Below, piece by piece: positions 1 through 64,000 of a DNA stretch of 64,000 nt. How positions within the stretch are numbered: the first letter of the stretch is position 1; the number at the start of each line of letters is the position of its first letter. The position numbers were made by a program, and so were the translations under genes. Source of the DNA: a virus; IMG/VR virus record IMGVR_UViG_3300032299_001015, positions 1-64,000 of that record. One strand, given 5' to 3'. The notes under the pieces are model-generated. The model did not search any database. It saw nothing but the letters and a program-made list of their open reading frames with translations, and had not been told where the DNA came from.

Positions 1-392
1 ATTTCATAAGAAAGTATCTTACATCCAAGACCGCCGTCTTCTTTTTCATAATGCAAAGAACAGTTGCCACACATGACCCCAATTGACGCATCTTTATTTT
101 GGGCTGGAGGCTCATATCCAATCCAAATTCCTGTGCTTTCGTTATCTAAAGGTCCATACTTTTCTGCTAAAGCAACTAAAGAATCATGAAACTCTTTTTC
201 TGGTTCAGATAACTGTTCGTATAAATCTTCCATTTTATTTATTTTTTTAGACTGTGCTTCTGCTGCATACAAGGCACGTTGCTGCTGAATAGCGGCATTA
301 CGAGAGGGGTGTGTGCCATGCACTCGCCCACTTGGACTTACAACAGAATATCCAGATTTACCACGGTAGTTTTGTCTAATATCATATGGCAT
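1..392 (-). CDS. Partial protein with CxxC cysteine motif, 3' end missing
   Basis: The frame is open from an ATG at 392-390 to the left edge, giving about 130 visible residues and no stop. A strong GGGAGG ribosome binding site sits 6 bases before the ATG. The N-terminal 45 residues are basic and polar (MPYDIRQNYRGKSG...), followed by a helical stretch and then a C-x2-C plus downstream Cys pattern (CGNC...GC). Similar Cys patterns occur in short modules of phage capsid-maturation proteins, but that link is from memory and weak. It follows the glycosyltransferase at 423-1580 with a 30-base gap that contains a TATAAT. Function unknown. Confidence 0.75.
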   Translation of the reverse strand, partial: MPYDIRQNYRGKSGYSVVSPSGRVHGTHPSRNAAIQQQRALYAAEAQSKKINKMEDLYEQLSEPEKEFHDSLVALAEKYGPLDNESTGIWIGYEPPAQNKDASIGVMCGNCSLHYEKEDGGLGCKILSYE

Positions 393-422
393 GATCAGCC
401 TCCCAAGCATTTATTAAGTCTA

Positions 423-1580
423 TTATACCTTAAGCAATGAAAATTTACTATTCTTTTCAGCCTGAGCCTTCATATGAATTAGTTCTATCGCCTCTGACCA
501 TTGATATTTAACAGTAAAAATATTAAACTTTTCAGCCACTACCTTGAAGTTCTTCTGTCTTTCTGCATTACGGACTTCTGGGTCTAGTAGTTGTTTAAAA
601 TGTTTAAGCCAATCTTTAGAATTCTTAGCAATTCTTCCAGCACCCGATTCTGCTAGATCACAATACTCTTGTGTATCTGATGCAATAAAAGGAATTCCTG
701 ATAGAGCATACTCTAATCCTTTAAGATTACTTTTAGCCTCATTAAATTGATTGGGGTTTAAAGGGACAATGCCTATATCTATTGGCATAAAAACATTTCC
801 ATAGTATTGTGGACGGGCTCCAGTATATCCGCTGACCCTATCTTCATCAATATTGAGTGCTTCAGCAATCCACTTTGGTCTGTCTAACATGACGCCTGTA
901 TGATGGAATTTGAGATTATTCTGTTCAACAAAAGTTTTTACTGGCCCAGATACATGCTTGAGATCATCATATCTCCACATCATAATACCTACCCAGCCAA
1001 CAGTAGGTTTATTTCCAGACATATCTATTCTGTACATAAAAGTGCTTGGATCTAAAGAATTCTTAACTCTATAAACAGTATCGTTATATTGAAGCATTCT
1101 TTGTTCAAGAAACTTAGTGCTAGCAATGATTCCATCTGCCGCTGAGTATGTTGAGATTAAATGACTTCTATTGTTATCAGGATTCTTTACTGGGTCTGTA
1201 GTAATAAATGCTAGATTATCTTCTGGCAACTGCTCAAAATGATCATCGGTATCAATAATTACTGTTTGTCCTAGTTTCCTGGCTTCTTCGATATATTTAA
1301 CAGCATCTTTATGCATAAATAATTTGAGAATAACAACATCTAATTTGTCAAAGCACCAGTCATACTCTTTAATTATCCCTCTGTAGCCAGCCTTTAATCT
1401 TTCATATGGCTTTACTGCTACAAAGCCTTCACCATCTTTCCAGCCAATTTCCCCAACCATTACCTGATGACCAATTTGATTTAAACTATGTGCAGGAATC
1501 ATCATTCTAACATTAGTACATCCACCAGGCTGACTCTCAATGTGGTCGCCCCAGTCAGTAGACAGAAAGCCAATACGCAT
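423..1580 (-). CDS. Glycosyltransferase-like protein (GT-B type)
   Basis: 385 residues. The N-terminus (MRIGFLSTDWG...PGGCTNVRM) looks like the first beta-strand and glycine loop of GT-B glycosyltransferases. The C-terminal half holds a donor-site-like stretch (LKGLEYALSGIPFIASDTQEY, about residues 285-305) followed by the usual helical tail. It would transfer a sugar from a nucleotide-sugar donor; the acceptor is unknown and could be phage DNA, virion protein or host envelope. It lies after the lysozyme-like gene, apart from the other glycosyltransferases at 52-55 kb. Start ATG at 1580 follows a GGAGA motif. Family assignment fairly safe, substrate unknown. Confidence 0.75.
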   Translation of the reverse strand: MRIGFLSTDWGDHIESQPGGCTNVRMMIPAHSLNQIGHQVMVGEIGWKDGEGFVAVKPYERLKAGYRGIIKEYDWCFDKLDVVILKLFMHKDAVKYIEEARKLGQTVIIDTDDHFEQLPEDNLAFITTDPVKNPDNNRSHLISTYSAADGIIASTKFLEQRMLQYNDTVYRVKNSLDPSTFMYRIDMSGNKPTVGWVGIMMWRYDDLKHVSGPVKTFVEQNNLKFHHTGVMLDRPKWIAEALNIDEDRVSGYTGARPQYYGNVFMPIDIGIVPLNPNQFNEAKSNLKGLEYALSGIPFIASDTQEYCDLAESGAGRIAKNSKDWLKHFKQLLDPEVRNAERQKNFKVVAEKFNIFTVKYQWSEAIELIHMKAQAEKNSKFSLLKV

Positions 1581-1600
1581 TTATTCTCCATTAGTTGTGA

Positions 1601-1647
1601 TGTGGCGGGGGTGTTGCCGCACATTTTATTGTGTTTCCCCCGCCACA
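1601..1647. repeat. 11-bp perfect inverted repeat between two genes
   Basis: The arms at 1601-1611 and 1637-1647 are perfectly complementary and GC-rich (TGTGGCGGGGG and its complement), with a 25-base loop. It lies between the lysozyme-like gene (stop at 1664) and the glycosyltransferase (start at 1580). No T-run follows on the minus strand, so it is not a standard intrinsic terminator; an mRNA-stabilising or processing hairpin is possible. Confidence 0.7.
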
Positions 1648-1663
1648 CCGACTATCTATAAAA

Positions 1664-2284
1664 TTATACCTTTTTTGGCGTACATTTACCAGGAAACAGC
1701 GACCATCCAGTATTGAACGGTGCAATCACCCATGAATATGTCAGGCTAGATCCCCATAGGGAATAATACATTCCTGCATTCTCATACCATGAGTCATTCT
1801 TAAACGAGTAACCGTATCCCCAGTTATGCATTCCATCATTAAGGAAATGCTTTCGAACTATTTCTGATTGCGTTTCTTTATCTAGCATATTATCTCTAGA
1901 CCACCAGGATCTTCCTGACCAGGCACTTGTTTGAATTTGCCAAGTACCTAGGGCTCCAGTAAAATATCTACTAGATTCATCTAGTGATTCATGCTTAGAT
2001 TCGCGCCAGGTAATTGCCCAGGCTCCTCTTAGCATTCCAGGTCTATTAAAACCTGCTTTAAACAGAATCTTTGCCTGCTTATCATTACACTTAGAAGGCA
2101 GGGTCCAGTTTCTATCTGTTACTGCCTTTCTTTCTAATGCGTCAGCGGTGGCAAAGTTTCCCGTACCTTCCGCCAAGGGCGCAGACTTAGCATACGCCAT
2201 GCTTGGTGCAGCAATAAAAGTAATTGCCAAAACTGCGGCGGCAATCCAATCTACTGCCAAACCAATTTGGTTTTTTGTCGTCAT
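1664..2284 (-). CDS. Secreted lysozyme/transglycosylase-like endolysin
   Basis: 206 residues from the ATG at 2284, chosen because an AAGGAGG ribosome binding site precedes it; the upstream in-frame ATG has none. Residues 9-30 form a hydrophobic segment ending in SMAYA, followed by KSA, a credible signal peptide with cleavage after about residue 32. The mature part has a lysozyme-like core: ITWRESKH with candidate catalytic Glu95, then GALGTWQIQTSAW, matching the Glu and the G-x-x-Q-I pattern of SLT-type transglycosylases. It should cut peptidoglycan, either for host lysis via Sec export or during infection. No holin was recognised. Gene stop overlaps a TATAAT. Confidence 0.75.
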   Translation of the reverse strand: MTTKNQIGLAVDWIAAAVLAITFIAAPSMAYAKSAPLAEGTGNFATADALERKAVTDRNWTLPSKCNDKQAKILFKAGFNRPGMLRGAWAITWRESKHESLDESSRYFTGALGTWQIQTSAWSGRSWWSRDNMLDKETQSEIVRKHFLNDGMHNWGYGYSFKNDSWYENAGMYYSLWGSSLTYSWVIAPFNTGWSLFPGKCTPKKV

Positions 2285-2334
2285 ATTGACCTCCTTGGGC
2301 GGCAACATCTATTTATTCTACAGCATAAGAATAA

Positions 2335-2439
2335 TTACCAGTTAATTATTTCTAGCATGTTATTGTACATATTAATATGTGGCTTTAATGCATAACCGTT
2401 ATCAGTTTTTACTAAACAGTAAAAAGTAAAGTATGTCAT
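2335..2439 (-). CDS. Very small hypothetical protein (34 aa)
   Basis: Reading frame of 34 residues (MTYFTFYCLVKTDNGY...) whose ATG overlaps the stop of the preceding gene (ATGA at 2436-2439). No good ribosome binding site is visible, so translation would depend on coupling. It fills the gap ahead of the lysozyme-like gene. No family recognised; may be a chance frame. Confidence 0.35.
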   Translation of the reverse strand: MTYFTFYCLVKTDNGYALKPHINMYNNMLEIINW

Positions 2440-2669
2440 TCTAAAATCATTAACGATAAAGATTCATAGGCTGCTAAAGCCTCATTACAAATAAATGCAG
2501 ACCTAATATCATTGTTTTCATTTAATGAAACTAAGATATGACTTTTTTCTTCTTCTTTTATCTCTTGAAGAATACTAATAAAAGAATCTAATACTTGTTC
2601 TACAACTAAATCATCTAGTTGTACATCCTCTTTTATTTTATTTAAAAAGTGTTTTCTATTAATATTCAT
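2436..2669 (-). CDS. Small acidic hypothetical protein (77 aa)
   Basis: 77 residues, acidic and predicted largely helical, no recognised family, no membrane segment. It is the first gene behind the promoter at 2709-2738, with an AAAGGAT ribosome binding site, and heads the short operon ending in the lysozyme-like gene. A role in lysis timing or regulation is possible from position only. Confidence 0.6.
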   Translation of the reverse strand: MNINRKHFLNKIKEDVQLDDLVVEQVLDSFISILQEIKEEEKSHILVSLNENNDIRSAFICNEALAAYESLSLMILE

Positions 2670-2695
2670 TTTTATCCTTTATCACATAATGACTT

Positions 2696-2728
2696 GCCCA
2701 CGATACCAATAATACAGTAATCGTGGGC
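2696..2728. promoter_or_regulatory. 9-bp inverted repeat overlapping a promoter, operator-like
   Basis: Arms GCCCACGAT (2696-2704) and ATCGTGGGC (2720-2728) are perfect complements separated by 15 bases, and the -10 box of the promoter at 2709-2738 lies in the loop. The position fits a repressor operator. It could also form an RNA hairpin in transcripts from upstream, but no T-run follows, so terminator function is unlikely. Confidence 0.5.
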
Positions 2729-2738
2729 GGTGTGTCAA
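2709..2738 (-). promoter_or_regulatory. Sigma70-type promoter for the 2669-1664 operon
   Basis: A perfect -35 TTGACA (2738-2733) is followed by an 18-base spacer and -10 TATTAT (2714-2709). It lies in the gap between the 52-residue gene ending at 2742 and the gene starting at 2669. This is the best canonical promoter seen in the window. Confidence 0.7.
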
Positions 2739-2741
2739 TGA

Positions 2742-2900
2742 TTATGACTGTCGGGAAAAGATAGCATCAATTTCTGCTACATGGGACGGGCCAAATCGTG
2801 CGGCCTCATGCCTTGCTCTTTCCCATTCACTCTGAAGTTTATAGTTGCTTGTGGCATCTGTTCTAAATACTTCTGAGAAAAAATGTACAAACGCTCTCAT
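2742..2900 (-). CDS. Small hypothetical protein (52 aa)
   Basis: 52 residues (MRAFVHFFSEVFRTD...), ATG at 2900 with a near-perfect AGGAGG ribosome binding site 5 bases upstream, and its own upstream promoter-like sequence at 2929-2957. The C-terminal half is helical and charged. No family recognised. The strong initiation signals make it a likely real gene despite its size. Confidence 0.65.
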   Translation of the reverse strand: MRAFVHFFSEVFRTDATSNYKLQSEWERARHEAARFGPSHVAEIDAIFSRQS

Positions 2901-2928
2901 AATATCCTCCTTGTGGGTTGATACTTTA

Positions 2929-2957
2929 ATCTTATCAGGCTAACTCTAAGAGGTCAA
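2929..2957 (-). promoter_or_regulatory. Extended -10 promoter ahead of the 52-aa gene
   Basis: -35 TTGACC (2957-2952), 17-base spacer, -10 TAAGAT (2934-2929) preceded by TGA, which makes the extended -10 TGn. It ends 28 bases before the ATG of the gene at 2742-2900 and just after the stop of the gene at 2984-3151. Confidence 0.6.
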
Positions 2958-2983
2958 ATTTAAAACGCTCTTTGTGACCAGGA

Positions 2984-3151
2984 TCACTCATCATAGTCCC
3001 ATCGAATAATCATCATTGCATATCTTAACCCCTGTCTAAACCACTCTGCCTCTGAAGAATAATCTTCTGCAAAAGGAGTTTCGATACATTCTTCTATTTG
3101 ATCTGAGAATCTATCTCGCCAATATTTTTGGCATTCATCATCGCTATGCAT
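2984..3151 (-). CDS. Small acidic hypothetical protein (55 aa)
   Basis: 55 residues (MHSDDECQKYWRDRFSDQIEE...), acidic and rich in Trp and Tyr, starting 8 bases after the 3' end of the tRNA-Asn gene. The ribosome binding site (GTGGA) is weak. No family recognised; frame length and composition fit a small phage protein. Confidence 0.5.
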   Translation of the reverse strand: MHSDDECQKYWRDRFSDQIEECIETPFAEDYSSEAEWFRQGLRYAMMIIRWDYDE

Positions 3152-3159
3152 TTCCACGC

Positions 3160-3230
3160 TGGCATGGTACGATTCGAACGTACAACCTTCCCGTTAACAG
3201 CGGGATACTCTGCCGTTGAGTTACATGCCA
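3160..3230 (-). tRNA. tRNA-Asn (anticodon GTT)
   Basis: 71-base cloverleaf: perfect 7-bp acceptor stem TGGCATG/CATGCCA, D-stem ACTC/GAGT, anticodon stem TCCCG/CGGGA with loop CTGTTAA giving anticodon GTT, and T-arm TACG-TTCGAAT-CGTA. No CCA is encoded. It sits between the HNH gene and a small gene. Confidence 0.93.
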
Positions 3231-3235
3231 TTAAA

Positions 3236-3646
3236 TTAATCGATAGTTTTATATCCAGATTGATTTCTTGAATATGTTCTTATTCTGTGGCAGTTAGCGC
3301 AAACTACATCACATTTTTCTAATTCTAAAATAGCCTTTTCCCAAGAATATCTTCTTAATATTTGAGTTGGACTATCTACTTTAGTATACCCTGGCTTGTG
3401 ATCAAAATCTAGCATCCAATGAGGATATTTTTCTCCGCAGTCAATGCATCCAATGACTTCCTTATATTCCCATAATTTTCTTGTTAATATAGTTCTACTA
3501 CGAGTAGAACGATTTCTAGTTTTTTCCTTTTGACCGTTTCCAAGATGATATGCTATTGTTCCCTTAGAGCAGCCAAGAATTTTTTGTATCTCACGATATG
3601 ATTTTCCCTGAGATTTTAATTCAATAATTTTTTCTTTATGCTTCAT
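3236..3646 (-). CDS. HTH-HNH homing-type endonuclease
   Basis: 136 residues. Residues 8-36 form a helix-turn-helix (KSYREIQKILGCSKGTIAYHL), joined to an HNH nuclease: zinc pair C67-x2-C70, catalytic-type LDFDHKPG with D82/H83, and VCANCHR with C116, C119 and H120. Free-standing HNH proteins of this layout are common phage homing endonucleases; some small HNH proteins instead assist terminase, and the terminase lies only 1.6 kb away. It is flanked by tRNA-Asn and tRNA-Gln, a frequent landing place for mobile nucleases. A TATAAT lies 12 bases before its ATG. Confidence 0.88.
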   Translation of the reverse strand: MKHKEKIIELKSQGKSYREIQKILGCSKGTIAYHLGNGQKEKTRNRSTRSRTILTRKLWEYKEVIGCIDCGEKYPHWMLDFDHKPGYTKVDSPTQILRRYSWEKAILELEKCDVVCANCHRIRTYSRNQSGYKTID

Positions 3647-3679
3647 GGTTCGATTATATCATACAATTCGAACAATCGC

Positions 3680-3750
3680 TCCCAATCAAGGGTTCAAACC
3701 TCGTCCTCCAGATCCAAAGTCTAGCGTGCTGTCGATTACACCAATCGGGA
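3680..3750 (-). tRNA. tRNA-Gln (anticodon TTG)
   Basis: 71 bases: acceptor TCCCGAT/ATTGGGA (one G-T pair), D-stem GTG/CAC, anticodon stem CTAGA/TCTGG with loop CTTTGGA giving anticodon TTG, and T-arm with loop TTTGAAC. No CCA encoded. The D-loop lacks a GG pair, which is atypical. Its first bases adjoin the tRNA-like inverted-repeat element at 3756-3857. Confidence 0.88.
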
Positions 3751-3755
3751 AAAGA

Positions 3756-3857
3756 CCGATGTGCCAGCGGGTAACTACACCATCCCAAGGTTTTCTGCAC
3801 GTTTGACTAACTTCATGCTGGTATCAACCGCGTAACTCGGCATTGCTGGCACATCGG
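3756..3857 (-). other. tRNA-like remnant enclosed by a 13-bp perfect inverted repeat
   Basis: CCGATGTGCCAGC at 3756-3768 and its exact complement at 3845-3857 enclose 76 bases with no reading frame of note. On the minus strand the 3' part resembles the 5' half of a tRNA: a GGTGTAGTTACCC..CTGGCAC D-arm like the one in the adjacent tRNA-Gln, and an anticodon-type stem ATCGG/CCGAT around TCTTTTC, whose 3' strand is the acceptor of tRNA-Gln. No T-arm belongs to it. It could be a decayed tRNA-Lys, a structured RNA, or a hairpin with a short T-run. Confidence 0.45.
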
Positions 3858-3860
3858 AGT

Positions 3861-4220
3861 CTATTTAGTTATATCGAAAGGACTGCCTTCCCACATTTTT
3901 TTCATCCTATTAACGATTGCTCTCGACCAGGAATATCCTGCGTCACCGCCCCAGGCATCCCACATTATCTTTCCATTCGATGGATAGCCTTCTTCACCAG
4001 GAGAGAATCCCTTTCCCTGCTTATCTACTTCATGTCTAGAGAAGTAAGAATACATTCTCTTAACTGTGTCTAATGAAAGGGATTCTTTTCTTGCCAGTTG
4101 TCCCGCTCGCGTCCATCCAACAGATGTTCCTGCGCCTTTAGCCTTTCCTTCTTCTTTCCACTTCAATGCTCGTTTCGCATTTGATGACATAGCATCAGTG
4201 GGTTTGTATGTTTCAGCCAT
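3861..4220 (-). CDS. Conserved phage protein with WGGDAG motif
   Basis: 119 residues. It carries a conserved-looking block: NAKRALKWKEEG, GTSVGWTRAGQLA, MYSYFSRHEVDKQGK and IMWDAWGGDAGYSW. I know this arrangement as a stand-alone small protein or a module of phage capsid-maturation and other proteins, of unknown function. The ATG at 4220 overlaps the end of the small zinc-finger gene and follows a GGAG site. It is not clearly nuclease or structural. Confidence 0.7.
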   Translation of the reverse strand: MAETYKPTDAMSSNAKRALKWKEEGKAKGAGTSVGWTRAGQLARKESLSLDTVKRMYSYFSRHEVDKQGKGFSPGEEGYPSNGKIMWDAWGGDAGYSWSRAIVNRMKKMWEGSPFDITK

Positions 4221-4344
4221 TTATTTTTCTCCACATCCAAAAACTAATATAATATGCATGGAAGTGTTTATGGCAAACTTCGGCTTTGAAGTTATCTCTT
4301 TCTCCCTGCCATTCTGCTGGGCTACCACAAAATTTACATTCCAT
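4213..4344 (-). CDS. Tiny zinc-binding protein (43 aa)
   Basis: 43 residues starting MECKFCGSPAEW, with a C-x2-C pair (C3, C6), then C24 and H25/H28/H30 in EVCHKHFH, enough ligands for one zinc site. Its end overlaps the next gene start by 8 bases (ATGGCTGA), and its start lies 7 bases after the methyltransferase stop. Translational coupling is likely. Function unknown. Confidence 0.6.
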   Translation of the reverse strand: MECKFCGSPAEWQGERDNFKAEVCHKHFHAYYISFWMWRKING

Positions 4345-4350
4345 AACAAA

Positions 4351-4893
4351 TTATAGCATTCCAAGTTTTGTCGCATAATCATACATCATAATTCCACTTG
4401 CGACACTAACATTTAGACTACGAACACTTCCAAGTTGTGGAATCATAACAACATCGTCTGCCATTCCAAGACCCATGGGGCTTACGCCCCTTGCTTCTTC
4501 ACCAAAAATCATAAAGGTATTCGGACTCCACTCGTATTGAGTAATTGGAATAGCCCCAGGAACATTATCCACTGCCACCCACTTCATGTCTCTGATATGA
4601 GGCTCATTAAGATAAATATGATCTAGTGATGGAGCGTATTTAAGATGAACATAGTTTTGAGTTCCCACTGCTCCACGCCTATCCCATCTTTTATTACCAA
4701 TGATCCATGACTCTTTTGCTAGAAAAGCGTTACTGTTACGAATTCCAGATGCTTTATTAAAGTCACCAGAAATATTTTCAAAGCCTACAACAAATGGAAG
4801 TCGGCGGCTATCAAGATCTGCTTTAATTTGATCATTCTCCCACTCCTTGTAGTAGTCAATAACGTTTCTAGTATCCTTTCCAATCTCCACCAT
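4351..4893 (-). CDS. SpoU/TrmH-family RNA 2'-O-methyltransferase
   Basis: 180 residues carrying all three SPOUT motifs of the SpoU/TrmH family: motif 1 N40-ISGDFNKASGIRN with the catalytic-type Asn and Arg, motif 2 FMIFGEEARGV at 128-137, and motif 3 IPQLGSVRSLNVSVAS at 151-166 that forms the AdoMet-binding knot. Members methylate the 2'-OH of tRNA or rRNA ribose. No N-terminal RNA-binding extension is seen, so it resembles compact TrmL/TrmH enzymes. It sits between terminase and the tRNA genes, suggesting a role on phage or host tRNA; the substrate is unproven. Confidence 0.88.
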   Translation of the reverse strand: MVEIGKDTRNVIDYYKEWENDQIKADLDSRRLPFVVGFENISGDFNKASGIRNSNAFLAKESWIIGNKRWDRRGAVGTQNYVHLKYAPSLDHIYLNEPHIRDMKWVAVDNVPGAIPITQYEWSPNTFMIFGEEARGVSPMGLGMADDVVMIPQLGSVRSLNVSVASGIMMYDYATKLGML

Positions 4894-5218
4894 GATACGC
4901 TCCTGTACTGTAAATGAGATACATCATTGATTTTTCATCTTCTGTAAGGTTATCCGACTGCACCCATTCTTCAGATTTATTTGTAAGATAGATGTATGCT
5001 TCTCCGTCTTCATCCATCTTTAAATCTAGAAATCCTTTAAACCATAATGAATTCATAATGTCTGAATCCATTTCCCTCATGTACTCAACTACTTCCGCCT
5101 GTTCTTCATAAAAGAGTGGAGTAATCTTATACAGCGGATCACCTACAGGGTTATATCCTACCACCTTGATGTAACCTTTATCAAGCAATATTTTTATCAG
5201 GTCTTCGCTCATGTCCAT
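4868..5218 (-). CDS. Hypothetical protein (116 aa), winged-helix-like
   Basis: 116 residues, acidic. The first 35 residues (EDLIKILLDKGYIKVVG...PLYKITPLFYEEQ) read like a small winged helix with a helix then a beta-hairpin. It starts 2 bases after the terminase stop and overlaps the methyltransferase start by 26 bases. No family recognised; a terminase-linked or regulatory role is guesswork. Confidence 0.6.
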   Translation of the reverse strand: MDMSEDLIKILLDKGYIKVVGYNPVGDPLYKITPLFYEEQAEVVEYMREMDSDIMNSLWFKGFLDLKMDEDGEAYIYLTNKSEEWVQSDNLTEDEKSMMYLIYSTGAYHGGDWKGY

Positions 5219-5219
5219 A

Positions 5220-6995
5220 CTAGATCATCCCTATTGATTGAATATAATCATCTATATTATTAGATGATGGAGGAGGAGTGATAACATTTTTCTCCGCCTC
5301 TTCCCTCCGCTGGTCTCTAATAAATTGCTTGTATGTATGCACTTCTATCTCTATTTCTTCCGACTCTTTTCTAGTATTTGAAATAGTGTTATAGATAGAT
5401 CCACATACGGCATCAGAGAGATCCTTTGATCCTTTTCTTGGGTGGTCAACCTTATCTCTAATTATTCTTAGTTGCAGCAATTCATCTGTTAGAAGTTTAA
5501 TGTCTGGACCTATAATTCTTTCCTCTCCTACTAACATAGCCATATCATCGTAATGCTTCTTGGCTACAGAAAGTGTTTCTGTTTCTATTCCAGCCATTCT
5601 AAGTTCTGCCATAATGTCATGAGAGTTCCACCTATCAAAGGTCACCTTTTTAATATTGAATCCCCTAGATCTAAGATCTATAATAAATTGTTTTACCTCT
5701 GAAAAATCTACAGATTTATCAGCGGTGGGAGTCCACCATCTTACACAATCTACTACAACTATTGGACTTACAACTCTGTGACTCATAAATGATTTAATCT
5801 GAACCCACCTGTCAACATGGGACATGGCTACAGCACAATGATCATGTTTCTGGGCAAGATCAACGTGTATGTAATATTCTTTACCATCCTGTGGAATAAA
5901 CCAATCTTTAAATCTTCCATCCTCGTCTACACCATTCATTGGTTGATTAAAGCACGCCAGAATCTTTTCTTTTGATTTAAAGAATGCATCTACTGCATCT
6001 GGAGGCATACAGGCAAATCTTCCAAGAGCGTCGATTGGATTGTTATAGAAGGCAATTTTAAAATCATTGATAGATCTAGTTGGATTAACTTCCCAGGTAG
6101 GTCTCTTTAATGCAAATACTTTAGGGTACTTATAAGCATTAATTTGATCCTCTTCCCACTCAACAGTGAATTCGTTCCCTGGCATATTCTCTAGTTCTTC
6201 ATCTAGTTTAAATGTATGAGATCTAATGATGACTTCTTTGTCCGCCACGACTGCATCATATCTTTGCTGGATAAAGTCATTCTTATATCGGGGGAAAGAT
6301 AGTAGGACTACCTTACCAAAATCTGGGAATCGTGAATCTACAGAGGCTCTATACATATCATAGATCGCCTGCCCAGTTTTAGACTGTTCGTTGCCACTTG
6401 TAGAAATAGTGCTGAAGCCAGAAATCTCGTCAAGGATCACACAGATAACGTTGTAACCTTCCCATGACTCTCTCTCTGAGTGACCAGAGTGACATGTAAT
6501 GGATTTATCGAACGATACGCTTTGCGCTGTAATGCTGTACTTGCCAGTAAACCACGGAGAATCTTCAACTCTTTTTCTAAAGCCCTTAAAGAATACGTTC
6601 TTTGCTTGTTCAGAGTTGATAGCAATATTAATAATGTCAATAGAGTCACCTGGGGGCTTGCCAAAATATTTGGCTGGATCTTTTAAGCATAGAAGCAAAT
6701 ATACAAGATAGGTTACTGAGATTGTAGAAAGATAATCTTTACCCGACCCTTTTCCTAATTGCAAAATTACTTCATTACAAGTTTGACGGGATCTTTTAAG
6801 ACCCTCTTCTTCTCCATATAACTTAGTCAGAGTTTCTTTTTTGTAGATTTGAGTCATGGCTCTAATCGATTGATATTGATATGAAGATAGGGGTGGAAGG
6901 TGTAGATAATCTTCATTGGTAACAAACTCTTCAACTGTTACGGGGCGTTCTTCAAACTCATCATCCTCCAACGCCGATATAAAATCATCAAACAT
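5220..6995 (-). CDS. terL: Terminase large subunit (ATPase and nuclease)
   Basis: 591 residues. ATPase domain with Walker A GKGSGKD (81-87) and Walker B VICVILDE (183-190). The C-terminal RNase H-like nuclease shows an acidic strand YIHVDLAQKHDH (Asp near 375), a middle VTFDRWNSHD, and a final DLSDAVCGS near 523. The enzyme pumps DNA into the prohead through the portal and cuts the concatemer. The ATG overlaps the stop of the upstream small-subunit candidate (TAATG). It lies about 42 kb away from the portal gene, with the tail and replication genes between. Confidence 0.95.
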   Translation of the reverse strand: MFDDFISALEDDEFEERPVTVEEFVTNEDYLHLPPLSSYQYQSIRAMTQIYKKETLTKLYGEEEGLKRSRQTCNEVILQLGKGSGKDYLSTISVTYLVYLLLCLKDPAKYFGKPPGDSIDIINIAINSEQAKNVFFKGFRKRVEDSPWFTGKYSITAQSVSFDKSITCHSGHSERESWEGYNVICVILDEISGFSTISTSGNEQSKTGQAIYDMYRASVDSRFPDFGKVVLLSFPRYKNDFIQQRYDAVVADKEVIIRSHTFKLDEELENMPGNEFTVEWEEDQINAYKYPKVFALKRPTWEVNPTRSINDFKIAFYNNPIDALGRFACMPPDAVDAFFKSKEKILACFNQPMNGVDEDGRFKDWFIPQDGKEYYIHVDLAQKHDHCAVAMSHVDRWVQIKSFMSHRVVSPIVVVDCVRWWTPTADKSVDFSEVKQFIIDLRSRGFNIKKVTFDRWNSHDIMAELRMAGIETETLSVAKKHYDDMAMLVGEERIIGPDIKLLTDELLQLRIIRDKVDHPRKGSKDLSDAVCGSIYNTISNTRKESEEIEIEVHTYKQFIRDQRREEAEKNVITPPPSSNNIDDYIQSIGMI

Positions 6996-7513
6996 TAGAA
7001 GCCTTCAGCCTTGCCCGTAACTTCTTCTAGACGCCTAAATACTTCTCTCTTGCAATTATCGCATCCCGCCACAACTTCTTTAAGAATTTTTACAAGAATC
7101 TCCTGTTTGCGCTCAGTCTCAATAATCTGCTGGGCTATTTCACTATCCTCAATTAGTCCAGCCTTCTGAAGCATATCTATTTGTTTTTGCTGGATATCTG
7201 CCACAATTTTAATACCAGCAGTTTTTTTACCCAGATCTCCAATTGTTCCCGCCTGACTAATAACATCCCATCCCTCTTCAATAAGCATTGAATAATGCCT
7301 ATCGGCACCAGATAGCGCCTCTCTTGCTCGCATCTGAATTTGCCTGTCACTTTGAATAACTGAACGCCACTCATCAAGGTACTCCTGTACCTCTGCTCTT
7401 TTAAAGCCTGTAAGTTTTGCAATAGTAGTTGGGTTAGTAGTTCCTTTTAGGAATAAATCTACAACTTTGTTTATTTTCTCCCAGCGTTCAGCGAGGACTA
7501 TTTCAGTTGACAT
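6995..7513 (-). CDS. Candidate terminase small subunit
   Basis: 172 residues. The N-terminus (residues 8-55) forms a helix-turn-helix (NPTTIAKLTGFKRAEVQEYLDEW), followed by a long helical region suited to oligomerisation and a short Cys pair (CDNC) near residue 153. Small terminase subunits bind packaging sites through such an HTH and form rings. Support comes mainly from position, directly upstream of the large subunit and overlapping its start. No sequence hallmark settles it. Confidence 0.65.
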   Translation of the reverse strand: MSTEIVLAERWEKINKVVDLFLKGTTNPTTIAKLTGFKRAEVQEYLDEWRSVIQSDRQIQMRAREALSGADRHYSMLIEEGWDVISQAGTIGDLGKKTAGIKIVADIQQKQIDMLQKAGLIEDSEIAQQIIETERKQEILVKILKEVVAGCDNCKREVFRRLEEVTGKAEGF

Positions 7514-7805
7514 TCATCTTCTTTCTAATACTTTTCTTTGCGTGGACCACTCCCTTTAACCGATCCACATAGAAGGAACGGTATTCCCCCGTACTAGGAG
7601 AGTAACAATCTATCCATGTAACGTCCTTTTTGATGTTATGAGCAAGTCTAATAAATCTAAAAGATCCACGAACATCCTTAAATTTAAGCGAGTCTCCTGG
7701 CTTAATGACAGTCCTTCCAAACTTCAGTTCATAGAATACTGATATATCTGGGTTTACTTTATAGGATGGGGTCTCATCGGAATCGCTAACCCTTTTTTTA
7801 GACAT
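7503..7805 (-). CDS. Conserved phage protein of unknown function (100 aa)
   Basis: 100 residues, basic at both ends, with a beta-rich core (FGRTVIKPGDSLKFKDVRGSFRFI) that looks like a small beta-barrel (SH3 or Tudor type), then a WIDCY strand. Overlaps the small terminase candidate by 11 bases. The class occurs in replication and packaging regions of phages by my recollection; role unknown. Confidence 0.6.
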   Translation of the reverse strand: MSKKRVSDSDETPSYKVNPDISVFYELKFGRTVIKPGDSLKFKDVRGSFRFIRLAHNIKKDVTWIDCYSPSTGEYRSFYVDRLKGVVHAKKSIRKKMNVN

Positions 7806-7816
7806 GACTCTCCTTG

Positions 7817-7993
7817 TTAGGTGGCAAATCCACTTCCGCCACGGGTTGGAGCCCAGACCATTCCTGGTGAATCAATGTTTCTTAATAATCTCAGGCCACA
7901 GTCAGGGCAGATAGCATTGTCTCTATTCTCCATTTTCATTAACATCTCATGCGACTTATCACAATCAATGCATGTAAAGGTATAAAGCGGCAT
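7817..7993 (-). CDS. FmdB-type zinc ribbon protein
   Basis: 58 residues from the ATG at 7993 (MPLYTFTC), preferred over an ATG nine bases upstream because FmdB-family proteins begin MPxYxxxC and the AAGGAG site is then 11 bases away. C8-x2-C11 and C28-x2-C31 form the zinc ribbon (TCIDC...CPDCG). The family has a putative regulatory, nucleic-acid-linked role. Start overlaps the previous stop (TAATG). Confidence 0.7.
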   Translation of the reverse strand: MPLYTFTCIDCDKSHEMLMKMENRDNAICPDCGLRLLRNIDSPGMVWAPTRGGSGFAT

Positions 7994-8331
7994 TACTTCC
8001 ATGTCTCCTTCATTGCAATACTCAATAGTACCAGATAACCCATAAGATCGTCAAGATCATTTTCTTTAAACGTGTTGTCACCATCCATAAATCTAGATAG
8101 TTTATCATCTATGCGAACTTTTAACTGTTCAGTTGTATCCGACCGCGAGAATATTCTTACTGGATTAAGTGCTGAATTACCATATGATCGATTCTTTTCT
8201 ATTAACAGAGCAGTAACCCTATGGCATTCTTCTTGAATCGCCATCTCAACGTTGTTGCGAGGGATTAATTTACCCAATGATTTTACATTTTCAGTCTTAG
8301 TGTACATGTGCTGTAAATCTTGCTCAATCAT
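7993..8331 (-). CDS. Nucleotide-modification-associated domain protein (DUF1599-like)
   Basis: 112 residues. The helical core EECHRVTALLIEKNRSYGNSAL...IFSRSD..EQLKVRIDDKLSRFMDGD...NDLDDLMGYLVLL matches the pattern of the family known as nucleotide modification associated domain 1 (KN-x-x-YG, R-x-x-DK, D-L-x-GY). Members travel with phage DNA-base modification genes, though none is obvious here. Assignment from motif memory; exact role unknown. Confidence 0.65.
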   Translation of the reverse strand: MIEQDLQHMYTKTENVKSLGKLIPRNNVEMAIQEECHRVTALLIEKNRSYGNSALNPVRIFSRSDTTEQLKVRIDDKLSRFMDGDNTFKENDLDDLMGYLVLLSIAMKETWK

Positions 8332-8495
8332 TTTTTACCAAACTTTCTTGGGTCACGGATGAGATTATATTTTACTAAGTAGCGATAGATAGTCTGATGA
8401 CTTACCCCGCATTCTTTAGCAATCTCTTCTAAAGATTTTTTATCTATAACATATCTTTTAGCAAGATAACTTTTATTTTCATATAGTTTAGACAT
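8328..8495 (-). CDS. Small helix-turn-helix protein (55 aa)
   Basis: 55 residues (MSKLYENKSYLAKRY...), overlapping the next gene (ATGA at 8328-8331) and the resolvase end. Residues 14-43 (DKKSLEEIAKECGVSHQTIYRYL) form a resolvase/Hin-type helix-turn-helix, the kind also attached to HNH endonucleases. With no nuclease domain present it may be a small DNA-binding regulator or a remnant of a homing endonuclease. Confidence 0.7.
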   Translation of the reverse strand: MSKLYENKSYLAKRYVIDKKSLEEIAKECGVSHQTIYRYLVKYNLIRDPRKFGKK

Positions 8496-9054
8496 GATTA
8501 ACCAAATTCATATGTGCATAATAGGCTAATCCGAATGCATCTCCAACATCATTATCTGTTATATTAATATTAAATTTATTATTAAAATAATCTAAAGTTT
8601 TTTGCTTTCTTAAAGTTCTTGAATAATTCCTGTACCAATTATCTGATTTGCCAGGAAATTCTAATTTAATACCCTCTTTATCAGCCTTTGTTAAATTTTT
8701 ATTACCTATGTATGACTGCCATTGAATCGGAGGAACTGTAATAATGCTGTTAGAATCTTTAGCCAAACCTCCGACTAATGCCCCCACAATCATAGCCATA
8801 TGGATAGCGACTGCTTGAGATTTTACCATAATGGCTGACTCTATACAAATATAATCTGGCTTAACTTCTTCCTTAATAAAAGGAATCTTGTCTCTACAAT
8901 CAATTACTTTGTCATATATATTGTTTCCATGAAATTCTACCTTACCCCATTTGATTGGCTTGTCGTCAAAGAGACAGAAGGCAAAGGAATTAGTAGAAGA
9001 GTCTACTCCTAAGACTGTACTAGCGTTTTGTTTTATTAGTTTTTTTAGCGACAT
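8488..9054 (-). CDS. RuvC-like Holliday junction resolvase
   Basis: 188 residues with an RNase H-like fold signature: D18 in VLGVDSSTNSFAF, E72 in YICIESAI, and the C-terminal acidic cluster D167/D169/D172 in TDNDVGDAFGLAYYA. These match the catalytic acids of RuvC-family resolvases. It should cut four-way junctions or branched replication intermediates before packaging. Overlaps the zinc-finger gene by 35 bases, in a recombination block with the Cas4-like nuclease and RecA. Confidence 0.85.
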   Translation of the reverse strand: MSLKKLIKQNASTVLGVDSSTNSFAFCLFDDKPIKWGKVEFHGNNIYDKVIDCRDKIPFIKEEVKPDYICIESAIMVKSQAVAIHMAMIVGALVGGLAKDSNSIITVPPIQWQSYIGNKNLTKADKEGIKLEFPGKSDNWYRNYSRTLRKQKTLDYFNNKFNINITDNDVGDAFGLAYYAHMNLVNHV

Positions 9055-9316
9055 TTTTAATAACCTCTAGAATATTTCCCTTATCCTGCTGTTTATTTTT
9101 ATCTGTACAGGTAAAACATAAATCATTTTCATTGTATCTACTGAGTAATTGACCGCACTCACAATATCTTTTTTCTCCACTTAGCCTTCTTTTGTTTTCA
9201 TAATACTTAGTCATTATTTTTTTGTTTGTCGCTAAACGACAACAAGCGGGGGTGCAATACTTTTGATTCTTTTTATTAGATTCAAATGGCTGCCCACAAT
9301 TAGCGCAGTTTTTCAC
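9020..9316 (-). CDS. Double zinc-ribbon protein (98 aa)
   Basis: 98 residues. First ribbon C4-x2-C7...C21-x3-C25 (CANCGQPF...KYCTPACC), second CECGQ...CFTC near residues 53-70; basic Lys-rich tail. Resembles zinc modules often attached to HNH endonucleases but lacks the nuclease. ATG overlaps the Cas4-like stop (ATGA). Probably DNA-binding; function unknown. Confidence 0.65.
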   Translation of the reverse strand: MKNCANCGQPFESNKKNQKYCTPACCRLATNKKIMTKYYENKRRLSGEKRYCECGQLLSRYNENDLCFTCTDKNKQQDKGNILEVIKNVAKKTNKTKR

Positions 9317-10089
9317 TCAACACCCACTTTGAGATTAGTAATCTTTACCTGACCATCCTCACGCTCTTCACATGCCTCTGATACTGGGCACCCTTTACAA
9401 GTCCAGGTAGACTTTGTGTATCCTCGTTTTGGTGGAATATTGTTTTTATATGATTCACGAACCTCTTGCATCCAAGAAAACACATACTCAATATATTCTT
9501 TATTCTTATCATTCATCTCAATGGGGATACAAAGTAGTTCATTGTCATTTTTATTTTCATATAAAATGAATCCTTCATCTGCCCCCTCAATTTTCATATA
9601 AACTAATAATTGAAGAAGATGGCTTGGAGAAGGATGTCCTTCACCCTTTCTTTGAATGAAATATTGGTCTTTGATCGTTTTGATTTCCCCAATAATCTCT
9701 TCATTGTCAACCTCCAGAACTAGGTCAGCGAACCCTCTTACGGGAGGGTCGGTGTTTTTAATCTCTCTTTCATTCTGTTTTAATAAACCTGTAGATTCGA
9801 CAAGTTTTTCTATACGTTCATGGGCGGCTGTTCCAGATCTCATAGATGCAATATTGGCGGCTGGAATATTATCCGTAAACTCAGCACCGTTGAAAGCAAT
9901 CCACCAGTATCTTGCACAAGTTCCATGACCATACCCAATAGTGCTAGGAGCAAAAGATGTTTTTCTTTTAAACTCTTTATTTGTATTAGATTCTTGATAT
10001 GCAGAGTTAAGCATCTTTATAAATTTTCGTGCATTTAATTTGGTATTCTTAGGTTTAGTCATCAGTGATGATAATAGATTCTTTGTCAT
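9313..10089 (-). CDS. Cas4-like PD-(D/E)XK exonuclease with Cys cluster
   Basis: 258 residues. Nuclease motifs in order: H90 in GTAAHERIE, D122 in RGFADLVLE, E135-x-K137 in GEIKTIK, and Q160 in HLLQLLVYM. One Cys at 58 (TCARYWW) and three at 231, 234 and 240 (CKGCPVSEAC) fit the 4Fe-4S cluster of Cas4, AddB and Dna2 nucleases. It probably resects DNA ends for recombination with RecA and the RuvC-like resolvase. No CRISPR array or other cas gene is present, so a phage recombination role is more likely. Confidence 0.85.
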   Translation of the reverse strand: MTKNLLSSLMTKPKNTKLNARKFIKMLNSAYQESNTNKEFKRKTSFAPSTIGYGHGTCARYWWIAFNGAEFTDNIPAANIASMRSGTAAHERIEKLVESTGLLKQNEREIKNTDPPVRGFADLVLEVDNEEIIGEIKTIKDQYFIQRKGEGHPSPSHLLQLLVYMKIEGADEGFILYENKNDNELLCIPIEMNDKNKEYIEYVFSWMQEVRESYKNNIPPKRGYTKSTWTCKGCPVSEACEEREDGQVKITNLKVGVE

Positions 10090-10090
10090 A

Positions 10091-10423
10091 TTAACCTAAA
10101 TTATACCTTACGATGTACTTCAGCGAATCTACAACCTTATCTAAACTATCCTTGGTAGAATAGTAAACATTCTTTTTAATGTTATTTGGAGATCCAGTTG
10201 GGCCTTTAGCCGCCGTTGAATACCATGCTGCAAGAATACCAAACTTAGCAGATAGAGCCTGAAGTTTTGCAATAAGAGTGAGTGCCTGGGTTGGAGGGAT
10301 ATCTGGCTTAGATATAATTTTTACGATAGCAGCCATAGCCTCATCAAGACCTTCGTCTTTAATAAAATCATGGATATCAGTAAACTCTGACACCTGATTA
10401 ATAAGATCAATTGTATTTTCCAT
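10091..10423 (-). CDS. Hypothetical protein (110 aa)
   Basis: 110 residues, mostly helical, acidic in the first half and basic at the end. No family recognised. Its 3' end contains GGTATAATT at 10100-10105, 11 bases before the start of the Cas4-like gene. It sits between RecA and the Cas4-like nuclease. Confidence 0.6.
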   Translation of the reverse strand: MENTIDLINQVSEFTDIHDFIKDEGLDEAMAAIVKIISKPDIPPTQALTLIAKLQALSAKFGILAAWYSTAAKGPTGSPNNIKKNVYYSTKDSLDKVVDSLKYIVRYNLG

Positions 10424-10715
10424 CTATCTCCTCCAATAATTCTTCTAGCACTTCCCATTCAATAACGGCGAGTCTAGTCCTTCTGCCACCGCTGCCTAAG
10501 ACAGCCTGAAGCAAAGGGTTCTTTGTGTTATCTGTCTTAAGACAATCAGTAACAATCTTGGCCCACATATCCTGGCTTAATGATATTGACTTGGCATATT
10601 CTTTTACATCTACTACAAACCTGTCTATGTTTCCATCGGCTTTTTGATATTGACCGCGACCACTATTTTTATGAGCCTTTGCACCCATTCGTTTTAATTC
10701 TGCACGCTCACTCAT
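10407..10715 (-). CDS. Hypothetical protein (102 aa)
   Basis: 102 residues with a basic N-terminus (ELKRMGAKAHKNSGRG) and a helical rest ending in an acidic stretch (EWEVLEELLEEIDGKYN). Overlaps its neighbours on both sides by 8-17 bases, so coupled translation is likely. No recognised family. Confidence 0.6.
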   Translation of the reverse strand: MSERAELKRMGAKAHKNSGRGQYQKADGNIDRFVVDVKEYAKSISLSQDMWAKIVTDCLKTDNTKNPLLQAVLGSGGRRTRLAVIEWEVLEELLEEIDGKYN

Positions 10716-10905
10716 ATGCTAACCTAGCACCACCTTCATGTCCATTAGGACATGTCCAGTAAACTTTTTTATTCTCTGAGTCATACTTTCCTGTAGCAAC
10801 AGTCTCAAAGCACCCTGGCTCAGAGCATGTAAATGTACCTTCAATATCTTTAAGGTTGCTAGATTTATTCGGAGAACTAGTAATAAATGTTTTAGGATCG
10901 ATCAT
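10708..10905 (-). CDS. Small zinc-ribbon protein (65 aa)
   Basis: 65 residues. CSEPGC (C27, C32) and CPNGHEGG (C51, H55) provide ligands for one zinc, each at the end of a beta-hairpin. ATG overlaps the RecA stop (ATGA). Function unknown. Confidence 0.6.
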   Translation of the reverse strand: MIDPKTFITSSPNKSSNLKDIEGTFTCSEPGCFETVATGKYDSENKKVYWTCPNGHEGGARLAYE

Positions 10906-11909
10906 ATCTTTTCATACACCAATTTTGTGAGTTCTTCTTGCATATCAAGGTCTTCTCTGACCCTAGCAATAACATTAGCGCGACCTTGGATACGATCACC
11001 TAGTACTGTATACCATGCACCGCCGCGTTCAATAACACCTAACATTTCGGCACTATCAACTAGATCAGCAACCTGATCCACGCCTACATGTGATCCCTGG
11101 AAATAAAAATCGTACGACCCCGTAATAAATTGTGGACCAGTTTTGTTATAGTCAATAGTCCAATTAACTGGGCGACCAACCTTCTGTTCAATTAACTTAT
11201 CTCCTACTGCAATTTTATCCTTGATGCTTGAAGCCTCTGCTTCACTTGACCATAGTTTAATAATTGTACTAGAAAAGAACTTTACAGCCATTCCACCTGT
11301 GGGAATATGGCTAGCGTGCATGGAGCCAAACTGGTTACGTTGTTGAGAGATAAGGATGAGAAGCGTTTTATCATTAACGTAGTTTAACATTTTGACCGCG
11401 TGAGTCATATCCTTTGCTTCTGCTCCAATTTGTTTAGTATCTTGTAACTGCTTTAGTTCAGATCCATCTTTTTCAAAGTAGATTGCTGGCAGTAGTGCAG
11501 AGATGGAGTCTACAACAAGGAGGTCCACCCCCGACTGGATAAGTTGCGTCCCAATATCAACCATGTCGTTAATTGTTTTTGCGGAGGAGTAAATAAGTTT
11601 TGAGGAATCGACTCCAAGTTTTTCAGCCCATTCAGGAGAATATGACTGTTCGGAATCAATCCACGCGCATGTCTTCCCCTCGCTCTGGGCATCTGCAATA
11701 AGTTGCAGGCAGAATGAGGACTTTCCAGAACTTTTATTACCCCAGATAAGAACTTGCCGACCATACGCTAACCCTCCTTTTAGAGCAACGTTTAAAGAAA
11801 AACTTGGAGTTTTCTGCTTATGTATTTCTACATTAGCGGCGCTTCCTACCATCTTTCTTATTTTTGGATCTAATTTCGATAGAACTTCCTCCATCATCAT
11901 GTCGCTCAT
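10902..11909 (-). CDS. recA: RecA-like recombinase
   Basis: 335 residues. RecA core with Walker A GNKSSGKS (57-64), Walker B LLVVD (130-134), the glutamate-bearing strand WIDSEQSY (83-90), and an LLILISQQRNQ segment (near 187-197) equivalent to RecA motif 3. It forms filaments on ssDNA and drives strand exchange. It lacks the long RecA C-terminal domain and looks closer to phage UvsX-type proteins. The start at 11909 follows GGAGA 11 bases upstream and lies inside the previous gene. Confidence 0.9.
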   Translation of the reverse strand: MSDMMMEEVLSKLDPKIRKMVGSAANVEIHKQKTPSFSLNVALKGGLAYGRQVLIWGNKSSGKSSFCLQLIADAQSEGKTCAWIDSEQSYSPEWAEKLGVDSSKLIYSSAKTINDMVDIGTQLIQSGVDLLVVDSISALLPAIYFEKDGSELKQLQDTKQIGAEAKDMTHAVKMLNYVNDKTLLILISQQRNQFGSMHASHIPTGGMAVKFFSSTIIKLWSSEAEASSIKDKIAVGDKLIEQKVGRPVNWTIDYNKTGPQFITGSYDFYFQGSHVGVDQVADLVDSAEMLGVIERGGAWYTVLGDRIQGRANVIARVREDLDMQEELTKLVYEKI

Positions 11910-12063
11910 TAAAGTGATTCTCCAATACTTCTGATAATTTTTTTATCTCGTCGTTTCTAGAACGACCTAATGTTGATATTATTTGCTGCATAAGTTGTTC
12001 ATCGTGTCCACGAATAACAAGAAGTTTTTCTCCATCTGAACCATGCAGAAAGTAAGCGTCCAT
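11833..12063 (-). CDS. Hypothetical protein overlapping recA (76 aa)
   Basis: 76 residues from the ATG at 12063, chosen over a GTG four codons upstream because GGTGA lies 4 bases before the ATG. The first 25 residues are beta-rich, the rest charged, ending in a Lys/Arg tail. Its last 77 bases overlap recA in another frame, a long overlap for this genome. No family recognised. Confidence 0.55.
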   Translation of the reverse strand: MDAYFLHGSDGEKLLVIRGHDEQLMQQIISTLGRSRNDEIKKLSEVLENHFNERHDDGGSSIEIRSKNKKDGRKRR

Positions 12064-12067
12064 TATA

Positions 12068-12406
12068 TCACCCACGGGTGCCGTGCAGCCGTGACCTTTT
12101 TTTATTTACTTCTGCTTTCGACTTAACTGTTTTATGCAGACTATAAATTACTTCTCCGTTATCTAAAAGACCTTGATACAAATCAAGAACCCTAATAATA
12201 ATGTCCGCTAATTCTTCTACAACTTGATCATGACCTTTTGATTTTCTAAGAGCCTCTAGTACTTCGGTTGCTTCTGAATGAATCATTGCAATCTGCTTTG
12301 CATAGAAGATAAACTTATCTTCTTCTGGTAGAGATCCTAGTGCGTCCCAAAAACCTTTTTCTACTGCTGTTTCATGCAATTTATCTGCTAAATAATCTAA
12401 GTTCAT
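12068..12406 (-). CDS. MazG-like nucleotide pyrophosphohydrolase
   Basis: 112 residues, all helical. The motif EATEVLEALRK (about 45-55) followed by VVEELADIIIRVLDL (62-76) is the E-x2-E...E-x2-D metal site of MazG-type NTP pyrophosphohydrolases; the tail NKKRSRLHG is also typical. It would clean up non-canonical NTPs or lower (p)ppGpp. ATG overlaps the polymerase stop (ATGA). Confidence 0.82.
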   Translation of the reverse strand: MNLDYLADKLHETAVEKGFWDALGSLPEEDKFIFYAKQIAMIHSEATEVLEALRKSKGHDQVVEELADIIIRVLDLYQGLLDNGEVIYSLHKTVKSKAEVNKKRSRLHGTRG

Positions 12407-15400
12407 CTAATAAATCCTTTAAGTGTTGTAGCGCCAGATGTTGTTTCACCAAATATAGGTTTACAGTGTGACCCTGGCCTCATTTTTGCTAAGGCCTCTC
12501 CATACATAGAGGGAAAAATTACAATGGATGTAAGATCTTTTTCATCATTTGCAAGAACAGCGTTCGCCATCTTATCACCCTTTTTAGTTCTTCTTGGCTC
12601 CATGTCTACGACAAAATATTCATCTGGCCCAAGAGTCATAGTTTTTGCCTTTAAGAATTGTACAAATGAATTGCTAGTAGAGTCAAGGGAATCTGGGGGA
12701 AGGTACGAAAGAATTCTATTATCTGATATTAACAGGATGTACATTTTTCCAGGCTCAATTGTTGTATCTTGATTATGGAATACCCCCACGCTGCCTGTCT
12801 TATCGACTATTTCTACCCTACTCCACCCCTCCCCTCGCTTAATAGATTTGACCATACCCATAACAATGAAGGCACCATTTTCATCATATTCTTCTAGAGG
12901 TCTAAAGTATGATTCTACCCAACGAGGAATATTAGTAACAAACTCTGGAATATTTAAGAATTCATATAGGCTTTCTCTTTCATTTCCAGTCCTTGGATTA
13001 TCCTCAAATGCTGCAGCACCAATTCTATTAAGTGCATCGACGGCGCGACTATTAATACCAGAACCTTTTTTACTAGTGAATTCAATAAACTCTTTATATG
13101 AACTAAACGGGCGTCCAACAAGAATCTTTTTAGAAATCCCAGCAGATAAGTATTTAATATTACCAAGCCCAAATCTAATGGCATCACCCTCAAGTGTGAA
13201 GTCTTCTCCAGACTCATTGATGTGTGGCAGGCGAATCTTAATATTCATTCTCTTGGCTTCAATAAGGTAGTCGGTTCTTTTATCCTTATCTAATTCATTC
13301 TTAAGCAAGGAATACATAAACTCTATTGGGTAGTATCTCTTAAGCCAAGCCGTCCAATAAGATAGCGTAGAGTAGGCCACAGCATGACTCTTATTAAAGG
13401 AGTATCCAGCATGGGCCTCAAAAGTATGCCAGAGTTTTTCGGCGGCGTCCTTAGAAATGTGTAGTGAAGCGCCAGAAACAAATTGATCCTTGAACTGGTC
13501 GAATTCTTTTGCATCTTTCTTCTTTCCAATAATCTTACGAACTTTGTCTGCCTCTGCCATTGTCATCCCGCCCAAGTGAACGCAGGCCTGCATGACTTGC
13601 TCTTGATAAAGGATACACCCATAAGTATCTTCTGTGAACTCTTTAATAATTGGATGAATATAAGATACCGCCTGACGCCCCTTCTTTCTTTTAATATAAT
13701 CTGCACCAATAGTATTCATAGCGCCTGGACGTACAAGAGCGTTTGAAGCGGAAAGTTCATTAAGATTACTTACCCCCATTTTTATAATGAGGTTAGTGTA
13801 AGGAGTTGCTTCTGCCTGGAATACGCCTTTAGTAAATCCAGCAGAAAGATCAGCATAGACTTCTGAATCATCCATCGGAATATCTTTTAGATTAATCTCA
13901 ATACCTTTACGCTCCTTCACGCTTTCCAAGGTATCTTTTACAACAGTAAGAGTCTTGAGTCCAAGAGCATCGATCTTAATCAATCCAATATCTGCTGCCT
14001 GCTCCATGTCTACTGCGACAACAGAAATTCTATTATCGCTATGAGAATCTTTACGAGTTTCAATAGGGGCGTACTTAGAGATATCATCCTTAGAGGTTAC
14101 AATTCCTGCCGCGTGTAACCCTGTCCCACGAATACGACCGCGCAGCCTATCAGCATATTCAACAACTTCTGGATACCGTGAGCGGAAGTCTGAGGCGGTA
14201 GAACTACGCATGAATTCTTCCCAGGTTTCAACACCCTTTAGCGCTTTATTTACCTCTGTAAGAGGGATGCCAAAGGCTCTGGCAACATCTCTAACAACGC
14301 CCTTATCCCTAAAGGTATTAAATGTAGCGATAGCAGCGACATGCTGATACTCAGAAATAAGGTAATCTTTTACCTCTGTTCGACGGCGGTCTTCATAGTC
14401 TGTGTCAATATCAGGAAAGTCATTTCTTTCTGGATTAATAAATCGAAAGAATAGCAGTCCATGCTCAATAGGATCAACATCAGTAATTCCCAGAGCGTAG
14501 CAGATTAGACTACCCGCTGCTGATCCACGACCAGGGCCTACAAGGATGCCATTATTCTTAGCCCAACTAATCATATTTGCTACAACAAGAAAGTATGATG
14601 CAAAGTTTTTCTCTTTAATAATTTGCAATTCTTCCTTGACACGATCAAGATATTCTAATTCAATAAGTTCTTTTTCGCGGAGCCCATCCATGACTCTCTT
14701 CTTTAGTTCCTCGTCAGGATCTTTATGCTTAACAGGAAGTAGATCAAGGTTCTCTTTAATATTATAGCCACTGATCTTATCTGAGATTTCTAGGCTATGC
14801 TCATAGATATCCTCACGTTCAATGCCTTGAGCGACCATACGGCCCTTAACATCCTGATATCCCATGAGCCAAATATCTAGATCCTTAAATGACATTTGCC
14901 TGTCACCATATAGATAGTCTAGTCTCTCCATAAGATCTTTAATCTTACGACTCTTGTTAAAGTCTGCTTCCTTAAGAATATTAGGATGAGTTCCAAGGAT
15001 TAGCATGATCTCTTCCGCCACCCGATCCTTTGGAGAGGCAAAGTGACAATCTAGGGTTACCACGGATTTAATGCCAATAGAGTCTGCAAGATCTAACAAA
15101 TTGTGGTTCAAATCGGCGGGATTATGAGGCTGAATTTCCATGTAAAAATCATCTCCAAACACATCCTTAAACCATCCAGCGTATTGTTGAGCAGCAGTAG
15201 GATTATTGTTCTCAAATGCCTTAGCAATAATACTATTCATACAACCCGATAAAATAACTAGACCGTTTTTATTAGACTCAAGCATGTCAAAGTCGGTGCG
15301 TGGCTTAACAAAGAATCCTTCTTCCCAGGCATTCCTAGAAATGAGATTAAGATTGTCTAGTCCCGTATCATTTTTTGCTAAAACAATAAGGTGATTATAG

Positions 15401-15660
15401 ATTTGATCATCTGGCGTGCGTTCTTTCCTAGACCTTTTATCTAGTCGATCAGTAGTAAAATACGCCTCTAGACCAAGAATAGGTTTAATGTTATTATCGC
15501 GGCCTGCCTTTATCATATCCCTATGACCACTCAATGTCCCGTGATCTGTGATACTTAGGCTACTCATGCCTACTTCTGCTGCACGCTTTACTAGTTCTTC
15601 TGGAGAAGAATATCCGTCTAGAAGAGAATAGTATGAGTGTGAATGATGATTATGAAACAC
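12403..15660 (-). CDS. dnaE: DNA polymerase III alpha subunit (DnaE-type)
   Basis: 1,085 residues from a GTG at 15660, chosen because GGAGG lies 3 bases upstream and the protein then begins with the PHP domain (FHNHHSHSYYSLLDG); a longer frame from 15711 adds 17 residues without a ribosome site. PHP motifs H6-S-H8 and TDH40 are intact. The polymerase core has GPGRGSAAGSL and the catalytic PDIDTDYED near residue 415. A helix-hairpin-helix-like and an OB-fold region (FIVMGMVKSIKRG) follow. This is the phage replicase. No separate proofreading subunit was seen. Confidence 0.93.
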   Translation of the reverse strand: MFHNHHSHSYYSLLDGYSSPEELVKRAAEVGMSSLSITDHGTLSGHRDMIKAGRDNNIKPILGLEAYFTTDRLDKRSRKERTPDDQIYNHLIVLAKNDTGLDNLNLISRNAWEEGFFVKPRTDFDMLESNKNGLVILSGCMNSIIAKAFENNNPTAAQQYAGWFKDVFGDDFYMEIQPHNPADLNHNLLDLADSIGIKSVVTLDCHFASPKDRVAEEIMLILGTHPNILKEADFNKSRKIKDLMERLDYLYGDRQMSFKDLDIWLMGYQDVKGRMVAQGIEREDIYEHSLEISDKISGYNIKENLDLLPVKHKDPDEELKKRVMDGLREKELIELEYLDRVKEELQIIKEKNFASYFLVVANMISWAKNNGILVGPGRGSAAGSLICYALGITDVDPIEHGLLFFRFINPERNDFPDIDTDYEDRRRTEVKDYLISEYQHVAAIATFNTFRDKGVVRDVARAFGIPLTEVNKALKGVETWEEFMRSSTASDFRSRYPEVVEYADRLRGRIRGTGLHAAGIVTSKDDISKYAPIETRKDSHSDNRISVVAVDMEQAADIGLIKIDALGLKTLTVVKDTLESVKERKGIEINLKDIPMDDSEVYADLSAGFTKGVFQAEATPYTNLIIKMGVSNLNELSASNALVRPGAMNTIGADYIKRKKGRQAVSYIHPIIKEFTEDTYGCILYQEQVMQACVHLGGMTMAEADKVRKIIGKKKDAKEFDQFKDQFVSGASLHISKDAAEKLWHTFEAHAGYSFNKSHAVAYSTLSYWTAWLKRYYPIEFMYSLLKNELDKDKRTDYLIEAKRMNIKIRLPHINESGEDFTLEGDAIRFGLGNIKYLSAGISKKILVGRPFSSYKEFIEFTSKKGSGINSRAVDALNRIGAAAFEDNPRTGNERESLYEFLNIPEFVTNIPRWVESYFRPLEEYDENGAFIVMGMVKSIKRGEGWSRVEIVDKTGSVGVFHNQDTTIEPGKMYILLISDNRILSYLPPDSLDSTSNSFVQFLKAKTMTLGPDEYFVVDMEPRRTKKGDKMANAVLANDEKDLTSIVIFPSMYGEALAKMRPGSHCKPIFGETTSGATTLKGFIR

Positions 15661-15725
15661 GGTCCTCCAATAAATGAGTAAGCAGTAGGAGTATATCCTA
15701 CTGCTACCCAACGATCAAGATTCTA

Positions 15726-16379
15726 TTACCAATCGACATTAGTGCTAGAAGAGGTGTCAACATCTACACCCATGTAGAATGCTTCCTGGTCTGGATAGGA
15801 AACGTTGCGAACAGCAACCTTCTCTAGTTCAAATGGCTCTACGTTCTTCCACTCAAACTTATCAGTATCTGTAGCAAGAGGAATTAGCGTGTAACTTGTC
15901 TGAGTTCCCGTGCCACTGCGCTTAAGACGCCACTGAAGATTAGAGATTGATCCTGTATCTCCAGCATACTCAATTAGCATGTTTGTGGCGGGAGACTTCT
16001 GACCTACGCCCTGTGACCATACAGCAACATACTGCTCAGTACCGTCATCAACTAGTACATTAGTGTAGAAACGCAAGCGTGCCTTCCAGCCAGCCTTGGG
16101 GTCCTTACGATGCATCTCGCATCCAAAGCAGCGGCCTTCATCATCCAGGCTACAAAGACCCTTACGGCGGTAATCTCTAGGATTAGTATGTTCTGCGACA
16201 ACGATGGCAAGGCCACGATCTTTATCATAACTTGGGGAATCGGGATCAAGTTCGTTAACAAAGCGGATCTTCACGCTCTGACCATCTTCCAACTTGAGCC
16301 ACCGTGCGCGGGTGCCTTCCTCTGCCTGAGGACGCTCCATCTTACTCTTAATATTCTTTAGACCTGTAATAACTGACAT
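15726..16379 (-). CDS. Zn-containing ssDNA-binding protein candidate
   Basis: 217 residues. The middle holds C-x7-C-x2-C-x2-H (CSLDDEGRCFGCEMH, about 78-92), embedded in beta-strands typical of an OB fold, with an acidic Ser/Asp-rich tail (MGVDVDTSSSTNVDW). This layout, a zinc-ribbon OB fold with an acidic tail, recalls T4 gp32-type proteins. It sits between primase and polymerase, fitting a replisome ssDNA-binding role. Inferred from layout and place. Confidence 0.7.
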   Translation of the reverse strand: MSVITGLKNIKSKMERPQAEEGTRARWLKLEDGQSVKIRFVNELDPDSPSYDKDRGLAIVVAEHTNPRDYRRKGLCSLDDEGRCFGCEMHRKDPKAGWKARLRFYTNVLVDDGTEQYVAVWSQGVGQKSPATNMLIEYAGDTGSISNLQWRLKRSGTGTQTSYTLIPLATDTDKFEWKNVEPFELEKVAVRNVSYPDQEAFYMGVDVDTSSSTNVDW

Positions 16380-16429
16380 GATAGTTCTCCTAAAAAGTAT
16401 TTGACCCTATACATGGGCCGATATAAATA

Positions 16430-17377
16430 TTATAGCGCTAATATTAAACTATTTCCAGCATTTCTAAACATATTTTTTATCTCATCGTCATTAAGATCAC
16501 CCACATCTTTACCAGTCTTTAGATTAATTACTTCTACTGACTTGTTTTTGATATTAGTGGTGATCTTATCAATCATCTTTACTCCAGCGTCATCATTGTC
16601 TGGACAGATAATGATACTGGTTGCGTATTTCTGAAGCAAGGAAATTTGGTATCTACTTACTGTTGCTCCTAACGTAGCCGCCGCCTTCAATCCTACTTGA
16701 TGCAATCTAATTGCATCAAACGACGACTCTACAACGATTATACTTCCTCGCTTAGATTTGTTAAGATTAAACAAAGCCTTACTCTTAGGAAGACCTGTAC
16801 TATTTTTAAATGCTTTTCCTTCTACCGACCTACCAACAAATCCTAGGCACTTGTTAAATTCATCAAAAACTGGGACAGTTACCATATCCTGCTTAGGAGA
16901 GTAACCTAATAAAAACTCTTCCATGGACGAGTCGTTAATATTCCTGCCTAGAAAATACTCTTTTGCACGACTATTAGATTTTAAATCATCATGCAGACGA
17001 CGAATAAGATCCATGTCAAACTCTGGTGTATCCAGCGGCCTATCAATTTGTTCATCTATAACCCGCTTAATGTCAACGTCATCTTTCTTAGAATTAATCA
17101 GGCGAGTGGCTTCAAAGTAATTTCTATTGGTAACACTCATGACCATATCTACTAGTGAACCTGACTCACCACATGAGAAACAAATAAACATTCCATTGGA
17201 TTTATCAATCTCACATGCGGGAGTATGAACGTTATAGTGAAATGGGCAAAACAGAAGGAAGTGAGTATCAATCTCTCCGCCTATCTTAATGTCGGCAGAC
17301 CTAAGAATAGACTCTATCTGTCCTTCTGTGTAAAATTCATTGGTATAAGATTGTTTCCGCTTACTGCTAGATAGCAT
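16430..17377 (-). CDS. dnaG: DNA primase (DnaG-type)
   Basis: 315 residues. N-terminal CHC2 zinc finger: C44-x2-H47 (CPFH) and C66-x2-C69 (CFSC), followed by a helical RNA polymerase-like linker. TOPRIM domain with IIVVESSFDA near 212-222 and ICPDNDDAG near 260-267. It primes lagging-strand synthesis with the helicase encoded upstream. It is shorter than bacterial DnaG (about 600) and lacks the helicase-binding domain. The stop TAA is part of a TATAAT sequence (16429-16434). Confidence 0.9.
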   Translation of the reverse strand: MLSSSKRKQSYTNEFYTEGQIESILRSADIKIGGEIDTHFLLFCPFHYNVHTPACEIDKSNGMFICFSCGESGSLVDMVMSVTNRNYFEATRLINSKKDDVDIKRVIDEQIDRPLDTPEFDMDLIRRLHDDLKSNSRAKEYFLGRNINDSSMEEFLLGYSPKQDMVTVPVFDEFNKCLGFVGRSVEGKAFKNSTGLPKSKALFNLNKSKRGSIIVVESSFDAIRLHQVGLKAAATLGATVSRYQISLLQKYATSIIICPDNDDAGVKMIDKITTNIKNKSVEVINLKTGKDVGDLNDDEIKNMFRNAGNSLILAL

Positions 17378-17616
17378 TGTGCCTTAGCCTTTCCAACGTA
17401 TACTCCATAGATAGTCAACAGGAACGTATAGTTCTCATCCTTATATTCTAGGCTAAAGGCTGGATCTACGTCAAGATGGGGGACATAACCATTTGATCTC
17501 ATCATGTCGATAAGAATGTTTTCATATCTCTCACGAATTTGTGGAATGACAGAATCATCTTCGATCATTCCATCGATATGAAATTCTTTTATTCTTTTAT
17601 GTCCTACATACTCCAC
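17314..17616 (-). CDS. Hypothetical protein upstream of primase (100 aa)
   Basis: Up to 100 residues from a GTG at 17616; no ribosome binding site is visible and an ATG at residue 17 is an alternative start. The C-terminal half is beta-rich (YTFLLTIYGVYVGKAKAQCYLAVSG). Overlaps the primase start by 64 bases. A TATAAT lies at 17623-17628, just ahead of the start. No family recognised. Confidence 0.5.
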   Translation of the reverse strand: MEYVGHKRIKEFHIDGMIEDDSVIPQIRERYENILIDMMRSNGYVPHLDVDPAFSLEYKDENYTFLLTIYGVYVGKAKAQCYLAVSGNNLIPMNFTQKDR

Positions 17617-17638
17617 ATGTCTATTATACTGTAGTTAA

Positions 17639-18862
17639 CTATTCAATTGGATCAATAATTTCTTTAAAGATTCCTCTATCTAAATCTATGTCTAAGTAGA
17701 ACGCCCCCATGTATCCACTACGATTTTTTCGTAGCACCGCTTCTAGAACAGTGGAGTTAGCCTTACGACCCATTCCCAAGACCCAATCACTATCATATGC
17801 AATTTGTCGTGACCATGCAACCTGTCCAAGTTGTGGTACAGATTCTAGATCTGTTGCATCATCTGGTGTAGCAGAAGCAATAGCAATGATAGGAAGTTTT
17901 TGAGAGATTGCCAAGAGTTTTAATTCTCTTGATAGATTTTTAATCTTCACCGTTTCATTGTTCGATGTACCTGAGTTATCATTCATCAACTGTAGGTAAT
18001 CAACAATAACTATATCTGGACGGTACTGATCAATCTTAGATGTAATAACATTAGGAGTCATCTCTGCGCCAGTATCATTAGAGATAATTTTAAACGGAGG
18101 ACGACCTTCTAGAGTCTTCTCCGCCCAAAGCCTAAACTCATTATCACTTACTCTGCCAGCACTCAAAGCCCTGTGACTAAAAAATCCATCACCAATGATT
18201 GCAAAGATTCTATTACGGACTTCAGTCTCAGTCATCTCAAGACTCACAATCATGGGCTTGTACCCATGCTTCCATGCTTGTACAGCAAAATAAAGGGCTA
18301 GCCATGACTTTCCAATTCCAGGATAGGCCATCAAAATTCCAAGTTGACCCTTAGCAATACCCATAGGTAGGCACACATCGAACGAGGTAATGCCTGTTTT
18401 GATGCCCACCTCTCCATTCTCTGCCGACTTTCTGGTCTGCTCAAAATAAGATAGAGCGCTATCAACATCTGTTACATCAAGGTCTCTTACTTTCGCCCCC
18501 AAGCGAGACATGACAGTAATATCTTTAGACAATTCTTTTAGCGCATTACCAGATTCATTATTATTTACTAAATTGGCTGCGCGGCGCAAAGAGTTGCTTA
18601 AAGACTCATGAAGGTATGCCTGACGTAATCTATCAACATGATAAATTGTAGGACCAGACTGTACTGGCTCAAAGTCTTTGAATCTTGTTACAAGCAATTC
18701 GGAGTCGGGAATTTGACGGGTCTGATCGTAGTAGTCCTTGATAAAGCCCCATACATCTGCACAGTCTTTAATTAACTCATCAGCGTTATTGTCAAACAGC
18801 ACATGGATATCTTTATTCTTACAGACTGAAGAGATTACCTCTACTTCTTCAGTGTATGCCAT
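17639..18862 (-). CDS. dnaB: Replicative DNA helicase (DnaB-type)
   Basis: 407 residues. RecA-like ATPase domain: Walker A YPGIGKSW (180-187), DnaB-like segment PMIVSLEMTETEV (203-215), Walker B IVIVDYLQLM (284-293), and an arginine-finger region near the C-terminus (KNRSG). The first 150 residues are helical, as in DnaB N-terminal domains. It unwinds DNA at the fork and is encoded next to primase and a possible loader. Confidence 0.92.
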   Translation of the reverse strand: MAYTEEVEVISSVCKNKDIHVLFDNNADELIKDCADVWGFIKDYYDQTRQIPDSELLVTRFKDFEPVQSGPTIYHVDRLRQAYLHESLSNSLRRAANLVNNNESGNALKELSKDITVMSRLGAKVRDLDVTDVDSALSYFEQTRKSAENGEVGIKTGITSFDVCLPMGIAKGQLGILMAYPGIGKSWLALYFAVQAWKHGYKPMIVSLEMTETEVRNRIFAIIGDGFFSHRALSAGRVSDNEFRLWAEKTLEGRPPFKIISNDTGAEMTPNVITSKIDQYRPDIVIVDYLQLMNDNSGTSNNETVKIKNLSRELKLLAISQKLPIIAIASATPDDATDLESVPQLGQVAWSRQIAYDSDWVLGMGRKANSTVLEAVLRKNRSGYMGAFYLDIDLDRGIFKEIIDPIE

Positions 18863-19187
18863 TTAAATACTCCGCTCGTAATTTTTGAGTCTGCTCTCTC
18901 GCTGCTGATCTTATCCTATCATCTTTTTCCGCAGCCAGTCTAGAATTATGTATGGTAGAAAAATTATTATAGAACCAAGGTAGCGGGTGCATGTCTTTAG
19001 ATAGTTTAAAATAAAATTCTAGGGTATATCCTACATCCTCTACGCCAAAATCTTCAATGAGGGATAGCATCCCCCACTTTTCCTTATATTTATTAATTAC
19101 TGGAGCAGCGCCGTACTTACTACGGTATAGCCCAATGTATTCTGATAGTAATGCGTAGGACTGCTTATCGTTTTTACTTGCTGCCAC
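18849..19187 (-). CDS. Helical protein next to helicase, possible loader
   Basis: 112 residues starting from a GTG at 19187, overlapping the helicase start by 14 bases. Helical throughout, with YFKLSKDMHPLPWFYNNFSTIHNSRLAAEKDDRIR in the second half, a pattern (short helical protein, WFYNNF-type core) seen in phage proteins beside DnaB-like helicases. A helicase-loader role is inferred from position only. Confidence 0.6.
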   Translation of the reverse strand: MAASKNDKQSYALLSEYIGLYRSKYGAAPVINKYKEKWGMLSLIEDFGVEDVGYTLEFYFKLSKDMHPLPWFYNNFSTIHNSRLAAEKDDRIRSAAREQTQKLRAEYLNGIH

Positions 19188-19392
19188 TTAAATCAGCCTC
19201 AATCTCCTGCACGCGCTGAATAAGTTGTTCTTCTACAAAATCGTATACACGATCCATAGCCTGAGATACATTTTCTCCCTGTCTGACGTTATCTTCAACG
19301 CCTACATCAACATGGATGTTCTCATAGTTACCTAGATTTCGTACGAACTTCAATCCCACTTTCACCCTCGTCGGGCTCACTTCCTGGGTCAT
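19174..19392 (-). CDS. Conserved small phage protein (72 aa)
   Basis: 72 residues from ATG at 19392, overlapping the previous gene by 65 bases; a GTG at residue 12, preceded by GAGG, is an alternative that would remove most of the overlap. Core KVGLKFVRNLGNYENIHVDVGVED then a helix. This beta-strand plus helix pattern recurs in phage proteins of unknown function. Start uncertain. Confidence 0.55.
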   Translation of the reverse strand: MTQEVSPTRVKVGLKFVRNLGNYENIHVDVGVEDNVRQGENVSQAMDRVYDFVEEQLIQRVQEIEADLSGSK

Positions 19393-19660
19393 CTACTGTC
19401 TCCAATGCTGCAAATCCAAAATGATGATTCTTCTCATCATCTTGTTCTCCACCTAAATATCTTGCCAAGCCATACCATGCTTTAGCAACTTTAAGTAATC
19501 CCTCAGAGTCGGCGGTAGCCTGCGCTATATTTCCTGCTCTCATAAGATTAATAGAACAGGCTAGCAATGCGCTCTCTGTACTAATAGTTTCACCAATAAA
19601 GTCTACTAATAAATCTTCTTCATTTTTCTTTTTAACCACTAAAATTCCACCGTCCTCCAT
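19328..19660 (-). CDS. Hypothetical protein (110 aa)
   Basis: 110 residues. A helical middle (ESALLACSINLMRAGNIAQATADSEGLLKVAKAWYGLARYL) and an acidic, disordered C-terminus rich in Glu, Asp and Gly. Overlaps both neighbours. No family recognised. Confidence 0.6.
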   Translation of the reverse strand: MEDGGILVVKKKNEEDLLVDFIGETISTESALLACSINLMRAGNIAQATADSEGLLKVAKAWYGLARYLGGEQDDEKNHHFGFAALETVDDPGSEPDEGESGIEVRTKSR

Positions 19661-20172
19661 ACAGGAATATATTCGCCCTTGTCATTTTGAACGTACAAAA
19701 CATCTCTGCGCCCTAGTCTAGCATCTACTTCCTCTTTTGTCACGGTTCTATGCAAAGGAGTTATAGAGCCATCTTTACGAGGCCGTCCATAATGAACATT
19801 AGCAAAATAATCTTGTATGTCTAAAATATCGTTTTCATTAAAATAAAATTTACCATTTGGACCAGACTGTTGTGGTCTTTTAATATTTCCTTCTGTTATA
19901 GCAATTCTAATTCTTTCGGGATGACGGCTTACCATTTTTGCAACTTCATTAATTAGATATGCTTTTTGAGCATGTTTCTTCATGCTTTTATACGGATATC
20001 TGACCATCTTATCTTGTATAAAATTCCACGTTGTTGCTACATCAGCAGGGACATTTATATGAATTACATGATGCAACTCGCCATTAATAAACAATTTTCG
20101 GCGGCGTTTGGGGGTTTTTAATACCCCATATCTCTTCCCGTCAGATACAGAGTCTCTTTCTTCATTATCCAC
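19639..20172 (-). CDS. MerR-like HTH protein of the actinophage type
   Basis: 177 residues. N-terminal basic beta-hairpin (KRRRKLFINGELHHVIHINVPAD), a helical MerR-like DNA-binding segment (KAYLINEVAKMVSRHPERIRIAITEGNIKRPQQ, about 78-110), then FYFNENDILDIQDYFANVHYGRPRKDG and a C-terminal YVQNDKGEYIPVWRTVEF. The whole order matches a protein family I associate with actinobacterial phages. Probably a DNA-binding regulator or replication accessory. Overlaps the next gene by 22 bases. Confidence 0.7.
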   Translation of the reverse strand: MDNEERDSVSDGKRYGVLKTPKRRRKLFINGELHHVIHINVPADVATTWNFIQDKMVRYPYKSMKKHAQKAYLINEVAKMVSRHPERIRIAITEGNIKRPQQSGPNGKFYFNENDILDIQDYFANVHYGRPRKDGSITPLHRTVTKEEVDARLGRRDVLYVQNDKGEYIPVWRTVEF

Positions 20173-20309
20173 TTACCAAAGCCTCCATACTTTTCAGGGT
20201 ACCGCAAAGACCATCTTTTTCCGCATCGTAGACAGTATAACTCAACATGTATTTCTGAGCCCAATGTTCTATCTACCATGACTTTGCCGTCACATTTTTT
20301 ACATAACAT
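20118..20309 (-). CDS. Zinc ribbon protein (63 aa)
   Basis: 63 residues. C3-x2-C6 and C26-x2-C29 (CKKC...CLRCGKRW) form one zinc ribbon around a beta-hairpin. ATG shares its first base with the phosphoesterase stop (TAATG). Small ribbons like this sit beside the MerR-like gene in related phages by my recollection. Role unknown, likely nucleic-acid binding. Confidence 0.65.
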   Translation of the reverse strand: MLCKKCDGKVMVDRTLGSEIHVELYCLRCGKRWSLRYPEKYGGFGKWIMKKETLYLTGRDMGY

Positions 20310-21064
20310 TATGCTGTAAATACTTTCCCGTCAACAACGCAGGTATAATCATGAATTTGAATAAGTTGAATATAGGGGTAGTCATTAACAACATGTGCTA
20401 CTGCAAATCCTGCCTGCCAATTTTTTTGAATTGAATAATCCATAGCATCTTCATCACAAAGATGACCAATCTCAAAGCCTCTTAACTCCTGGCCTGTAAG
20501 ATTATATGTCTGGAAATATGCACCCATTCTATGAGAATGTCCACGGACTAAAGAAACGCCCCAGTTATTCACATCATTACGAACAGATTCTCCTGCGTGC
20601 TTAGAAATAGATTCCCCGTGATGGGCATAGATATCGCCAAACCTTTTTACGGGAGGATCTTGATAAAGATGCCACTCAAATCCTACCTTAGAATACTCAT
20701 AAAGAGAGTCTGGGGTCACAACATCTAGAAATGCTGGAGCCTTCTTTGCAAGATAATCGCCGTGGCGAGTCCAGCCATGATTCCCATCATGAAAATGGCA
20801 GTCAGCCTTCGGGACGATAGCCCGTATGTCTTTAAGGAATTTCTTTGTTCCATCGACTCCTCCATCATTAATTGATACTGACATTTCTAGGGGCTTATCT
20901 CCTGCCCAACGACTAGTAGAGTCAGCGTCGTCAATATCACCCAATAGATCTACTGCATCAGGCTTCCACCATTTCATCACCTTAAGAAATAGTTCGACCT
21001 TCCTAGGGTCATGTCGTGGAAAATGTACATCTGAAACCATCATCCACTTAAGATCGTTTGTCAT
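20309..21064 (-). CDS. Calcineurin-like metallophosphoesterase
   Basis: 251 residues with the five metallophosphoesterase motifs: D12-x-H14 (SDVHFPRH), GDIDDAD (D43), GNH (N95, H96), AHHGE (H148/H149) and GHSH (H176, H178). It should bind two metals and hydrolyse phosphodiesters or phosphomonoesters. Phage relatives include DNA nucleases of the Mre11/SbcD type and RNA or nucleotide phosphatases; the substrate cannot be told. Overlaps the HNH gene by 17 bases. Confidence 0.88.
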   Translation of the reverse strand: MTNDLKWMMVSDVHFPRHDPRKVELFLKVMKWWKPDAVDLLGDIDDADSTSRWAGDKPLEMSVSINDGGVDGTKKFLKDIRAIVPKADCHFHDGNHGWTRHGDYLAKKAPAFLDVVTPDSLYEYSKVGFEWHLYQDPPVKRFGDIYAHHGESISKHAGESVRNDVNNWGVSLVRGHSHRMGAYFQTYNLTGQELRGFEIGHLCDEDAMDYSIQKNWQAGFAVAHVVNDYPYIQLIQIHDYTCVVDGKVFTA

Positions 21065-21509
21065 TATTAGCCTTTCGTCGGCATAAGCGTGAGCAATAAT
21101 CCCATAGATGTTCTGTAATCACAGGGACAGTATAAATCCTATCACACCAGCCACAGATTTTGTCAACCTTTATGGCCTTGCAATTGGAACTACATTTTAC
21201 TCTGGTCTTCATTATGGAAGGATATCCATAAAATTCAACGCCGCAATTCTTACAGTTCTTTTTAATCCATGAAGAATGTAGTTTATACATAGATACAGTC
21301 TTCATGCCATGCGCTTTGTCATGCTCGCGGCGGTGGCACACAAAAAGATTTTTTAACCTATTATCCGTTTTTATTCCATTGATATGATGAACAGACTCAT
21401 AACTTTTTAATGGTCGCTCAAGATACTCTTCCATAATAATAATATGTTCATAGTACATATTATTAATTGATTTTGGATGTTTTGACGGTATTAAATTGTA
21501 GCCAGACAT
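21048..21509 (-). CDS. HNH homing endonuclease with C-terminal zinc ribbons
   Basis: 153 residues. The nuclease core is HHINGIKTDNRLKNLFVCHRREH (H41/H42, N50, N54, H63), the classical HNH-3 type of phage homing enzymes. Behind it are two Cys4 zinc ribbons: C86/C89/C106/C110 and C119/C122/C139/C143. It fits exactly between two genes, overlapping the previous stop (TAATG) and the next start, so it reads as a well-adapted free-standing mobile gene at the boundary between the tail and replication modules. Confidence 0.9.
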   Translation of the reverse strand: MSGYNLIPSKHPKSINNMYYEHIIIMEEYLERPLKSYESVHHINGIKTDNRLKNLFVCHRREHDKAHGMKTVSMYKLHSSWIKKNCKNCGVEFYGYPSIMKTRVKCSSNCKAIKVDKICGWCDRIYTVPVITEHLWDYCSRLCRRKANNDKRS

Positions 21510-21970
21510 TAACTACTTACTCTAGGTCCAGCCCCGATTGCAATATAGTGTAATTCTAGTGAAATATTTTGCTTTACTTGTTTAAGAATTTGCACTCTTG
21601 CTTCAAAGCCCGTAGTAGTAATATTAGTAATAGTAACGTTAGCCATTTGAGCCCCTCCGCCACTTTTACCAAATGCTCTATCTACAATGGAAGCAACCAC
21701 TACAATATTGTCTTTACTGAAGTTACCGCCTCTTTTAAATTTAACATCTAGGTTGACAGTAATATCTTTAGCCTTAATATCAAACTGGTGTACGTCAGAT
21801 ACTACCTTGACAGTATCTTGTTCTGACATGCCAAGGCTAGGACCATATACCTCGACATTCTGACCGAAATCCTCTGGAACATCTTTGATTTTATTAACCT
21901 CAGATATAATCTGATTTAATAATTCATATGTCAGAGGCTGACCGTCAGAGATGCCATTAACTCTCGCCAT
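21509..21970 (-). CDS. Tail-associated beta-rich protein (153 aa)
   Basis: 153 residues. N-terminal helix (LTYELLNQIISEVNKIKDVPE), then alternating beta-strands (TVNLDVKFKRGG, NVTITNITTTGFEARVQIL) and a final LELHYIAIG. Such an N-terminal helix plus a beta sandwich is common in phage baseplate or fibre-tip proteins. It closes the structural gene run. Start overlaps the small coiled-coil gene by 14 bases. Function by position only. Confidence 0.55.
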   Translation of the reverse strand: MARVNGISDGQPLTYELLNQIISEVNKIKDVPEDFGQNVEVYGPSLGMSEQDTVKVVSDVHQFDIKAKDITVNLDVKFKRGGNFSKDNIVVVASIVDRAFGKSGGGAQMANVTITNITTTGFEARVQILKQVKQNISLELHYIAIGAGPRVSS

Positions 21971-22127
21971 CTAGTTTGGCCTCTAATTCAATAATCTTCT
22001 TGTCGCGTGCCTGAATTTGCTCAGTAGCCTGAGCCTTCATTACTGCTAGTTTTGTTTCATAGTCGCTAGTCATTTGACCAATGCGCTGCTGTAGTTCCTG
22101 GACAATAAGTTCTAGTGTATTTGACAT
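21957..22127 (-). CDS. Small coiled-coil protein (56 aa)
   Basis: 56 residues (MSNTLELIVQELQQRIGQM...), almost entirely a heptad-like coiled coil with many Glu, Gln and Lys, ending ...IIELEAKLDGES. Its ATG overlaps the stop of the preceding gene (TAATG at 22125-22129) and its end overlaps the following gene, so it is part of a coupled chain. Probably oligomeric; role in fibre or baseplate assembly is a guess. Confidence 0.6.
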   Translation of the reverse strand: MSNTLELIVQELQQRIGQMTSDYETKLAVMKAQATEQIQARDKKIIELEAKLDGES

Positions 22128-22378
22128 TAAATTTCCTCTTCTATTTCTGGGTACTGAATGTTTAATTCATTCAACTTGTTCTCTAGTACTTGCTCTTTCA
22201 ATGAGTATTGTAGCATTTCATTAGAAAATGATTCAAGTAAAATTTCTGATGGGTTAGGCAACGAATTTTCTTGAAGAATGTTTAGTTCCAGACCATATCT
22301 ATTTAATTGAATATTTTTTAATTGTGATTTAATTACCTGCTTTTTTTCTTGTACCGATAATTCTAGATATTCTGACAT
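22127..22378 (-). CDS. Helical protein (83 aa), possible fibre chaperone
   Basis: 83 residues from the ATG at 22378, which follows an AGGAGG site; an upstream in-frame start lacks one. Helical and acidic (EKKQVIKSQLKNIQLNRY..., LKEQVLENKLNELNIQYPEIEEEI). It follows the FN3 protein after a TATAAT. Small helical proteins next to fibre genes often act as assembly chaperones; not shown here. Confidence 0.6.
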   Translation of the reverse strand: MSEYLELSVQEKKQVIKSQLKNIQLNRYGLELNILQENSLPNPSEILLESFSNEMLQYSLKEQVLENKLNELNIQYPEIEEEI

Positions 22379-22404
22379 TTTTCCTCCTTTCAATATCACT
22401 TATA

Positions 22405-24516
22405 TTATACAGTAAATGTAGAAGATGTTGTCCATGCGCTGACTCCAACTGCATTTACAGATCTTACTCTAGCCTGGTGTGTACCTTCTGTAATGCCTGT
22501 GATTGTTGTGGTAAAAGTAGAAGAAGAAAATGTTCCAACAGCAGTCCAACTAGCACCACCTATTTTCTGCCTTTCTACTTGATATCCTGTTATTGGACTT
22601 CCTCCCGTTGAAGAAGCCGCCCCCCAGTCTATTCTGAATGATGTTCTTGAAAGCCTTGTTCCGCTAACACTACTCGGTGCCCCTGGAATAGTTGGGGTAG
22701 TTTGTGAGGTGGTATTTGAATAAGAACTTGCACCAACTGCATTAAAAACCCTCATTCTGTATACATATACACTTCCTGCCGACAAACCAGAGTCTAAATA
22801 TGTGGTTGTGCCAACCGCAACATTTGTTAAAAATTGATAATTCGCAGAATTTACCGACCTCTCTATTTGTTGTGCTGTTATTGCGCTCCCACCATTAGAA
22901 CCTAAAGACCAAGATAGATTTATAGAATTTATTCCTACTAATCCAGAAGAAAGACTTGGCGCAGCGGGAACCGTTGGTATAAAAACTGATTGAGCAGTAG
23001 AGAATGGTCCCGTCCCTGCTTCATTAATTGCAGCAACCCTATGCCAATATGTAACTCCTGAGGTAAATCCAGAAAATGATATTGAATTTCCTGAAGTGTT
23101 TTGAATAAAACTGAACCCAGATGTTGAACTTGTTGTTGACCTTTCAATCCGGTATAGAGAAATTGTTCCTCCACCATCAGATGGAGTAGTCCATGATAAA
23201 TCTATTCCAGTTGTTCCGTTTAAAGTTGCAGTAAGAGATGGAGTTCCAGGAAGATTCGGCGTTGGGGTGGTAAAACTTACAGAATCTTCTGATGAACCGA
23301 ACTGGTTTCCAAGTGTGACCGTTGCGTTATAGGTTATGCCTCCAACTACAGACATGACAACTGAAGTTGCTCCAGAAGTTACTGTTCCAGTATCTACCGC
23401 ACCAAAATCTAACTGTACCCGATATGTTGTTTGATTTGTTGAGTTCCATGATATTGTTGCATTTCTAGTAGTAATACTGGTGGCAGTAACATTACTTATA
23501 GTTGGCTTATATCCAACAGTACCTAATGTAGACGGTGCTAAAACGTCGGTCCAATCTGAAAATGTTGAGGCAAGTAAAAGTCTGGCTCCAACCCTGCAAG
23601 TAACATAATATCCATTGTCGGATGCTGATAGGGTGTAGGTAGAAGATGTTGCACCTGAAATATCTGTCCAGGTAGAATTATTTAAACTTCTTACCCATTG
23701 ATACCTATAGTATAAAGTTCCTGTTCCTGACCATGTGCCATTTGTTACTGATCTAGATTCCCCAATAGCCCTTGATCCAGATATTTCTGGAAGAACAGTA
23801 TTTACTGGTGGGGGAGGTGGGTCGGTAGTAAAATCAGAACCTGTCTGTGCCGCAGTATTTCCAGTAGAAGACGCAATTATTATTTGCGGAGTGTAGGTAG
23901 TGCTTGGATCTAATCCAGTAAAAGTATATGTTCTTGCAGAAGTACTTGATATTGTCCCAGAATCTATCTGGCCTGTGCCATCGCCAGAAGGAAAATATAA
24001 AATTATTCTATATGTTGTTTGATTTGTAGAATTCCATGAGAAAGAAGCCTGATTAAAAGTTTTAGAAGTAAGAGTAAAATTGCTAACAGTAGGAATAACA
24101 GGAATTATCGCTATTGTTGTATCCGAAGCCATAGTGTTTGTTTCTGAATACACTCTTAAAACAATAGAATATACCACTCCCGTAGACAGTCCAGTAATAG
24201 TATATGTTTTTAAGTTTGTATACACAAGTCCTGTTTGCTGTTGGGTTCCTCCTTGCGGAGTATATAATATATTAATATATTCCTGATACTCTGAATCCCA
24301 ATTTATAGTTATGGAATTTGCTCCATAACTAATACTAGTTATAGATACTGTTGGAGTTAGGGTTCCAAATACTACCGTCCATCCAGTCATAGTGGATGCT
24401 GCTGGTTCATAAACCCATGCTACATTAACATTTCTCCAATTTGCACCATCAAAAACTGAAGGTTGATTTACTAGTCTCCAATTAGAGCCATCGAAAACAC
24501 GCATTTCTTTAGCCAT
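22405..24516 (-). CDS. Fibronectin type III repeat protein, virion surface
   Basis: 703 residues. Starts with two short repeats (FDGSNWRLVNQPSV, FDGANWRNVNVAW), a common phage tail cap, followed by about five to six FN3-like domains with the hallmarks W-N/S, Y-R-V/I and T-x-Y/T-F-TGL (for instance SFSWNSTNQTTYRIIL, INLSWSLGSNGGSAITAQQIERS). The region 240-330 (ISGSRAIGESRSVTNGTWSG) looks like a bacterial Ig-type domain. Likely a virion-displayed, glycan-binding protein. The stop TAA lies within TATAAT. Confidence 0.8.
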   Translation of the reverse strand: MAKEMRVFDGSNWRLVNQPSVFDGANWRNVNVAWVYEPAASTMTGWTVVFGTLTPTVSITSISYGANSITINWDSEYQEYINILYTPQGGTQQQTGLVYTNLKTYTITGLSTGVVYSIVLRVYSETNTMASDTTIAIIPVIPTVSNFTLTSKTFNQASFSWNSTNQTTYRIILYFPSGDGTGQIDSGTISSTSARTYTFTGLDPSTTYTPQIIIASSTGNTAAQTGSDFTTDPPPPPVNTVLPEISGSRAIGESRSVTNGTWSGTGTLYYRYQWVRSLNNSTWTDISGATSSTYTLSASDNGYYVTCRVGARLLLASTFSDWTDVLAPSTLGTVGYKPTISNVTATSITTRNATISWNSTNQTTYRVQLDFGAVDTGTVTSGATSVVMSVVGGITYNATVTLGNQFGSSEDSVSFTTPTPNLPGTPSLTATLNGTTGIDLSWTTPSDGGGTISLYRIERSTTSSTSGFSFIQNTSGNSISFSGFTSGVTYWHRVAAINEAGTGPFSTAQSVFIPTVPAAPSLSSGLVGINSINLSWSLGSNGGSAITAQQIERSVNSANYQFLTNVAVGTTTYLDSGLSAGSVYVYRMRVFNAVGASSYSNTTSQTTPTIPGAPSSVSGTRLSRTSFRIDWGAASSTGGSPITGYQVERQKIGGASWTAVGTFSSSTFTTTITGITEGTHQARVRSVNAVGVSAWTTSSTFTV

Positions 24517-25772
24517 TATGTATACCTTAAATGTATATCGCCAGTCGTTCTGCCAGAACCAGGCGGGTCTCCTGTACCAAAAGTTATTTTATTTGCTGGG
24601 GTCGGGGTAGTTATTGCATTTTTGTAAGCATTTCCCGCAGCGATATTGGTAAGTTGAGATCCATCGCCATAAAAAACTGAAGCAACAACGCTAGCGGTTG
24701 TTATCTTTCCATATACTAATAAATTTTTACTGGAGACATTAGTTCCTACAGAAGCATCACCCCCAACAACAAGAGTCGTTGAAGTGGATATAGCGTTGGT
24801 CTCTGGATCAATATCTCCTATATAAAAAGTATTTATGCCGCTAGAAATAGATTCTAAACTAATAATTGATCCGCCGTCAGTACCTATAGACATTCCAGTA
24901 TATGTTGTCGCCCCTTGGCTATACCTGACAGCATTAGAATATGCTGTTCTAGAGTTTGTGCTGTCATACCATTCTATGCGTCCCTGTGGAAGAATTTGAA
25001 TTCTATCTACTGCTGCTCCAGGTAGTGCTGTTCTAAAGACTAAACCAGTAAATGACCCACTTGTAATAGAGTTTCCACTTATGGATGTTACATAACTATT
25101 TACCTCTGATCCTTCAATAAACCCAGAAATATCACTATCAGTGGCATATCCACCTATCGTTACCGTTCCAGTATTTGCATTAATATTAAATGTCTGACTG
25201 CCTGATGTATTATAAGCAGTAAGACCAGAGTTATTTAAAACTAATCCTCCAGTTGTAGAAGCAGTTTCAGATGTAAGAAGCCCACCATTTACTATGAGAT
25301 TTCCAGATATTTCACCCTCTGTTGCCTCAATTCTGCCTCTAACCGCCACGTTTGTAAAAATGGCATTACCGCCAGAAGTAATAGTCCAACCCTGACTACC
25401 TAAATCTTTATTATCCCAATCTTCATATCTAACATCTACTTGATCAGTAAAGTCATAAACGACCGCCGTTAATTCATTATTATCATCTATGTATCCTATA
25501 GTTATATTTGTTGACGGAGTATCTTCTAAATCTATATCATCATATGACACTGAGACAACTGCATAATAATTTTGATTATCTAATAGTATAAGCATTCCAG
25601 GCTTGATATCTTCAGCATCTATAGTTTCTTCTATTACTGGGATGGTGCCGTTGAAATTTGATGAAGACAGGTACGGAGATATAAATTTAAAACCGCCATC
25701 GTCATCTATATAATATTGGGCAGAGTTAAGATTGGAGTTAGAAATTTCTGGATTAAAATTATTTGTTGTCAT
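24516..25772 (-). CDS. Tail fibre-like protein
   Basis: 418 residues. N-terminal adaptor region, then beta-helical, Gly/Ser/Thr-rich repeats (EGEISGNLIVNGGLLTSET, NINANTGTVTIGGYA) and a tail ending FGTGDPPGSGRTTGDIHLRYT, a C-terminal form seen in phage fibres. The YGDGSQLTNIAAG segment is a typical fibre-tip motif. Probably trimeric receptor-binding or side-fibre protein. Start overlaps neighbours by a base or two. Confidence 0.72.
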   Translation of the reverse strand: MTTNNFNPEISNSNLNSAQYYIDDDGGFKFISPYLSSSNFNGTIPVIEETIDAEDIKPGMLILLDNQNYYAVVSVSYDDIDLEDTPSTNITIGYIDDNNELTAVVYDFTDQVDVRYEDWDNKDLGSQGWTITSGGNAIFTNVAVRGRIEATEGEISGNLIVNGGLLTSETASTTGGLVLNNSGLTAYNTSGSQTFNINANTGTVTIGGYATDSDISGFIEGSEVNSYVTSISGNSITSGSFTGLVFRTALPGAAVDRIQILPQGRIEWYDSTNSRTAYSNAVRYSQGATTYTGMSIGTDGGSIISLESISSGINTFYIGDIDPETNAISTSTTLVVGGDASVGTNVSSKNLLVYGKITTASVVASVFYGDGSQLTNIAAGNAYKNAITTPTPANKITFGTGDPPGSGRTTGDIHLRYT

Positions 25773-26660
25773 CTACTTATTCCCTCCTTCTTTTGCCTTG
25801 CCCCATATAGCCTCATCAGATGAGTTAGTCTGAACCCATTCTTTTTTCCATGTGTCACCATTGTATGTATATCTAGCAATGGCTACATAAAAAATAAAAT
25901 TTTCTTTATCGTTAATAGTAAAGTTAGATGAGTAAGATTTCTGACCACGATATTTTATCACAGCATCTCTATTTGGGGGATTTTTGTCATTCACTTCATT
26001 ATCATCAACCATCAACTTTCTTTTAACCCCAGCGCTATTATTTCCTTTAAATCTTTTATAGGCAAATATAGGAATATCTTCCATCATCCCGCCTTTTTTT
26101 GGACCAGGAAGAACTTCAGTAACGAGTCCATCTAAAACTTCTTTTGGAATACTTACTGTATATTTTCTTGTTTTTACAGATCCAGTAATTTCTTCTAAAG
26201 ATCCTGATGCATTGCCAGAGGCTTGAGTTGGTTGAAAAGAATTACTTACCCTTAAAAATATATAGCGAGCATCTTGATTAGTATCTTTAATTACCTTAAA
26301 ATTTCTGTTATTTAATTGAGCAAGTTTGGGATCTGATGATACCAGATTTATTGTTTCTCCTGGTTGTAACTCATTGGCCTGCTTTGCATTGTTTAGTAAA
26401 ATTTTTAATTTATAGAAACTGCCGCCAATATTTGCACCTTTTGCATATTTAGAAAAACCATAGTTTCCTTTTGTTTTTTCTCTCTCTGGCCCTTTTTCAT
26501 TTTTTAGAGTAATGTTTTCTATTCTACTTAATAGAGGCGCAGCATTTGGAGTATCAAAATCGAACTCCATGTTTTTTCCATATCCAAAAAATGACATTTC
26601 TACTCTAAATGTAATTTTTTTATTAGGGTCAAGATTCTTGTCTATGCTTAGGCTGCTCAT
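25773..26660 (-). CDS. Minor tail protein (295 aa)
   Basis: 295 residues. Beta-rich, with lysine-rich central loops (KNEKGPEREKTKGNYGFSKYAKG) and SIPKEVLDGLVTEVLPGPKK. No family recognised. Its place between fibre genes and its composition suggest a baseplate or fibre-attachment subunit. Confidence 0.5.
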   Translation of the reverse strand: MSSLSIDKNLDPNKKITFRVEMSFFGYGKNMEFDFDTPNAAPLLSRIENITLKNEKGPEREKTKGNYGFSKYAKGANIGGSFYKLKILLNNAKQANELQPGETINLVSSDPKLAQLNNRNFKVIKDTNQDARYIFLRVSNSFQPTQASGNASGSLEEITGSVKTRKYTVSIPKEVLDGLVTEVLPGPKKGGMMEDIPIFAYKRFKGNNSAGVKRKLMVDDNEVNDKNPPNRDAVIKYRGQKSYSSNFTINDKENFIFYVAIARYTYNGDTWKKEWVQTNSSDEAIWGKAKEGGNK

Positions 26661-27613
26661 GCCACTCCATGATTAAAATCTATTGCTAAAGAATATTCTA
26701 TTGTAAGTGGTATGCCTGCTGGCTTTCTTATTGGAGATGGAAGGGTTGCCCTAGAAACCATTCCAGTAGTAGTATCAATAACATAGGAGCCGATATCTAT
26801 TCTCAGTCCGTCCAAGTATATTGGACTGGCACTGTTCTGCCAAATTCTTGAAGAAGTAATAGTATTCCAAGAAGGATTGCCATTAATTACAGCCGCACCT
26901 TTCTGTATTTCAGACAGGTAATATCCTGAGGCACTAGGAATAGGAAATACTAAATCATAATAGTTTAATGAATCTGTATAAAATCTAAAGTTTACACTAG
27001 AACTTTGAGTATTTATATCAAATCCAGCAAGCCTAAAAGTATCTTGAGAGGAATAGTTTCCTATTACTGACAAAGTATTATCTGTTGCCCCGTATGAAAT
27101 ATAAGAATTTACCCCATCTGTAGTAGGTAGATAGAACAATGATGTTCCTATTCTAGCCTCCACTGCTTCTACTAAAAATGAGCCAGATGCAGTTCCAAAT
27201 TTATTGAATAGATCTACTCTATCAAAATCAAATATCGTAGAACCTGCTAAACCAACATTAGCATTACGAACTTGTGAAGGGAATAGGCCCACTTCATAGA
27301 TTTGATATTGATACGGATCAGTTAGTGTGGCTGTATAGATTAAAACATCATTATTATTAGATATATCTAAGGATGAGCCTATTACTGCCGCCCTTCCTAA
27401 TTCAAACTGCAAGGACTTATCAGTTACTAATTTAGTGGTAGGATTTATTGAATTTGCTTTATCACCAATTCCATAGGCAATGCTGCCAGCAAAATTAGGA
27501 ATAATGCCAAGAAGAGATTTAATAGCGATTGTTCTGCCATTTTCGGTCAGGGCATTTTTTTGTTCGGCTATCAACTCATCATTACAATAGAATCTATATA
27601 TTCCAGTTATCAT
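26657..27613 (-). CDS. Tail/fibre-network protein (318 aa)
   Basis: 318 residues. The N-terminus (GIYRFYCNDELIAEQKNALTENGRTIAIKSLLG...AYGIGDKANSI) resembles a phage virion protein type that begins with a small strand-helix cap and a lectin-like body; TATLTDPYQYQIYEVGLFPS is typical of such proteins. ATG overlaps its neighbours by 4 bases on each side. Functional role unknown. Confidence 0.55.
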   Translation of the reverse strand: MITGIYRFYCNDELIAEQKNALTENGRTIAIKSLLGIIPNFAGSIAYGIGDKANSINPTTKLVTDKSLQFELGRAAVIGSSLDISNNNDVLIYTATLTDPYQYQIYEVGLFPSQVRNANVGLAGSTIFDFDRVDLFNKFGTASGSFLVEAVEARIGTSLFYLPTTDGVNSYISYGATDNTLSVIGNYSSQDTFRLAGFDINTQSSSVNFRFYTDSLNYYDLVFPIPSASGYYLSEIQKGAAVINGNPSWNTITSSRIWQNSASPIYLDGLRIDIGSYVIDTTTGMVSRATLPSPIRKPAGIPLTIEYSLAIDFNHGVA

Positions 27614-28782
27614 GTATTATCGTTGTCGTCCTCTACTAAATAAAGCGTAAGATCATCTACTAGATCTCCAGTTAGTTCTATACTAAATCTAAAAAATGGT
27701 GTTCCTGATCCATTATACCGTAATTCAAATAGATCTAAGAACTCTAAGTAATTATAGTTGGGACTACTTTTATCACCTTTTGAAATAAGTTCATCTATTA
27801 ATGTTTTTACTGTTTCTGCCCGTTCTTCCGCCAACCCTGACTCGGACTCGGGGGGAGCATTATAATCTGGAAGTGGATAATACGGTCTACCATCTTCTCC
27901 TATTATTTCATTTTCTGCAATATAATCAATTCCATAAAAATCTATTCCACCCTCAATAAATTCCTTAGCAAAATTAATAATTTGAAGATGTAATTTTTCT
28001 ACCTCTCTAGTAATTTTTTTATCAAGGTTGGGCATACCAAGATGTTCAGCCTTTTTTGATATGGCATAGTCGGCTCTATTGGCAGGCTTAGGTATATCTA
28101 TCTTCTTACCACCGCCTTTAACAGTAGGATCTCCTGGTGGACCCTCTGGCGCCTGTACTTCTTCAGTATCTGGGACTACATCTTCGTCATCATCTATATC
28201 GTCAACATCTGGAATTCCATCATTATCGTCATCGGGGTCTTTATTGTCTGGGATGCCATCCCCATCTGTATCCACAGGAGTAGTTGGAGTTGGGGTAGGC
28301 GTAACTTTTTTATTAACAAGTTTATTAAAAAGTTCATTTAGATGCTCTCTATCTTTTGACCCAAAACCTCCTTTTTCACTGGCTCTTTGCCTTGCTTCTT
28401 TTTTAAGGCGATCCTTGTTATCATTGGATAATTTGTCTGACTCATTGACCCTTTTAATAAATTTTTGAAGATCAGTTTCTGTTTCACCAGGCCCTTTATC
28501 GTCCTTTACAGGCTTCTTGTCCTCTTTTACTAATTTTTTATCTTCCTTGGTATCTGGTTTTGGAATACTAAAGCCACCATCTTTTTTGTCTTCTCTCCCC
28601 TTTTTATTTAAAGCGTCGTCTAACTGTTTATTGATCTTCTTTTTTTCTTCATCATTTAAAGCGCCTTTAGCATTTGCAAATTTTTTAGCACGATCTTTTA
28701 ACTCTTGCGCCTCCGACTGAGTTATGTATCCTTGAGATCTAGTAAAATTAATTTTATCCAATATTCTTTGTAGATCAGTCAT
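27610..28782 (-). CDS. Tail protein with thrombospondin type-3-like Ca repeats
   Basis: 390 residues. N-terminal 170 residues are highly charged and helical (Lys, Asp, Glu-rich coiled coil). Residues about 172-205 hold DTDGDGIPDNKDPDDDNDGIPDV, the calcium-binding TSP3 pattern D-x-D-x-D-G repeated. A folded C-terminal domain (IAENEIIGEDGRPYYPLPDY...) follows. Calcium could rigidify a linker in the tail tip. ATG and stop overlap neighbours. Confidence 0.7.
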   Translation of the reverse strand: MTDLQRILDKINFTRSQGYITQSEAQELKDRAKKFANAKGALNDEEKKKINKQLDDALNKKGREDKKDGGFSIPKPDTKEDKKLVKEDKKPVKDDKGPGETETDLQKFIKRVNESDKLSNDNKDRLKKEARQRASEKGGFGSKDREHLNELFNKLVNKKVTPTPTPTTPVDTDGDGIPDNKDPDDDNDGIPDVDDIDDDEDVVPDTEEVQAPEGPPGDPTVKGGGKKIDIPKPANRADYAISKKAEHLGMPNLDKKITREVEKLHLQIINFAKEFIEGGIDFYGIDYIAENEIIGEDGRPYYPLPDYNAPPESESGLAEERAETVKTLIDELISKGDKSSPNYNYLEFLDLFELRYNGSGTPFFRFSIELTGDLVDDLTLYLVEDDNDNT

Positions 28783-31700
28783 TATGACTCACCTACTTCA
28801 ATAAGATCAATGTTAGTGGAAGGACCAGCAGGACTTACACTATGAGATATAGATGAAATAACAAAAGTCTTAGGTCCAAACTTAGTGTTAGATTCATTAT
28901 ACCCGCGAGATTTATCAAATATTCTAACCTTATCTCCTAGTTCAATAATGGGGTTTGCAAATGTCTCAATGCTTAGTTTTATTCTTGGTCTATTGCAGTG
29001 TTTTGAAATCCATCTCATAAGATCTCTTGCATGAGAAATTGACTGAATGTATTGACTATCTAGTGTGAAAGATTGTGCCCCGTAGATTGATATATTTTTT
29101 TCTCTTTCTGTCACACGCTTCTTATCATCCTGAGTCATGTCATAATAATCTTTCATATTGACGGCACCAGTATTTATTTCTTCGGCAGATATACCAACAA
29201 TATAAATAGGAAGATCGCTGCTGTCCCCCAAAGTTATAGGCCCGCCAGAACTATTAACTAGTGTAAGTTTGGCTCCAAAAGATGTTGACTCATAATTTTT
29301 AATAAAATACTTAGGATTAATTTTTGAAATATCTAAAAGTGCTGAAACATAGGCTGGAGCAGAGAATCTAACATTATATTCCTTCACTTCTCTAGCCAAT
29401 CTAGCAAAATCGTTAAAGTAAAACTGTATTCCCTTGTCAGAGTCTTTAAATAGGAAGTTTTTGTTAACAGGGATAATTCCCTTTTCTAATTGATTGTTAA
29501 AGTATTTATAGTTTTTTAGCCAATCCTTTTCATTATTCTTTGAGATAACTCCACTATATGGACGAGCAGCAGCCATCACATACTCATAAATGGCTTGCGA
29601 ATCATTTCTTACAAATAGGAATATATCTCTAGAGTTTACTCCAACTGCTTTTCCAATTGGTTCAGTGTATGAACCTATCTTTTGTCCACCGTAAAATATT
29701 GAGTATTCCATTCCATTTTCATATTTATTTATTATGATATCTAATTCAAATACGGGATCGGTTGGAACATCATCATTTTTAATAACTTCTATAGAGGTAT
29801 CAAATACAGTAAACCCTGCCACTCCTGCGCGTAATAATAGTTCTGGTTCATACTCAGTCTTTCCATTGTCCTGAGATTTTAAAGATATTTTATAAAATCT
29901 TAAATTATATTTCCAGGCATTCTTTTCAACAACATTCTTGCCCGATCCAGCAGACTCTACTTCTAGGAAATACCCTTCATTATCATTATTAAGTCCAAAG
30001 CCTATTCCAGCAATAGATGAATTAGTGGACATAATATCTTGCTGATTTTTAATTTGTCTTCTTGGAGAGTAAAGCCTCATTCTTGTTGAGATAGCATTAG
30101 GCTGGAAATCTAAAGTTATCCTTTGACCATATATATTTCTTTCCCCCTGCATAAAAACGTAATCATCAAAGGACTCCCCTGGAACATCTTTATCTACTTG
30201 TTTATTCAACTCTTGCAGCCTTCTAGCAACATTTTTGTTTCTGTTAGAATCCAGGATAGATAAAAGAATATCTGTATCTTCCTTAGGAGATGTTGGTCCA
30301 GATAGATGGAGGAATCCTAAATAACTTTGCAATGATTCTGACGGAATAGTTCCTAGATTCTTTCTAGCAGACTTATATCTCACCTTGTCTAAGAAGTTAA
30401 ATTTTGTAGTTGCTTTTAGATTTCCAGGCATACTCCTAGACTCTGATAATGATCCACCAAGCATAAGTTTAAATCTGTTACTGTCTTCTATACCATCGGA
30501 ATCCTCTGCTAAAGCAAAGTGTGTACCAGGCTTACTCTTTAATGCTGCACGACCGTCACCAATAACTTTGTACTGATATTTATCATCGCTCTTACCAACG
30601 ATTTGAGTTTTAACGTCGATAACTAATCCTCTAAACGATAACGAATCGCCCTTTCTCATAGTAGATTTCAATTGATTAAAATCATCTTTTGTAAAAATAA
30701 TTTGATATCTAGATAAATTAGATGATGTACTAGCAATATAATATAGTTTTCCGCGATACCTTATATATTCATTATCAATAAGAACAATTCCTTCAAACGG
30801 GTCCAGAGTTAATCCTTCATTAGTATCAAGATAGATGATCAAAGATCTTCTATCTAAATCATCATTTGCTGAAGTATTATATAACTGTGTTATTAAATCA
30901 TTTTCATCTACTGCTACATATGTTCCTGGAAAGGCAGTTTTTAATCTTTGTAAAGGAATATCTCTAACTAAATTAGATGCACCTAAAGCAGACTCATTAT
31001 TATCCCCAGCACTCCATAAAATAGTAGAGGTATATCCATAGTTTGAAAATGCTAAAGAGGCCATAGGAACTTCATCTATGTTTAATTGTTCAAGAACTTT
31101 TGACTTCTCTTTTTGAAGACTATCTACTAATGCACTTTTTCTTGGACCATAAGTATGATAAGTAATCTCTCCATCTGTAAGAGGGCTTATTTTTTGCTCT
31201 GACAAAGAAGCAATATTAGCCTTGTATCCATTGATGTAAGAATATTCTGGGTCCGCCACCGAATAATCTTCATCGCCTAAAAACCAAAAGTCTGTTCCAG
31301 GAGACTGTGCTGGAACTGGATGATCCTCAGAAACCCAAAACCCATAGTAATCACTATAGGTCCACTCTGTTTCAGATGGAAGAGCGTCAGTATTCCCTCC
31401 GTAGAAGAACCAATTATTGTTGTACCAAACATATTTATATCGGTCTGGGTTTAAAATAATTATTTGTGAAGAGTCTTCTATAGTAGCATTCTCTGTTAAT
31501 TTTTCTTTTGTAAGTACATTTAATCTACCAACAGCATCGTAAAACATAGAACATTGTGTAGCCAAAGCAATTTGTTCTAGCACTTCTGCAACGGTTTGTT
31601 CTTTTTTACAGAAAAAGTTTTTTATTCTAGTATCCTCTTTATCATAACTTATTTCATCAGAAGATTTTTTAAATTCCATCCCAGTAATGCCAACATTATC

Positions 31701-33053
31701 TAGTAAAATTAAAATTATTGAAGATAGGGCAGCATTAGATGAAAATAAAATGTCTGGAGCATTAGTTTCTCTAAGAAACTTCATTCCATCTTCTAGATTA
31801 ATTGATACTGAGTAATCTTCTCCAACATTCCATTCATTAGAATATAGAACCTTCATCGGTACAGTTAAAGTCTGAGATGCTGATGGAGTATATACCTTCT
31901 GATAAAAAGAGAACTTAACATCTTGATTTAACATTTTTAATGAACTGAGTGTGCTAGATATTAAGAATTGATTATCTTCATTAGATAGACTCACCGCCCC
32001 TGCACCAGTTACAATAGATCCAACAGGTAAACCAAAACTAGTTGAGTCTCCAATAGATGAATCAAAGTTAAAAGATTCTGTATATGCACTAAGATCAATT
32101 TCTAGTCTTGGAGATATTTCAATTAACTCTAAGGACCCTGGGCTATATGTTACTACAAGGGGCTCGGCGTCAGACTTAACCAATGATAACTGTTCTACTT
32201 TAAACCTAACCCCATTTATCTTTTGTAACTCTGTAGGATTAACAGCAGTTAATTGATTTATATCATCTACTCTAGATACCGTTTTAGACCACGTTCCCGC
32301 ATTGTAATACAAGTTTAAAATTCCATTAGAAAAATCAATAGTGCTAGATGACGAATAAACTGTTGACCAACTGGATGAATTTGTTAAAATATCTACATAG
32401 AATTTTACAGGTATAGATAGATGATTTTGTACCTTAATCGTAATTTTATTACATGGAACTCCAGATGCTGTTTCATATACGACAAAAGGATTTGCATGAG
32501 CAATCTTTCCACTTACTGCATCTGATATACCATAACTAGCCTGAGAGTACAAGTTAAAGTTTTGCTCCCCCGCCGCAACTGGGATTAAATCCATTAACTT
32601 GGCAGAATTAAAATAATCGTATAATCTATTTTTAGATCCAGGATAGTATCTAGCGCTTGAAGTTGTCATACTTGCAACTTTTATATTATCGCTTGATGGG
32701 GCAAAAGTCATATTTCCAAAATTTTGTAATAATATAATTCCTGGATCTGGCCTATCTGGTTTAAAGACTGATGCTAAGTCTGAAAAATATTCTTGTGATG
32801 GATCTACTTGTTTAGATCCATCATCATACACTAAGTAATTTTGTCCACCAAAAATATCTGATACTGAAGAGGATGCATTATATATGTTTGATACACCAAA
32901 TCCTGGCTGATTAGTTCCAGGAAATCCTCTGTATACGCCGTATTCTTTAATAGGAATATATTTATTCATATTCCATTCAGCAATTACCTGATGTTGGCTA
33001 TTAATTCGGTCGGTGCTTTTATATAAATTTCTTATTTGACTAAAGTCTAACAT
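28782..33053 (-). CDS. Large tail tip protein (Tal-like), 1,423 aa
   Basis: 1,423 residues. It follows the distal tail protein, the usual place of the tail-associated lysin or hub protein. The N-terminal 380 residues are beta-rich (Dit-like domains); residues about 470-520 (EQTVAEVLEQIALATQCSMFYDAVGRLNVLT) match the hub core; further Ser/Asn-rich and lectin-like regions follow, and the end (KFGPKTFVISSISHSVSPAGPSTNIDLIEVG) is another hub-like element. No catalytic domain was recognised. It likely forms the tail tip that contacts the host. Confidence 0.75.
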   Translation of the reverse strand: MLDFSQIRNLYKSTDRINSQHQVIAEWNMNKYIPIKEYGVYRGFPGTNQPGFGVSNIYNASSSVSDIFGGQNYLVYDDGSKQVDPSQEYFSDLASVFKPDRPDPGIILLQNFGNMTFAPSSDNIKVASMTTSSARYYPGSKNRLYDYFNSAKLMDLIPVAAGEQNFNLYSQASYGISDAVSGKIAHANPFVVYETASGVPCNKITIKVQNHLSIPVKFYVDILTNSSSWSTVYSSSSTIDFSNGILNLYYNAGTWSKTVSRVDDINQLTAVNPTELQKINGVRFKVEQLSLVKSDAEPLVVTYSPGSLELIEISPRLEIDLSAYTESFNFDSSIGDSTSFGLPVGSIVTGAGAVSLSNEDNQFLISSTLSSLKMLNQDVKFSFYQKVYTPSASQTLTVPMKVLYSNEWNVGEDYSVSINLEDGMKFLRETNAPDILFSSNAALSSIILILLDNVGITGMEFKKSSDEISYDKEDTRIKNFFCKKEQTVAEVLEQIALATQCSMFYDAVGRLNVLTKEKLTENATIEDSSQIIILNPDRYKYVWYNNNWFFYGGNTDALPSETEWTYSDYYGFWVSEDHPVPAQSPGTDFWFLGDEDYSVADPEYSYINGYKANIASLSEQKISPLTDGEITYHTYGPRKSALVDSLQKEKSKVLEQLNIDEVPMASLAFSNYGYTSTILWSAGDNNESALGASNLVRDIPLQRLKTAFPGTYVAVDENDLITQLYNTSANDDLDRRSLIIYLDTNEGLTLDPFEGIVLIDNEYIRYRGKLYYIASTSSNLSRYQIIFTKDDFNQLKSTMRKGDSLSFRGLVIDVKTQIVGKSDDKYQYKVIGDGRAALKSKPGTHFALAEDSDGIEDSNRFKLMLGGSLSESRSMPGNLKATTKFNFLDKVRYKSARKNLGTIPSESLQSYLGFLHLSGPTSPKEDTDILLSILDSNRNKNVARRLQELNKQVDKDVPGESFDDYVFMQGERNIYGQRITLDFQPNAISTRMRLYSPRRQIKNQQDIMSTNSSIAGIGFGLNNDNEGYFLEVESAGSGKNVVEKNAWKYNLRFYKISLKSQDNGKTEYEPELLLRAGVAGFTVFDTSIEVIKNDDVPTDPVFELDIIINKYENGMEYSIFYGGQKIGSYTEPIGKAVGVNSRDIFLFVRNDSQAIYEYVMAAARPYSGVISKNNEKDWLKNYKYFNNQLEKGIIPVNKNFLFKDSDKGIQFYFNDFARLAREVKEYNVRFSAPAYVSALLDISKINPKYFIKNYESTSFGAKLTLVNSSGGPITLGDSSDLPIYIVGISAEEINTGAVNMKDYYDMTQDDKKRVTEREKNISIYGAQSFTLDSQYIQSISHARDLMRWISKHCNRPRIKLSIETFANPIIELGDKVRIFDKSRGYNESNTKFGPKTFVISSISHSVSPAGPSTNIDLIEVGES

Positions 33054-33578
33054 TTATACCTCCACCAATGTCATGGAAATATTCCAAAGATCGTGAGTCG
33101 AACCCCTCTTTTTTATGGTATAACTAAAGTCATCAAAAAATACGTTGTAGTTTTCTAATCTATATCTTAATGGGAGGGCTGAAGCAGTTGGGGTGTCATA
33201 CACTAAAGTAAGATAAAAACTATCTGTATTATTTTTATGCCAGTCAAGCATCTGCTGGCATGACGCCCAATTATTTCCTGTCCCAAACATAGATTCGGAT
33301 ATTTCTATTTTTGCAGAAGGTAAATCTTCCCAGTTTACTGAGAAGGTTTTCTTATCGGCAACATGATACGATCTCATTCGACCATTAATCATTCGTTTCT
33401 TATATTCTATTCTTTCTAAAGAAACTTGCATTTCTGATCTACTATCATCTGTCAGATACAGAAAACTAGATCCTAGATCCCACTGGCCTAGTTCTGAATT
33501 AACTGCTACAGGTTGAGACTCTGAAAAAATCATCAGCGCTGGGCGCGTCCAAATTCTATCTAATGTCGTTGTTGGCAC
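33054..33578 (-). CDS. Distal tail-like protein (174 aa)
   Basis: 174 residues. Beta-rich, with RMRSYHVADKKTFSVNWEDLPSA, NWASCQQMLDWHKNNTDSFYLTLVYD and RGSTHDLWNISMTLVEV, resembling the beta-sandwich of siphovirus distal tail subunits. It sits between tape measure and the large tip protein, the canonical Dit position. Start ATG at 33578 overlaps the tape measure stop. Confidence 0.7.
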   Translation of the reverse strand: MPTTTLDRIWTRPALMIFSESQPVAVNSELGQWDLGSSFLYLTDDSRSEMQVSLERIEYKKRMINGRMRSYHVADKKTFSVNWEDLPSAKIEISESMFGTGNNWASCQQMLDWHKNNTDSFYLTLVYDTPTASALPLRYRLENYNVFFDDFSYTIKKRGSTHDLWNISMTLVEV

Positions 33579-36500
33579 TACCCAGCACTCCTACTATGAT
33601 TTCTTCTACCGTTTGCTTGATTTATCATACTAATAACTTTATTAGCAATTGCGTTACTACTCTTTCCACCCGCACCATTAATAACAATATTTACTTTACT
33701 GGAATTCCTTACTGAAGAACTGTTAGATCCACCATAACTATTTGCAATGTTGGCGTTCATGCTTGAGGGGTTTATTGTCTCCACCTGGGGGACACCAAAT
33801 GTTGGAGTAGCCGTAGACATAGATCCTACAAAACCACCACCAGCATATTTGGCGGGAGAAACCATTCTTGGAGCGGTAGTAGCAAGACCACCCATTCCAA
33901 ATTGTCCAGCATTAACCTGATCCATAAATCCTTTACCATATTTTGCAACAGATGATGCTTTAACTACATACTCTCCGTTAGAAAGCATTGCTGGAATCAT
34001 ATCAGATCTTGGTCCGCCTGGTCCAGATACTGCTCCTCCCCCTGCGGAAAGTTTCATTATTCCGCCAGAAGCCTTATACTTCCATGAATTCCAAAAAGCA
34101 GCAGTCCTTGTTTCTGTAGCATCTGCCCAGGTTGGGCGGGGGTTATAGTAACTCCAGTCCCAAGAATAATTCCCATTATTATCCACCCTCATAGCCCACG
34201 GTAAGAAGTTTTTACCACTCTGAGATACATTCTTGTATGCAACGCTAGAGTTGTAAACTGGATCATTTAATATTTTATCATCTGATATCCACCACGGCTG
34301 GCTTCCATAACTTGGTTTATTTAATTGGAATATCCCATAATCACCTGTATCATAAATATTCCTGCCACCAGATTCTCTCATAGCAATAGACCATGCTAAT
34401 CTTTGCAAGTTTGTGGGCCATCCTCCTGCACGGATATGTCCAAGAGTTCTATTAGCATCTTCTACAGTATATCCATCTGGAATATTAGAAAATTGTATAT
34501 TTCCTGTTGGCTCATTAGTACTTCCGTTATTATTTGAATTAGACTGTTTATCAGAAACAGGCGTTCCAGCCATAGATAAAATTCCAAATAGTCCTTTTTT
34601 AGGAGCGGCAATCGATGGAGTTATCTGTACGGAAGAAGCGCCTGAGCCACCATTATTAGTTTCAGAAGTTTCTCCTCTATTAGTTTCAGAAGTTTCTCCT
34701 CCACCCTGCTCCCAGATTCTATCGGCATTTGATTGGTATAAACCAAGTGGGTATAAGGTGTCCCCTCTTTGTCCATTTGGCCTATTAGGTCCAGAGGCAG
34801 CAGCCCAGTCTTTATGGTTAATAATTTTTCCATCAAATGAAGGCCATCCAGCATACTCTTTAATTGCCGCACTCATTCTTGCAATGGTGTCAAACATCCC
34901 AGCGGTAAAGTCTTTTTTAAGACCTTGGGACTCTACCTCTATTTGCCAAAGTGTATTTGAGGCACCGCCTAGATTTTTAAGATCTTCTTTTAGTCCAGCG
35001 TATTCTTTATTATTAAATATTTCTGCTGCATAAGATCCTTCTGTTCCTCCAGCGCCAGCGCCCCACCCAGTACCGCCATATGCAAGAATATGTGCTGTAG
35101 CGTCTCTACCAACCATAGCCTGGACGACGGGCTTCCCTGCTTCTGGATTTCTAGCCATCCATTCTAATACTCCTGGGCCAACACCAGCAGTATGATGCAT
35201 CATAATACCACTTGGCTTGCCCCCAGGCCATGACCCGTATTGGTCCCAACTAGAATAATATGACAGTCTATTCTTTGGTATCCATTTATCTAATGATTTC
35301 TTTAACTCTACTGGTCCACCATCAGCAAATTTTCCAGCATTGATAGTATCCATCATGTCTTTGCCGTACTTGCTTACACTAGAGGCTTGAACTACATATT
35401 CTCCGTTTGAAAGCATTGCTGGGATTACATCAGACTTGGGACCACCTGGACCAGAAATATAACCGCCATATGCTACATTTGGAAGATTTTTTTTGGGAAT
35501 TGGTGGCAAGAAGGAAGAAAGTCCAAGTTTTCCTCTTAAGTCTTCATAACTACCGACTCCGCCATAGCCACTATTACTAGTAGGAGTGCCTCCAAAATAT
35601 GCTGCTCCAAATAAATCATTATACATTTGTACTAATTGCTTTTCTGCATCAAGTCGCTCAATATCCCCAGCAGCAACTTGTTGTTTCAAAACTGCATCAA
35701 GTGAGGCAATTTGATTTTTAACTAAATCAGCGTATCTTTTTGCTAGTTGCTCGCCAAAAACTTTAGTTACTTCTTTGTAACTTTCAATTTCTCCGTTTTT
35801 AATTCCATCAATTATATCTTTTGCCTCTTGATTCTTGCTAGATCTGTTTTCTAATCTTCTTTCCAACTCTTCATTATGCTTTTCAGTTTCATCGTCATAG
35901 TTCTTCATGTTGGTTTCGTGCATTTCAGATTCTTTATCCATTAAATCTTGAATTGAATCCATACGATCTTGCATCATCTTTTCATACTCTTCTTGTTCTT
36001 TTTGCTTTTCGCTTCTTGTTTCATCAATGGCTTCTAGTTCTAAATCTCTTCTTTCTTCAATTCCGCTAATTTGTTCATCATAGGAGAATTGTTGAGCATC
36101 CTGAGACATTTGTTCACGATCTTGCAGGAACCCAAATACATCTCCTGAAGCAAGTTTTTGCAAGGCTCCAAAAGCAGTATTTCTTTGTTGAGCGTAGAAA
36201 GAGTCGGCCTTCTGATTCTTTTGCAAAGATTTAATGTAAGCATCAGAAGACTTCTCAATCTTGTCAGATTTTTCATCTAACTGATCCATCTCTTCGTCAA
36301 ATGATTCCTTCTTGATATCCATCTCATCCTGCATTGCTTCAAGAGAATCCTCACGGGCCTTCTGTTCCAACTCAAAGTTCTCTTGAATAGACTCTTTCTC
36401 TTTCTCCCTAGACTTGGCATAACTTTCAATCTTATCTTGCATTTTATCCACAGATTCAGAGATATCATCCATGGCTATAGTAATTGGGGAAGAGTCTGCA

Positions 36501-39500
36501 AAATCTAACAGCGCCTGTTTTGTATCATCTAAGGCTGCATTAAGTGTTGCTAGCCTACTCGCATTTTCTATTGCTGCTCTTGCAAGAGCATCATCAAATT
36601 GTCCAGCAGCATTTTTTGCTTCTGTTAAGGGAACTCCTAGCGCAGTCATTTGAATCGCTAAGGCTTGAGTCTCTGCAGTAGAGTTTTGTAGTTGATCTAA
36701 AAGTTGATTAATTACTGGATCATCTAACTCGCCCATCATATTTTTAAATTCATCAAATGCCATCTCACGGGCAGACGTTCCCATTCCAAGAATATCACCC
36801 GCATCTTCATTTAGTGCTAAGTAAGATTCTCTAATTTTATCTAGATTTTGAGCAACTAGTTCTGGCGCAGTCTGAGATATTTCTATAGAACTCTTTAATG
36901 CTTGAACAAACTCTGGCCCACCAGCCAGAACATTCTTAAAATTACGACTAGCAACTTGAGGTGTACTTCTTCCATATAACCCAGGGTTATCAATTGCTTG
37001 CTGTCTCATTGCTTCACTTGCTGCTGTTTGTTGGCCTGCTACTGACTCTGGGCTAATATTGTCTACTGTTTGTTGATATGCCTCTTCTATTGTTTTTGCT
37101 TCTAATAAACCATTAGAGAATGCGCTAGCAAATGCAATTCCACCTTTATATCCAGCCTCTGCTGATATAGCCTTAATTGCATCCTGAGCCTCTTGTGCAC
37201 TCATTCCAGAAATAATCATCTTGGTGTATGCAGCACCAAGGTCGGCTGCTCCAACAGTAGTAACTGAAGTTTTCAATTTTTCAATAAGGCCTGCATAGTC
37301 TTCACTAACAGCCATACGCAATTCAGAGTTTATTGAGGATAGTTCTTTTGATGCTCCTGCTGCCTGGATGTTTTCCAGCGCACTTCCAAGACTGTCGATA
37401 GTCTTGCCAAAGAATTCCGCAGTCTTGGCTGGTTCAGCAAAGGCGGCATTTGCTTTTTCTTTTGCTTCATCAAGAGATTTCTTATACATGTATAGGCCAG
37501 CAGCAGTAATAACTAATGGAATTGCTACTGCTGCTACCGTTCCTGCTGCTGCGGCACCGCCTCCTGCTAAAGCCCCTCCAATTCCAGTCAAGGCCTTGCC
37601 TCCTCCACCAAGTAGACCTGCTGTTAGTGCGCCTCTTCCTGCTGCTGCTGCGGTGGCGCGTGCACCAAGGCCAGCCATGCCACCACCCATTTTTTTCACA
37701 CCGCCAACAATGCCCCCGCCAATACCTGTTCCTGAAAATGCCTGTAGTGCAAAAATAGCAGTAGTTAATGCTGTTGTAAACATCATTATTTTGGAAGATG
37801 CTTCGCTGGTAGCCCCACTAAACATCGTTACAGTGCTTGCTAGCATGGAGGCCCCCATAGCCGCATTCATTGCCCCTGCACCACGCATACCCCCAGACCC
37901 CCGTGCATCAGTTAAACTTTTTCCAGGGCCTACATTATTTAAATACGCTTCTCTTCTTTGTGCAGCAAGAGCCTTTCTTTGATCCATTGATATATCGCCA
38001 AATCTAGATGGTCTATTTGCTCCACTAGCAGCATAGGGAGACACCCCGCCCATAAGATATGATCCTGGGGTAAACATCGTTCCTTCTTGAACAGATCTTT
38101 TTACTATTGATTGATTTAATTGCTTCTCTGCTATAGCCTTAGATTCTGCTGCATTTGCAGCATTTCTTTCTGCTCTTTCTCTGATTGAAATAATATCTCT
38201 TAATTTCTTTTCCTCGGCGGCAAGTAGAGATTCTTCTTGGGCAAGTTTATCTAAAGCAGCAGCACGTTTTGTTCCTGCAACTGTTCCATCTTTATGTACC
38301 CATCTACCAGTTTCTAGATCCTTTGTCCAGTTTGCAAGAACAATGTTATGTTGTTTTTGTTGGACAACAATTCTTTGTTTTGTATCTGCAATAAGACCAG
38401 TTTGTTGAGTTTCCTTAATTAGGGCTTTTTCTAGAAGTTTCCTAGCATTTTCTTCTCTTTGATATACGGTTGCTGTAGATCTAGATTCTAATCCTGGGCC
38501 TATAGGTCCAGTTCTAACTTGCTTAGATGTAGCAATTCTAAGCCCTCTTTCTAGACCAATAATTGCGCCGTTACCAATATTCTTACCAGCCTTTTCTCCA
38601 ATTGAATCTGCCTTTTTTGATGGAGAAGAAGATTGAATTGCTCTAACAACTCCTTCGTCTAATGCTCTTTCAAGATCCACCGTTGACTTTCTCGCCCATG
38701 AATCTGCTGCGAGCCTTGAACCTTTATAAGTACCAGTTCCAGATGTTGAAACTCCTAAAGCCATTCTTCCTGGTCTTTCTTTTCCTTCATTAGTTCTTAA
38801 ATATTCAACAGTCCCATATTGTTTTGATAGTGCAAGAAGTCTTTGCGCGGCAATATCTCCCGCATTTGACAGTTTAACTAATTCTGCCTCTACTAGTCTG
38901 TAAAGTTGTGGATCATTAATTAATTCACCTTCTAGTCTAGCCATTGCAGAAGTTATACCTGTAATAGTTGGTTGAAGTTGATCAAATGACAGGCCAGTCG
39001 CTTTCATCATTAATGACCATCTTTCCCGATCTTTTAGTTCAGCAGCCAGAATGCTCTTTTTTACACCCTTACCCTCTACTTCTGTGTTTAATGCATCATT
39101 GGTTGCTTTACTAAGGCTAACGACTAGGTTATTAAATAGTTTTACTTCTGTAATTCCATCTGCTAGCATTTGTTGAAGTACTCTTCTTGCTCCAGACGTA
39201 GCAGAATCCATTGCACTTGTTATGGGTACAGTTACAGATCTAGTTAAATGTGCAAGCCTAGATGTTCCTCCACCATTTTCATACCCCTTTAATGTTCCAC
39301 GATTCATCTGCATGAGGACGGGAGCATATTTTTCTGTAGCCGCACGATTAACAATAAATTCACCAGGCTCAAGCATCGCGGGAATTTTATCTCCCCGACC
39401 TGAACCAGGAACAAATTCTGGTCTGGTAGAACCAGCCTGTCTTCTAATTGGAACGGCACCCCTAGGTGCTGGAGCCACTCCAGGAACAAATAATGCTGGG

Positions 39501-41404
39501 TTAGATGTACTTAATTTTCTTAAAGAAGTTTCATATGCAGACATTACCCCAACAAGTCTCTTCATTGCTGTTTCTTGGGTTGTAAAAGATGCTGTAAGAT
39601 TGTCTACTCCAAATTTTGCCGCCATAACCTCTGAGTTGAGAAGTTCAAATCTTTCAACTTTAAGGCCAGACATTCTAGCGCCAAGCCTAGTAACCATCAT
39701 TCCAAATTTAAGGCCATTGGCAATTAAATTACCAAATAGACCAACCAACATAATAATTGGTCCTGCCAAAGCAGCAATAGCAACACCTAACTTGGCAAAG
39801 TTTTTAATTGGCCCTGGTAAATCTTGGAAGAATCCTGAAAATTTTTGAATGCCTTCGCCAATAAATGAAAGTATTGGAATCAATGTTTCTGTGAGGGCCT
39901 GACCAATAGGCATGATTGCATTCTTTAAATCTTCCAAGGTTCTTTGGAATTTAACTGCGGTTGATTCTGTGAGAGTTTTAATTTCTTGATTTGCTACTGC
40001 CGCCAAATCAGTAGAACTTTTTGCCGCTAATTCTATTACTGATTGTGTCTGAGATCCTGTTCTTCCAATATTATCAAATAGAGCAGAAACTCTGGCAAAC
40101 TGATACTTACCAAAAATTTGCTCAATTACTCTAGATCTTCCAAATTCATCCAGACCATCTAGAGCATTCTTCATAGCATAAATTGTGGGCATTAACTGGC
40201 CCTTATTTGCATCAACAATTCCTACTAAATCTATACCAAACTTCTTAGCCACCTCACTAGCCTGCTTTGTTGGATTAATCAGGGAGGCGAGGCCAGATTT
40301 TAATGCATTCGCTGCTTCTGCGGCTGGGATGCCACCCTCTCGCATAGCCACAAGTAGAGTTGCAAGATCTTTAACATCTCCACCTAAACTTCTAACTACT
40401 GGACCAACTTTAGGAATAGCAGTTGATAAATCTTGAAGAGTTGCAGATGTTTGGTTTTCAACAGCGTTAAGGAAGTTAATTGACTCTGCTAATTCATCTG
40501 TATTAAGTCTGAATGCTGACTGCAGGGCAAGAGTTGCTTTCATTGCTTCTTGTCTATCTACTTCACCAAGGACCGCCAATCTAGTGGTTTGCTGGACAGA
40601 GTTAATCAGATCTTCGCCTTCTGCTCCAGTTGCAGCAATATCTGCAGCAAGAGCGGCAGTATCTTTAGCAGCGATTCCATAGGTACGAGATATTTCGTAA
40701 GCCAATTGTTGAATTTGTTCTCTCATGCGAGTAGTTGACTCACTAATTGCGCCACCAAGATCAGAACCATAAACCTTTTGGAACCTTGTCAATTCTTTGT
40801 CAAGGTCTCTGAACTGTTTAGAGGCTAAGGCTGTAAACATCGCCAAAGGAATGCTAAATCCAACCATCAGTTGGCGACCAGCCCACTGAGTATTTTTACC
40901 CCAGTTAAGCATAGATGTGGCACCGTTGTCAATTAGTTGATTGAAAATAGAAAATTTTTGAGCAGCCATTGCTGCAGAGTTTCCAGTAGCAGCAATAGAT
41001 GTAGGGGTAAGCATCATCATCTGCCCACCGCCCATTGGCACAGAAACAGACTGCTGGTATCTAACTTGCTGTTGAGCAAGTTGCTTCATTAAACTATTTT
41101 GCTTTGTATATCCTGCAACTGCTTCACGGAATGACTCTCGCATAGTCAGGCGGTTGGCAGCAATTTGCTTACCAAAATTTTCTACGGCATTATGAGCCTG
41201 TATTGTTTTAGCAGTAAATCCACCAATTTGTCCAACACCAGTAGCAAATGTTGCTGCTAGGCTTCTTTGCGCTGAAAGAGCAGATTTATCTAAGGTGTTA
41301 AAGGCAGCACTTAAAGCGCTAATCTGACCAGTAAGTGCTTTAATTTGAGCCTGGGCAGGAGAAAGGTTCGCGTTATATGTAATAACTGAATTAATATTAG
41401 CCAA
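33578..41404 (-). CDS. Tape measure protein with amidase and lysozyme-like domains
   Basis: 2,608 residues, starting at a TTG (GGAGG 9 bases upstream). N-terminal third: phage tape measure helices and a TP901-type core (AADIAATGAEGEDLI...). Hydrophobic segments near 538-570, 1178-1225 and 1282-1305. Coiled coils near 1651-1718 and 1775-1840. Amidase-like domain about 2041-2228 (GIMMHHTAG, QIEVES, INHKDWAAASG). Lysozyme-like domain about 2318-2441 (AWSIAMRESGGRN...GIFQLNKPS). A Gly-rich motif ending IPAMLSNGEYVV appears at three places (about 668, 1985 and 2460). It sets tail length and should breach peptidoglycan during injection. Confidence 0.92.
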   Translation of the reverse strand: MANINSVITYNANLSPAQAQIKALTGQISALSAAFNTLDKSALSAQRSLAATFATGVGQIGGFTAKTIQAHNAVENFGKQIAANRLTMRESFREAVAGYTKQNSLMKQLAQQQVRYQQSVSVPMGGGQMMMLTPTSIAATGNSAAMAAQKFSIFNQLIDNGATSMLNWGKNTQWAGRQLMVGFSIPLAMFTALASKQFRDLDKELTRFQKVYGSDLGGAISESTTRMREQIQQLAYEISRTYGIAAKDTAALAADIAATGAEGEDLINSVQQTTRLAVLGEVDRQEAMKATLALQSAFRLNTDELAESINFLNAVENQTSATLQDLSTAIPKVGPVVRSLGGDVKDLATLLVAMREGGIPAAEAANALKSGLASLINPTKQASEVAKKFGIDLVGIVDANKGQLMPTIYAMKNALDGLDEFGRSRVIEQIFGKYQFARVSALFDNIGRTGSQTQSVIELAAKSSTDLAAVANQEIKTLTESTAVKFQRTLEDLKNAIMPIGQALTETLIPILSFIGEGIQKFSGFFQDLPGPIKNFAKLGVAIAALAGPIIMLVGLFGNLIANGLKFGMMVTRLGARMSGLKVERFELLNSEVMAAKFGVDNLTASFTTQETAMKRLVGVMSAYETSLRKLSTSNPALFVPGVAPAPRGAVPIRRQAGSTRPEFVPGSGRGDKIPAMLEPGEFIVNRAATEKYAPVLMQMNRGTLKGYENGGGTSRLAHLTRSVTVPITSAMDSATSGARRVLQQMLADGITEVKLFNNLVVSLSKATNDALNTEVEGKGVKKSILAAELKDRERWSLMMKATGLSFDQLQPTITGITSAMARLEGELINDPQLYRLVEAELVKLSNAGDIAAQRLLALSKQYGTVEYLRTNEGKERPGRMALGVSTSGTGTYKGSRLAADSWARKSTVDLERALDEGVVRAIQSSSPSKKADSIGEKAGKNIGNGAIIGLERGLRIATSKQVRTGPIGPGLESRSTATVYQREENARKLLEKALIKETQQTGLIADTKQRIVVQQKQHNIVLANWTKDLETGRWVHKDGTVAGTKRAAALDKLAQEESLLAAEEKKLRDIISIRERAERNAANAAESKAIAEKQLNQSIVKRSVQEGTMFTPGSYLMGGVSPYAASGANRPSRFGDISMDQRKALAAQRREAYLNNVGPGKSLTDARGSGGMRGAGAMNAAMGASMLASTVTMFSGATSEASSKIMMFTTALTTAIFALQAFSGTGIGGGIVGGVKKMGGGMAGLGARATAAAAGRGALTAGLLGGGGKALTGIGGALAGGGAAAAGTVAAVAIPLVITAAGLYMYKKSLDEAKEKANAAFAEPAKTAEFFGKTIDSLGSALENIQAAGASKELSSINSELRMAVSEDYAGLIEKLKTSVTTVGAADLGAAYTKMIISGMSAQEAQDAIKAISAEAGYKGGIAFASAFSNGLLEAKTIEEAYQQTVDNISPESVAGQQTAASEAMRQQAIDNPGLYGRSTPQVASRNFKNVLAGGPEFVQALKSSIEISQTAPELVAQNLDKIRESYLALNEDAGDILGMGTSAREMAFDEFKNMMGELDDPVINQLLDQLQNSTAETQALAIQMTALGVPLTEAKNAAGQFDDALARAAIENASRLATLNAALDDTKQALLDFADSSPITIAMDDISESVDKMQDKIESYAKSREKEKESIQENFELEQKAREDSLEAMQDEMDIKKESFDEEMDQLDEKSDKIEKSSDAYIKSLQKNQKADSFYAQQRNTAFGALQKLASGDVFGFLQDREQMSQDAQQFSYDEQISGIEERRDLELEAIDETRSEKQKEQEEYEKMMQDRMDSIQDLMDKESEMHETNMKNYDDETEKHNEELERRLENRSSKNQEAKDIIDGIKNGEIESYKEVTKVFGEQLAKRYADLVKNQIASLDAVLKQQVAAGDIERLDAEKQLVQMYNDLFGAAYFGGTPTSNSGYGGVGSYEDLRGKLGLSSFLPPIPKKNLPNVAYGGYISGPGGPKSDVIPAMLSNGEYVVQASSVSKYGKDMMDTINAGKFADGGPVELKKSLDKWIPKNRLSYYSSWDQYGSWPGGKPSGIMMHHTAGVGPGVLEWMARNPEAGKPVVQAMVGRDATAHILAYGGTGWGAGAGGTEGSYAAEIFNNKEYAGLKEDLKNLGGASNTLWQIEVESQGLKKDFTAGMFDTIARMSAAIKEYAGWPSFDGKIINHKDWAAASGPNRPNGQRGDTLYPLGLYQSNADRIWEQGGGETSETNRGETSETNNGGSGASSVQITPSIAAPKKGLFGILSMAGTPVSDKQSNSNNNGSTNEPTGNIQFSNIPDGYTVEDANRTLGHIRAGGWPTNLQRLAWSIAMRESGGRNIYDTGDYGIFQLNKPSYGSQPWWISDDKILNDPVYNSSVAYKNVSQSGKNFLPWAMRVDNNGNYSWDWSYYNPRPTWADATETRTAAFWNSWKYKASGGIMKLSAGGGAVSGPGGPRSDMIPAMLSNGEYVVKASSVAKYGKGFMDQVNAGQFGMGGLATTAPRMVSPAKYAGGGFVGSMSTATPTFGVPQVETINPSSMNANIANSYGGSNSSSVRNSSKVNIVINGAGGKSSNAIANKVISMINQANGRRNHSRSAG

Positions 41405-42082
41405 GTTCTGCGCCCTCCGCTATTTGATAAATTACTCCCATATCTGGAGTTAAACCTTGGCTTATGGCTCCCGCAGCACTTTTATCACCAGTCAACCTCT
41501 CCACCGCCCTGGCTTGAATTTCTTCAATAGTCGGTATTCTGCTTATTTCTGCATCGATATCTTCATCGATTTTTTCGTCAAGGTCTACGCCTTGAAGTGC
41601 AGCCATAAACTTTTGCCTCCTACGTTCAGATTCATATACTGCTTTTAGTGTTGCAGCAAGTTCTGGCATTGATAGCGACGATTCAAGTTCATCGTAGTCC
41701 TTCCAGTGACCCAGAAGAAATACTTCCCCTAGCATAGAGGCTAGATCTAGATCCTCCCAGCGAGTTCCTGAGCCGTCGCTACTAGGTTTGGGTCATTCAA
41801 CTTGATATCAGCAGCGACCTCAAGAATCTTGTACATGGTCTGAAGATCTACTGCTTCTTCAAGTTTTTCTGTGTCGTCTGCCAAATCTGGTGCAAACTGA
41901 CGGAATGCAATAGAGGTACATTTGATAAGAACATCAAGGAACTGATCTTCATTCTCTACCTCTGAAGCCTTCTGCCATTCCTTCATAACCTCTCTTAAAT
42001 TCTTAAGGTTAAGTGGCTTGACGATAATAGTTTGACCGTCAAGAAGTTCTAGTTCGACCGTTTCAAAAACCTTAGTAGCCAT
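41397..42082 (-). CDS. Tail assembly chaperone G-GT fusion made by -1 frameshift
   Basis: Predicted 228 residues: 99 from the upstream frame to Asn at the slip site, then 129 from the -1 frame to the stop at 41397. The -1 frame carries RWEDLDLASMLGEVFLLGHWKDYDELESSLS, which resembles the T half of tail chaperones, continuous upstream of the ATG at 41735. An in-frame stop (TGA at 41795-41793) lies just before the slip site, so this product can only arise by slippage. Known from lambda G-GT; basis is the sequence signal. Confidence 0.78.
41747..42082 (-). CDS. Tail assembly chaperone G
   Basis: 111 residues from the ATG at 42082, AAGGA 7 bases upstream; a TTG two codons upstream is less likely. 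Begins MATKVFETVELELLDGQTIIVKPLNLKNLREVMKEW, a beta-strand then helix pattern like other siphovirus G-type chaperones. Its stop (41749-41747) ends the unshifted product. G and GT-type proteins bind the tape measure and guide tail tube assembly. Confidence 0.8.
   Translation of the reverse strand: MATKVFETVELELLDGQTIIVKPLNLKNLREVMKEWQKASEVENEDQFLDVLIKCTSIAFRQFAPDLADDTEKLEEAVDLQTMYKILEVAADIKLNDPNLVATAQELAGRI
41759..41792 (-). promoter_or_regulatory. -1 ribosomal frameshift signal, CCCAAAC plus hairpin
   Basis: In the zero frame the heptamer reads C-CCA-AAC (41792-41786), a perfect X-XXY-YYZ slip site. Five bases later, AGCGA (41780-41776) can pair with TCGCT (41763-41759), a 5-bp stem with a 12-base loop, at the usual spacing. 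The -1 frame stop TGA at 41795-41793 immediately precedes the heptamer. All elements are directly visible. Confidence 0.8.
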
Positions 42083-42109
42083 TAACAAATCCTTTCGTTG
42101 TTTACAAAT

Positions 42110-42115
42110 ATTATA
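42110..42115 (-). promoter_or_regulatory. Candidate -10 element after the tail tube gene terminator
   Basis: TATAAT in the context ACGGTATAATATTTG, 28 bases before the chaperone ATG and just behind the intrinsic terminator at 42132-42153. No convincing -35 is visible at 16-18 bases. A weak or activator-dependent promoter is plausible. Confidence 0.4.
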
Positions 42116-42131
42116 CCGTATAAATGATAAA

Positions 42132-42153
42132 GACGCAGCAAAAATGCTGCGTC
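42132..42153 (-). terminator. Intrinsic terminator after the tail tube gene
   Basis: GACGCAGC (42153-42146), a 6-base loop ATTTTT, GCTGCGTC (42139-42132), then TTTATCATTT on the minus strand. An outer TGATA/TATCA pair extends the stem across a 2-base internal loop. It lies between the tail tube stop and the chaperone start. Confidence 0.8.
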
Positions 42154-42177
42154 CCTATCATAAACTGTATTAAATTA

Positions 42178-42951
42178 TTAGAAGATACGGTCAACAATCT
42201 TGCCGTATGCAGCGTTACCGTCAGGAGCCTGGTTATCGGTTGTGGTTGAGGGAAGAACGCGGAAGTTAACAGGGAATACAGTAGCATCGTCACGACGAAC
42301 GCCAACACCGACTGCTTCAACAGAAACAGCGCGGTAAACCATGTAGATTCTTTCAGCCTTCTTGCCTGCACCAGCAGATTCAGCAACTGATGTGGGAGCA
42401 GAACCAACAAAGCACATAGAACGTTCTACAGGAGAAATACCTAGAGCGCCACCGTTAAGGTGGAGAAGGTTTTGAACCTGAGCCTGTGCTGAAGCGCCAG
42501 CAAATACTGCGCTTGCACCAGCAACGCCTAATGAACTTGCAGAACCGTCAGCGACAGCGATCTGGTTGTATGATGCGCCTGCGGAGGCAGTTTGGTAATC
42601 ACCTGTAGCACCGCCTGCACCACCAATAGCAACGTAAAGATTCTCAAGTGATGCTTCAGTCAAAGATGTAGCAACGCTAACTCTTTGCTGAGTCTTGAAC
42701 AGACGAGCAGTATCAAGCAACTGGTCAACCATAACGTCATTGAAGGTAGGCTCAATGTTGAGTGTGACACCCTCCATGGTGAAACCAAGGTGGTACCAAT
42801 CACCACTGGGAATGGATGTAACGTTTTGGGGATCTTGTGCGGTTGCGGTAGCAGAAGATACATTGATTCTATTATTTTCTGAACCATTCTTGCCTACATA
42901 GACAACGGCTGCACCAACGATAATATTCTTAGCATTAAAGTCTCTTGCCAT
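42178..42951 (-). CDS. Major tail tube protein
   Basis: 257 residues. Starts MARDFNAKNIIVGAAVVYVG, then DWYHLGFTMEGVTLNIEPTFNDVMVDQLLD, typical of siphovirus tail tube subunits (beta-barrel with a conserved early helix). Position between tail terminator and tail chaperones, strong AAGGAGGTG ribosome site and its own terminator all fit an abundant protein. Confidence 0.85.
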   Translation of the reverse strand: MARDFNAKNIIVGAAVVYVGKNGSENNRINVSSATATAQDPQNVTSIPSGDWYHLGFTMEGVTLNIEPTFNDVMVDQLLDTARLFKTQQRVSVATSLTEASLENLYVAIGGAGGATGDYQTASAGASYNQIAVADGSASSLGVAGASAVFAGASAQAQVQNLLHLNGGALGISPVERSMCFVGSAPTSVAESAGAGKKAERIYMVYRAVSVEAVGVGVRRDDATVFPVNFRVLPSTTTDNQAPDGNAAYGKIVDRIF

Positions 42952-42997
42952 TTATTTTTCACCTCCTTGGAGCGATAATATATACGCTTCCTCGTTA

Positions 42998-43003
42998 ATT
43001 ATA
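42998..43003 (-). promoter_or_regulatory. Candidate -10 element before the tail tube gene
   Basis: TATAAT in context ATAGTATAATTAACG, 47 bases upstream of the tail tube ATG. No good -35 is present at normal spacing. Position suits an extra promoter for an abundant protein. Confidence 0.35.
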
Positions 43004-43018
43004 CTATCATGTACAAGA

Positions 43019-43513
43019 TTATTTTGTATATTCGTAGCAGACTTTAAGGCAAGTGATAAATTTAGGTTGAAAACTATCTATCCTTCTTTCATCTGCTATA
43101 AAATTTTCTTGAAATACATTAATGTATTTAAATTTTGTTAGATATCCCTGCGAGGCTAGATGGTTATTTATATTTCTAGCACTTTCATCCCACCGTTCCA
43201 GTGATTCAACAATCCAGTTCTTGACATAAAATATTTGAGGAAGATCTCCTACAATAATATAATCTGCATCTTCTTTTTGCATAGGCCAAAATGTTCCTGA
43301 TCCTGGAACAAACATGTAGTCATAGAGAATGTATGGAAGAGTGGCTGAATCTGGAGCAAGATTCTCGCTCACTGGATAGAATGGTGTAAAAGAATAATTG
43401 TTAGTGTTCCAAACAGCACTTGCTATTGCTGGCTGACCAACAACATTTCCCTTTGCTAAATCCCATAAATAATTATTAATTAGAACTATAGGAAGTTCTG
43501 TATAACTAGGCAT
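43019..43513 (-). CDS. Tail terminator-like protein (164 aa)
   Basis: 164 residues. Contains ELPIVLINNYLWDLAKGN, DATLPYILYDY and a second half with KNWIVESLERWDESARNINNHL, a strand-helix pattern seen in tail completion proteins. It lies between the head-tail neck protein and the tail tube gene, the usual tail terminator position. Function from synteny. Confidence 0.6.
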   Translation of the reverse strand: MPSYTELPIVLINNYLWDLAKGNVVGQPAIASAVWNTNNYSFTPFYPVSENLAPDSATLPYILYDYMFVPGSGTFWPMQKEDADYIIVGDLPQIFYVKNWIVESLERWDESARNINNHLASQGYLTKFKYINVFQENFIADERRIDSFQPKFITCLKVCYEYTK

Positions 43514-44210
43514 AAATTGTTACCACTCCATCAGCAATGTTCATTGCGTCCATTTTACCACGCATAGAAGCATCTGTGACCATTCCAGAATTAATTCTAG
43601 GAATCATAAGTCGTCTTTTATTTATCATACCTTGCTCAATCTTTTTAAAGAATCCTAATCTATTAAGTATGACTGGACCTTGGCTGGCAATAAACCCTCT
43701 GAATGTTGATTCAAAACTTCCTCTGACCTGAGTGCCGCCAGGGTTATTAATAACTGATTTCTTTGAAGTTACAAACCTACCGTCTTCTAATTCATATCTT
43801 AAATATTCTGCTTTTTTAGGAGTAACAATAACTGTTTGTCCTGCCTCCATTATTTCGGCTTTGTTAGGGAAAGGAAAACCCTCTCTATTAGGCTCTTTGG
43901 CTGGAGTAAAGGAATAATTTATTATTGCTGAACCATCTGACGTATTAGAAATGACTGCATTAAATAATCTAGCAGAAGGATTTCCTGTTTTATCAAATTC
44001 ATATACATGGTGATAGGCTGATGGATTTTGCCTAGCCCTTGAGTCAATATACTGATTAAAATAATTTTTAATAAGTAGCGCAGCCCCACGATTTATTTTT
44101 TGTTTATTTATTGGGTTTACATAAAGACTTTGTAATAAAGTACCATCATATGTTGACAAGGCCAAAACTTTTTCAGAAAACTTTCCCGTATCGAATGCTT
44201 TGGTTGCCAT
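43506..44210 (-). CDS. Neck/tail-joining protein (234 aa)
   Basis: 234 residues. RGAALLIKNYFNQYIDSRARQNPSAYHHVYEFDKTG resembles the HK97 gp10-type tail component, with basic second half (KRRLMIPRINSGMV). Overlaps both neighbours. Assigned mainly from gene order. Confidence 0.6.
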   Translation of the reverse strand: MATKAFDTGKFSEKVLALSTYDGTLLQSLYVNPINKQKINRGAALLIKNYFNQYIDSRARQNPSAYHHVYEFDKTGNPSARLFNAVISNTSDGSAIINYSFTPAKEPNREGFPFPNKAEIMEAGQTVIVTPKKAEYLRYELEDGRFVTSKKSVINNPGGTQVRGSFESTFRGFIASQGPVILNRLGFFKKIEQGMINKRRLMIPRINSGMVTDASMRGKMDAMNIADGVVTIYA

Positions 44211-44650
44211 TATATGAACCTTTGTATTTCTTGTCTCATAAGTACGGTTTCGTACTCAATTACTGACCCATCAAAATTAATAAGTGGAGTGCTTCCCCTG
44301 GGCTCAAATATCGTAGATTGATTGGGATATCTTTCTGATGATGGGTCTTGATTTTCTAGAAAAATTATTCCATCTTCATTTCTTACATTTGCAACTCGGC
44401 GGTCGTATGAAATGGGCGTCGTAGTTCTTAATTTAACCATTGAGTTTAATATATTTAAATAATTATTTACTTCTACAGCAGTGGAGTTTTCTCCAATTCC
44501 TTTACGAACGACTCCTCTTGCAACACAGTCAACAGTTCTTTCGTACGTCCAAACTTTTTGAACAATTCCAGAGTTAACATCTTGGGTGACGGAGGCAGAG
44601 TAAATATCTGCTTGCATAGTATAGGCTGTAGAAGTGATGCAATTAGCCAT
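44210..44650 (-). CDS. Head closure-like protein (146 aa)
   Basis: 146 residues. Beta-rich, with an N-terminal TAYTMQADIYSASVTQDVNSG and VKLRTTTPISYDRRVANVRNEDG. Third gene after the capsid protein, the normal head-closure (stopper) slot. Stop and start overlap neighbours. Synteny-based. Confidence 0.55.
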   Translation of the reverse strand: MANCITSTAYTMQADIYSASVTQDVNSGIVQKVWTYERTVDCVARGVVRKGIGENSTAVEVNNYLNILNSMVKLRTTTPISYDRRVANVRNEDGIIFLENQDPSSERYPNQSTIFEPRGSTPLINFDGSVIEYETVLMRQEIQRFI

Positions 44651-45565
44651 TTAAACCACCATATAACGTGCTTCTTTATATTTAGCGATAAGGTTATCAA
44701 CCACTAAATTGCCCGTCCCTGTGGAGAAGTCTGAGCCATACTTAATATTATAGGAGTCGTTAGACAGTTGGCTAATATTTTTATTACGAATGTTAAAATC
44801 ATTACAAAGATAGTCTTCTACCAATAATGCCGTTGCAAGTTCTATATCTGATGGAACATACTCCCATCCCCAAATTCCATCAATCTTGTAGGCAAAATCT
44901 TTTCTAAAAATTCCCTCGTAATAGAAAACTGAGAACTTAGGGAATTCAAGAATTTCTTTATTATTTGTTGAAGAGTTAACAATTTTAATTCTTGTTTTTG
45001 AACTGTCAATTTCCAAGGGGAAATCTAATTGATAATCTGGGTTATCTTTTTCATAAACAATTAGATCATCTTCATATATTTTATCAATTCTTTGAATAGG
45101 AATTGGAGTGGTAATAATATCTGCGTTCTGCCCAAAAACTGTCAATGTTCTTTTTTCTTTATAAAAATTATCACCAATGTATGAATTTAAACTCAAGCGT
45201 GCCTTCTTCTCTAACTGTCTCAAAAGATTAGTATTGGCTGACGCAGAACTTGGGATATCTGCAAGTTCTATAATTCTATTCGGTGTTGCGTATGGTCTAA
45301 CTAGAGCAAGATATTGTATTTCTGAAAATGCTCCACCTTGACTTGTAGTAACAAATTCAATTTTTATATTTCTATCATATTCTGTAGTATCTTTATTAAG
45401 ACTAATCGTGTAATTAAAAGATGCTGTTGGCCCCGCCCCTTTGCCACCTTGTAGGTATTCATTCGTATCAAGGTCATAGACTTCATAGAAAACATTGGTA
45501 GCATATGAACTAGCAGTATAAATAAAATTATACGCAGCGCCGTCCTGTCTTAAAAGTTCTTTCAT
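44651..45565 (-). CDS. Head-tail connector protein (304 aa)
   Basis: 304 residues. The first part is beta-rich and unusual; the C-terminal part IELATALLVEDYLCNDFNIRNKNISQLSNDSYNIKYGSDFS...VDNLIAKYKEA matches the helical core of HK97 gp6-type adaptors. It is probably an adaptor with an extra N-terminal beta domain, which is longer than the usual 100-residue adaptors. It follows the capsid protein terminator. Confidence 0.62.
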   Translation of the reverse strand: MKELLRQDGAAYNFIYTASSYATNVFYEVYDLDTNEYLQGGKGAGPTASFNYTISLNKDTTEYDRNIKIEFVTTSQGGAFSEIQYLALVRPYATPNRIIELADIPSSASANTNLLRQLEKKARLSLNSYIGDNFYKEKRTLTVFGQNADIITTPIPIQRIDKIYEDDLIVYEKDNPDYQLDFPLEIDSSKTRIKIVNSSTNNKEILEFPKFSVFYYEGIFRKDFAYKIDGIWGWEYVPSDIELATALLVEDYLCNDFNIRNKNISQLSNDSYNIKYGSDFSTGTGNLVVDNLIAKYKEARYMVV

Positions 45566-45588
45566 GTAACACCGCCGTTATTAGATTA

Positions 45589-45594
45589 ATTATA
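45589..45594 (-). promoter_or_regulatory. Candidate -10 element before the connector gene
   Basis: TATAAT in the context AAAATATAATTAATC, 24 bases before the connector ATG and behind the capsid gene terminator. No strong -35 visible. Confidence 0.35.
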
Positions 45595-45620
45595 TTTTAC
45601 TATATTTTGGAATATGGAAA

Positions 45621-45642
45621 GGGGGCCGCTTGCGCGACCCCC
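45621..45642 (-). terminator. Hairpin after the capsid gene, GNRA loop
   Basis: GGGGGTCGC (45642-45634), loop GCAA, GCGGCCCCC (45629-45621): a 9-bp stem with one G-T pair and a GNRA tetraloop, followed by a short TTT only. It lies 22 bases after the capsid stop. Probably a terminator or a 3' stability hairpin that separates the abundant capsid message. Confidence 0.7.
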
Positions 45643-45663
45643 AAACCAAAAGATATTTAATTA

Positions 45664-46782
45664 TCAGCCAGTTACGGCGTTAGCCTTAGCCATTGCAGAA
45701 AGTTCTTCAATGTTAAGACCCATGCGGACGTAAACTGTGTACTCTACGGTGTCTTTCTTTGGCTTGAACTCACGGTGAACCGTAACGTCTCTCTGGAAGC
45801 CCCAGATTCTGTTTTGGGGGAATGTGAGATCAACGTAGTGATCTGGGTATAGTGGAACTTCCATTACGGGAATACCGTAAATAGAAGTTGTCATACCAGC
45901 AGGACCGCCTACGCGAGGGGGAGTACCACGAAGGATGCCAGAAGCGATATCCTCAGGTACACCACCTGAACCAATCTGACGGAGATCCGTAAGAAGGGTT
46001 TGAACGTTCTTTGTTGAAGCATAGAACTTCAATTCGCCACGACGAGCCTTGTACTTACGACCAAGGCTGTTGTAGAGATTCTCAAAGAAGGCAATTGCAG
46101 AACCTGACTTCAGTTGACCTGCGGTGGTTGCTGCGGTGAAGAATGTGGATGCTGTGGTAACAGTTGCTGCGGTACCAAAGTGAGTACCACCAGCAGCGCC
46201 GTCAGCGAGTGCAACGAAACCATTAATTGTGTATGGGTAAGTTGTACCAGCGTAGGATGCAGTTCCCTGAGCAGCAAGACCGTTGATGGCAATATCTTCA
46301 AGATCGTTACCAAATTGACTAGCCATTAGGCGGACAATGTGATCTTCAAGAGCGGAGCCTTCAATGTTATCCTCAAGTGCCTCAGTTGAGAGTTCGTAGT
46401 CCAAGCGGAACTTAGTGGTGACGATTTCGACCTTGGTGAATTGGGCACCACGGTTTGCGTAACTTACTGTGCCTGCACCAGCATCAAGAATGTTATCACT
46501 TGCTTGTGATGCTCTGCGGATCAAACGTGTACCGACCTGAATCTTATCAAATTCGGCAGTATTTGAACGCATGACTTGTCTACGACCGTCATTACCTAGA
46601 ACCATTTGATCAAACACATAGTCTAGGAACTGACGGGATTGTTCTGGAAGTAGCACGCCACCGTTCTGAGTTAGTGGGTTAGTGGTCAAGTTCTCCATAT
46701 CACCGCTTGAAGCGAGATCTGAGATGATTGCACCAGTACCAACGTTTACAGCGGCAGCGGCTTTATTAATAATGTCACTCAT
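45664..46782 (-). CDS. Major capsid protein (HK97 fold)
   Basis: 372 residues. Starts with a short N-arm, then NGGVLLPEQSRQFLDYVFDQMV, IQVGTRLIRRASQ and FRLDYELSTEALEDNIEGSALEDHIVRLMASQFGNDLEDIAINGL, the spine-helix and E-loop pattern of HK97-type capsid subunits. Ends with VDLTFPQNRIWGFQRDVTVHREFKPKKDTVEYTVYVRMGLNIE, a P-domain element. Strong GAGGTG ribosome site and a terminator behind it agree with high expression. No separate N-terminal delta domain; the scaffold is encoded by the gene upstream. Confidence 0.92.
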   Translation of the reverse strand: MSDIINKAAAAVNVGTGAIISDLASSGDMENLTTNPLTQNGGVLLPEQSRQFLDYVFDQMVLGNDGRRQVMRSNTAEFDKIQVGTRLIRRASQASDNILDAGAGTVSYANRGAQFTKVEIVTTKFRLDYELSTEALEDNIEGSALEDHIVRLMASQFGNDLEDIAINGLAAQGTASYAGTTYPYTINGFVALADGAAGGTHFGTAATVTTASTFFTAATTAGQLKSGSAIAFFENLYNSLGRKYKARRGELKFYASTKNVQTLLTDLRQIGSGGVPEDIASGILRGTPPRVGGPAGMTTSIYGIPVMEVPLYPDHYVDLTFPQNRIWGFQRDVTVHREFKPKKDTVEYTVYVRMGLNIEELSAMAKANAVTG

Positions 46783-46814
46783 GCTTTTCTTTACACCTCT
46801 CTTTCTTATTTTAA

Positions 46815-47345
46815 TTAGTTAAATAATTCTGCGGAACTGAGGAAGCGTCCGCCCCATAATGATTTCTTCATTACGGGTTGCTCTGGGATACTGGATTCCA
46901 GTTCACCAGACTTCTTCATGGCCGTCTCTTCCTCAACGGACTCTACGCGGGTAGCGATTTCAGTCGCGGCGGAATTGAGATCGGATAAACTTTTGGTAAC
47001 CTCTTCATACTTGGCTTGTAGTTGTCCAATTTTTTCATCGACTGCTTTAGCAAGTTCGACTACTGCACTGGAAATCTTGTCAAGTGATTCAGTATTTGTT
47101 TCAGTGGACTTGGTAATTGTCTCTTCTACGAAGGACTTAACCTCGCCAAGGGCCTTTTCCATATCGAAAACGTCAGAGGTGGTGTCCTCGGAAACTTCAG
47201 CCTCAACACCATCGGACTTAGCCATTGCAAGGGCTTCCGTAACTACGTCCTCTACAGTTTCTTCTACCTCAAACGTAACTTCTTCAGAAGCCTCGTTTGC
47301 AGCCTCGGCGGTGTCAAGTTCTTCATGGCTTGTATTTTCAGCCAT
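46815..47345 (-). CDS. Nested scaffold protein from an internal start
   Basis: 176 residues, same frame as the C-terminus of the protease gene, starting at the ATG 47345-47343 (MAENTSHEELD...). The nine bases AAGGAGGTG stand 5 bases upstream, a nearly full anti-Shine-Dalgarno match and much stronger than the host gene's own site. The protein is Glu-rich, coiled coil (KISSAVVELAKAVDEKIGQLQ) and ends in a basic hydrophobic tip, as in scaffolds. Lambda Nu3 in gene C is the precedent. Not proved by sequence. Confidence 0.72.
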   Translation of the reverse strand: MAENTSHEELDTAEAANEASEEVTFEVEETVEDVVTEALAMAKSDGVEAEVSEDTTSDVFDMEKALGEVKSFVEETITKSTETNTESLDKISSAVVELAKAVDEKIGQLQAKYEEVTKSLSDLNSAATEIATRVESVEEETAMKKSGELESSIPEQPVMKKSLWGGRFLSSAELFN

Positions 47346-49055
47346 TTCAACACCTCCTTCTCTTTTTTGTACAGTCAAACTGTTTTCCTCTATTTCGTCT
47401 GACTTTTCCGTTGACAATGGGTGACCCTTTGGCAACAAATCTGTGTCATATGGTCTATTCTTGAATTTCCCTGTTCTTACCGCCTGCAAGAAAGCATTTA
47501 CTCTTGCATACGCCCATTGTTCAGGGGAGTACTCATTTGATTTATTCATCATGGGATTGCTTTTAAATGCAGCAACCCCTCTTTCAAAAACCTGACGAAT
47601 GGCATCAAACGTGACACTCTTAAAAATAACATTACCATATTTTTCATTATGCTGAGAAACTAAGGCATTTAGATGTTCTTCATCTTCTGCCGCAAGTGAT
47701 TTAATAACTACTTTACTGGCTACCTTAATTTTTGTTAAGTCTGAAATATTTTTTGTTACTAGTGTATCTGTCGGACGGAATTTGTTGTCTGACTCATTGT
47801 TATACACTCTTACTGCCGCCATAGTATTTTCTAATACATCGACACGACCCTTTACTAATTTATTATTTTCTGTAAAGGCAACATAGTCTCCAGAAACAAT
47901 ATCTCCTGCTTCTTTCTTGTATTTAATCTTTTTCTTTTTAGATGGACGGGGGATACCACTAGGAAGACCCTGTTGGGCATTACGATTAGGAGTTACTTCA
48001 TTAGTAACAGTTTCTTTTCTTACGCCCTCATCATCCATATCATCTTCTACATCATCTTCCATGTCTTCATGATGCATTTTATCAAGGGAGGATATTCTTC
48101 TAAGAGTACTCATTTTGTGACCGACGCGAGTGTCTGATGCCGCCCAGCCTTCTGCACCTTTACGATAAACTCTAATAAGTACCGCTGGATCTCCCTCTTC
48201 TGCATTAATAGTAAAATCTGAGTCGGGGACATTAATGGAGCCAGAACGGGCAATTCTTTCTACTTTACCTCTAGCCGTTCCGCCGCTTGAATTCCATGAA
48301 ACAAAGTCTCCTACACTTAAAGATTCTGCTTTAATGAGGGCATCAACAAGTTTACCCATCTCTTGATTTTTATTAACGTCTGATGATTCTACCCAACCAA
48401 TTTCAATCATTTCTGACTTACATACTGGACATTTGAATGTGTCTGATTTTTCAGTTAATGCAATTTTATCTGTGCTGCACCAGAATACATTTTCAGTAGA
48501 GAATTCAGTAGCAATGCCTGAGGTGATAAGTTCATCCCCAAGTTTTTGAATAGAAAGAATATTAGCAAATTGATTGGCGGGGGAATCGACTAAGGATAGT
48601 TCCATAAGTTCGTATTCTTTTACAACTCTTACCCCTGGATATTCTTTACCGTCATCCATTTTTGTTTCGTAGTCTACAATTCTGCCACCGATTGAAAATC
48701 CTGTAAGTGTGCCGTCTAGAACCATTTGCCAGATATTTTCAGCACCTTTAGAAATATATGCATCAACAAAGATTCCGCTGTACATTTTTCCAGATTCCTT
48801 GTCATAGAAAGTATTCTCTCTAAATGAAACCACTTTTCCAGCAGGAATTGGTTGGTGCATTAAACGCACATTTCCTCGGAAATTTTCAAATGCTTTACGA
48901 GAAGCCTCTGTTAATAAAACATCACCCTGGCGATCTACATTGTCCAGGGTGGCAAATCCACTAACTATTCTACGCTCTTCATCGATTTTAGCGATGGGCA
49001 TAGTGAGACGAACATTGTCTCCGTCTACGTCAAAATGTGCTTTATTAATAATCAT
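46815..49055 (-). CDS. Capsid maturation protease fused to scaffold (746 aa)
   Basis: Residues 1-170 form an XkdF/S78-like prohead serine protease with candidate His67 (RLMHQPI) and Ser121 (TGFSIGG). Residues 192-213 form a zinc ribbon (FWCSTD, FKCPVCKS). Two Tudor/SH3-like modules follow (GDFVSWNSSGGTARGKV near 250, GDYVAFTENNKLVKGRV near 390). A DNA-binding-like helical block is at about 520-555 (SPEQWAYARVNAFLQAV). The C-terminal 176 residues are acidic coiled coil with a final GGRFLSSAELFN, typical of scaffolds. Protease and scaffold are one protein here, with an internal start for the scaffold. Confidence 0.85.
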   Translation of the reverse strand: MIINKAHFDVDGDNVRLTMPIAKIDEERRIVSGFATLDNVDRQGDVLLTEASRKAFENFRGNVRLMHQPIPAGKVVSFRENTFYDKESGKMYSGIFVDAYISKGAENIWQMVLDGTLTGFSIGGRIVDYETKMDDGKEYPGVRVVKEYELMELSLVDSPANQFANILSIQKLGDELITSGIATEFSTENVFWCSTDKIALTEKSDTFKCPVCKSEMIEIGWVESSDVNKNQEMGKLVDALIKAESLSVGDFVSWNSSGGTARGKVERIARSGSINVPDSDFTINAEEGDPAVLIRVYRKGAEGWAASDTRVGHKMSTLRRISSLDKMHHEDMEDDVEDDMDDEGVRKETVTNEVTPNRNAQQGLPSGIPRPSKKKKIKYKKEAGDIVSGDYVAFTENNKLVKGRVDVLENTMAAVRVYNNESDNKFRPTDTLVTKNISDLTKIKVASKVVIKSLAAEDEEHLNALVSQHNEKYGNVIFKSVTFDAIRQVFERGVAAFKSNPMMNKSNEYSPEQWAYARVNAFLQAVRTGKFKNRPYDTDLLPKGHPLSTEKSDEIEENSLTVQKREGGVEMAENTSHEELDTAEAANEASEEVTFEVEETVEDVVTEALAMAKSDGVEAEVSEDTTSDVFDMEKALGEVKSFVEETITKSTETNTESLDKISSAVVELAKAVDEKIGQLQAKYEEVTKSLSDLNSAATEIATRVESVEEETAMKKSGELESSIPEQPVMKKSLWGGRFLSSAELFN
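47351..47359 (-). promoter_or_regulatory. Internal ribosome binding site AAGGAGGTG
   Basis: Nine-base perfect Shine-Dalgarno sequence inside the protease-scaffold gene, 5 bases before an in-frame ATG. It is as strong as the site used by the major tail protein (42961-42969). Confidence 0.8.
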
Positions 49056-49085
49056 AACAATTAAATTATATTATATATAGTCTTA

Positions 49086-50687
49086 TTAATTTTGCTGCCT
49101 ACCTTCTCCTTGTGTCGCCCGTCCTGTTTCATCTATGTCTGGGGCGTTAGAAGATCTATTTTGGTCTCTTACTCTATTGCGAGTTGTCTGAGCCGTTTGC
49201 TCTGCTCTTTGTTGAGCATTAAGAACAACTGGCTCATCACCACTAGGAAGTGTAGACATTCCTAGTCTTTCTCTTACTTCATTGGGAACAATTACTTGCA
49301 TTCTCAAATAGCGCTCGTCAATCTTAGATCTAGTTTCTTCATCAGTAAGAGTAAGTTCATTAAATTCAAATTTGAATGCGTCTGTTTTTTCAGCAATGAT
49401 CCTATTGATTTTCTTTTCAAGGGCATCCTGTGCTGGGCGACATACTTGCTCCTTGAATGTTCTATCTGATTCTCTTGCTGCCGCCAAACCAATACCGTCC
49501 GTAGCACCAACCTTTGAGGCAGGAACGCGGTGAGCCATAAGGATTTCATCCTTATTCATCTTCTTATAGTTATTGAATGATGAGTCTTGAATATTAGTTT
49601 CAATTGGCTCCATCTTCATTTCTACCTTATTATCTGGTGTATCTCCAGGGATAGGAATGATAGCGGTTCTATGGGACTGTCCGCGCAGATTACCTTGAAA
49701 AAATTCAAATAATCTTTCTTCCGCTGCGCGGCTCATCTTTGCACCCTTAAGCCAGAAAATATAGCGGGGGACAGCCTTGTTCTCAAAATACTCTAGATTA
49801 AAGCGAGAGGCAAATTCATTTCCTGCCATTGCATTCTTTGCCGCCACAATTGCAGGTAGTCCATAGTAAGTATTTGTTGGAGTGTAATTCTTAATATGAA
49901 TTATTTCGTTTGGTCTAGGGTCGGTGGTAATAGGATTCTTTTCTTCACCTTGGAAATTACGGAAGAATACAGCCTTACCGTTAACAATTTGAACAAATCC
50001 GTCACGGAGGCGACGTACTCTCATCGTAGGAGCAGGGATATGACCAATGTAACCAATTTCTCCAGTTGTCTTTCTACCTATTTCAATGTACCCGTTTCCT
50101 GTTGATTCAGCATCAATATAGGCTTTCATAAGTGTCATAGTAAAGGTATCATCGTCATTTCTTGTTTCTAGCCAGTCAACAATGCGGTGCTTTTGACGAG
50201 CAAGGTTTCTTCTTACTCTCCCAAGTTCTTCTTCACTACTAATAGACTCAAGTCTCTCCATAACGTTAATTGTTGGAACAAGATCGTACCCAAGTCCAAC
50301 AATATTTGCTACTTTAGCGTTGATGGCTGAATAGTTTGCAGCGGAAAGTTCATAAATTTTAGCAAGTGCCGCCTGATTGTAAAGAGGCTCAACAACATCA
50401 AAGATGCCGTAACCGTACTTATCTGGAATGATTTGCTTAGAGGTAGCCCCATCACCAGAGTACATATTGTCTTCAGCGGTTACTATTTCTCCGCCAGCAG
50501 TAATTAATGACTTGCTAATTTTTCTACGAGCAGAACGCTTAAAGTTTTGAGAGAGTCCGTTTAACGACAAAATATCGTCAGCATCCTGACGAAAGTCATC
50601 TTTTTCTGAAGCAATAAAGGATTCTTGACCTATAGACTTGCTAAGGTTTACTTCATTGATCCAAAGATCTTCTGGTTCTTGCTGCAT
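49086..50687 (-). CDS. Portal protein (HK97-type)
   Basis: 533 residues from the ATG at 50687 (MQQEPEDLW), chosen because GGGAG lies 9 bases upstream; an ATG eight codons earlier has no site. HK97-portal features: YNQAALAKIYELSAANYSAINAKVANIVGLGYDL (wing helix), STGNGYIEIGRKTTGEIGYIGHIPAPTMRVRR, and the HIKNYTPTNTYYGLPAIVAAKNAMAG...RFNLEYFENKAVPRYIFWL core. Forms the dodecameric DNA gate to which terminase docks. Overlaps the previous gene by 35 bases. Confidence 0.93.
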   Translation of the reverse strand: MQQEPEDLWINEVNLSKSIGQESFIASEKDDFRQDADDILSLNGLSQNFKRSARRKISKSLITAGGEIVTAEDNMYSGDGATSKQIIPDKYGYGIFDVVEPLYNQAALAKIYELSAANYSAINAKVANIVGLGYDLVPTINVMERLESISSEEELGRVRRNLARQKHRIVDWLETRNDDDTFTMTLMKAYIDAESTGNGYIEIGRKTTGEIGYIGHIPAPTMRVRRLRDGFVQIVNGKAVFFRNFQGEEKNPITTDPRPNEIIHIKNYTPTNTYYGLPAIVAAKNAMAGNEFASRFNLEYFENKAVPRYIFWLKGAKMSRAAEERLFEFFQGNLRGQSHRTAIIPIPGDTPDNKVEMKMEPIETNIQDSSFNNYKKMNKDEILMAHRVPASKVGATDGIGLAAARESDRTFKEQVCRPAQDALEKKINRIIAEKTDAFKFEFNELTLTDEETRSKIDERYLRMQVIVPNEVRERLGMSTLPSGDEPVVLNAQQRAEQTAQTTRNRVRDQNRSSNAPDIDETGRATQGEGRQQN

Positions 50688-50979
50688 CTTTCCATGCTCC
50701 CGTATCTCCATAAGATAGAAGGCCGTTTTCCATTCTATACTTGTCTTCTTGGTATTCTTCTTCTGTTACCCGACCAATTCCAGGAATGAATACTGCTTGT
50801 CCTTCTGGCTGTCCATAATGAGCGGCGGCTTTACGAATTTCCGCCATCTTTGTGATATCTCCTCTTTCAGAAGGAATATTAAGAACGTTGTTATCATCAT
50901 CCTTAAAGACTCCGCCTTCTGGCAGAAGCCATACATATATACCGTAACTGCTCTTATCTCTTACTACTTGTAGTCCCAT
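50653..50979 (-). CDS. Conserved pre-portal protein (108 aa)
   Basis: 108 residues: GLQVVRDKSSYGIYVWLLPEGGVFKDDDNN, DITKMAEIRKAAAHYG and FIPGIGRVTEEEYQEDKYRMENGLL. This order of blocks is, by my recollection, that of a small conserved protein encoded directly upstream of the portal in many actinophages. Function unknown; may be a virion or packaging accessory. Confidence 0.62.
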   Translation of the reverse strand: MGLQVVRDKSSYGIYVWLLPEGGVFKDDDNNVLNIPSERGDITKMAEIRKAAAHYGQPEGQAVFIPGIGRVTEEEYQEDKYRMENGLLSYGDTGAWKDAARTRRSLDQ

Positions 50980-50997
50980 GTACCTGATAATATCATA

Positions 50998-51846
50998 TTA
51001 AGTGTTATTTGGCTGTATTCTGTTCACATATGAAGCAATTTTTACCCTAGCAGGGCTAATTGTGAACGACGCACTAGACTTTGCAAAGAATGTATTTGAC
51101 AAATACTGACCATAGAGAACTTTAAATATATCTCCAACAGATGCACTTACTATAGATAAATTAGATGATGCTGTAAGTTCATACACCTGATTATCTGCTA
51201 GAGATAAAACTTTAGACCCTGGAATTAGTCCAACGGTGTCTACATAAAGATTATCATTAGTCATCAAAGACGCTGAAACAAATCTAGATAGACTGTCTTC
51301 CGTCGCTGCGTATAGATCAAAGGCGTACCTATTTTGATTCTTCAATGGCTGATAGATGACATTTGTTGATGCTGAAATAAAATTAGTTTCTATCGCATCA
51401 GTAATATTAAAAGAATAAGATGCTGAGTCAGATACACGGACCTTCATGCTGGTCCCGCCCGTAAATTCTTCATGTAAGAACGCAGCGGCAGAGGAACTAA
51501 ATGAATTATCTAAAATATAAACATTTTGTAGGTTGAAATTACTTGAACCAGAATGACCAAATCTAATAAGGAAATTATTATTGTCATAGGTCCATAACTT
51601 ATTGTCAAAGGATAATGTCAAGTGCGCCCATTGTTGGGACGGCAGAACTGATGCAGTATATCCATTGACATATATAGATGTTGAGGCGGTATTGATTCTT
51701 ACCGATCCGTTCAAATTATTGACACTTGCAGAAAATAGCAATTCAGAAGCGGCGGAGGAAGAAAAAATTTCCAATAACTTATACGTCTTATTTTCACTAT
51801 CATTAAGACGTATAAAAGCACCGACTGATCCTAAATATTTAAGCAT
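50998..51846 (-). CDS. LamG-like virion protein (282 aa)
   Basis: 282 residues, Ser-rich. Residues 1-110 form a concanavalin/LamG-like jelly roll (SVRINTASTSIYVNGYTASVLPSQQWAHLTLSFDNKLWTYDNNNFLIRFG), the class used by virion proteins to bind sugars. The rest is beta-rich. It sits at the start of the packaging/head gene block. Its role could be capsid decoration; not proved. Confidence 0.65.
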   Translation of the reverse strand: MLKYLGSVGAFIRLNDSENKTYKLLEIFSSSAASELLFSASVNNLNGSVRINTASTSIYVNGYTASVLPSQQWAHLTLSFDNKLWTYDNNNFLIRFGHSGSSNFNLQNVYILDNSFSSSAAAFLHEEFTGGTSMKVRVSDSASYSFNITDAIETNFISASTNVIYQPLKNQNRYAFDLYAATEDSLSRFVSASLMTNDNLYVDTVGLIPGSKVLSLADNQVYELTASSNLSIVSASVGDIFKVLYGQYLSNTFFAKSSASFTISPARVKIASYVNRIQPNNT

Positions 51847-51859
51847 ACTTAATTATAGA

Positions 51860-52240
51860 TCAATTCCAGTCAATATCTGATCCAGACTTAGCATATGATT
51901 TTGATGATAGTAATAGGTCTTTACCAATATGTTGAGCCTTTACCTCAAAAGAATATTTTCTTTCCCCGCTATTTGTATCTATCCATGAAGTTTCTTTAAT
52001 AACTCCATTAACAATTACTTGCTCCCCGCGATTAAATTCACCAGCAATATTTTCTGCCAGCCGATCCCAAGCAGTAATATTCCAGCCAGATGTATCATGG
52101 TCTTCCCACTCACCAAAGGCATTCTTACGGCGGTCATTAGTAATTAGTCTAAATCTTGCTACTGACGTTCCACTCGGCAGAGTCTTAAACTCTACATCAT
52201 TTGCCACTCTACCAATTAAAGTAATATTAGGGTTAGACAT
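51860..52240 (-). CDS. ssb: Single-stranded DNA-binding protein (OB fold)
   Basis: 126 residues. Bacterial SSB pattern: NPNITLIGRVANDVEFKTLPSGTSVARFRLITNDR, WNITAWDRLAENIAGEFNRGEQVIVNGVIKETSW, and a C-terminal tail ending GSDIDWN (acidic, but not the canonical DDDIPF). It is a second, different ssDNA-binding protein besides the Zn-type one at 15726-16379. It lies among decoration and head genes, far from the replication block. Start overlaps the glycosyltransferase stop. Confidence 0.9.
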   Translation of the reverse strand: MSNPNITLIGRVANDVEFKTLPSGTSVARFRLITNDRRKNAFGEWEDHDTSGWNITAWDRLAENIAGEFNRGEQVIVNGVIKETSWIDTNSGERKYSFEVKAQHIGKDLLLSSKSYAKSGSDIDWN

Positions 52241-53202
52241 TATTCTCCTTCCGTTAAAATTTCAAAAAGTCTATTCCATTCTTTTGCTCTACGCTCCCAG
52301 TTATAATACTTATTGAAGTAGTCTGACTGTTCGCGTATTAATTCTTGATTATCTTTTGTCCAGTAATTATCTATTTGTTCGTTAAGAAGTTCTGCATATG
52401 TATTAGCGATTTGCTCTTCATTTGGTTTAATTATACACATTTTTGCATATGCTGCACCAGTTTCTGGTAAAGCCCCGACATCAGTAGTAACTAAGTTACA
52501 TCCTGCTGCGCCTGCCTCAATCATTGACAAGCAGGCGGTTTCTTCAAAAATGCTAGGGTAGGCAAATATGTGAGCATCTTGTACTGCTTTATGAATTTCA
52601 TTATTTTCGGCGTACCCAATGTAATTGACACCTTTTGTCTCACGGGCGCGATTGAATAGATCTTCATATACCCCATAATAATGTGCCTCGTAGCCTGATC
52701 CATATACAGAAGTTGATGAATATACATCTAACTCAATATCATCGCGGTCAAGTTGCTCCATAACATCTAGCAAAATGCTAAGACCCCTAAATGGAGTTGA
52801 TGTGTAAATTAACTTTAACTTGCCACCTTTTGATTTTGGTTTAAATTCTATTGGTTCTATGGCATTACGAATAACATATGCATTATGAAGCGGAACCTGA
52901 AAGAGATACCTAAATTTCTCTAGTTGCCAATGTGACACATAAACTGTTGCATCAATAGACTTCATAAAAGCATTATCCTTCATTGGAGCAAGAGACTCAT
53001 CTGAATAGTTTAGATGCTGCCATAAAATATTCTTTTTAGTAAATCTAACTTTAGATGGGTCTGGAGTTGCAACTAATAAATTTAAATTATCATACTCTGA
53101 AAATTTAGAATGTTTTATCATTCCGTCTTTTAGTAATTCCGTCCCGCCTCGTGCAGGCTTTACGTTGCTGTCATTAGAAATTCTTTGTAACCAATCAGCC
53201 AT
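52240..53202 (-). CDS. GT4-like glycosyltransferase
   Basis: 320 residues from the ATG at 53202 (MADWLQRIS), which has GGAG 6 bases upstream and avoids a long overlap; an ATG one codon earlier is equally possible. GT-B C-terminal signature: KLKLIYTSTPFRGLSILLD, NYIGYAENNEIHKAVQDAHIFAYPSIFEETACLSMIEAGAAGCNLVTTDVGALPET, including the E-x7-E donor motif. Transfers a nucleotide-activated sugar. Encoded in the decoration cassette. Confidence 0.88.
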   Translation of the reverse strand: MADWLQRISNDSNVKPARGGTELLKDGMIKHSKFSEYDNLNLLVATPDPSKVRFTKKNILWQHLNYSDESLAPMKDNAFMKSIDATVYVSHWQLEKFRYLFQVPLHNAYVIRNAIEPIEFKPKSKGGKLKLIYTSTPFRGLSILLDVMEQLDRDDIELDVYSSTSVYGSGYEAHYYGVYEDLFNRARETKGVNYIGYAENNEIHKAVQDAHIFAYPSIFEETACLSMIEAGAAGCNLVTTDVGALPETGAAYAKMCIIKPNEEQIANTYAELLNEQIDNYWTKDNQELIREQSDYFNKYYNWERRAKEWNRLFEILTEGE

Positions 53203-53224
53203 CATCTTCTCCAAATTTTTGCAC

Positions 53225-53944
53225 TCACAGGTAACTCTTCTTACTCCAGAATTGACTCTTATATGATCTAACAATTTTAGACTTTAACTTAAAACCATTT
53301 TTTTTATTGGCATCCTCATCAAACTCTACCTGTGATGATCTCCAGTCCTCTCTTTTGAAAGGAATCATTTGACATATGGGAGTCCCTGCTTCAAGAACAA
53401 AAATCTCTTCTTTGATTGTGTTAAGAAGTTGGAAGGGAAATTCGACTCCTAGTTCATAGGAGTCTGTATCTACCACCCCAGAAAAAGTTCTGAATGGAAG
53501 GTCGTGTCTATTAAGTGGGTGAGTGAATAAACAACTATAGCCCTTGGGGGTTATTGCCCTCCAGCCAGGACTCCATTTAAGTAAATCCATTCCGCCACCT
53601 ACTGGAGCAGGCAGCCCAGGAGCCTGATCTGGACCGTGAGAGCCTATAAAATTAACATTGGTTGCCCACCGCACATTAATTCCTTTTCCTGGATGATTTC
53701 TAAATTCTAGGTCGAATGGCAGAACAAACATATATCCAGATGTGAGTGCATCAAGGAACGGGGAGCATCCCTTAAGAGTAAGATTGCTTACCGCTACTCC
53801 GTTTTTTGATAACCCAGTTATTTTTTCGCCGTCCATATGAACAGGCATCTTTTTATACCAGCCTGGGATAGACTGTGCTGCTGGCTGCGGCCTTTCAAAC
53901 AGAAGTTCTGCCTCATGACTGAATGGCTCAAATTTTATCTTCAT
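53225..53944 (-). CDS. DUF6065-like protein
   Basis: 239 residues from the ATG at 53944, which overlaps the previous stop (ATGA). Conserved blocks PGWYKKMPVHMDGEK, CSPFLDALTSGYMFVLPFDLEF, PGWRAITPKGYSCLFTHPLNRHDLPFRTFSGVVDTDSYELGVEFPFQLL and GTPICQMIPFKREDW match a family known to me as DUF6065, found in phage and polysaccharide gene clusters. Beta-rich, cupin-like appearance. Function unknown; linkage to glycosyltransferases and sulfotransferase suggests glycan work. Confidence 0.72.
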   Translation of the reverse strand: MKIKFEPFSHEAELLFERPQPAAQSIPGWYKKMPVHMDGEKITGLSKNGVAVSNLTLKGCSPFLDALTSGYMFVLPFDLEFRNHPGKGINVRWATNVNFIGSHGPDQAPGLPAPVGGGMDLLKWSPGWRAITPKGYSCLFTHPLNRHDLPFRTFSGVVDTDSYELGVEFPFQLLNTIKEEIFVLEAGTPICQMIPFKREDWRSSQVEFDEDANKKNGFKLKSKIVRSYKSQFWSKKSYL

Positions 53945-54612
53945 GGCTTTACCCAATTCAACTTAAATGTCTTTTGATGTAGAACTCTTACAGATGGGTC
54001 TACCCAAATGTCAAATCCTGACTTGATCGCTTTTGTACACCATGAAAGGTCTTCTCCAATAAGAAGGAAATCTTCAGTTGTTTCCCCTGTTTCTTCATCT
54101 ACACTAGGAACGCTTTCTGGTCCAAACCAGGGTCTGGGCATATTCTCAAATACCCCTGATTTTACTGCAAGGAATCCAAATCCACATCCTGCTACTTTAA
54201 AAGGCTTATGATACTGATCAAGAAGTTCTTCTGGCATCATACCGCCGCGAGGTTGTTGATAAATCGGAATGTGTCTGTCTTCCATGAGATAGCATCCAGA
54301 AATAATTTTCTTATCAGACTTATATAGTCTAAAAACGTCGGCGGGACTCCATGCAATATCTGAATCAATCCACATAATCATGTCATAGGTAAATTCACCG
54401 CTACATGGCTGAGTCATTTTTACATTATTTGTATCGTATCCACCAATGGTTGACTCTCTAGCCATGGCAACAAGTGACCCCCCCTGACTAAGAAAATTCC
54501 AACTTACCCCCTCTTGATTCAGGGCATTAGTAGTAATAAGCAGACTTCTTAGATAGTCTGGAGTAAAAGAATTTGCTGGAGTAGCAAATACTATATTAAA
54601 ATGCGGTTTCAT
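53941..54612 (-). CDS. GT-A glycosyltransferase, paralogue 2
   Basis: 223 residues. GT-A fold: MKPHFNIVFATPANSFTPDYLRSLL start, the DxD motif in MIMWIDSDIAW (D83, D85), then VAGCGFGFLAVKSGVFENMPRPWFG and a C-terminal EDLSWCTKAIKSGFDIWVDPSVRVLHQKT. The DxD binds the metal and nucleotide sugar. The gene just upstream (54613-55272) is a clear paralogue. Likely sugar-chain transferase acting in a series. Confidence 0.85.
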   Translation of the reverse strand: MKPHFNIVFATPANSFTPDYLRSLLITTNALNQEGVSWNFLSQGGSLVAMARESTIGGYDTNNVKMTQPCSGEFTYDMIMWIDSDIAWSPADVFRLYKSDKKIISGCYLMEDRHIPIYQQPRGGMMPEELLDQYHKPFKVAGCGFGFLAVKSGVFENMPRPWFGPESVPSVDEETGETTEDFLLIGEDLSWCTKAIKSGFDIWVDPSVRVLHQKTFKLNWVKP

Positions 54613-55272
54613 TTATCCCCTTATAGCGATCTTCTTATGATGACATACTTTTATGCTGGGGTCAAGATAAATTTTATATCCTGCTTCCCCCGCTTTTTTG
54701 CACCAGGAAAAATCTTCTCCCCAAGGTATATACATCTCTTTAGTTTTATCTTCATTCTCTATTTTTTGAAATACTACGTCGAACCATGGGCGAGGAATAT
54801 TTTCAAATACCCCAGATTTCATTGAAACAAATCCGAATCCTACTGCAAAGACCTCAAACGGGTATTCTTTTCTTTTTAATAAGTCGTGGTCAAAATAAAT
54901 ATCGTCTTCTTTGAAACTAAAGAGCGGTACGTTTTCTTCATTATAGTAGACTCCAGAAACTACATCGTATGACGATTCGTACAACTTCATAAATTGATCT
55001 GGTTCCCAAGAAATATCTGAGTCTATCCAAACTATTTTGTCATACGTTACCTGACTGTTTACTGGTTCTGTGGCAAAAGCATGAAGAAAACGTGATCCCA
55101 TTATTGTTGCTTCCCGCGCTGCATTTACTTGAGAGGAATACTCATTTAGATATAAATAAGATATGCCTATTTTTTCTAAATGGGAAATAGTTGCAACAAG
55201 ACTTCTTACATATTCTGCCTCCATCATTCTTCCAGGAGTGCAAATTAATACATTATAGTGGGGCTTCAACAT
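54613..55272 (-). CDS. GT-A glycosyltransferase, paralogue 1
   Basis: 219 residues from the ATG at 55272; a TTG at 55269 gives MKPHYNV, matching the paralogue's MKPHFNI start. DxD motif WIDSDISW (D84, D86), VGFGFVSMKSGVFENIPRPWFDVVF and EDFSWCKKAGEAGYKIYLDPSIKVCHHKK are shared with 53941-54612, so the two arose by tandem duplication. Overlaps the sulfotransferase end by 20 bases. Confidence 0.85.
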   Translation of the reverse strand: MLKPHYNVLICTPGRMMEAEYVRSLVATISHLEKIGISYLYLNEYSSQVNAAREATIMGSRFLHAFATEPVNSQVTYDKIVWIDSDISWEPDQFMKLYESSYDVVSGVYYNEENVPLFSFKEDDIYFDHDLLKRKEYPFEVFAVGFGFVSMKSGVFENIPRPWFDVVFQKIENEDKTKEMYIPWGEDFSWCKKAGEAGYKIYLDPSIKVCHHKKIAIRG

Positions 55273-56083
55273 TCCTCCAAAACTCTAATCCATTATATTT
55301 ATTAAGAATATAAGGTGAAAGATATTCACCAATATTTATTCTACGATGCTCAATTGATTGGCGAACGTTGTGTAACCCTTCAATACCGTAGATTCTATCA
55401 TCTTCTGGGGTTATATTAACTATTTTATTATAGTTATGATCAAAGTATTCTAGGCCAAGGAAGTCATAGATGCCCTTGATAGTTTCATCTGTCCTGCCAA
55501 CCAAATTGTCATACTCAACAATGTGAAAATATTGTCTATTTTCTTCTAGCATCGCATAGGCAATTCCATACAAACACTCATCAATAAGTCCTTTTGGACG
55601 CATCAAATGGTCACATCTAATTTCATCAGGATGGCGGTAGTAATAAAACTCCTGCCTTGCTTCTATTTCCTGATCAATAAATGAAGTCTTCTGTGGATTT
55701 TGATTAATCATATAGATAAAAGAGGCAAGAATTTCATTTATGTTTCTCACCGTCAAAATTACCTTAGGGTCATAGGGGAGATTTCTTAGTAGTGTTCCAA
55801 AGTTTTCTTTTGTTGACCATGATCGTGACTTATCAATAATATTAGGCTTATTTATATCTGAATAATAATTTTCTAGTACCCCATAAACCGTGGGAGAAAT
55901 GACATGAGGTTTTGGGTATGCATTATATTGTTCAGACGCTAAAATACTACGTTCAAGATTAACCATCATCCCACACATGGGGGAGTTTGGTCCTGAATAA
56001 ATTTCTGGGTTTTGATTTAAAATTGATGATAAAAGTGTGCTTCCAGACCTTGGAAGGCCGGAAAGAAAATAAAACTTACTCAA
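55253..56083 (-). CDS. Sulfotransferase (PAPS-dependent)
   Basis: 276 residues. 5'-phosphosulfate loop SGLPRSGSTLLSS (8-20) and 3'-phosphate-binding segment VILTVRNINEILASF (108-122) are the two PAPS-binding signatures of the sulfotransferase family. It would move sulfate from PAPS to a hydroxyl on a sugar or peptide. It sits between the giant repeat proteins and the glycosyltransferases, so sulfation of a phage glycan or the repeat proteins is a natural hypothesis. Confidence 0.85.
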   Translation of the reverse strand: MSKFYFLSGLPRSGSTLLSSILNQNPEIYSGPNSPMCGMMVNLERSILASEQYNAYPKPHVISPTVYGVLENYYSDINKPNIIDKSRSWSTKENFGTLLRNLPYDPKVILTVRNINEILASFIYMINQNPQKTSFIDQEIEARQEFYYYRHPDEIRCDHLMRPKGLIDECLYGIAYAMLEENRQYFHIVEYDNLVGRTDETIKGIYDFLGLEYFDHNYNKIVNITPEDDRIYGIEGLHNVRQSIEHRRINIGEYLSPYILNKYNGLEFWRNVEAPL

Positions 56084-56096
56084 TGGTTTTTCCTAT

Positions 56097-59000
56097 CTAC
56101 TCTAGGCCAATTATATCATTTACAGTTGATGCAGATACAGGAATTGTGACGGTAGTCCATATAGTTAAATCAGTAGACGAATATACAGCATTAGTTCCTT
56201 GAATTTGATAGGTGCTGCCAAATTTTGCCATTTTTTGTAGGGAATCATTAATTAAAGAATAGGGCAAAGAAGTTCTTAATTTTCCTGTGTTTCCTCCTGC
56301 AATCCATAGGCCGTTGCCGTAGGCTACGGAGCGGATTAAGGTAGTTCCAAAGTTAGAAGTTTGGGTTGTCCAGGTCACGCCATCGGTGGAGGTGCGAAGT
56401 TGCCCTTGCTCTGCTGATGCTATCCATATGCCATTGCCATAGGCTATGGAGTGGATGGTGGTGTTGCCAAAGTTAGAGTTTTGGGTGGTCCAGGCAACAC
56501 CATTAGTGGAGGTTCTTAGTTGTCCTGCAACGCCTCCTGCTATCCATAGGCCGTTGCCGTAGGCTACGGAGCGGATGCTGGTGCTACCAAAGTTAGAGGT
56601 TTGGGTTGCCCAGGTTATGGTGTCGGTGGACGTACGGATTTGGCCTGTGTATCCGCCTGCTATCCATAGACCGTTGCCATAGGCTACGGATTGGATTTGG
56701 GTGTTGCCAAAGTTAGAAACTACTGATACCCAGGTTGTATTATCTGTAGATGTTGAAATATTTCCTAAAGTAGTTACTATCACCCACCTATTACTATTAT
56801 GTGACACAGATGTAATACCGTTTGTAGTTAATCTATCTTCTCCGTCCCAGGTTACGCCATCGGGGGAGGTACGGAGTTGACCTGTGTAGCCTCCTGCAAT
56901 CCATAGGCCGTTGCCGTAGGCGACGGAGAGGATCATGCTGTTGCCAAAGTTAGAAGTTCGGGTAGTCCAGGTCACGCCATCGGTGGAGGTGCGGATTTGG
57001 CCCGTTAATCCGCCTGCTATCCATAAGCCGTTGCCATAGGCTACGGAGCGGATGTTGGTGTTGCCAAAGTTAGAAGTTCGGGTTGTCCAGGTAGTGCCAT
57101 TGGTGGAGGTACGGAGGGTGCCTGTGTATCCTCCTGCAATCCATAGGCCGTTGCCATAGGCTACGGAGAGGATAGCGGTACCGCCAAAGTTAGAAGTTCG
57201 GGTAGTCCAGGTCACGCCATCGGTGGAGGTTCTCATTTGGCTATCGCTGCCTGACACTATCCATAGGCCGTTGCCATAGGCTACGGAGAAAATGGTGTTG
57301 GTAGAGCCAAAGTTAGAGGTTCGGCTAGTCCAGGTAGTGCCATCGGTGGAGGTTCTCAATTGGCCTCCGCTACTTCCTGCTATCCATAGGCCGTTGCCAT
57401 AGGCTACGGAGTAGATAGGATTGCTCCCAATAAAGCCAGAAGTTTGGGTAGTCCAAGTAACGCCATTGGTGGAAGTGCGGATTTGGGCACCTTCCCCTAC
57501 TGCTATCCATAGGCCGTTGCCATAGGCTACGGAGCGGATGTTGGTAGCGCCAAAGTTGGAGGTTTGGGTAGTCCAGGTTGTGCCATTAGTGGAGGTGCGG
57601 ATTTGGCCTGTTAATCCGCCTGCTATCCATAGACCGTTGCCATAGGCTACGGAGTAGATTGCGGTGGTACCAAAGTTAGATGCTATTCCACTAGTTCCAA
57701 TATTAAAGTTTACTGTATTCCAAGTAATGGTGTCTGTGGAAGTTCTACCCTGACCACTATACGCACCTGCTATCCATATGCCATTGCCATAGGCTACGGA
57801 GTAGACGCTGACGCTGCCAAAGTTAGAGTTTTGCGTAGTCCAGGTTACGGTATCGGTGGAGGTGCGGATTTGACCTGCACTTCCTACTGCTACCCATAGA
57901 CCGTTGTTATATCCTACGGAGAATATTACACTATTTCCAAAGTTAGAGGTTTGCTCTTTCCAAGTAGCACCTTGAATTCCCCCAGATGAAGAACTAGCGA
58001 ATACTTGAGTGACCCATGTACTTCCATCTGTTGACCGCCAAAATGTTCCAGAATTTACAACGGCAAAAGCGGTGGAAGCAGTAGAAAACATTCCATTTAC
58101 CGCCGTTGGTCCAGATACTGTTGTCCAAGTTTCTGCATTTGTTGAACTTAAAGTAGATGATGCTGATGAAAAGGCGTAAAAAGAATTATTGAAAGAATGT
58201 AATTTATAGTTATTTGGCAATATTGATGAGTTTTCAGAGGTGCGGAGTTGTCCGGTGCTGCCTCCTGCTATCCATAGGCCGTTGCCATAGGCTACGGAGT
58301 TGATGTTAGTGGCACCAAAGTTGGAGGTTTGGGTAGTCCAGGTTACGCCATCGGTGGAGGTACGGATTTGTCCTGTGTATCCGCCTGCTATCCATAGGCC
58401 GTTGCCATAGGCGACGGAGAGGATGTTAGTGCTGCCAAAGTTGGAGGTTTGGGTGGTCCAGGTTGTGCCATTGGTGGACGTACGGATTTGTCCTGCGTAG
58501 CCCCCTGCAATCCATAAACCGTTGCCGTAGGCTACGGAGGCGATGGTGGTGTTTAAGTTAGAGGTTTGCGTGGTCCAAGTGACGCCATTGGTGGAGGTTC
58601 TTAATTGGCCTGCGTTACCTCCTGCTATCCATAAGCCGCTGCTATAGGCTACGGAGCGGATGATATTGAAACCAAAGTTAGAGGTTTGTGTTGTCCAGGT
58701 TACGCCATTGGTGGAGGTGCGGATTTCTCCGTCGCCTCCTCCTGCAATCCATAGGCCGTTGCCATAGGCTACGGAAAAGATTCCGAGGATGTTGGTGATA
58801 CTAAAGTTAGAGGTTTGGGTAGTCCAGGTTACGCCATCGGTGGAGGTTCTCAATTGGCCGCCGGAGGCTCCTGCAATCCATAGGCCATTGCCATAGGCTA
58901 AGGAGCGGATGGTGGTGTTGCCAAAGTTGGAGGTTTGGGTTGTCCAGGTGACGCCATTGGTAGAGGTTCTCAGTTGTCCTGAAAGACCTCCTGCAATCCA

Positions 59001-59312
59001 TAGGCCATTGCCATAGGCTACGGAGTTGATGGTGGTGCTACCAAAGTTAGAGTTTTGGGTGGTCCAGGAAACTCCTAATCTATTATATATAGTATTAAAT
59101 GTTCCTAAAGATTGTGTTGCTTGAAGTGATCTTAGAACTACTCCATTACTCAATACAGCCGACCAAATGTTATTAGCATAAGCAATAGAAGAAATACTTC
59201 CACTAGTAACGGCGGGGGAAATAAAGGTAGTGCTATTGGTAGCATCTGGATCAAGGTTTATTGTTGCACTTGACCAAGTAATGCTATTTGTAGAATATCT
59301 AATTTCTGTCAT
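56097..59312 (-). CDS. Giant BNR-like repeat protein B (1,071 aa)
   Basis: Starts at the ATG 59312, with GGTGA 5 bases upstream. After a weak copy there are 21 tandem copies of a 40-residue unit with core SVAYGNGLWIAGG, a TGQIRTST element and a D/N-G-x-TW BNR-like Asp-box, the 17th degenerate. A 100-residue spacer with decayed copies follows the 7th. This pattern predicts beta-propeller blades, four strands each. Likely a trimeric virion fibre or receptor-binding protein; no enzymatic site is seen. Confidence 0.8.
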   Translation of the reverse strand: MTEIRYSTNSITWSSATINLDPDATNSTTFISPAVTSGSISSIAYANNIWSAVLSNGVVLRSLQATQSLGTFNTIYNRLGVSWTTQNSNFGSTTINSVAYGNGLWIAGGLSGQLRTSTNGVTWTTQTSNFGNTTIRSLAYGNGLWIAGASGGQLRTSTDGVTWTTQTSNFSITNILGIFSVAYGNGLWIAGGGDGEIRTSTNGVTWTTQTSNFGFNIIRSVAYSSGLWIAGGNAGQLRTSTNGVTWTTQTSNLNTTIASVAYGNGLWIAGGYAGQIRTSTNGTTWTTQTSNFGSTNILSVAYGNGLWIAGGYTGQIRTSTDGVTWTTQTSNFGATNINSVAYGNGLWIAGGSTGQLRTSENSSILPNNYKLHSFNNSFYAFSSASSTLSSTNAETWTTVSGPTAVNGMFSTASTAFAVVNSGTFWRSTDGSTWVTQVFASSSSGGIQGATWKEQTSNFGNSVIFSVGYNNGLWVAVGSAGQIRTSTDTVTWTTQNSNFGSVSVYSVAYGNGIWIAGAYSGQGRTSTDTITWNTVNFNIGTSGIASNFGTTAIYSVAYGNGLWIAGGLTGQIRTSTNGTTWTTQTSNFGATNIRSVAYGNGLWIAVGEGAQIRTSTNGVTWTTQTSGFIGSNPIYSVAYGNGLWIAGSSGGQLRTSTDGTTWTSRTSNFGSTNTIFSVAYGNGLWIVSGSDSQMRTSTDGVTWTTRTSNFGGTAILSVAYGNGLWIAGGYTGTLRTSTNGTTWTTRTSNFGNTNIRSVAYGNGLWIAGGLTGQIRTSTDGVTWTTRTSNFGNSMILSVAYGNGLWIAGGYTGQLRTSPDGVTWDGEDRLTTNGITSVSHNSNRWVIVTTLGNISTSTDNTTWVSVVSNFGNTQIQSVAYGNGLWIAGGYTGQIRTSTDTITWATQTSNFGSTSIRSVAYGNGLWIAGGVAGQLRTSTNGVAWTTQNSNFGNTTIHSIAYGNGIWIASAEQGQLRTSTDGVTWTTQTSNFGTTLIRSVAYGNGLWIAGGNTGKLRTSLPYSLINDSLQKMAKFGSTYQIQGTNAVYSSTDLTIWTTVTIPVSASTVNDIIGLE
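56271..59052 (-). repeat. 120-bp tandem repeat array in protein B
   Basis: Tandem units of about 120 bp (40 codons), nearly identical in DNA as well as protein, containing the conserved string CCGTTGCCATAGGCTACGGA (plus-strand reading). Approximate bounds, from the last to the first full unit. Interrupted around 57950-58250 by non-repetitive sequence. Confidence 0.8.
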
Positions 59313-59313
59313 T

Positions 59314-61407
59314 TTAATCACCGCCTACAAAATATGAAATAAAAGAACCTGCTGATGCAGAGGTTCTCAGTTGGCCTGCGTTACCTACTGCTATCCATAG
59401 ACCGTTGCCATAGGCTACGGAGTTGATGTTAGTGGCACCAAAGTTAGAGGTTTGGGTGGTCCAGGTGACGCCATTGGTGGAGGTGCGAAGTTGCCCTTGC
59501 TCTGCTCCTGCCATCCATAGACCGTTGCCATAGGCTACGGAGCGGATGGTGGTGTTGCCAAAGTTGGAGGTTTGGGTAGTCCAGGTTACGCCATCGGTGG
59601 AGGTACGGATTTGTCCTGTGTATCCGCCTGCTATCCATAGGCTATTGCCATAGGCTACGGATCGGATGTTGGTGCTACCAAAGTTGGAGGTTTGGGTGGT
59701 CCAGGTTACGCCATTGGTGGAAGTGCGGATTTCTGTGTATCCGCCTGCTATCCATAGGCTATTGCCATAGGCTACGGAGCGGATGGTGGTGTTGCCAAAG
59801 TTGGAAGTTTGGGTGGTCCAGGTTGTGCCATTGGTGGACGTACGTAGTTGGCCTGTGTTTCCTCCTGCTATCCATAGGCCGTTGCCATAGGCTACGGAGC
59901 GGATGGGGGTAGCGCCAAAGTTAGAGGTTTGTGTGGTCCAGGTAACGCCATTGGTAGAGGTGCGTATTTCTCCTGTGTTACCTACTGCTATCCATAGACC
60001 ATTGCCATAGGCTATGGAGAATATGTTGGTAGCGCCAAAGTTAGAGGTTTGGGTTGCCCAGGTTATGGTGTCGGTAGAGGTACGGATTTGTCCGGCGTAG
60101 CCTCCTGCAATCCATAGGCCATTGCCATAGGCTACGGGGAAGATATTGGTATTGCCAAAGTTAGAGTTTTGAGTAACCCAAAAAACTCCAGCAGGTTGAG
60201 TATCACCTCCACCATATTCTACAACTTTAATATTTCCTGTCATTCCTGTATTTACTGAAGTCCAAGATGTTAAATTGGTGGAGGAGAATAATTTTCCATC
60301 GTCCGCCGCCACAAATGTAGTAGATGCTGATGGGATATATTCTATGTCGTTTATTGGGGAATATGCTGATGTATATGTCTGAGGTGAAGTTATAATTTGG
60401 CCTGCGAATCCTCCTGCAATCCATAGGCCGTTGCCATAGGCGACGGAGAGGATACGGGTCGCCCCAAAGTTAGAGTTTCGGGTTGTCCAGGTAACGCCAT
60501 CGGTGGAGGTACGGATTTGGCCTGTGTATCCGCCTGCTATCCATAGGCCGTTGCCATAGGCGACGGAGAGGATGGTAGTGCTGCCAAAGTTGGAGGTTTG
60601 GGTGGTCCAGGTGACGCCATTGGTGGACGTGCGGATTTGTCCAGACCGTCCTCCTGCTATCCATAGGCCGTTGCCATAGGCTACGGAGTTTATGTTGGTG
60701 CTACCAAAGTTGGAGGTTTGGGTGGTCCAGGTAGTGCCATCGGTGGAGGTACGGAGTTGTCCGTATTCGCCTCCTGCAATCCATAGGCCGTTGCCATAGG
60801 CGACGGAGAGAATGGCGCTTTCGAAGTTGGAGGTTCGCGTGGTCCAGGTAGTGCCATCGGTGGAAGTGCGGATAGCGATGGACAAAAATTCTGGGGTGCC
60901 TCCTCCTGCAATCCATAGGCCGTTGCCATAGGCTACGGAGTTGATTTGGGTGTTGCCAAAGTTAGACGTTCGGGTTGTCCAGGTAGTGCCATCGGTGGAG
61001 GTGCGGATTTGTCCTGTGTATCCGCCTGCTATCCATAGGCCGTTGCCATAGGCTATGGAGTTGATGGTGGTGTTGCCAAAGTTAGACGTTCGGGTTGTCC
61101 AGGTAGTGCCATTGGTGGACGTACGTAGTTGGCCTGTGGTTCCTCCTGCTATCCATAGGCCGTTGCCATAGGCTACTGAGCGGATGATGGTGGTACCAAA
61201 ATTAGAGTTTTGTGTGGTCCAGGTAACGCCAGTATTTGCGGGGTCTGGAGTAGTTCCCTGTCCAGTATTAAATCCAGATATTTGAGCGGTAGTGTTAGTT
61301 GAATCAATAGAATAAAGAAGGCCAGATGAGGTGCCAAAGAGGAACTGTCTTACCCCCGCCGATATTTTTTTAGAACTAGAAAGAATACCTACCCAAATAC
61401 CACTCAT
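59314..61407 (-). CDS. Giant BNR-like repeat protein A (697 aa)
   Basis: 697 residues. After a 70-residue head (SSSKKISAGVRQFLFGTSSG) come 7 copies of the 40-residue unit, a 75-residue spacer with a partly decayed copy, then 7 further copies; 14 in all. Units share core SVAYGNGLWIAGG and the Asp-box-like TSTDGTTWTT. The DNA is nearly identical to that of the neighbouring gene, so one arose from the other. Start ATG overlaps the preceding stop (ATGA). Likely adsorption or decoration protein. Confidence 0.8.
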   Translation of the reverse strand: MSGIWVGILSSSKKISAGVRQFLFGTSSGLLYSIDSTNTTAQISGFNTGQGTTPDPANTGVTWTTQNSNFGTTIIRSVAYGNGLWIAGGTTGQLRTSTNGTTWTTRTSNFGNTTINSIAYGNGLWIAGGYTGQIRTSTDGTTWTTRTSNFGNTQINSVAYGNGLWIAGGGTPEFLSIAIRTSTDGTTWTTRTSNFESAILSVAYGNGLWIAGGEYGQLRTSTDGTTWTTQTSNFGSTNINSVAYGNGLWIAGGRSGQIRTSTNGVTWTTQTSNFGSTTILSVAYGNGLWIAGGYTGQIRTSTDGVTWTTRNSNFGATRILSVAYGNGLWIAGGFAGQIITSPQTYTSAYSPINDIEYIPSASTTFVAADDGKLFSSTNLTSWTSVNTGMTGNIKVVEYGGGDTQPAGVFWVTQNSNFGNTNIFPVAYGNGLWIAGGYAGQIRTSTDTITWATQTSNFGATNIFSIAYGNGLWIAVGNTGEIRTSTNGVTWTTQTSNFGATPIRSVAYGNGLWIAGGNTGQLRTSTNGTTWTTQTSNFGNTTIRSVAYGNSLWIAGGYTEIRTSTNGVTWTTQTSNFGSTNIRSVAYGNSLWIAGGYTGQIRTSTDGVTWTTQTSNFGNTTIRSVAYGNGLWMAGAEQGQLRTSTNGVTWTTQTSNFGATNINSVAYGNGLWIAVGNAGQLRTSASAGSFISYFVGGD
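59365..61213 (-). repeat. 120-bp tandem repeat array in protein A
   Basis: Exact 120-bp spacing is visible between the units that start at 60421, 60541, 60661 and 60781. Near-identity of units implies recent expansion or gene conversion. A non-repetitive spacer lies at about 60170-60400. Confidence 0.8.
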
Positions 61408-64000
61408 ACTGTTAAATCACCTATAGCAACCCAAGTATCTGTTCCACGTTTTATTAACGTAGCAGCAGACCATTGACCAACAAGTTTTGTCGCACCTCCG
61501 CTAGAGTTTAGGGTGACACCAGAAACATATGATGCTGTTACTTGTCCTGCACCAGTCTGAAGTATATCAATTTTAGTTCCTGTTGGAAATGCTTGAGTTG
61601 AATTAAGTGGAATAACTAATGTTATTGGGCTAGCGTTATTTAATTCAACCAAGTCTCCAGCATCACTTAATACTAATGAATAAGATGTTCCAGACTGAGC
61701 ATTAGTAATAATATTCATTGCAGTAGTTATAGAGATCTGACCATTTTGTAAATCGGTTAGTGTAGCGCTTGCCGCACCAGTTACAATTCCTGTTAAATTA
61801 ATTCCAATAATAGGATCGGGTTTATTTGTAACTCCATCCCAATTAATACTAGAGGCACTTGTTGAAAAACTAGTATTTGTTACAATAGATATTTGTCCAT
61901 TTGCTAAGTCAGTAAGCGTTGCTGAAGCAGCGCCAGTAGTATTTCCAGTAAGTGAAACCCCTATTACTGGATCTGGTATATCTGTGACTCTGCTCCAATT
62001 TATAGAAGATGCAGTATTAGCATTTCCTAAAAGAGCGCCTGTAAATGTTTGAGCAGATGCATTACCACTTATAATTGCTGATCCAATTACATGCAGTTCA
62101 GTAACGGGACTAAAAGTACCTATACCAACCCTTTTACTGCTAGTAAGATTTAATACTGGAGTTGGACTTCCTACTGAATCTCCTGTATAAAAAGACATAT
62201 TAGATGGAATACCACTAGCAGAACTATTTGCAACTGATTCTACAGTTATATATGAAGAATTTTTTACTACTCCATTAATGTCAGGTCCTTGGAAAATAAT
62301 TGTTCCAAGATCCATTCCAATTAGGGCTGCAGATGCACCAGGAGATTTAGAAAATATTAAATACCCTGAATTATCTAAAGCATTAGTATTTCTAATAACA
62401 AGTTGTGGGCTAAATTCAGTTGCCTGAGATAAAATTAAATTACCGCTTAATGTTCCTAAACTTGTTAAACTTGAGTTAACAATAGATGAGGGAAGAGTTG
62501 TTCCTGTAATTAATGAAGAATTAATGGATGATGCTGTGTTAGCATGATTAGCCGTACTTCCAATAGACATATATAATGTAGAGGCAGTGGTTCTAGTTAG
62601 ATATGCCTGAGATGCAGATACAGGAATATATCCAGAAACTATTGCAGCAGATGATGTGACTCTAATATATGCTGATGCTGCATCTGATTGTTTAAGATAT
62701 GTAGCGCTTGCTCCAGCGGCATTTTGATAGTATAATCCATGTTGACCATCAAGCATATCTGCGTTAAAGTTAGTGACGGTTACACTTGAAGAAACTTCTA
62801 ATGCTGCTATCTGTAGTACCCCAAATTCTACAGATGGATCTGAATAGTTAATAGTATTATTGACTGCTGCTGGCCCTTTTGAAAGAAGTTTCCATTTATT
62901 TTGTGAAGCATCTCTTGCAAAAGATGTATGATAATGATTTGCAGAAGATGTTGTACCATCGCCATAAGATCCAACTATACCAATATCTACAGCATCTGTT
63001 GTATATTGTTCATGTGCCAGTTGAATAAGTGAGTCTGTAAGTGCTAAGTTTGTTGAAGTAATTGTTGTAGCACTTCCTGTAATAACTAAGTTATTAATAT
63101 TAACGGTTCCATGGAACGTTGTTGTTCCCGTTCTTTCTTGGGTTGCACTAGAAGTATTAAGAAAATATGATGCATGTTGACCATCAAGTAAATCGGCATC
63201 TATTCCTGATCCCGCTCCGTCAACCTCTGTAATAGCCGTTGCAAGATTTTGATTAAACCATACACTAGATGACGCATTGTATGAAATAATGTCATTGTTT
63301 GTAACACTATTTATTAAAACGTCATGTAGTTCACCTAACTCATAACCGTTCTGAACATTAACAAAAAGTTGACCATTTCCAGCATTTGCTCTTTCTACAA
63401 CACCAATAAAAACTGTATGTTTTGGAGCAGAAGGTTTAACGCTAGTAAATTTACCAGCAGAAGCAGATAACCATAAAGTATCTCCAGGTGAATATGCACT
63501 TAAGTTAAGTTTATCGACAACGCCAAATATAGTAACAAAACCTTGACCTCCTGTTGTTATTGCCTCTGCTACCACCCCTAAACTTTTAGCAGATGTGGAA
63601 TCTGATGTGTTAATTGCTTTTTTAACAGATGCTCTATCTCCTGACGCTCCAAATAAATAAACAACATCACCTTTAACAAGAGGGGAACCTTCAGCATTTG
63701 TTACATATGCATGAACATGCTGTCCGATATGAGCAGTAATGTTACCGCCGATTAAACCAATTTCGGGAGTTCCAAAAGAAGAATTCCATTGGAATCTACC
63801 TACGCCTAGAGGTACTGTTCCAGAAAGATCAAGGTCTATACCGCCAATAGAAAATATTCCAGAAGCACTTCTAGAAACTAATGTGTTAGGTATATTTAGA
63901 GGAGTTCCAGAGGCTGATCCACCTCCGCGACCGTCACCAACTAGAACCCATGTAGACGCTGAAGACCATGCATATAGGCTACTTGCACTAATCCATAGTT
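61404..64000 (-). CDS. Partial tail fibre/adsorption protein, 5' end missing
   Basis: The frame is open from 61404 to the right edge (at least 864 residues), so the GTG at 63575 is internal rather than the start. Gly/Ser/Thr/Asn-rich beta-helical sequence with fibre repeats DADLLDGQHASYFL and NADMLDGQHGLYYQ, ANTASSINWSRVT, LTGNTTGAASATLTDLANGQI and a final LVLSDAGDLVELNNASPIT. The DLLDGQH motif recurs in phage fibres. It precedes repeat protein A with an ATGA overlap. Likely the main fibre shaft. Confidence 0.85.
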   Translation of the reverse strand, partial: LWISASSLYAWSSASTWVLVGDGRGGGSASGTPLNIPNTLVSRSASGIFSIGGIDLDLSGTVPLGVGRFQWNSSFGTPEIGLIGGNITAHIGQHVHAYVTNAEGSPLVKGDVVYLFGASGDRASVKKAINTSDSTSAKSLGVVAEAITTGGQGFVTIFGVVDKLNLSAYSPGDTLWLSASAGKFTSVKPSAPKHTVFIGVVERANAGNGQLFVNVQNGYELGELHDVLINSVTNNDIISYNASSSVWFNQNLATAITEVDGAGSGIDADLLDGQHASYFLNTSSATQERTGTTTFHGTVNINNLVITGSATTITSTNLALTDSLIQLAHEQYTTDAVDIGIVGSYGDGTTSSANHYHTSFARDASQNKWKLLSKGPAAVNNTINYSDPSVEFGVLQIAALEVSSSVTVTNFNADMLDGQHGLYYQNAAGASATYLKQSDAASAYIRVTSSAAIVSGYIPVSASQAYLTRTTASTLYMSIGSTANHANTASSINSSLITGTTLPSSIVNSSLTSLGTLSGNLILSQATEFSPQLVIRNTNALDNSGYLIFSKSPGASAALIGMDLGTIIFQGPDINGVVKNSSYITVESVANSSASGIPSNMSFYTGDSVGSPTPVLNLTSSKRVGIGTFSPVTELHVIGSAIISGNASAQTFTGALLGNANTASSINWSRVTDIPDPVIGVSLTGNTTGAASATLTDLANGQISIVTNTSFSTSASSINWDGVTNKPDPIIGINLTGIVTGAASATLTDLQNGQISITTAMNIITNAQSGTSYSLVLSDAGDLVELNNASPITLVIPLNSTQAFPTGTKIDILQTGAGQVTASYVSGVTLNSSGGATKLVGQWSAATLIKRGTDTWVAIGDLTV

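Follow-up and report, generated by a model that had tools for sequence, protein, structure and literature searches.

The window analyzed here, a stretch of 64,000 nucleotides covering positions 1 to 64,000 of the IMG/VR virus record IMGVR_UViG_3300032299_001015, raises the question of which RNA would be modified by a phage-encoded methyltransferase of the SPOUT class whose gene lies among tRNA genes. The source record is an 84.4-kb virus contig. The terminase of the window is 59 to 63% identical to those of Streptomyces phages (Stanwilliamsviridae) and 43% identical to that of Rhodococcus phage Peregrin, which suggests that the host is likely an actinobacterium. The methyltransferase gene is part of a minus-strand gene string that runs from the terminase to tRNA-Asn (Table 1), and tRNA-Gln starts approximately 600 bp downstream of it. 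A scan for promoters and terminators around the methyltransferase gene gave nothing above chance.

Table 1. Features of the minus-strand gene string around the methyltransferase gene, in the order in which they are read
Feature	Positions	Strand	Basis and remarks
Terminase large subunit	5220..6995	minus	Upstream, same gene string; PHROG 9, E 1.4e-18
116-aa ORF, function unknown	4868..5218	minus	26-bp overlap with methyltransferase start; cluster c6, kept next to the gene within the window clade
Shine-Dalgarno-like AGGAG	4900..4904	minus	6 nt 5' of the methyltransferase ATG; read directly
SPOUT 2'-O-methyltransferase gene, TrmH-like	4351..4893	minus	180 aa, ATG start, TAA stop; PF00588, PDB TrmH, pLDDT
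43-aa ORF after methyltransferase	4213..4344	minus	ORF list; small ORF recurs at the same place in relatives
119-aa ORF, phrog_2859, function unknown	3861..4220	minus	E 3e-39; between methyltransferase and tRNA-Gln
tRNA-Gln(TTG)	3678..3750	minus	ARAGORN; Rfam RF00005, 49.6 bits
HNH endonuclease ORF	3236..3646	minus	PHROG 2255, E 1.4e-23; between tRNA-Gln and tRNA-Asn
tRNA-Asn(GTT)	3158..3230	minus	ARAGORN; Rfam RF00005, 66.8 bits

The initial annotation had described the product as an intact SpoU/TrmH enzyme of the SPOUT class, and this identification is borne out. The protein matches PF00588 over essentially the full profile (positions 2 to 142 of 142; E value of 3.1e-19; 69.9 bits against a cutoff of 29.7), and the motif residues (motif I, N46-x5-R52; motif II, G131-E132-E133; motif III, G155-S-V-R158-S159-L-N161) are essentially invariant. 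An alignment of 160 distinct family proteins, with gaps not counted, shows R52 in 159/159, E133, R158, and S159 in 160/160 each, N46 in 158/159, and N161 in 159/160. Comparison with the relative at locus L005 gave a dN of 0.016 and a dS of 0.30 (pairwise NG86; dS is saturated for most other pairs), and since dN/dS is far below 1, the gene is under purifying selection. A chance ORF is ruled out by the profile match, the fold, and selection, and the reading as a pseudogene was likewise rejected.

By sequence, the closest solved structures are the TrmH proteins of Escherichia coli and Thermus thermophilus (PDB 1v2x, E value of 7.5e-9). An AlphaFold2 model, built from 28 family members, has a mean pLDDT of 90.4 and a pTM of 0.86. 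The best distinct PDB matches of this model in Foldseek are T. thermophilus TrmH (1v2x; E value of 2.2e-12, TM-score of 0.76, approximately 24% identity), Aquifex aeolicus TrmH (1zjr), E. coli TrmH (7edc), and human TARBP1 (2ha8; E value of 1e-10), all four of them tRNA Gm18 enzymes; RlmB, AviRb, TrmL, and others rank lower. Because the predicted fold matches TrmH and TARBP1, from which the topology is taken, the model contains the SPOUT fold including the knot-forming region. The structural comparison that had been proposed as a check on the AdoMet knot thus comes out, at the level of a model, in favor of its presence.

The same comparisons place the protein near TrmH and outside its orthologous group. 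It shares with TrmH (SpoU, the bacterial tRNA Gm18 enzyme) the SPOUT fold, the N/R/E/S/N motif residues, and an N-terminal helix, found at residues 20 to 29 before the SPOUT domain in the model, and it covers positions 8 to 160 of the TrmH profile. The NCBIfam models score 57.6 bits for TrmH, 41.0 for RlmB, and 34.4 for TrmL, with the first falling far short of the TrmH equivalog cutoff (NF008295, 227 bits) and the others not reaching theirs (160 and 190.6 bits, respectively). Searched against E. coli proteins, the phage-family profile gave 82 bits for TrmH, 46.5 for RlmB, 25.3 for TrmL, and 15.7 for TrmJ, and TrmH was the top hit among these four enzymes in 49/49 sequence clusters. Besides being phage-borne, the protein differs from TrmH in ending with the last SPOUT helix, without a C-terminal extension after the knot, and from E. 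coli TrmH also in a WDRRGAVGT segment absent from the latter. Given the missing extension and the score far below the curated cutoff, the protein is best described from its sequence as a TrmH-like enzyme and not a TrmH orthologue. The eukaryotic Gm18 enzymes Trm3/TARBP1 resemble it in fold and in having no C-terminal extension; in contrast to them, it has no giant N-terminal domain.

The enzyme belongs to a sizable phage family. The close clade that includes the window counts 43 loci in IMG/VR, and wider scans returned 368 to 446 relatives each, in overlapping sets of which the best 80 were kept. In all, 253 loci were gathered, with one family ORF each and some being repeat fetches of one contig, and these form 49 clusters at 80% identity. 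No meaningful PHROG match was obtained for the window protein or for seven diverse family members. Among 84,980 bacterial and archaeal (GTDB) genomes, scanned in a single run with two short peptide patterns, only two ordinary cellular homologues were found, both weak, which argues against recent transfer of a host gene. As far as searched, the family appears to be restricted to phages. In a tree, the five cellular rows fall outside a group that holds all 50 phage rows; branches are long, and the split is modestly supported (92/76).

Among named phages, clear members are the gene products 33 of Rhodococcus phages Trina and NiceHouse, which are 31 to 33% identical to the window protein over the alignment. 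A clear member with 38% identity is also present in a 484-kb uncultured phage (LR756508.1, locus L047), for which 28 tRNA matches were obtained. Weak matches (27 to 29% identity) occur in phage records of Salmonella, Escherichia, and Campylobacter, and several of these records resemble host DNA. Phages Phredrick, Jay2Jay, and Peregrin carry tRNAs after the terminase, and neither their annotation nor tblastn shows a family member there. The presence of tRNA modification genes in huge phages is known in general terms (PMC7162821), and the name "tRNA-methyltransferase" had already been given to the Trina and NiceHouse genes by their annotators. The size of the clade and its linkage to tRNA genes were not found described: a search of open papers returned none on a phage SpoU/TrmH/SPOUT clade, its size, or its tRNA linkage.

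The vicinity of tRNA-Gln and tRNA-Asn, on which the initial annotation had built its proposal, is real, as both tRNA genes are recovered by ARAGORN and by RF00005, and across loci the association of the gene with tRNA genes is nonrandom. ARAGORN detected a tRNA in the locus of 43 of the 49 cluster representatives, at a median distance of 341 bp. In 23 of the 42 testable loci, a tRNA occurs no more than 300 bp from the methyltransferase gene; the other genes of these loci, taken as the control with a minimum length of 100 aa, give an expectation of 10.4 ± 2.6 (p about 5e-5). With one representative per 70% cluster, the count is 9/18 against 3.9 expected (p = 0.005); at 60% clustering (10 loci), it is not significant (p = 0.21), with the mean log distance giving p = 0.03. 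Relatives without tRNA genes were also looked for. All 36 large carrier records contain tRNAs (RF00005 search), and in a search of 13 records, mostly picked for having no tRNA nearby, two have none at all, both of them fragments (47.9 and 4.9 kb). Of the two outcomes that would have refuted the initial annotation, loss of the knot and relatives without tRNA genes, neither was thus obtained. A calcineurin-like metallophosphoesterase of about 250 aa (cluster c63) also recurs near tRNA genes, in loci L071, L072, L073, L078, L080, and L083.

Because the TrmH-related enzyme is intact and the gene lies close to tRNA genes in its relatives, modification of tRNA during infection is the most likely function. 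On balance, we favor a phage SPOUT/SpoU tRNA 2'-O-methyltransferase that acts most likely at G18 and would serve to mature or stabilize the tRNAs of the phage, and perhaps those of the host. Such an enzyme, descended from or sister to TrmH, would bind AdoMet in the trefoil knot, probably as a dimer, and would methylate, in a subset of tRNAs, the 2'-OH of a D-loop nucleotide, most likely G18. Its presumed substrates are the phage's own codirectional tRNAs just downstream, and possibly host tRNAs. These would be matured, stiffened, and stabilized, so that translation of phage genes may be kept up. A widespread phage TrmH-like family tied to tRNA genes provides a specific, testable gene for asking which tRNAs, and which defenses, matter.

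A G18 enzyme is favored because all 49 clusters score best to TrmH and because tRNA-Gln(UUG), which is most often the first tRNA downstream of the gene, is of an isotype methylated by E. coli TrmH, as are Leu, Ser, and Tyr (PMC5372725). Sequence kinship nevertheless leaves the site unfixed, since Vibrio cholerae has a predicted TrmH-family enzyme, yet no Gm18 was detected in its tRNAs (PMC12588516). Several features count against G18. The invariant R158 resembles E. coli TrmL (SRSMN) and is unlike TrmH (VQSLN). T. thermophilus TrmH depends on its C-terminal extension to bind tRNA (PMC9508554), and the phage protein, like Trm3/TARBP1, has none. Finally, four loci lack a detected tRNA-Gln (see below), and the tRNA-Gln of the window itself is unusual.

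This tRNA-Gln has the D-loop AATCGACAG and the T-loop GGTTTGAA, which are also found in loci L023, L028, and L036. With positions 19 and 56 assigned by eye, G18 is kept, G19 is replaced by A, and C56 is replaced by U; the normal tRNA-Gln of relatives has G19-C56, and A19-U56 is therefore an apparent compensated tertiary pair. According to a review of SPOUT enzymes, G18-G19 is the sole essential sequence determinant of TrmH (PMC9508554), and methylation of tRNA-Gln by E. coli TrmH requires a short A14-G18 distance (PMC11640301). With A in place of G at position 19, and with A14 and G18 farther apart, the window tRNA-Gln should be a poor substrate for a TrmH-type enzyme. The window tRNA-Asn has G18G19 and an A14-to-G18 stretch one nucleotide short, and would be a good substrate if the phage enzyme is TrmH-like. 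A short A14-G18 distance occurs in 45 of 74 unique phage Gln(TTG) sequences, when G18 is located by taking the first GG that follows position 14; so simple a rule may misplace single tRNAs. Among class I tRNAs, it was found in 78/166 from carriers, versus 11/51 in the tRNA regions of three relatives without an annotated gene (Fisher p = 0.001), a comparison that is confounded by host lineage and has just these three stretches as control.

The resemblance of R158 to TrmL raises the possibility of methylation in the anticodon loop, at position 34 (or 32) of Gln(UUG), Leu(CAA/UAA), and other tRNAs, as carried out by TrmL and TrmJ. Decoding would then be altered, or anticodon nucleases that use this 2'-OH would be directly blocked. 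TrmL (YibK, which forms Cm34/Um34 in tRNA) shares with the phage protein its compact size and the arginine preceding the serine of motif III. Its substrates are Leu(CAA) and Leu(UAA), which neighbor the gene in some phages, Gln(UUG) is a TrmJ substrate for Um32 (PMC5372725, PMC12588516), and U34 is present in every Gln(TTG). We nevertheless consider this possible but unlikely: TrmL and TrmJ are clearly the weaker matches in the profile comparison and also come lower in the fold comparison, the phage tRNA-Gln has either C or U at position 32, and TrmL consists of the SPOUT domain alone, with no N-terminal helix like that of the phage protein (PMC9508554).

The linkage itself could have a trivial origin: tRNA regions may be hot spots of insertion, where the gene would have landed by chance in an inherited block, without tracking tRNA function. 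HNH genes and other cargo are also found among the tRNAs, and the arrangement is inherited within a clade. The preference for tRNA-Gln fits this pattern. In 27 loci with a tRNA within 1 kb downstream, the first one is Gln(UUG) in 15, Leu(CAA/UAA) in 5, and Ser in 1, and the 15 for Gln compare with 6.6 expected when labels are shuffled within loci; however, the preference is significant only at 80% clustering and is gone at 70% or below, so that it may be one old inherited arrangement. In four close relatives (L002, L003, L017, and L024), which retain both the methyltransferase and tRNA-Asn, ARAGORN detected no tRNA-Gln; together with the loss at coarse clustering, this weakens the idea of a dedicated partner of tRNA-Gln. 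The proximity to tRNAs as such was, however, measured against other genes of the same loci, and clades with different upstream neighbors (terminase, DNA polymerase B, and others) still keep the tRNAs beside the gene. Chance cargo is thus a rather improbable account of the linkage.

The initial annotation had gone further and suggested that methylation could protect phage or host tRNAs from anticodon nucleases or alter their decoding. In its general form, methylation at any site would make phage or host tRNAs resist tRNA nucleases such as PrrC, VapC, or the PARIS effectors. An analogous idea underlies bacterial Pnkp/Hen1 RNA repair, where the ends of broken tRNAs are 2'-O-methylated; the enzyme fold is a different one, and most carriers of the phage gene lack the accompanying ligase. 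It has been proposed that phage tRNAs escape anticodon nucleases through mutations in the anticodon loop (PMC10264068). In actinophage relatives, genes for RNA ligases and polynucleotide kinase as well as rII-like genes are found near tRNAs, and a paper on Rhodococcus phages ties such ligases and tRNAs to countering tRNA-directed defense (PMC13313380). In Trina and NiceHouse, with about 30 tRNAs each, the methyltransferase is followed at a distance of five to seven genes by an RNA ligase; unlike the window, these phages have no tRNA within 8 kb of the methyltransferase gene.

The results do not support the protective role. A role in tRNA repair would predict RNA ligases, and tRNA repair ligases (PF09414, PF09511, and RtcB) were found by family searches in only 3 of the 36 large carrier records, where absence from fragments is weak evidence. 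A repair cassette with an RNA ligase as partner was seen only in the Trina/NiceHouse-like branch and in record G005. PADLOC gave no match to the enzyme, and among its neighbors only a weak homing endonuclease match of the HNH ORF. Moreover, anticodon nucleases cut in the anticodon loop, far away from the favored site, G18, which is in the D-loop. An anti-defense role is accordingly possible, with a probability that we consider low. The relatives Jay2Jay (L268) and Peregrin (L269), annotated without the methyltransferase, do have tRNA repair ligases, and this inverse pattern is at most suggestive of alternative strategies. It is conceivable, if doubtful, that the phage-restricted TrmH-like clade methylates tRNAs against host tRNA-cleaving defenses or decay, in parallel to repair by ligases; if true, a route of protective modification would exist beside RNA ligase repair.

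Methylation of 23S rRNA by an RlmB/TsnR-like enzyme, which would alter host ribosomes or confer resistance to ribosome-targeting molecules, is very unlikely even though RlmB is the second-best relative and the AviRb/TsnR/NshR folds match well, as RlmB is always weaker than TrmH, the closeness to tRNA genes is left unexplained, and the L30e-like domain found N-terminally in the RlmB and TsnR families is missing from the phage protein.

Some further observations concern the tRNA regions themselves. The HNH ORF of the window lies between tRNA-Gln and tRNA-Asn, two genes that in most close relatives are separated by 11 bp. An HNH ORF directly follows the A19-U56 tRNA-Gln in the window and in L028; in L036, an HNH homologue ends beside tRNA-Gln on the other side, and none was found in L023. 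The HNH ORF of the window may be a homing element by which a tRNA allele is carried along or exchanged. The whole record (G000, locus L045) has a second tRNA region at 74868-83914, with five tRNA-like genes called by ARAGORN (Ile, Arg, Trp, Leu, and Glu). The Rfam search backs fewer of these five calls and gives six tRNAs in the whole 84.4-kb record. The Ile and Trp calls are oddly shaped, the Glu gene has an encoded CCA, and the region lies near a ThyX gene and a DUF7178 gene.

Follow-up and report, generated by a model that had tools for sequence, protein, structure and literature searches.

Here, we demonstrate that two minus-strand genes, B and A, in the window (the 64,000-nucleotide stretch of viral DNA analysed) encode 35 repeat units in five sets of seven with the predicted fold of a beta-propeller, that these sets are gained, lost and replaced as cassettes between relatives, and that the variable sites of the unit lie on one face. 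The reading that we favor, with fair though incomplete confidence, is that B and A make up one tail-fibre-associated adhesin, i.e., a degenerate seven-bladed host propeller in two pieces with near-uniform seven-bladed propeller cassettes in its loops. The two pieces would meet in the b-c hairpin of host blade 3, and the sockets would lie after blade 1 (cassette P1), inside blade 3 (P2), after blade 4 (P3), and after blade 6 (P4), with P5 nested in P4; recombination would insert, remove, or replace cassettes as whole domains.

Gene B (61407-59314, minus strand) encodes 697 amino acids and gene A (59321-56097, minus strand) 1074; the two ORFs overlap by 8 bases, and the upstream gene C ends in a stop that shares 4 bases with the start of B. 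The features, with the evidence for each in brackets, are as follows (L numbers denote relatives; L009 is the closest).

61404..63998, minus strand: gene C, tail-fibre-like, upstream of B, running past the window edge
61228..61407, minus strand: B residues 1-60, N-terminus and putative strands b-c-d of host blade 1 (end-to-end alignment with the L013 host frame)
60379..61227, minus strand: propeller P1, 7 units, B 61-343 (unit parse, AlphaFold2, L009 alignment)
60187..60378, minus strand: B 344-407, putative host blade 2 followed by strand a of host blade 3 (blade 2 score; L009 identity)
59359..60186, minus strand: propeller P2, 7 units, B 408-683, apparently in the loop that joins strands a and b of host blade 3 (unit parse)
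59314..59358, minus strand: putative strand b of host blade 3, the end of B, SFISYFVGGD and stop TAA (blade 3 score across the gene border)
59073..59321, minus strand: A 1-83, start of gene A, putative strands c-d of host blade 3 and host blade 4
58230..59072, minus strand: propeller P3, 7 units, A 84-364 (unit parse)
57969..58229, minus strand: putative host blades 5 and 6, A 365-451 (blade scores)
57684..57968, minus strand: first part of P4, units A_452, A_492 and strand d of A_532 (L009 identity)
56856..57683, minus strand: propeller P5, 7 units, A 547-822, read as lying inside P4 (L009 identity pattern)
56262..56855, minus strand: second part of P4, divergent unit A_823 and units A_862 to A_982 (L009 identity, blade score)
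56097..56261, minus strand: A 1021-1074, putative host blade 7 with the strand a that would close blade 1

The DNA of both genes has a tandem period of 120 bp, i.e., a unit of about 40 residues, and a strict parse into units of register d-a-b-c gives 7 + 7 units in the 697-aa protein and 7 + 14 in the 1074-aa protein. An earlier note made from the sequence had counted five sevens with spacers after the seventh copies; its total of 35 stands, but the larger protein has 7 units plus an uninterrupted 14 instead of 7, 7 and 7, with no spacer within that 14, and most of the other spacers appear to be divergent blades (see below). Of the 23 complete arrays that belong to the window's own type, 22 have 7 or 14 units, so the departure from seven in close relatives that the note had named as counting against it was not found. 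The five-unit last array of L020 may be an assembly artefact. Array counts are less regular in distant families and in L019, which is of the L013 type; please note that the profile count misses many blades in the distant families L053, L054, L061, and L087, which were left out of the seven-fold argument.

The units average 79% nucleotide identity, well short of the near identity that the note had assumed, and about 39% of synonymous sites differ (~0.39 per site), which rules out recent unit amplification, although several pairs are up to 96% identical. Five positions of the unit are variable, 12, 14, 16, 30, and 31 (2.2-3.0 bits; all others ≤1.5 bits), and all five fall in the d-a and b-c loops, i.e., two loops on one face. 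The four or five variable positions expected earlier are thus five, two of which do adjoin GG; the other three follow SNFG and none adjoins RTST. The uniformity of the units is maintained by selection, these five loop positions excepted. Variation confined to five positions on one face is what a diversity-generating retroelement acting on them might leave, but we give this explanation hardly any credence: no reverse transcriptase (PF00078) was found in the 84.4-kb record, which may be incomplete, synonymous sites also vary widely, and relatives differ by whole cassettes.

AlphaFold2 modeling of P1 (B 58-346, with 44 propeller sequences) gave a closed seven-bladed beta-propeller of seven d-a-b-c sets with pLDDT of 90.8 and pTM of 0.89. 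In a Foldseek search of the PDB with this model, the matches included the seven-bladed propellers of beta-TrCP (TM 0.79) and YCF48 (TM 0.76), with E-values of 1e-14 to 1e-11; the model of entire B contains two such domains, with double propellers as its best hits in the PDB. The models thus support the identification of the seven-unit sets as seven-bladed beta-propellers, as the note had proposed, and the predicted fold and the PDB matches rule out a beta-helix, which, like any non-propeller fold, the note had held to speak against its own proposal.

Joined in order, at cut points of the analyst's choice, the spacers match the propeller profile in hhalign over 243 columns (probability 97.8, E-value 1.1e-12). 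When each putative host blade of the window was scored against 500 shuffles, five of seven beat all of them and a sixth beat 493. Host blade 2 (score 10.2), host blade 3 joined over the B/A border (20.3), and host blades 5 and 6 (13.9 and 16.6) were reached by 0/500 shuffles each, and host blade 7 by 7/500; host blade 1 of the window, taken alone, did not beat its shuffles. L013 has the complete protein on one chain of 1736 amino acids, and the host frames of the window and L013 (333 and 336 amino acids) align over their full length at 26% identity, while host blades 4-6 of L013 were not recognisable in the same blade-score test when taken singly. By these profile scores most spacers are divergent blades and not plain linkers, and together they may close into one seven-bladed host propeller, which seems to be divided between B and A inside a single blade. 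The B/A junction reads ...GGTGATTAAAATGACA... and is identical in L009; sequencing error is unlikely to be behind the split because L009 is a separate record, although a single ancestral event could explain both.

One may instead regard the five propellers as beads on a string, in which the linkers, blades that have decayed or diverged, share no common fold and the 14-unit run is simply two abutting propellers. Tandem double propellers are common, as the Foldseek matches illustrate, in L012/L021 a linker of about 20 residues connects two propellers, and AlphaFold2 leaves the B spacers unfolded (pLDDT <30) in a model of whole B, which contributes no more than about 2.5 of the 7 host blades. Even so we consider a tandem arrangement unlikely: the spacers are conserved at 92-98% nucleotide identity, above most of the propellers, they align at full length with distant relatives and match blades in order, and P1 and P6 (see below) are each cleanly absent from one phage, as insertions into a continuous host predict. 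The exchanged block within the 14-unit run of A also speaks against it, since, between the window and L009, this block comprises units 3 to 9 and neither 1-7 nor 8-14. The P5 units have 68-86% nucleotide identity to L009 and are bounded by P4 units at 91-99% (96-99% in the first part of P4 and 91-98% in the second). A 9-residue loop extension in A_532 and the divergent A_823, still a blade by its score of 29.1 (0/500 shuffles), are the two anomalies of the run and fit one seven inserted inside another. The run is thus best read as a seven-unit P5 inside P4, a reading that rests on one comparison, the window against L009. The evidence therefore favors insertion into a host propeller, with P5 nesting in P4, over the stacked propellers that the note had offered as the whole picture.

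L009 has an empty site in place of P1 and an extra seven-unit propeller, P6, at the C-terminus; its other differences from the window are mainly in P2, P3, and P5, which together show 68-91% nucleotide identity (78-91% per unit in P2; 79-85% in P3). The frame is at 92-98%, including next to P2 (92% in the host blade 2 region, B 344-407) and in the host blades 5-6 region (97%), with 81% over the C-terminal segment that includes the P6 site, and the outer flanks are at 97-99%. P3 is the main difference between L013 and L014 (83% vs 97-100%), L013 and L027 differ in P2 (77%; 95-100% before it), and L029 lacks P1. Exchanged blocks stop at domain borders and the unit of exchange is a whole seven-unit cassette; linkers are recognisable at some cassettes (PD..NTG before, TSPQ after). 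Because replaced blocks coincide with whole propellers, shuffling of single units is rejected as the main process, and with it the recombination among 120-bp units suggested earlier; exchange of whole domains would keep the blade number at seven. The window and L009 are each a single assembly and several units reach 96% identity with one another, so misassembly of repeats in metagenomes might be blamed for such differences. This is quite improbable, in that L014, L015, L016, and L018 are identical across 15 kb in four metagenome records, i.e., the arrays assemble reproducibly, L013 and L017 differ by one base in separate records, and the exchanged blocks end at domain borders with clean empty sites for P1 and P6.

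B lies in a tail-fibre-like gene cluster, and the genes upstream match tail or structural PHROGs and share a DFKVKNGL-type N-terminus; the N-terminus of gene C is MASIDKDFKVKNGLIVG in L044. In L030 a long tail-fibre chain terminates in a propeller, and in L012/L021 the propellers come after the same DKNFKVKNGL-type N-terminus. Sulfotransferase and glycosyltransferase-like genes adjoin the locus. A role of B/A as a tail-fibre adhesin is likely, probably as a multi-headed receptor-binding tail protein with singly swappable heads; B and A may assemble jointly and bind receptors. The five loop positions differ between blades and cassettes, which would give each head its own binding face, and receptor specificity of the heads is plausible on indirect evidence. 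Carbohydrate-processing enzymes, BNR sialidase-like or depolymerase, are an alternative that we regard as improbable. Many BNR propellers are glycosidases and those neighboring genes would suit such a role, and phage depolymerases include propeller folds (cf. PMC11326577), but A and B matched no enzyme family in profile searches, one blade could nearly replace another, and variation peaks in the loops of the face expected to house a conserved active site.

Propellers inserted within other propellers occur in multi-propeller proteins of the DDB1/CPSF160 type, which are cellular scaffolds with fixed domains and without cassette turnover, unlike the adhesin proposed for the window. Among Pfam families, DUF6242 (PF19755) matches A with 39.2 bits and B with 36.0 bits (gathering cut-off 29 bits), whereas Kelch_6 (PF13964) exceeds its cut-off of 25.3 only as sums of short pieces (whole-protein 43.3 and 51.1; best stretch profile positions 3-23 of 50), and YCF48/PSII_BNR gave no Pfam match in A or B up to E 1. 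The seven-bladed YCF48/Hcf136-like propeller (PDB 2xbg, 5ojr) shares the fold (TM ~0.76, 16-19% identity), but the window propellers stand in a phage context, multiplied and apparently nested. Sequence and fold matches also include a BNR protein of S-CBWM1, a cyanophage "baseplate wedge initiator", and the "photosynthesis system II assembly factor" of Actinomycetia phage DSL-LC01, a single protein of 290 amino acids adjoining collagen-like genes; the DUF6242/BNR-repeat phage proteins are only 28-36% identical to ours. A genome-contig scan found no cellular relatives. Propeller domains are described in known or putative receptor-binding proteins of S. aureus phage phi11 (Gp45), PRD1 (P2), and phiKZ (gp131), with five blades in the first two and seven in phiKZ; as described there, each is a lone propeller with no host propeller around it (PMC4901313). 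Highly repetitive beta-propellers amplified from single blades occur across all domains of life as well as in viruses (PMC9218822, PMC6805158) and share near-uniform blades with those of the window, whose units are not fresh copies and where entire propellers seem to have been placed within another one; in a word search, PMC9218822 gave no mention of insertion, nesting, or phages. Literature searches found nothing matching nested propellers in phages.

On balance, and by a modest lean, we take the architecture as recursive, i.e., a seven-bladed propeller with loop sockets for further seven-bladed propellers, of which one in turn hosts another, the frame being divided between two chains inside a single blade. 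A family of phages would use it as a multi-socket adhesin, exchanging, adding, or losing whole heads through recombination. If so, exchange in such a phage adhesin would proceed by complete propellers, each seated in one of several sockets of a conserved frame, and a phage could therefore carry five or more different binding heads per protein, renewed singly. A fold repeatedly inserted into its own kind would also be a rare case, and P1, P6, and L029 would offer natural before-and-after pairs for studying how such insertion is tolerated.

The parent virus record is 84.4 kb long, the window being its first 64 kb, and it encodes terminase, portal, prohead protease and minor tail proteins, together with a 2608-aa tape measure (33578-41404) that carries an N-acetylmuramoyl-L-alanine amidase domain (PF01510). 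The repeat units are found in two adjoining genes:

61407-59314, minus strand: gene B, 697 aa
59321-56097, minus strand: gene A, 1074 aa

A tail-fibre-like gene, C, is directly upstream of B, with a 4-base overlap of C stop and B start, and it shares a type of N-terminal segment with the next upstream gene (KDFKVKNGL/KDFVVKNGV). In L044, a related sequence covering C beyond the window, a 644-aa protein at 6110-8044 (outside the window), ribonucleotide reductase-like by eye, is located just upstream of the tail-fibre-like genes. Directly 3' of A, at 52240-56083, are a PF13469 sulfotransferase-family gene, two phrog_1574 genes that weakly match glycosyltransferases, one phrog_7084 gene and a glycosyltransferase (phrog_2170), all about 97% identical to L009, the closest relative; this group is possibly a glycan modification set adjoining the adhesin.

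Cut in the d-a-b-c strand register, the units number 35, i.e., 7 + 7 in B and 7 + 14 in A. The earlier note had claimed five sevens (7, 7 and 7, 7, 7), and its total holds, its "protein A" being the 697-aa B here; its description of the unit DNA as nearly identical does not, as mean nucleotide identity between units is 79%. Synonymous differences (0.39 per site) exceed nonsynonymous ones (0.14), which argues that selection maintains a uniform unit sequence. Most of the variation falls at unit positions 12, 14 and 16, in the d-a loop and at the beginning of strand a, and at 30 and 31, in the b-c loop (2.2-3.0 bits), the remaining ones having ≤1.5 bits each; since the d-a and b-c loops of a propeller lie on the same face, the variable positions would make up one surface.

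The AlphaFold2 model of P1, the first seven-unit set (B 58-346), for which 43 further seven-unit sets, drawn from the window and from relatives, served as additional input, has seven d-a-b-c sets (pLDDT 90.8, pTM 0.89), and the PDB structures that it matches are propellers of seven blades (beta-TrCP, TM 0.79; YCF48, TM 0.76). The whole-B model has two domains of seven-bladed type, with double propellers as best matches. On these models, the seven-unit sets are almost certainly seven-bladed propellers.

Once these sets are taken out, the spacers, joined in order, amount to 333 residues for the window and 336 for the relative L013, and the two align end to end at 26% identity. The profile of this host frame matches a propeller profile (probability 97.8, E 1.1e-12, 243 columns). 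With a wider profile, window host blades 2-6 each score alone above 500/500 shuffles and blade 7 above 493/500, while blade 1 is unremarkable; for L013, it is blades 1, 2, 3 and 7 that stand out, and not 4-6. There would be seven host blades by count, with A's last strand and B's first strands, we infer, completing the circle, and the spacers probably make a host propeller. The gene border falls inside host blade 3, between strand b at the end of B (SFISYFVGGD) and strand c at the start of A (MTEIRYSTNSITW), B stop and A ATG standing together (GATTAAAATG); joined across B/A, this blade scores 20.3, with 0 shuffles as high. The frame is one chain in L013-type relatives, and the split, common to the window and L009, may have arisen by gene fission, with coupled re-initiation, or may mark a frameshifting site.

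Compared with L009, the flanks on both sides of the array are 97-99% identical and the spacers 92-98% (81% in the C-terminal segment that holds an additional seven-unit propeller, P6, in L009); propeller P4 is 91-99% identical, whereas P2, P3 and P5 reach just 68-91%. L009 is without P1 and the window without P6, the sequence being uninterrupted at each site, and linkers of the PD..NTG (before) and TSPQ (after) kind are common to P1, P6 and an L069/L070 cassette. A separate lineage behaves likewise: P3 is the main difference between L013 and L014 (83% versus 97-100%), P2 is that between L013 and L027, and L029 is without P1. Four records share the L014 haplotype with zero differences over 15 kb, so the assemblies are reproducible. 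Judged from these alignments, cassettes very likely turn over as whole propellers. The otherwise nearly identical L013 and L014 also have other blocks of sharp divergence at 1-500, 1000-2000 and 4000-5000, upstream of the propeller gene.

Within A's 14-unit run, the block unlike L009 (residues 547-822) consists of seven a-b-c sets, and the flanking units (452, 492 and strand d of 532 on one side, 823-982 on the other), 91-99% identical to L009, sum to seven, suggesting that P5 is quite likely nested within P4; because the inner propeller's d strand may be that of 532 or 823, the entry point would be either a d-a or a c-d loop of P4. An uninterrupted 14-unit run in the relative L010 (ORF 1-4281, aa 174-737), where L013 carries the 7-unit P3, perhaps represents another propeller lodged in, or lying beside, a propeller.

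Among relatives of the window's type (window, L009, L010, L013, L020, L026, L027, L029 and L069, near-duplicates excluded), the count is 7 or 14 units in 22 of 23 complete arrays and five in the remaining one, the last array of L020. L019, with an L013-type N-terminus, is not clear-cut: its arrays number 4, 5, 5 and 20 units under a strict score cut-off, but 7, 5+1, 7 and 21 when the cut-off is lenient. Seven is by far the commonest length across all families (45 arrays), and lengths are less regular in distant families at the sensitivity of the profile used.

Relatives place such propellers in a tail context. In L030, one ends a chain matching minor tail and long tail fibre families; in L012 and L021, a C-type N-terminus is followed by propellers; in L054 (8509-11226) and L061 (853-2652), they interrupt a glycine-rich, tail-tip-like domain, weakly matched in L054 by PF21722 (Gly_rich_2), so that cassettes of this type apparently insert into an unrelated scaffold as well. 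For phi11, PRD1 and phiKZ, receptor binding by propellers is established or suspected (PMC4901313). Given this tail context and these analogies, a multi-headed adhesin is the best explanation, and the B/A propellers would, with fair likelihood, have an adhesin role with putative receptor binding.
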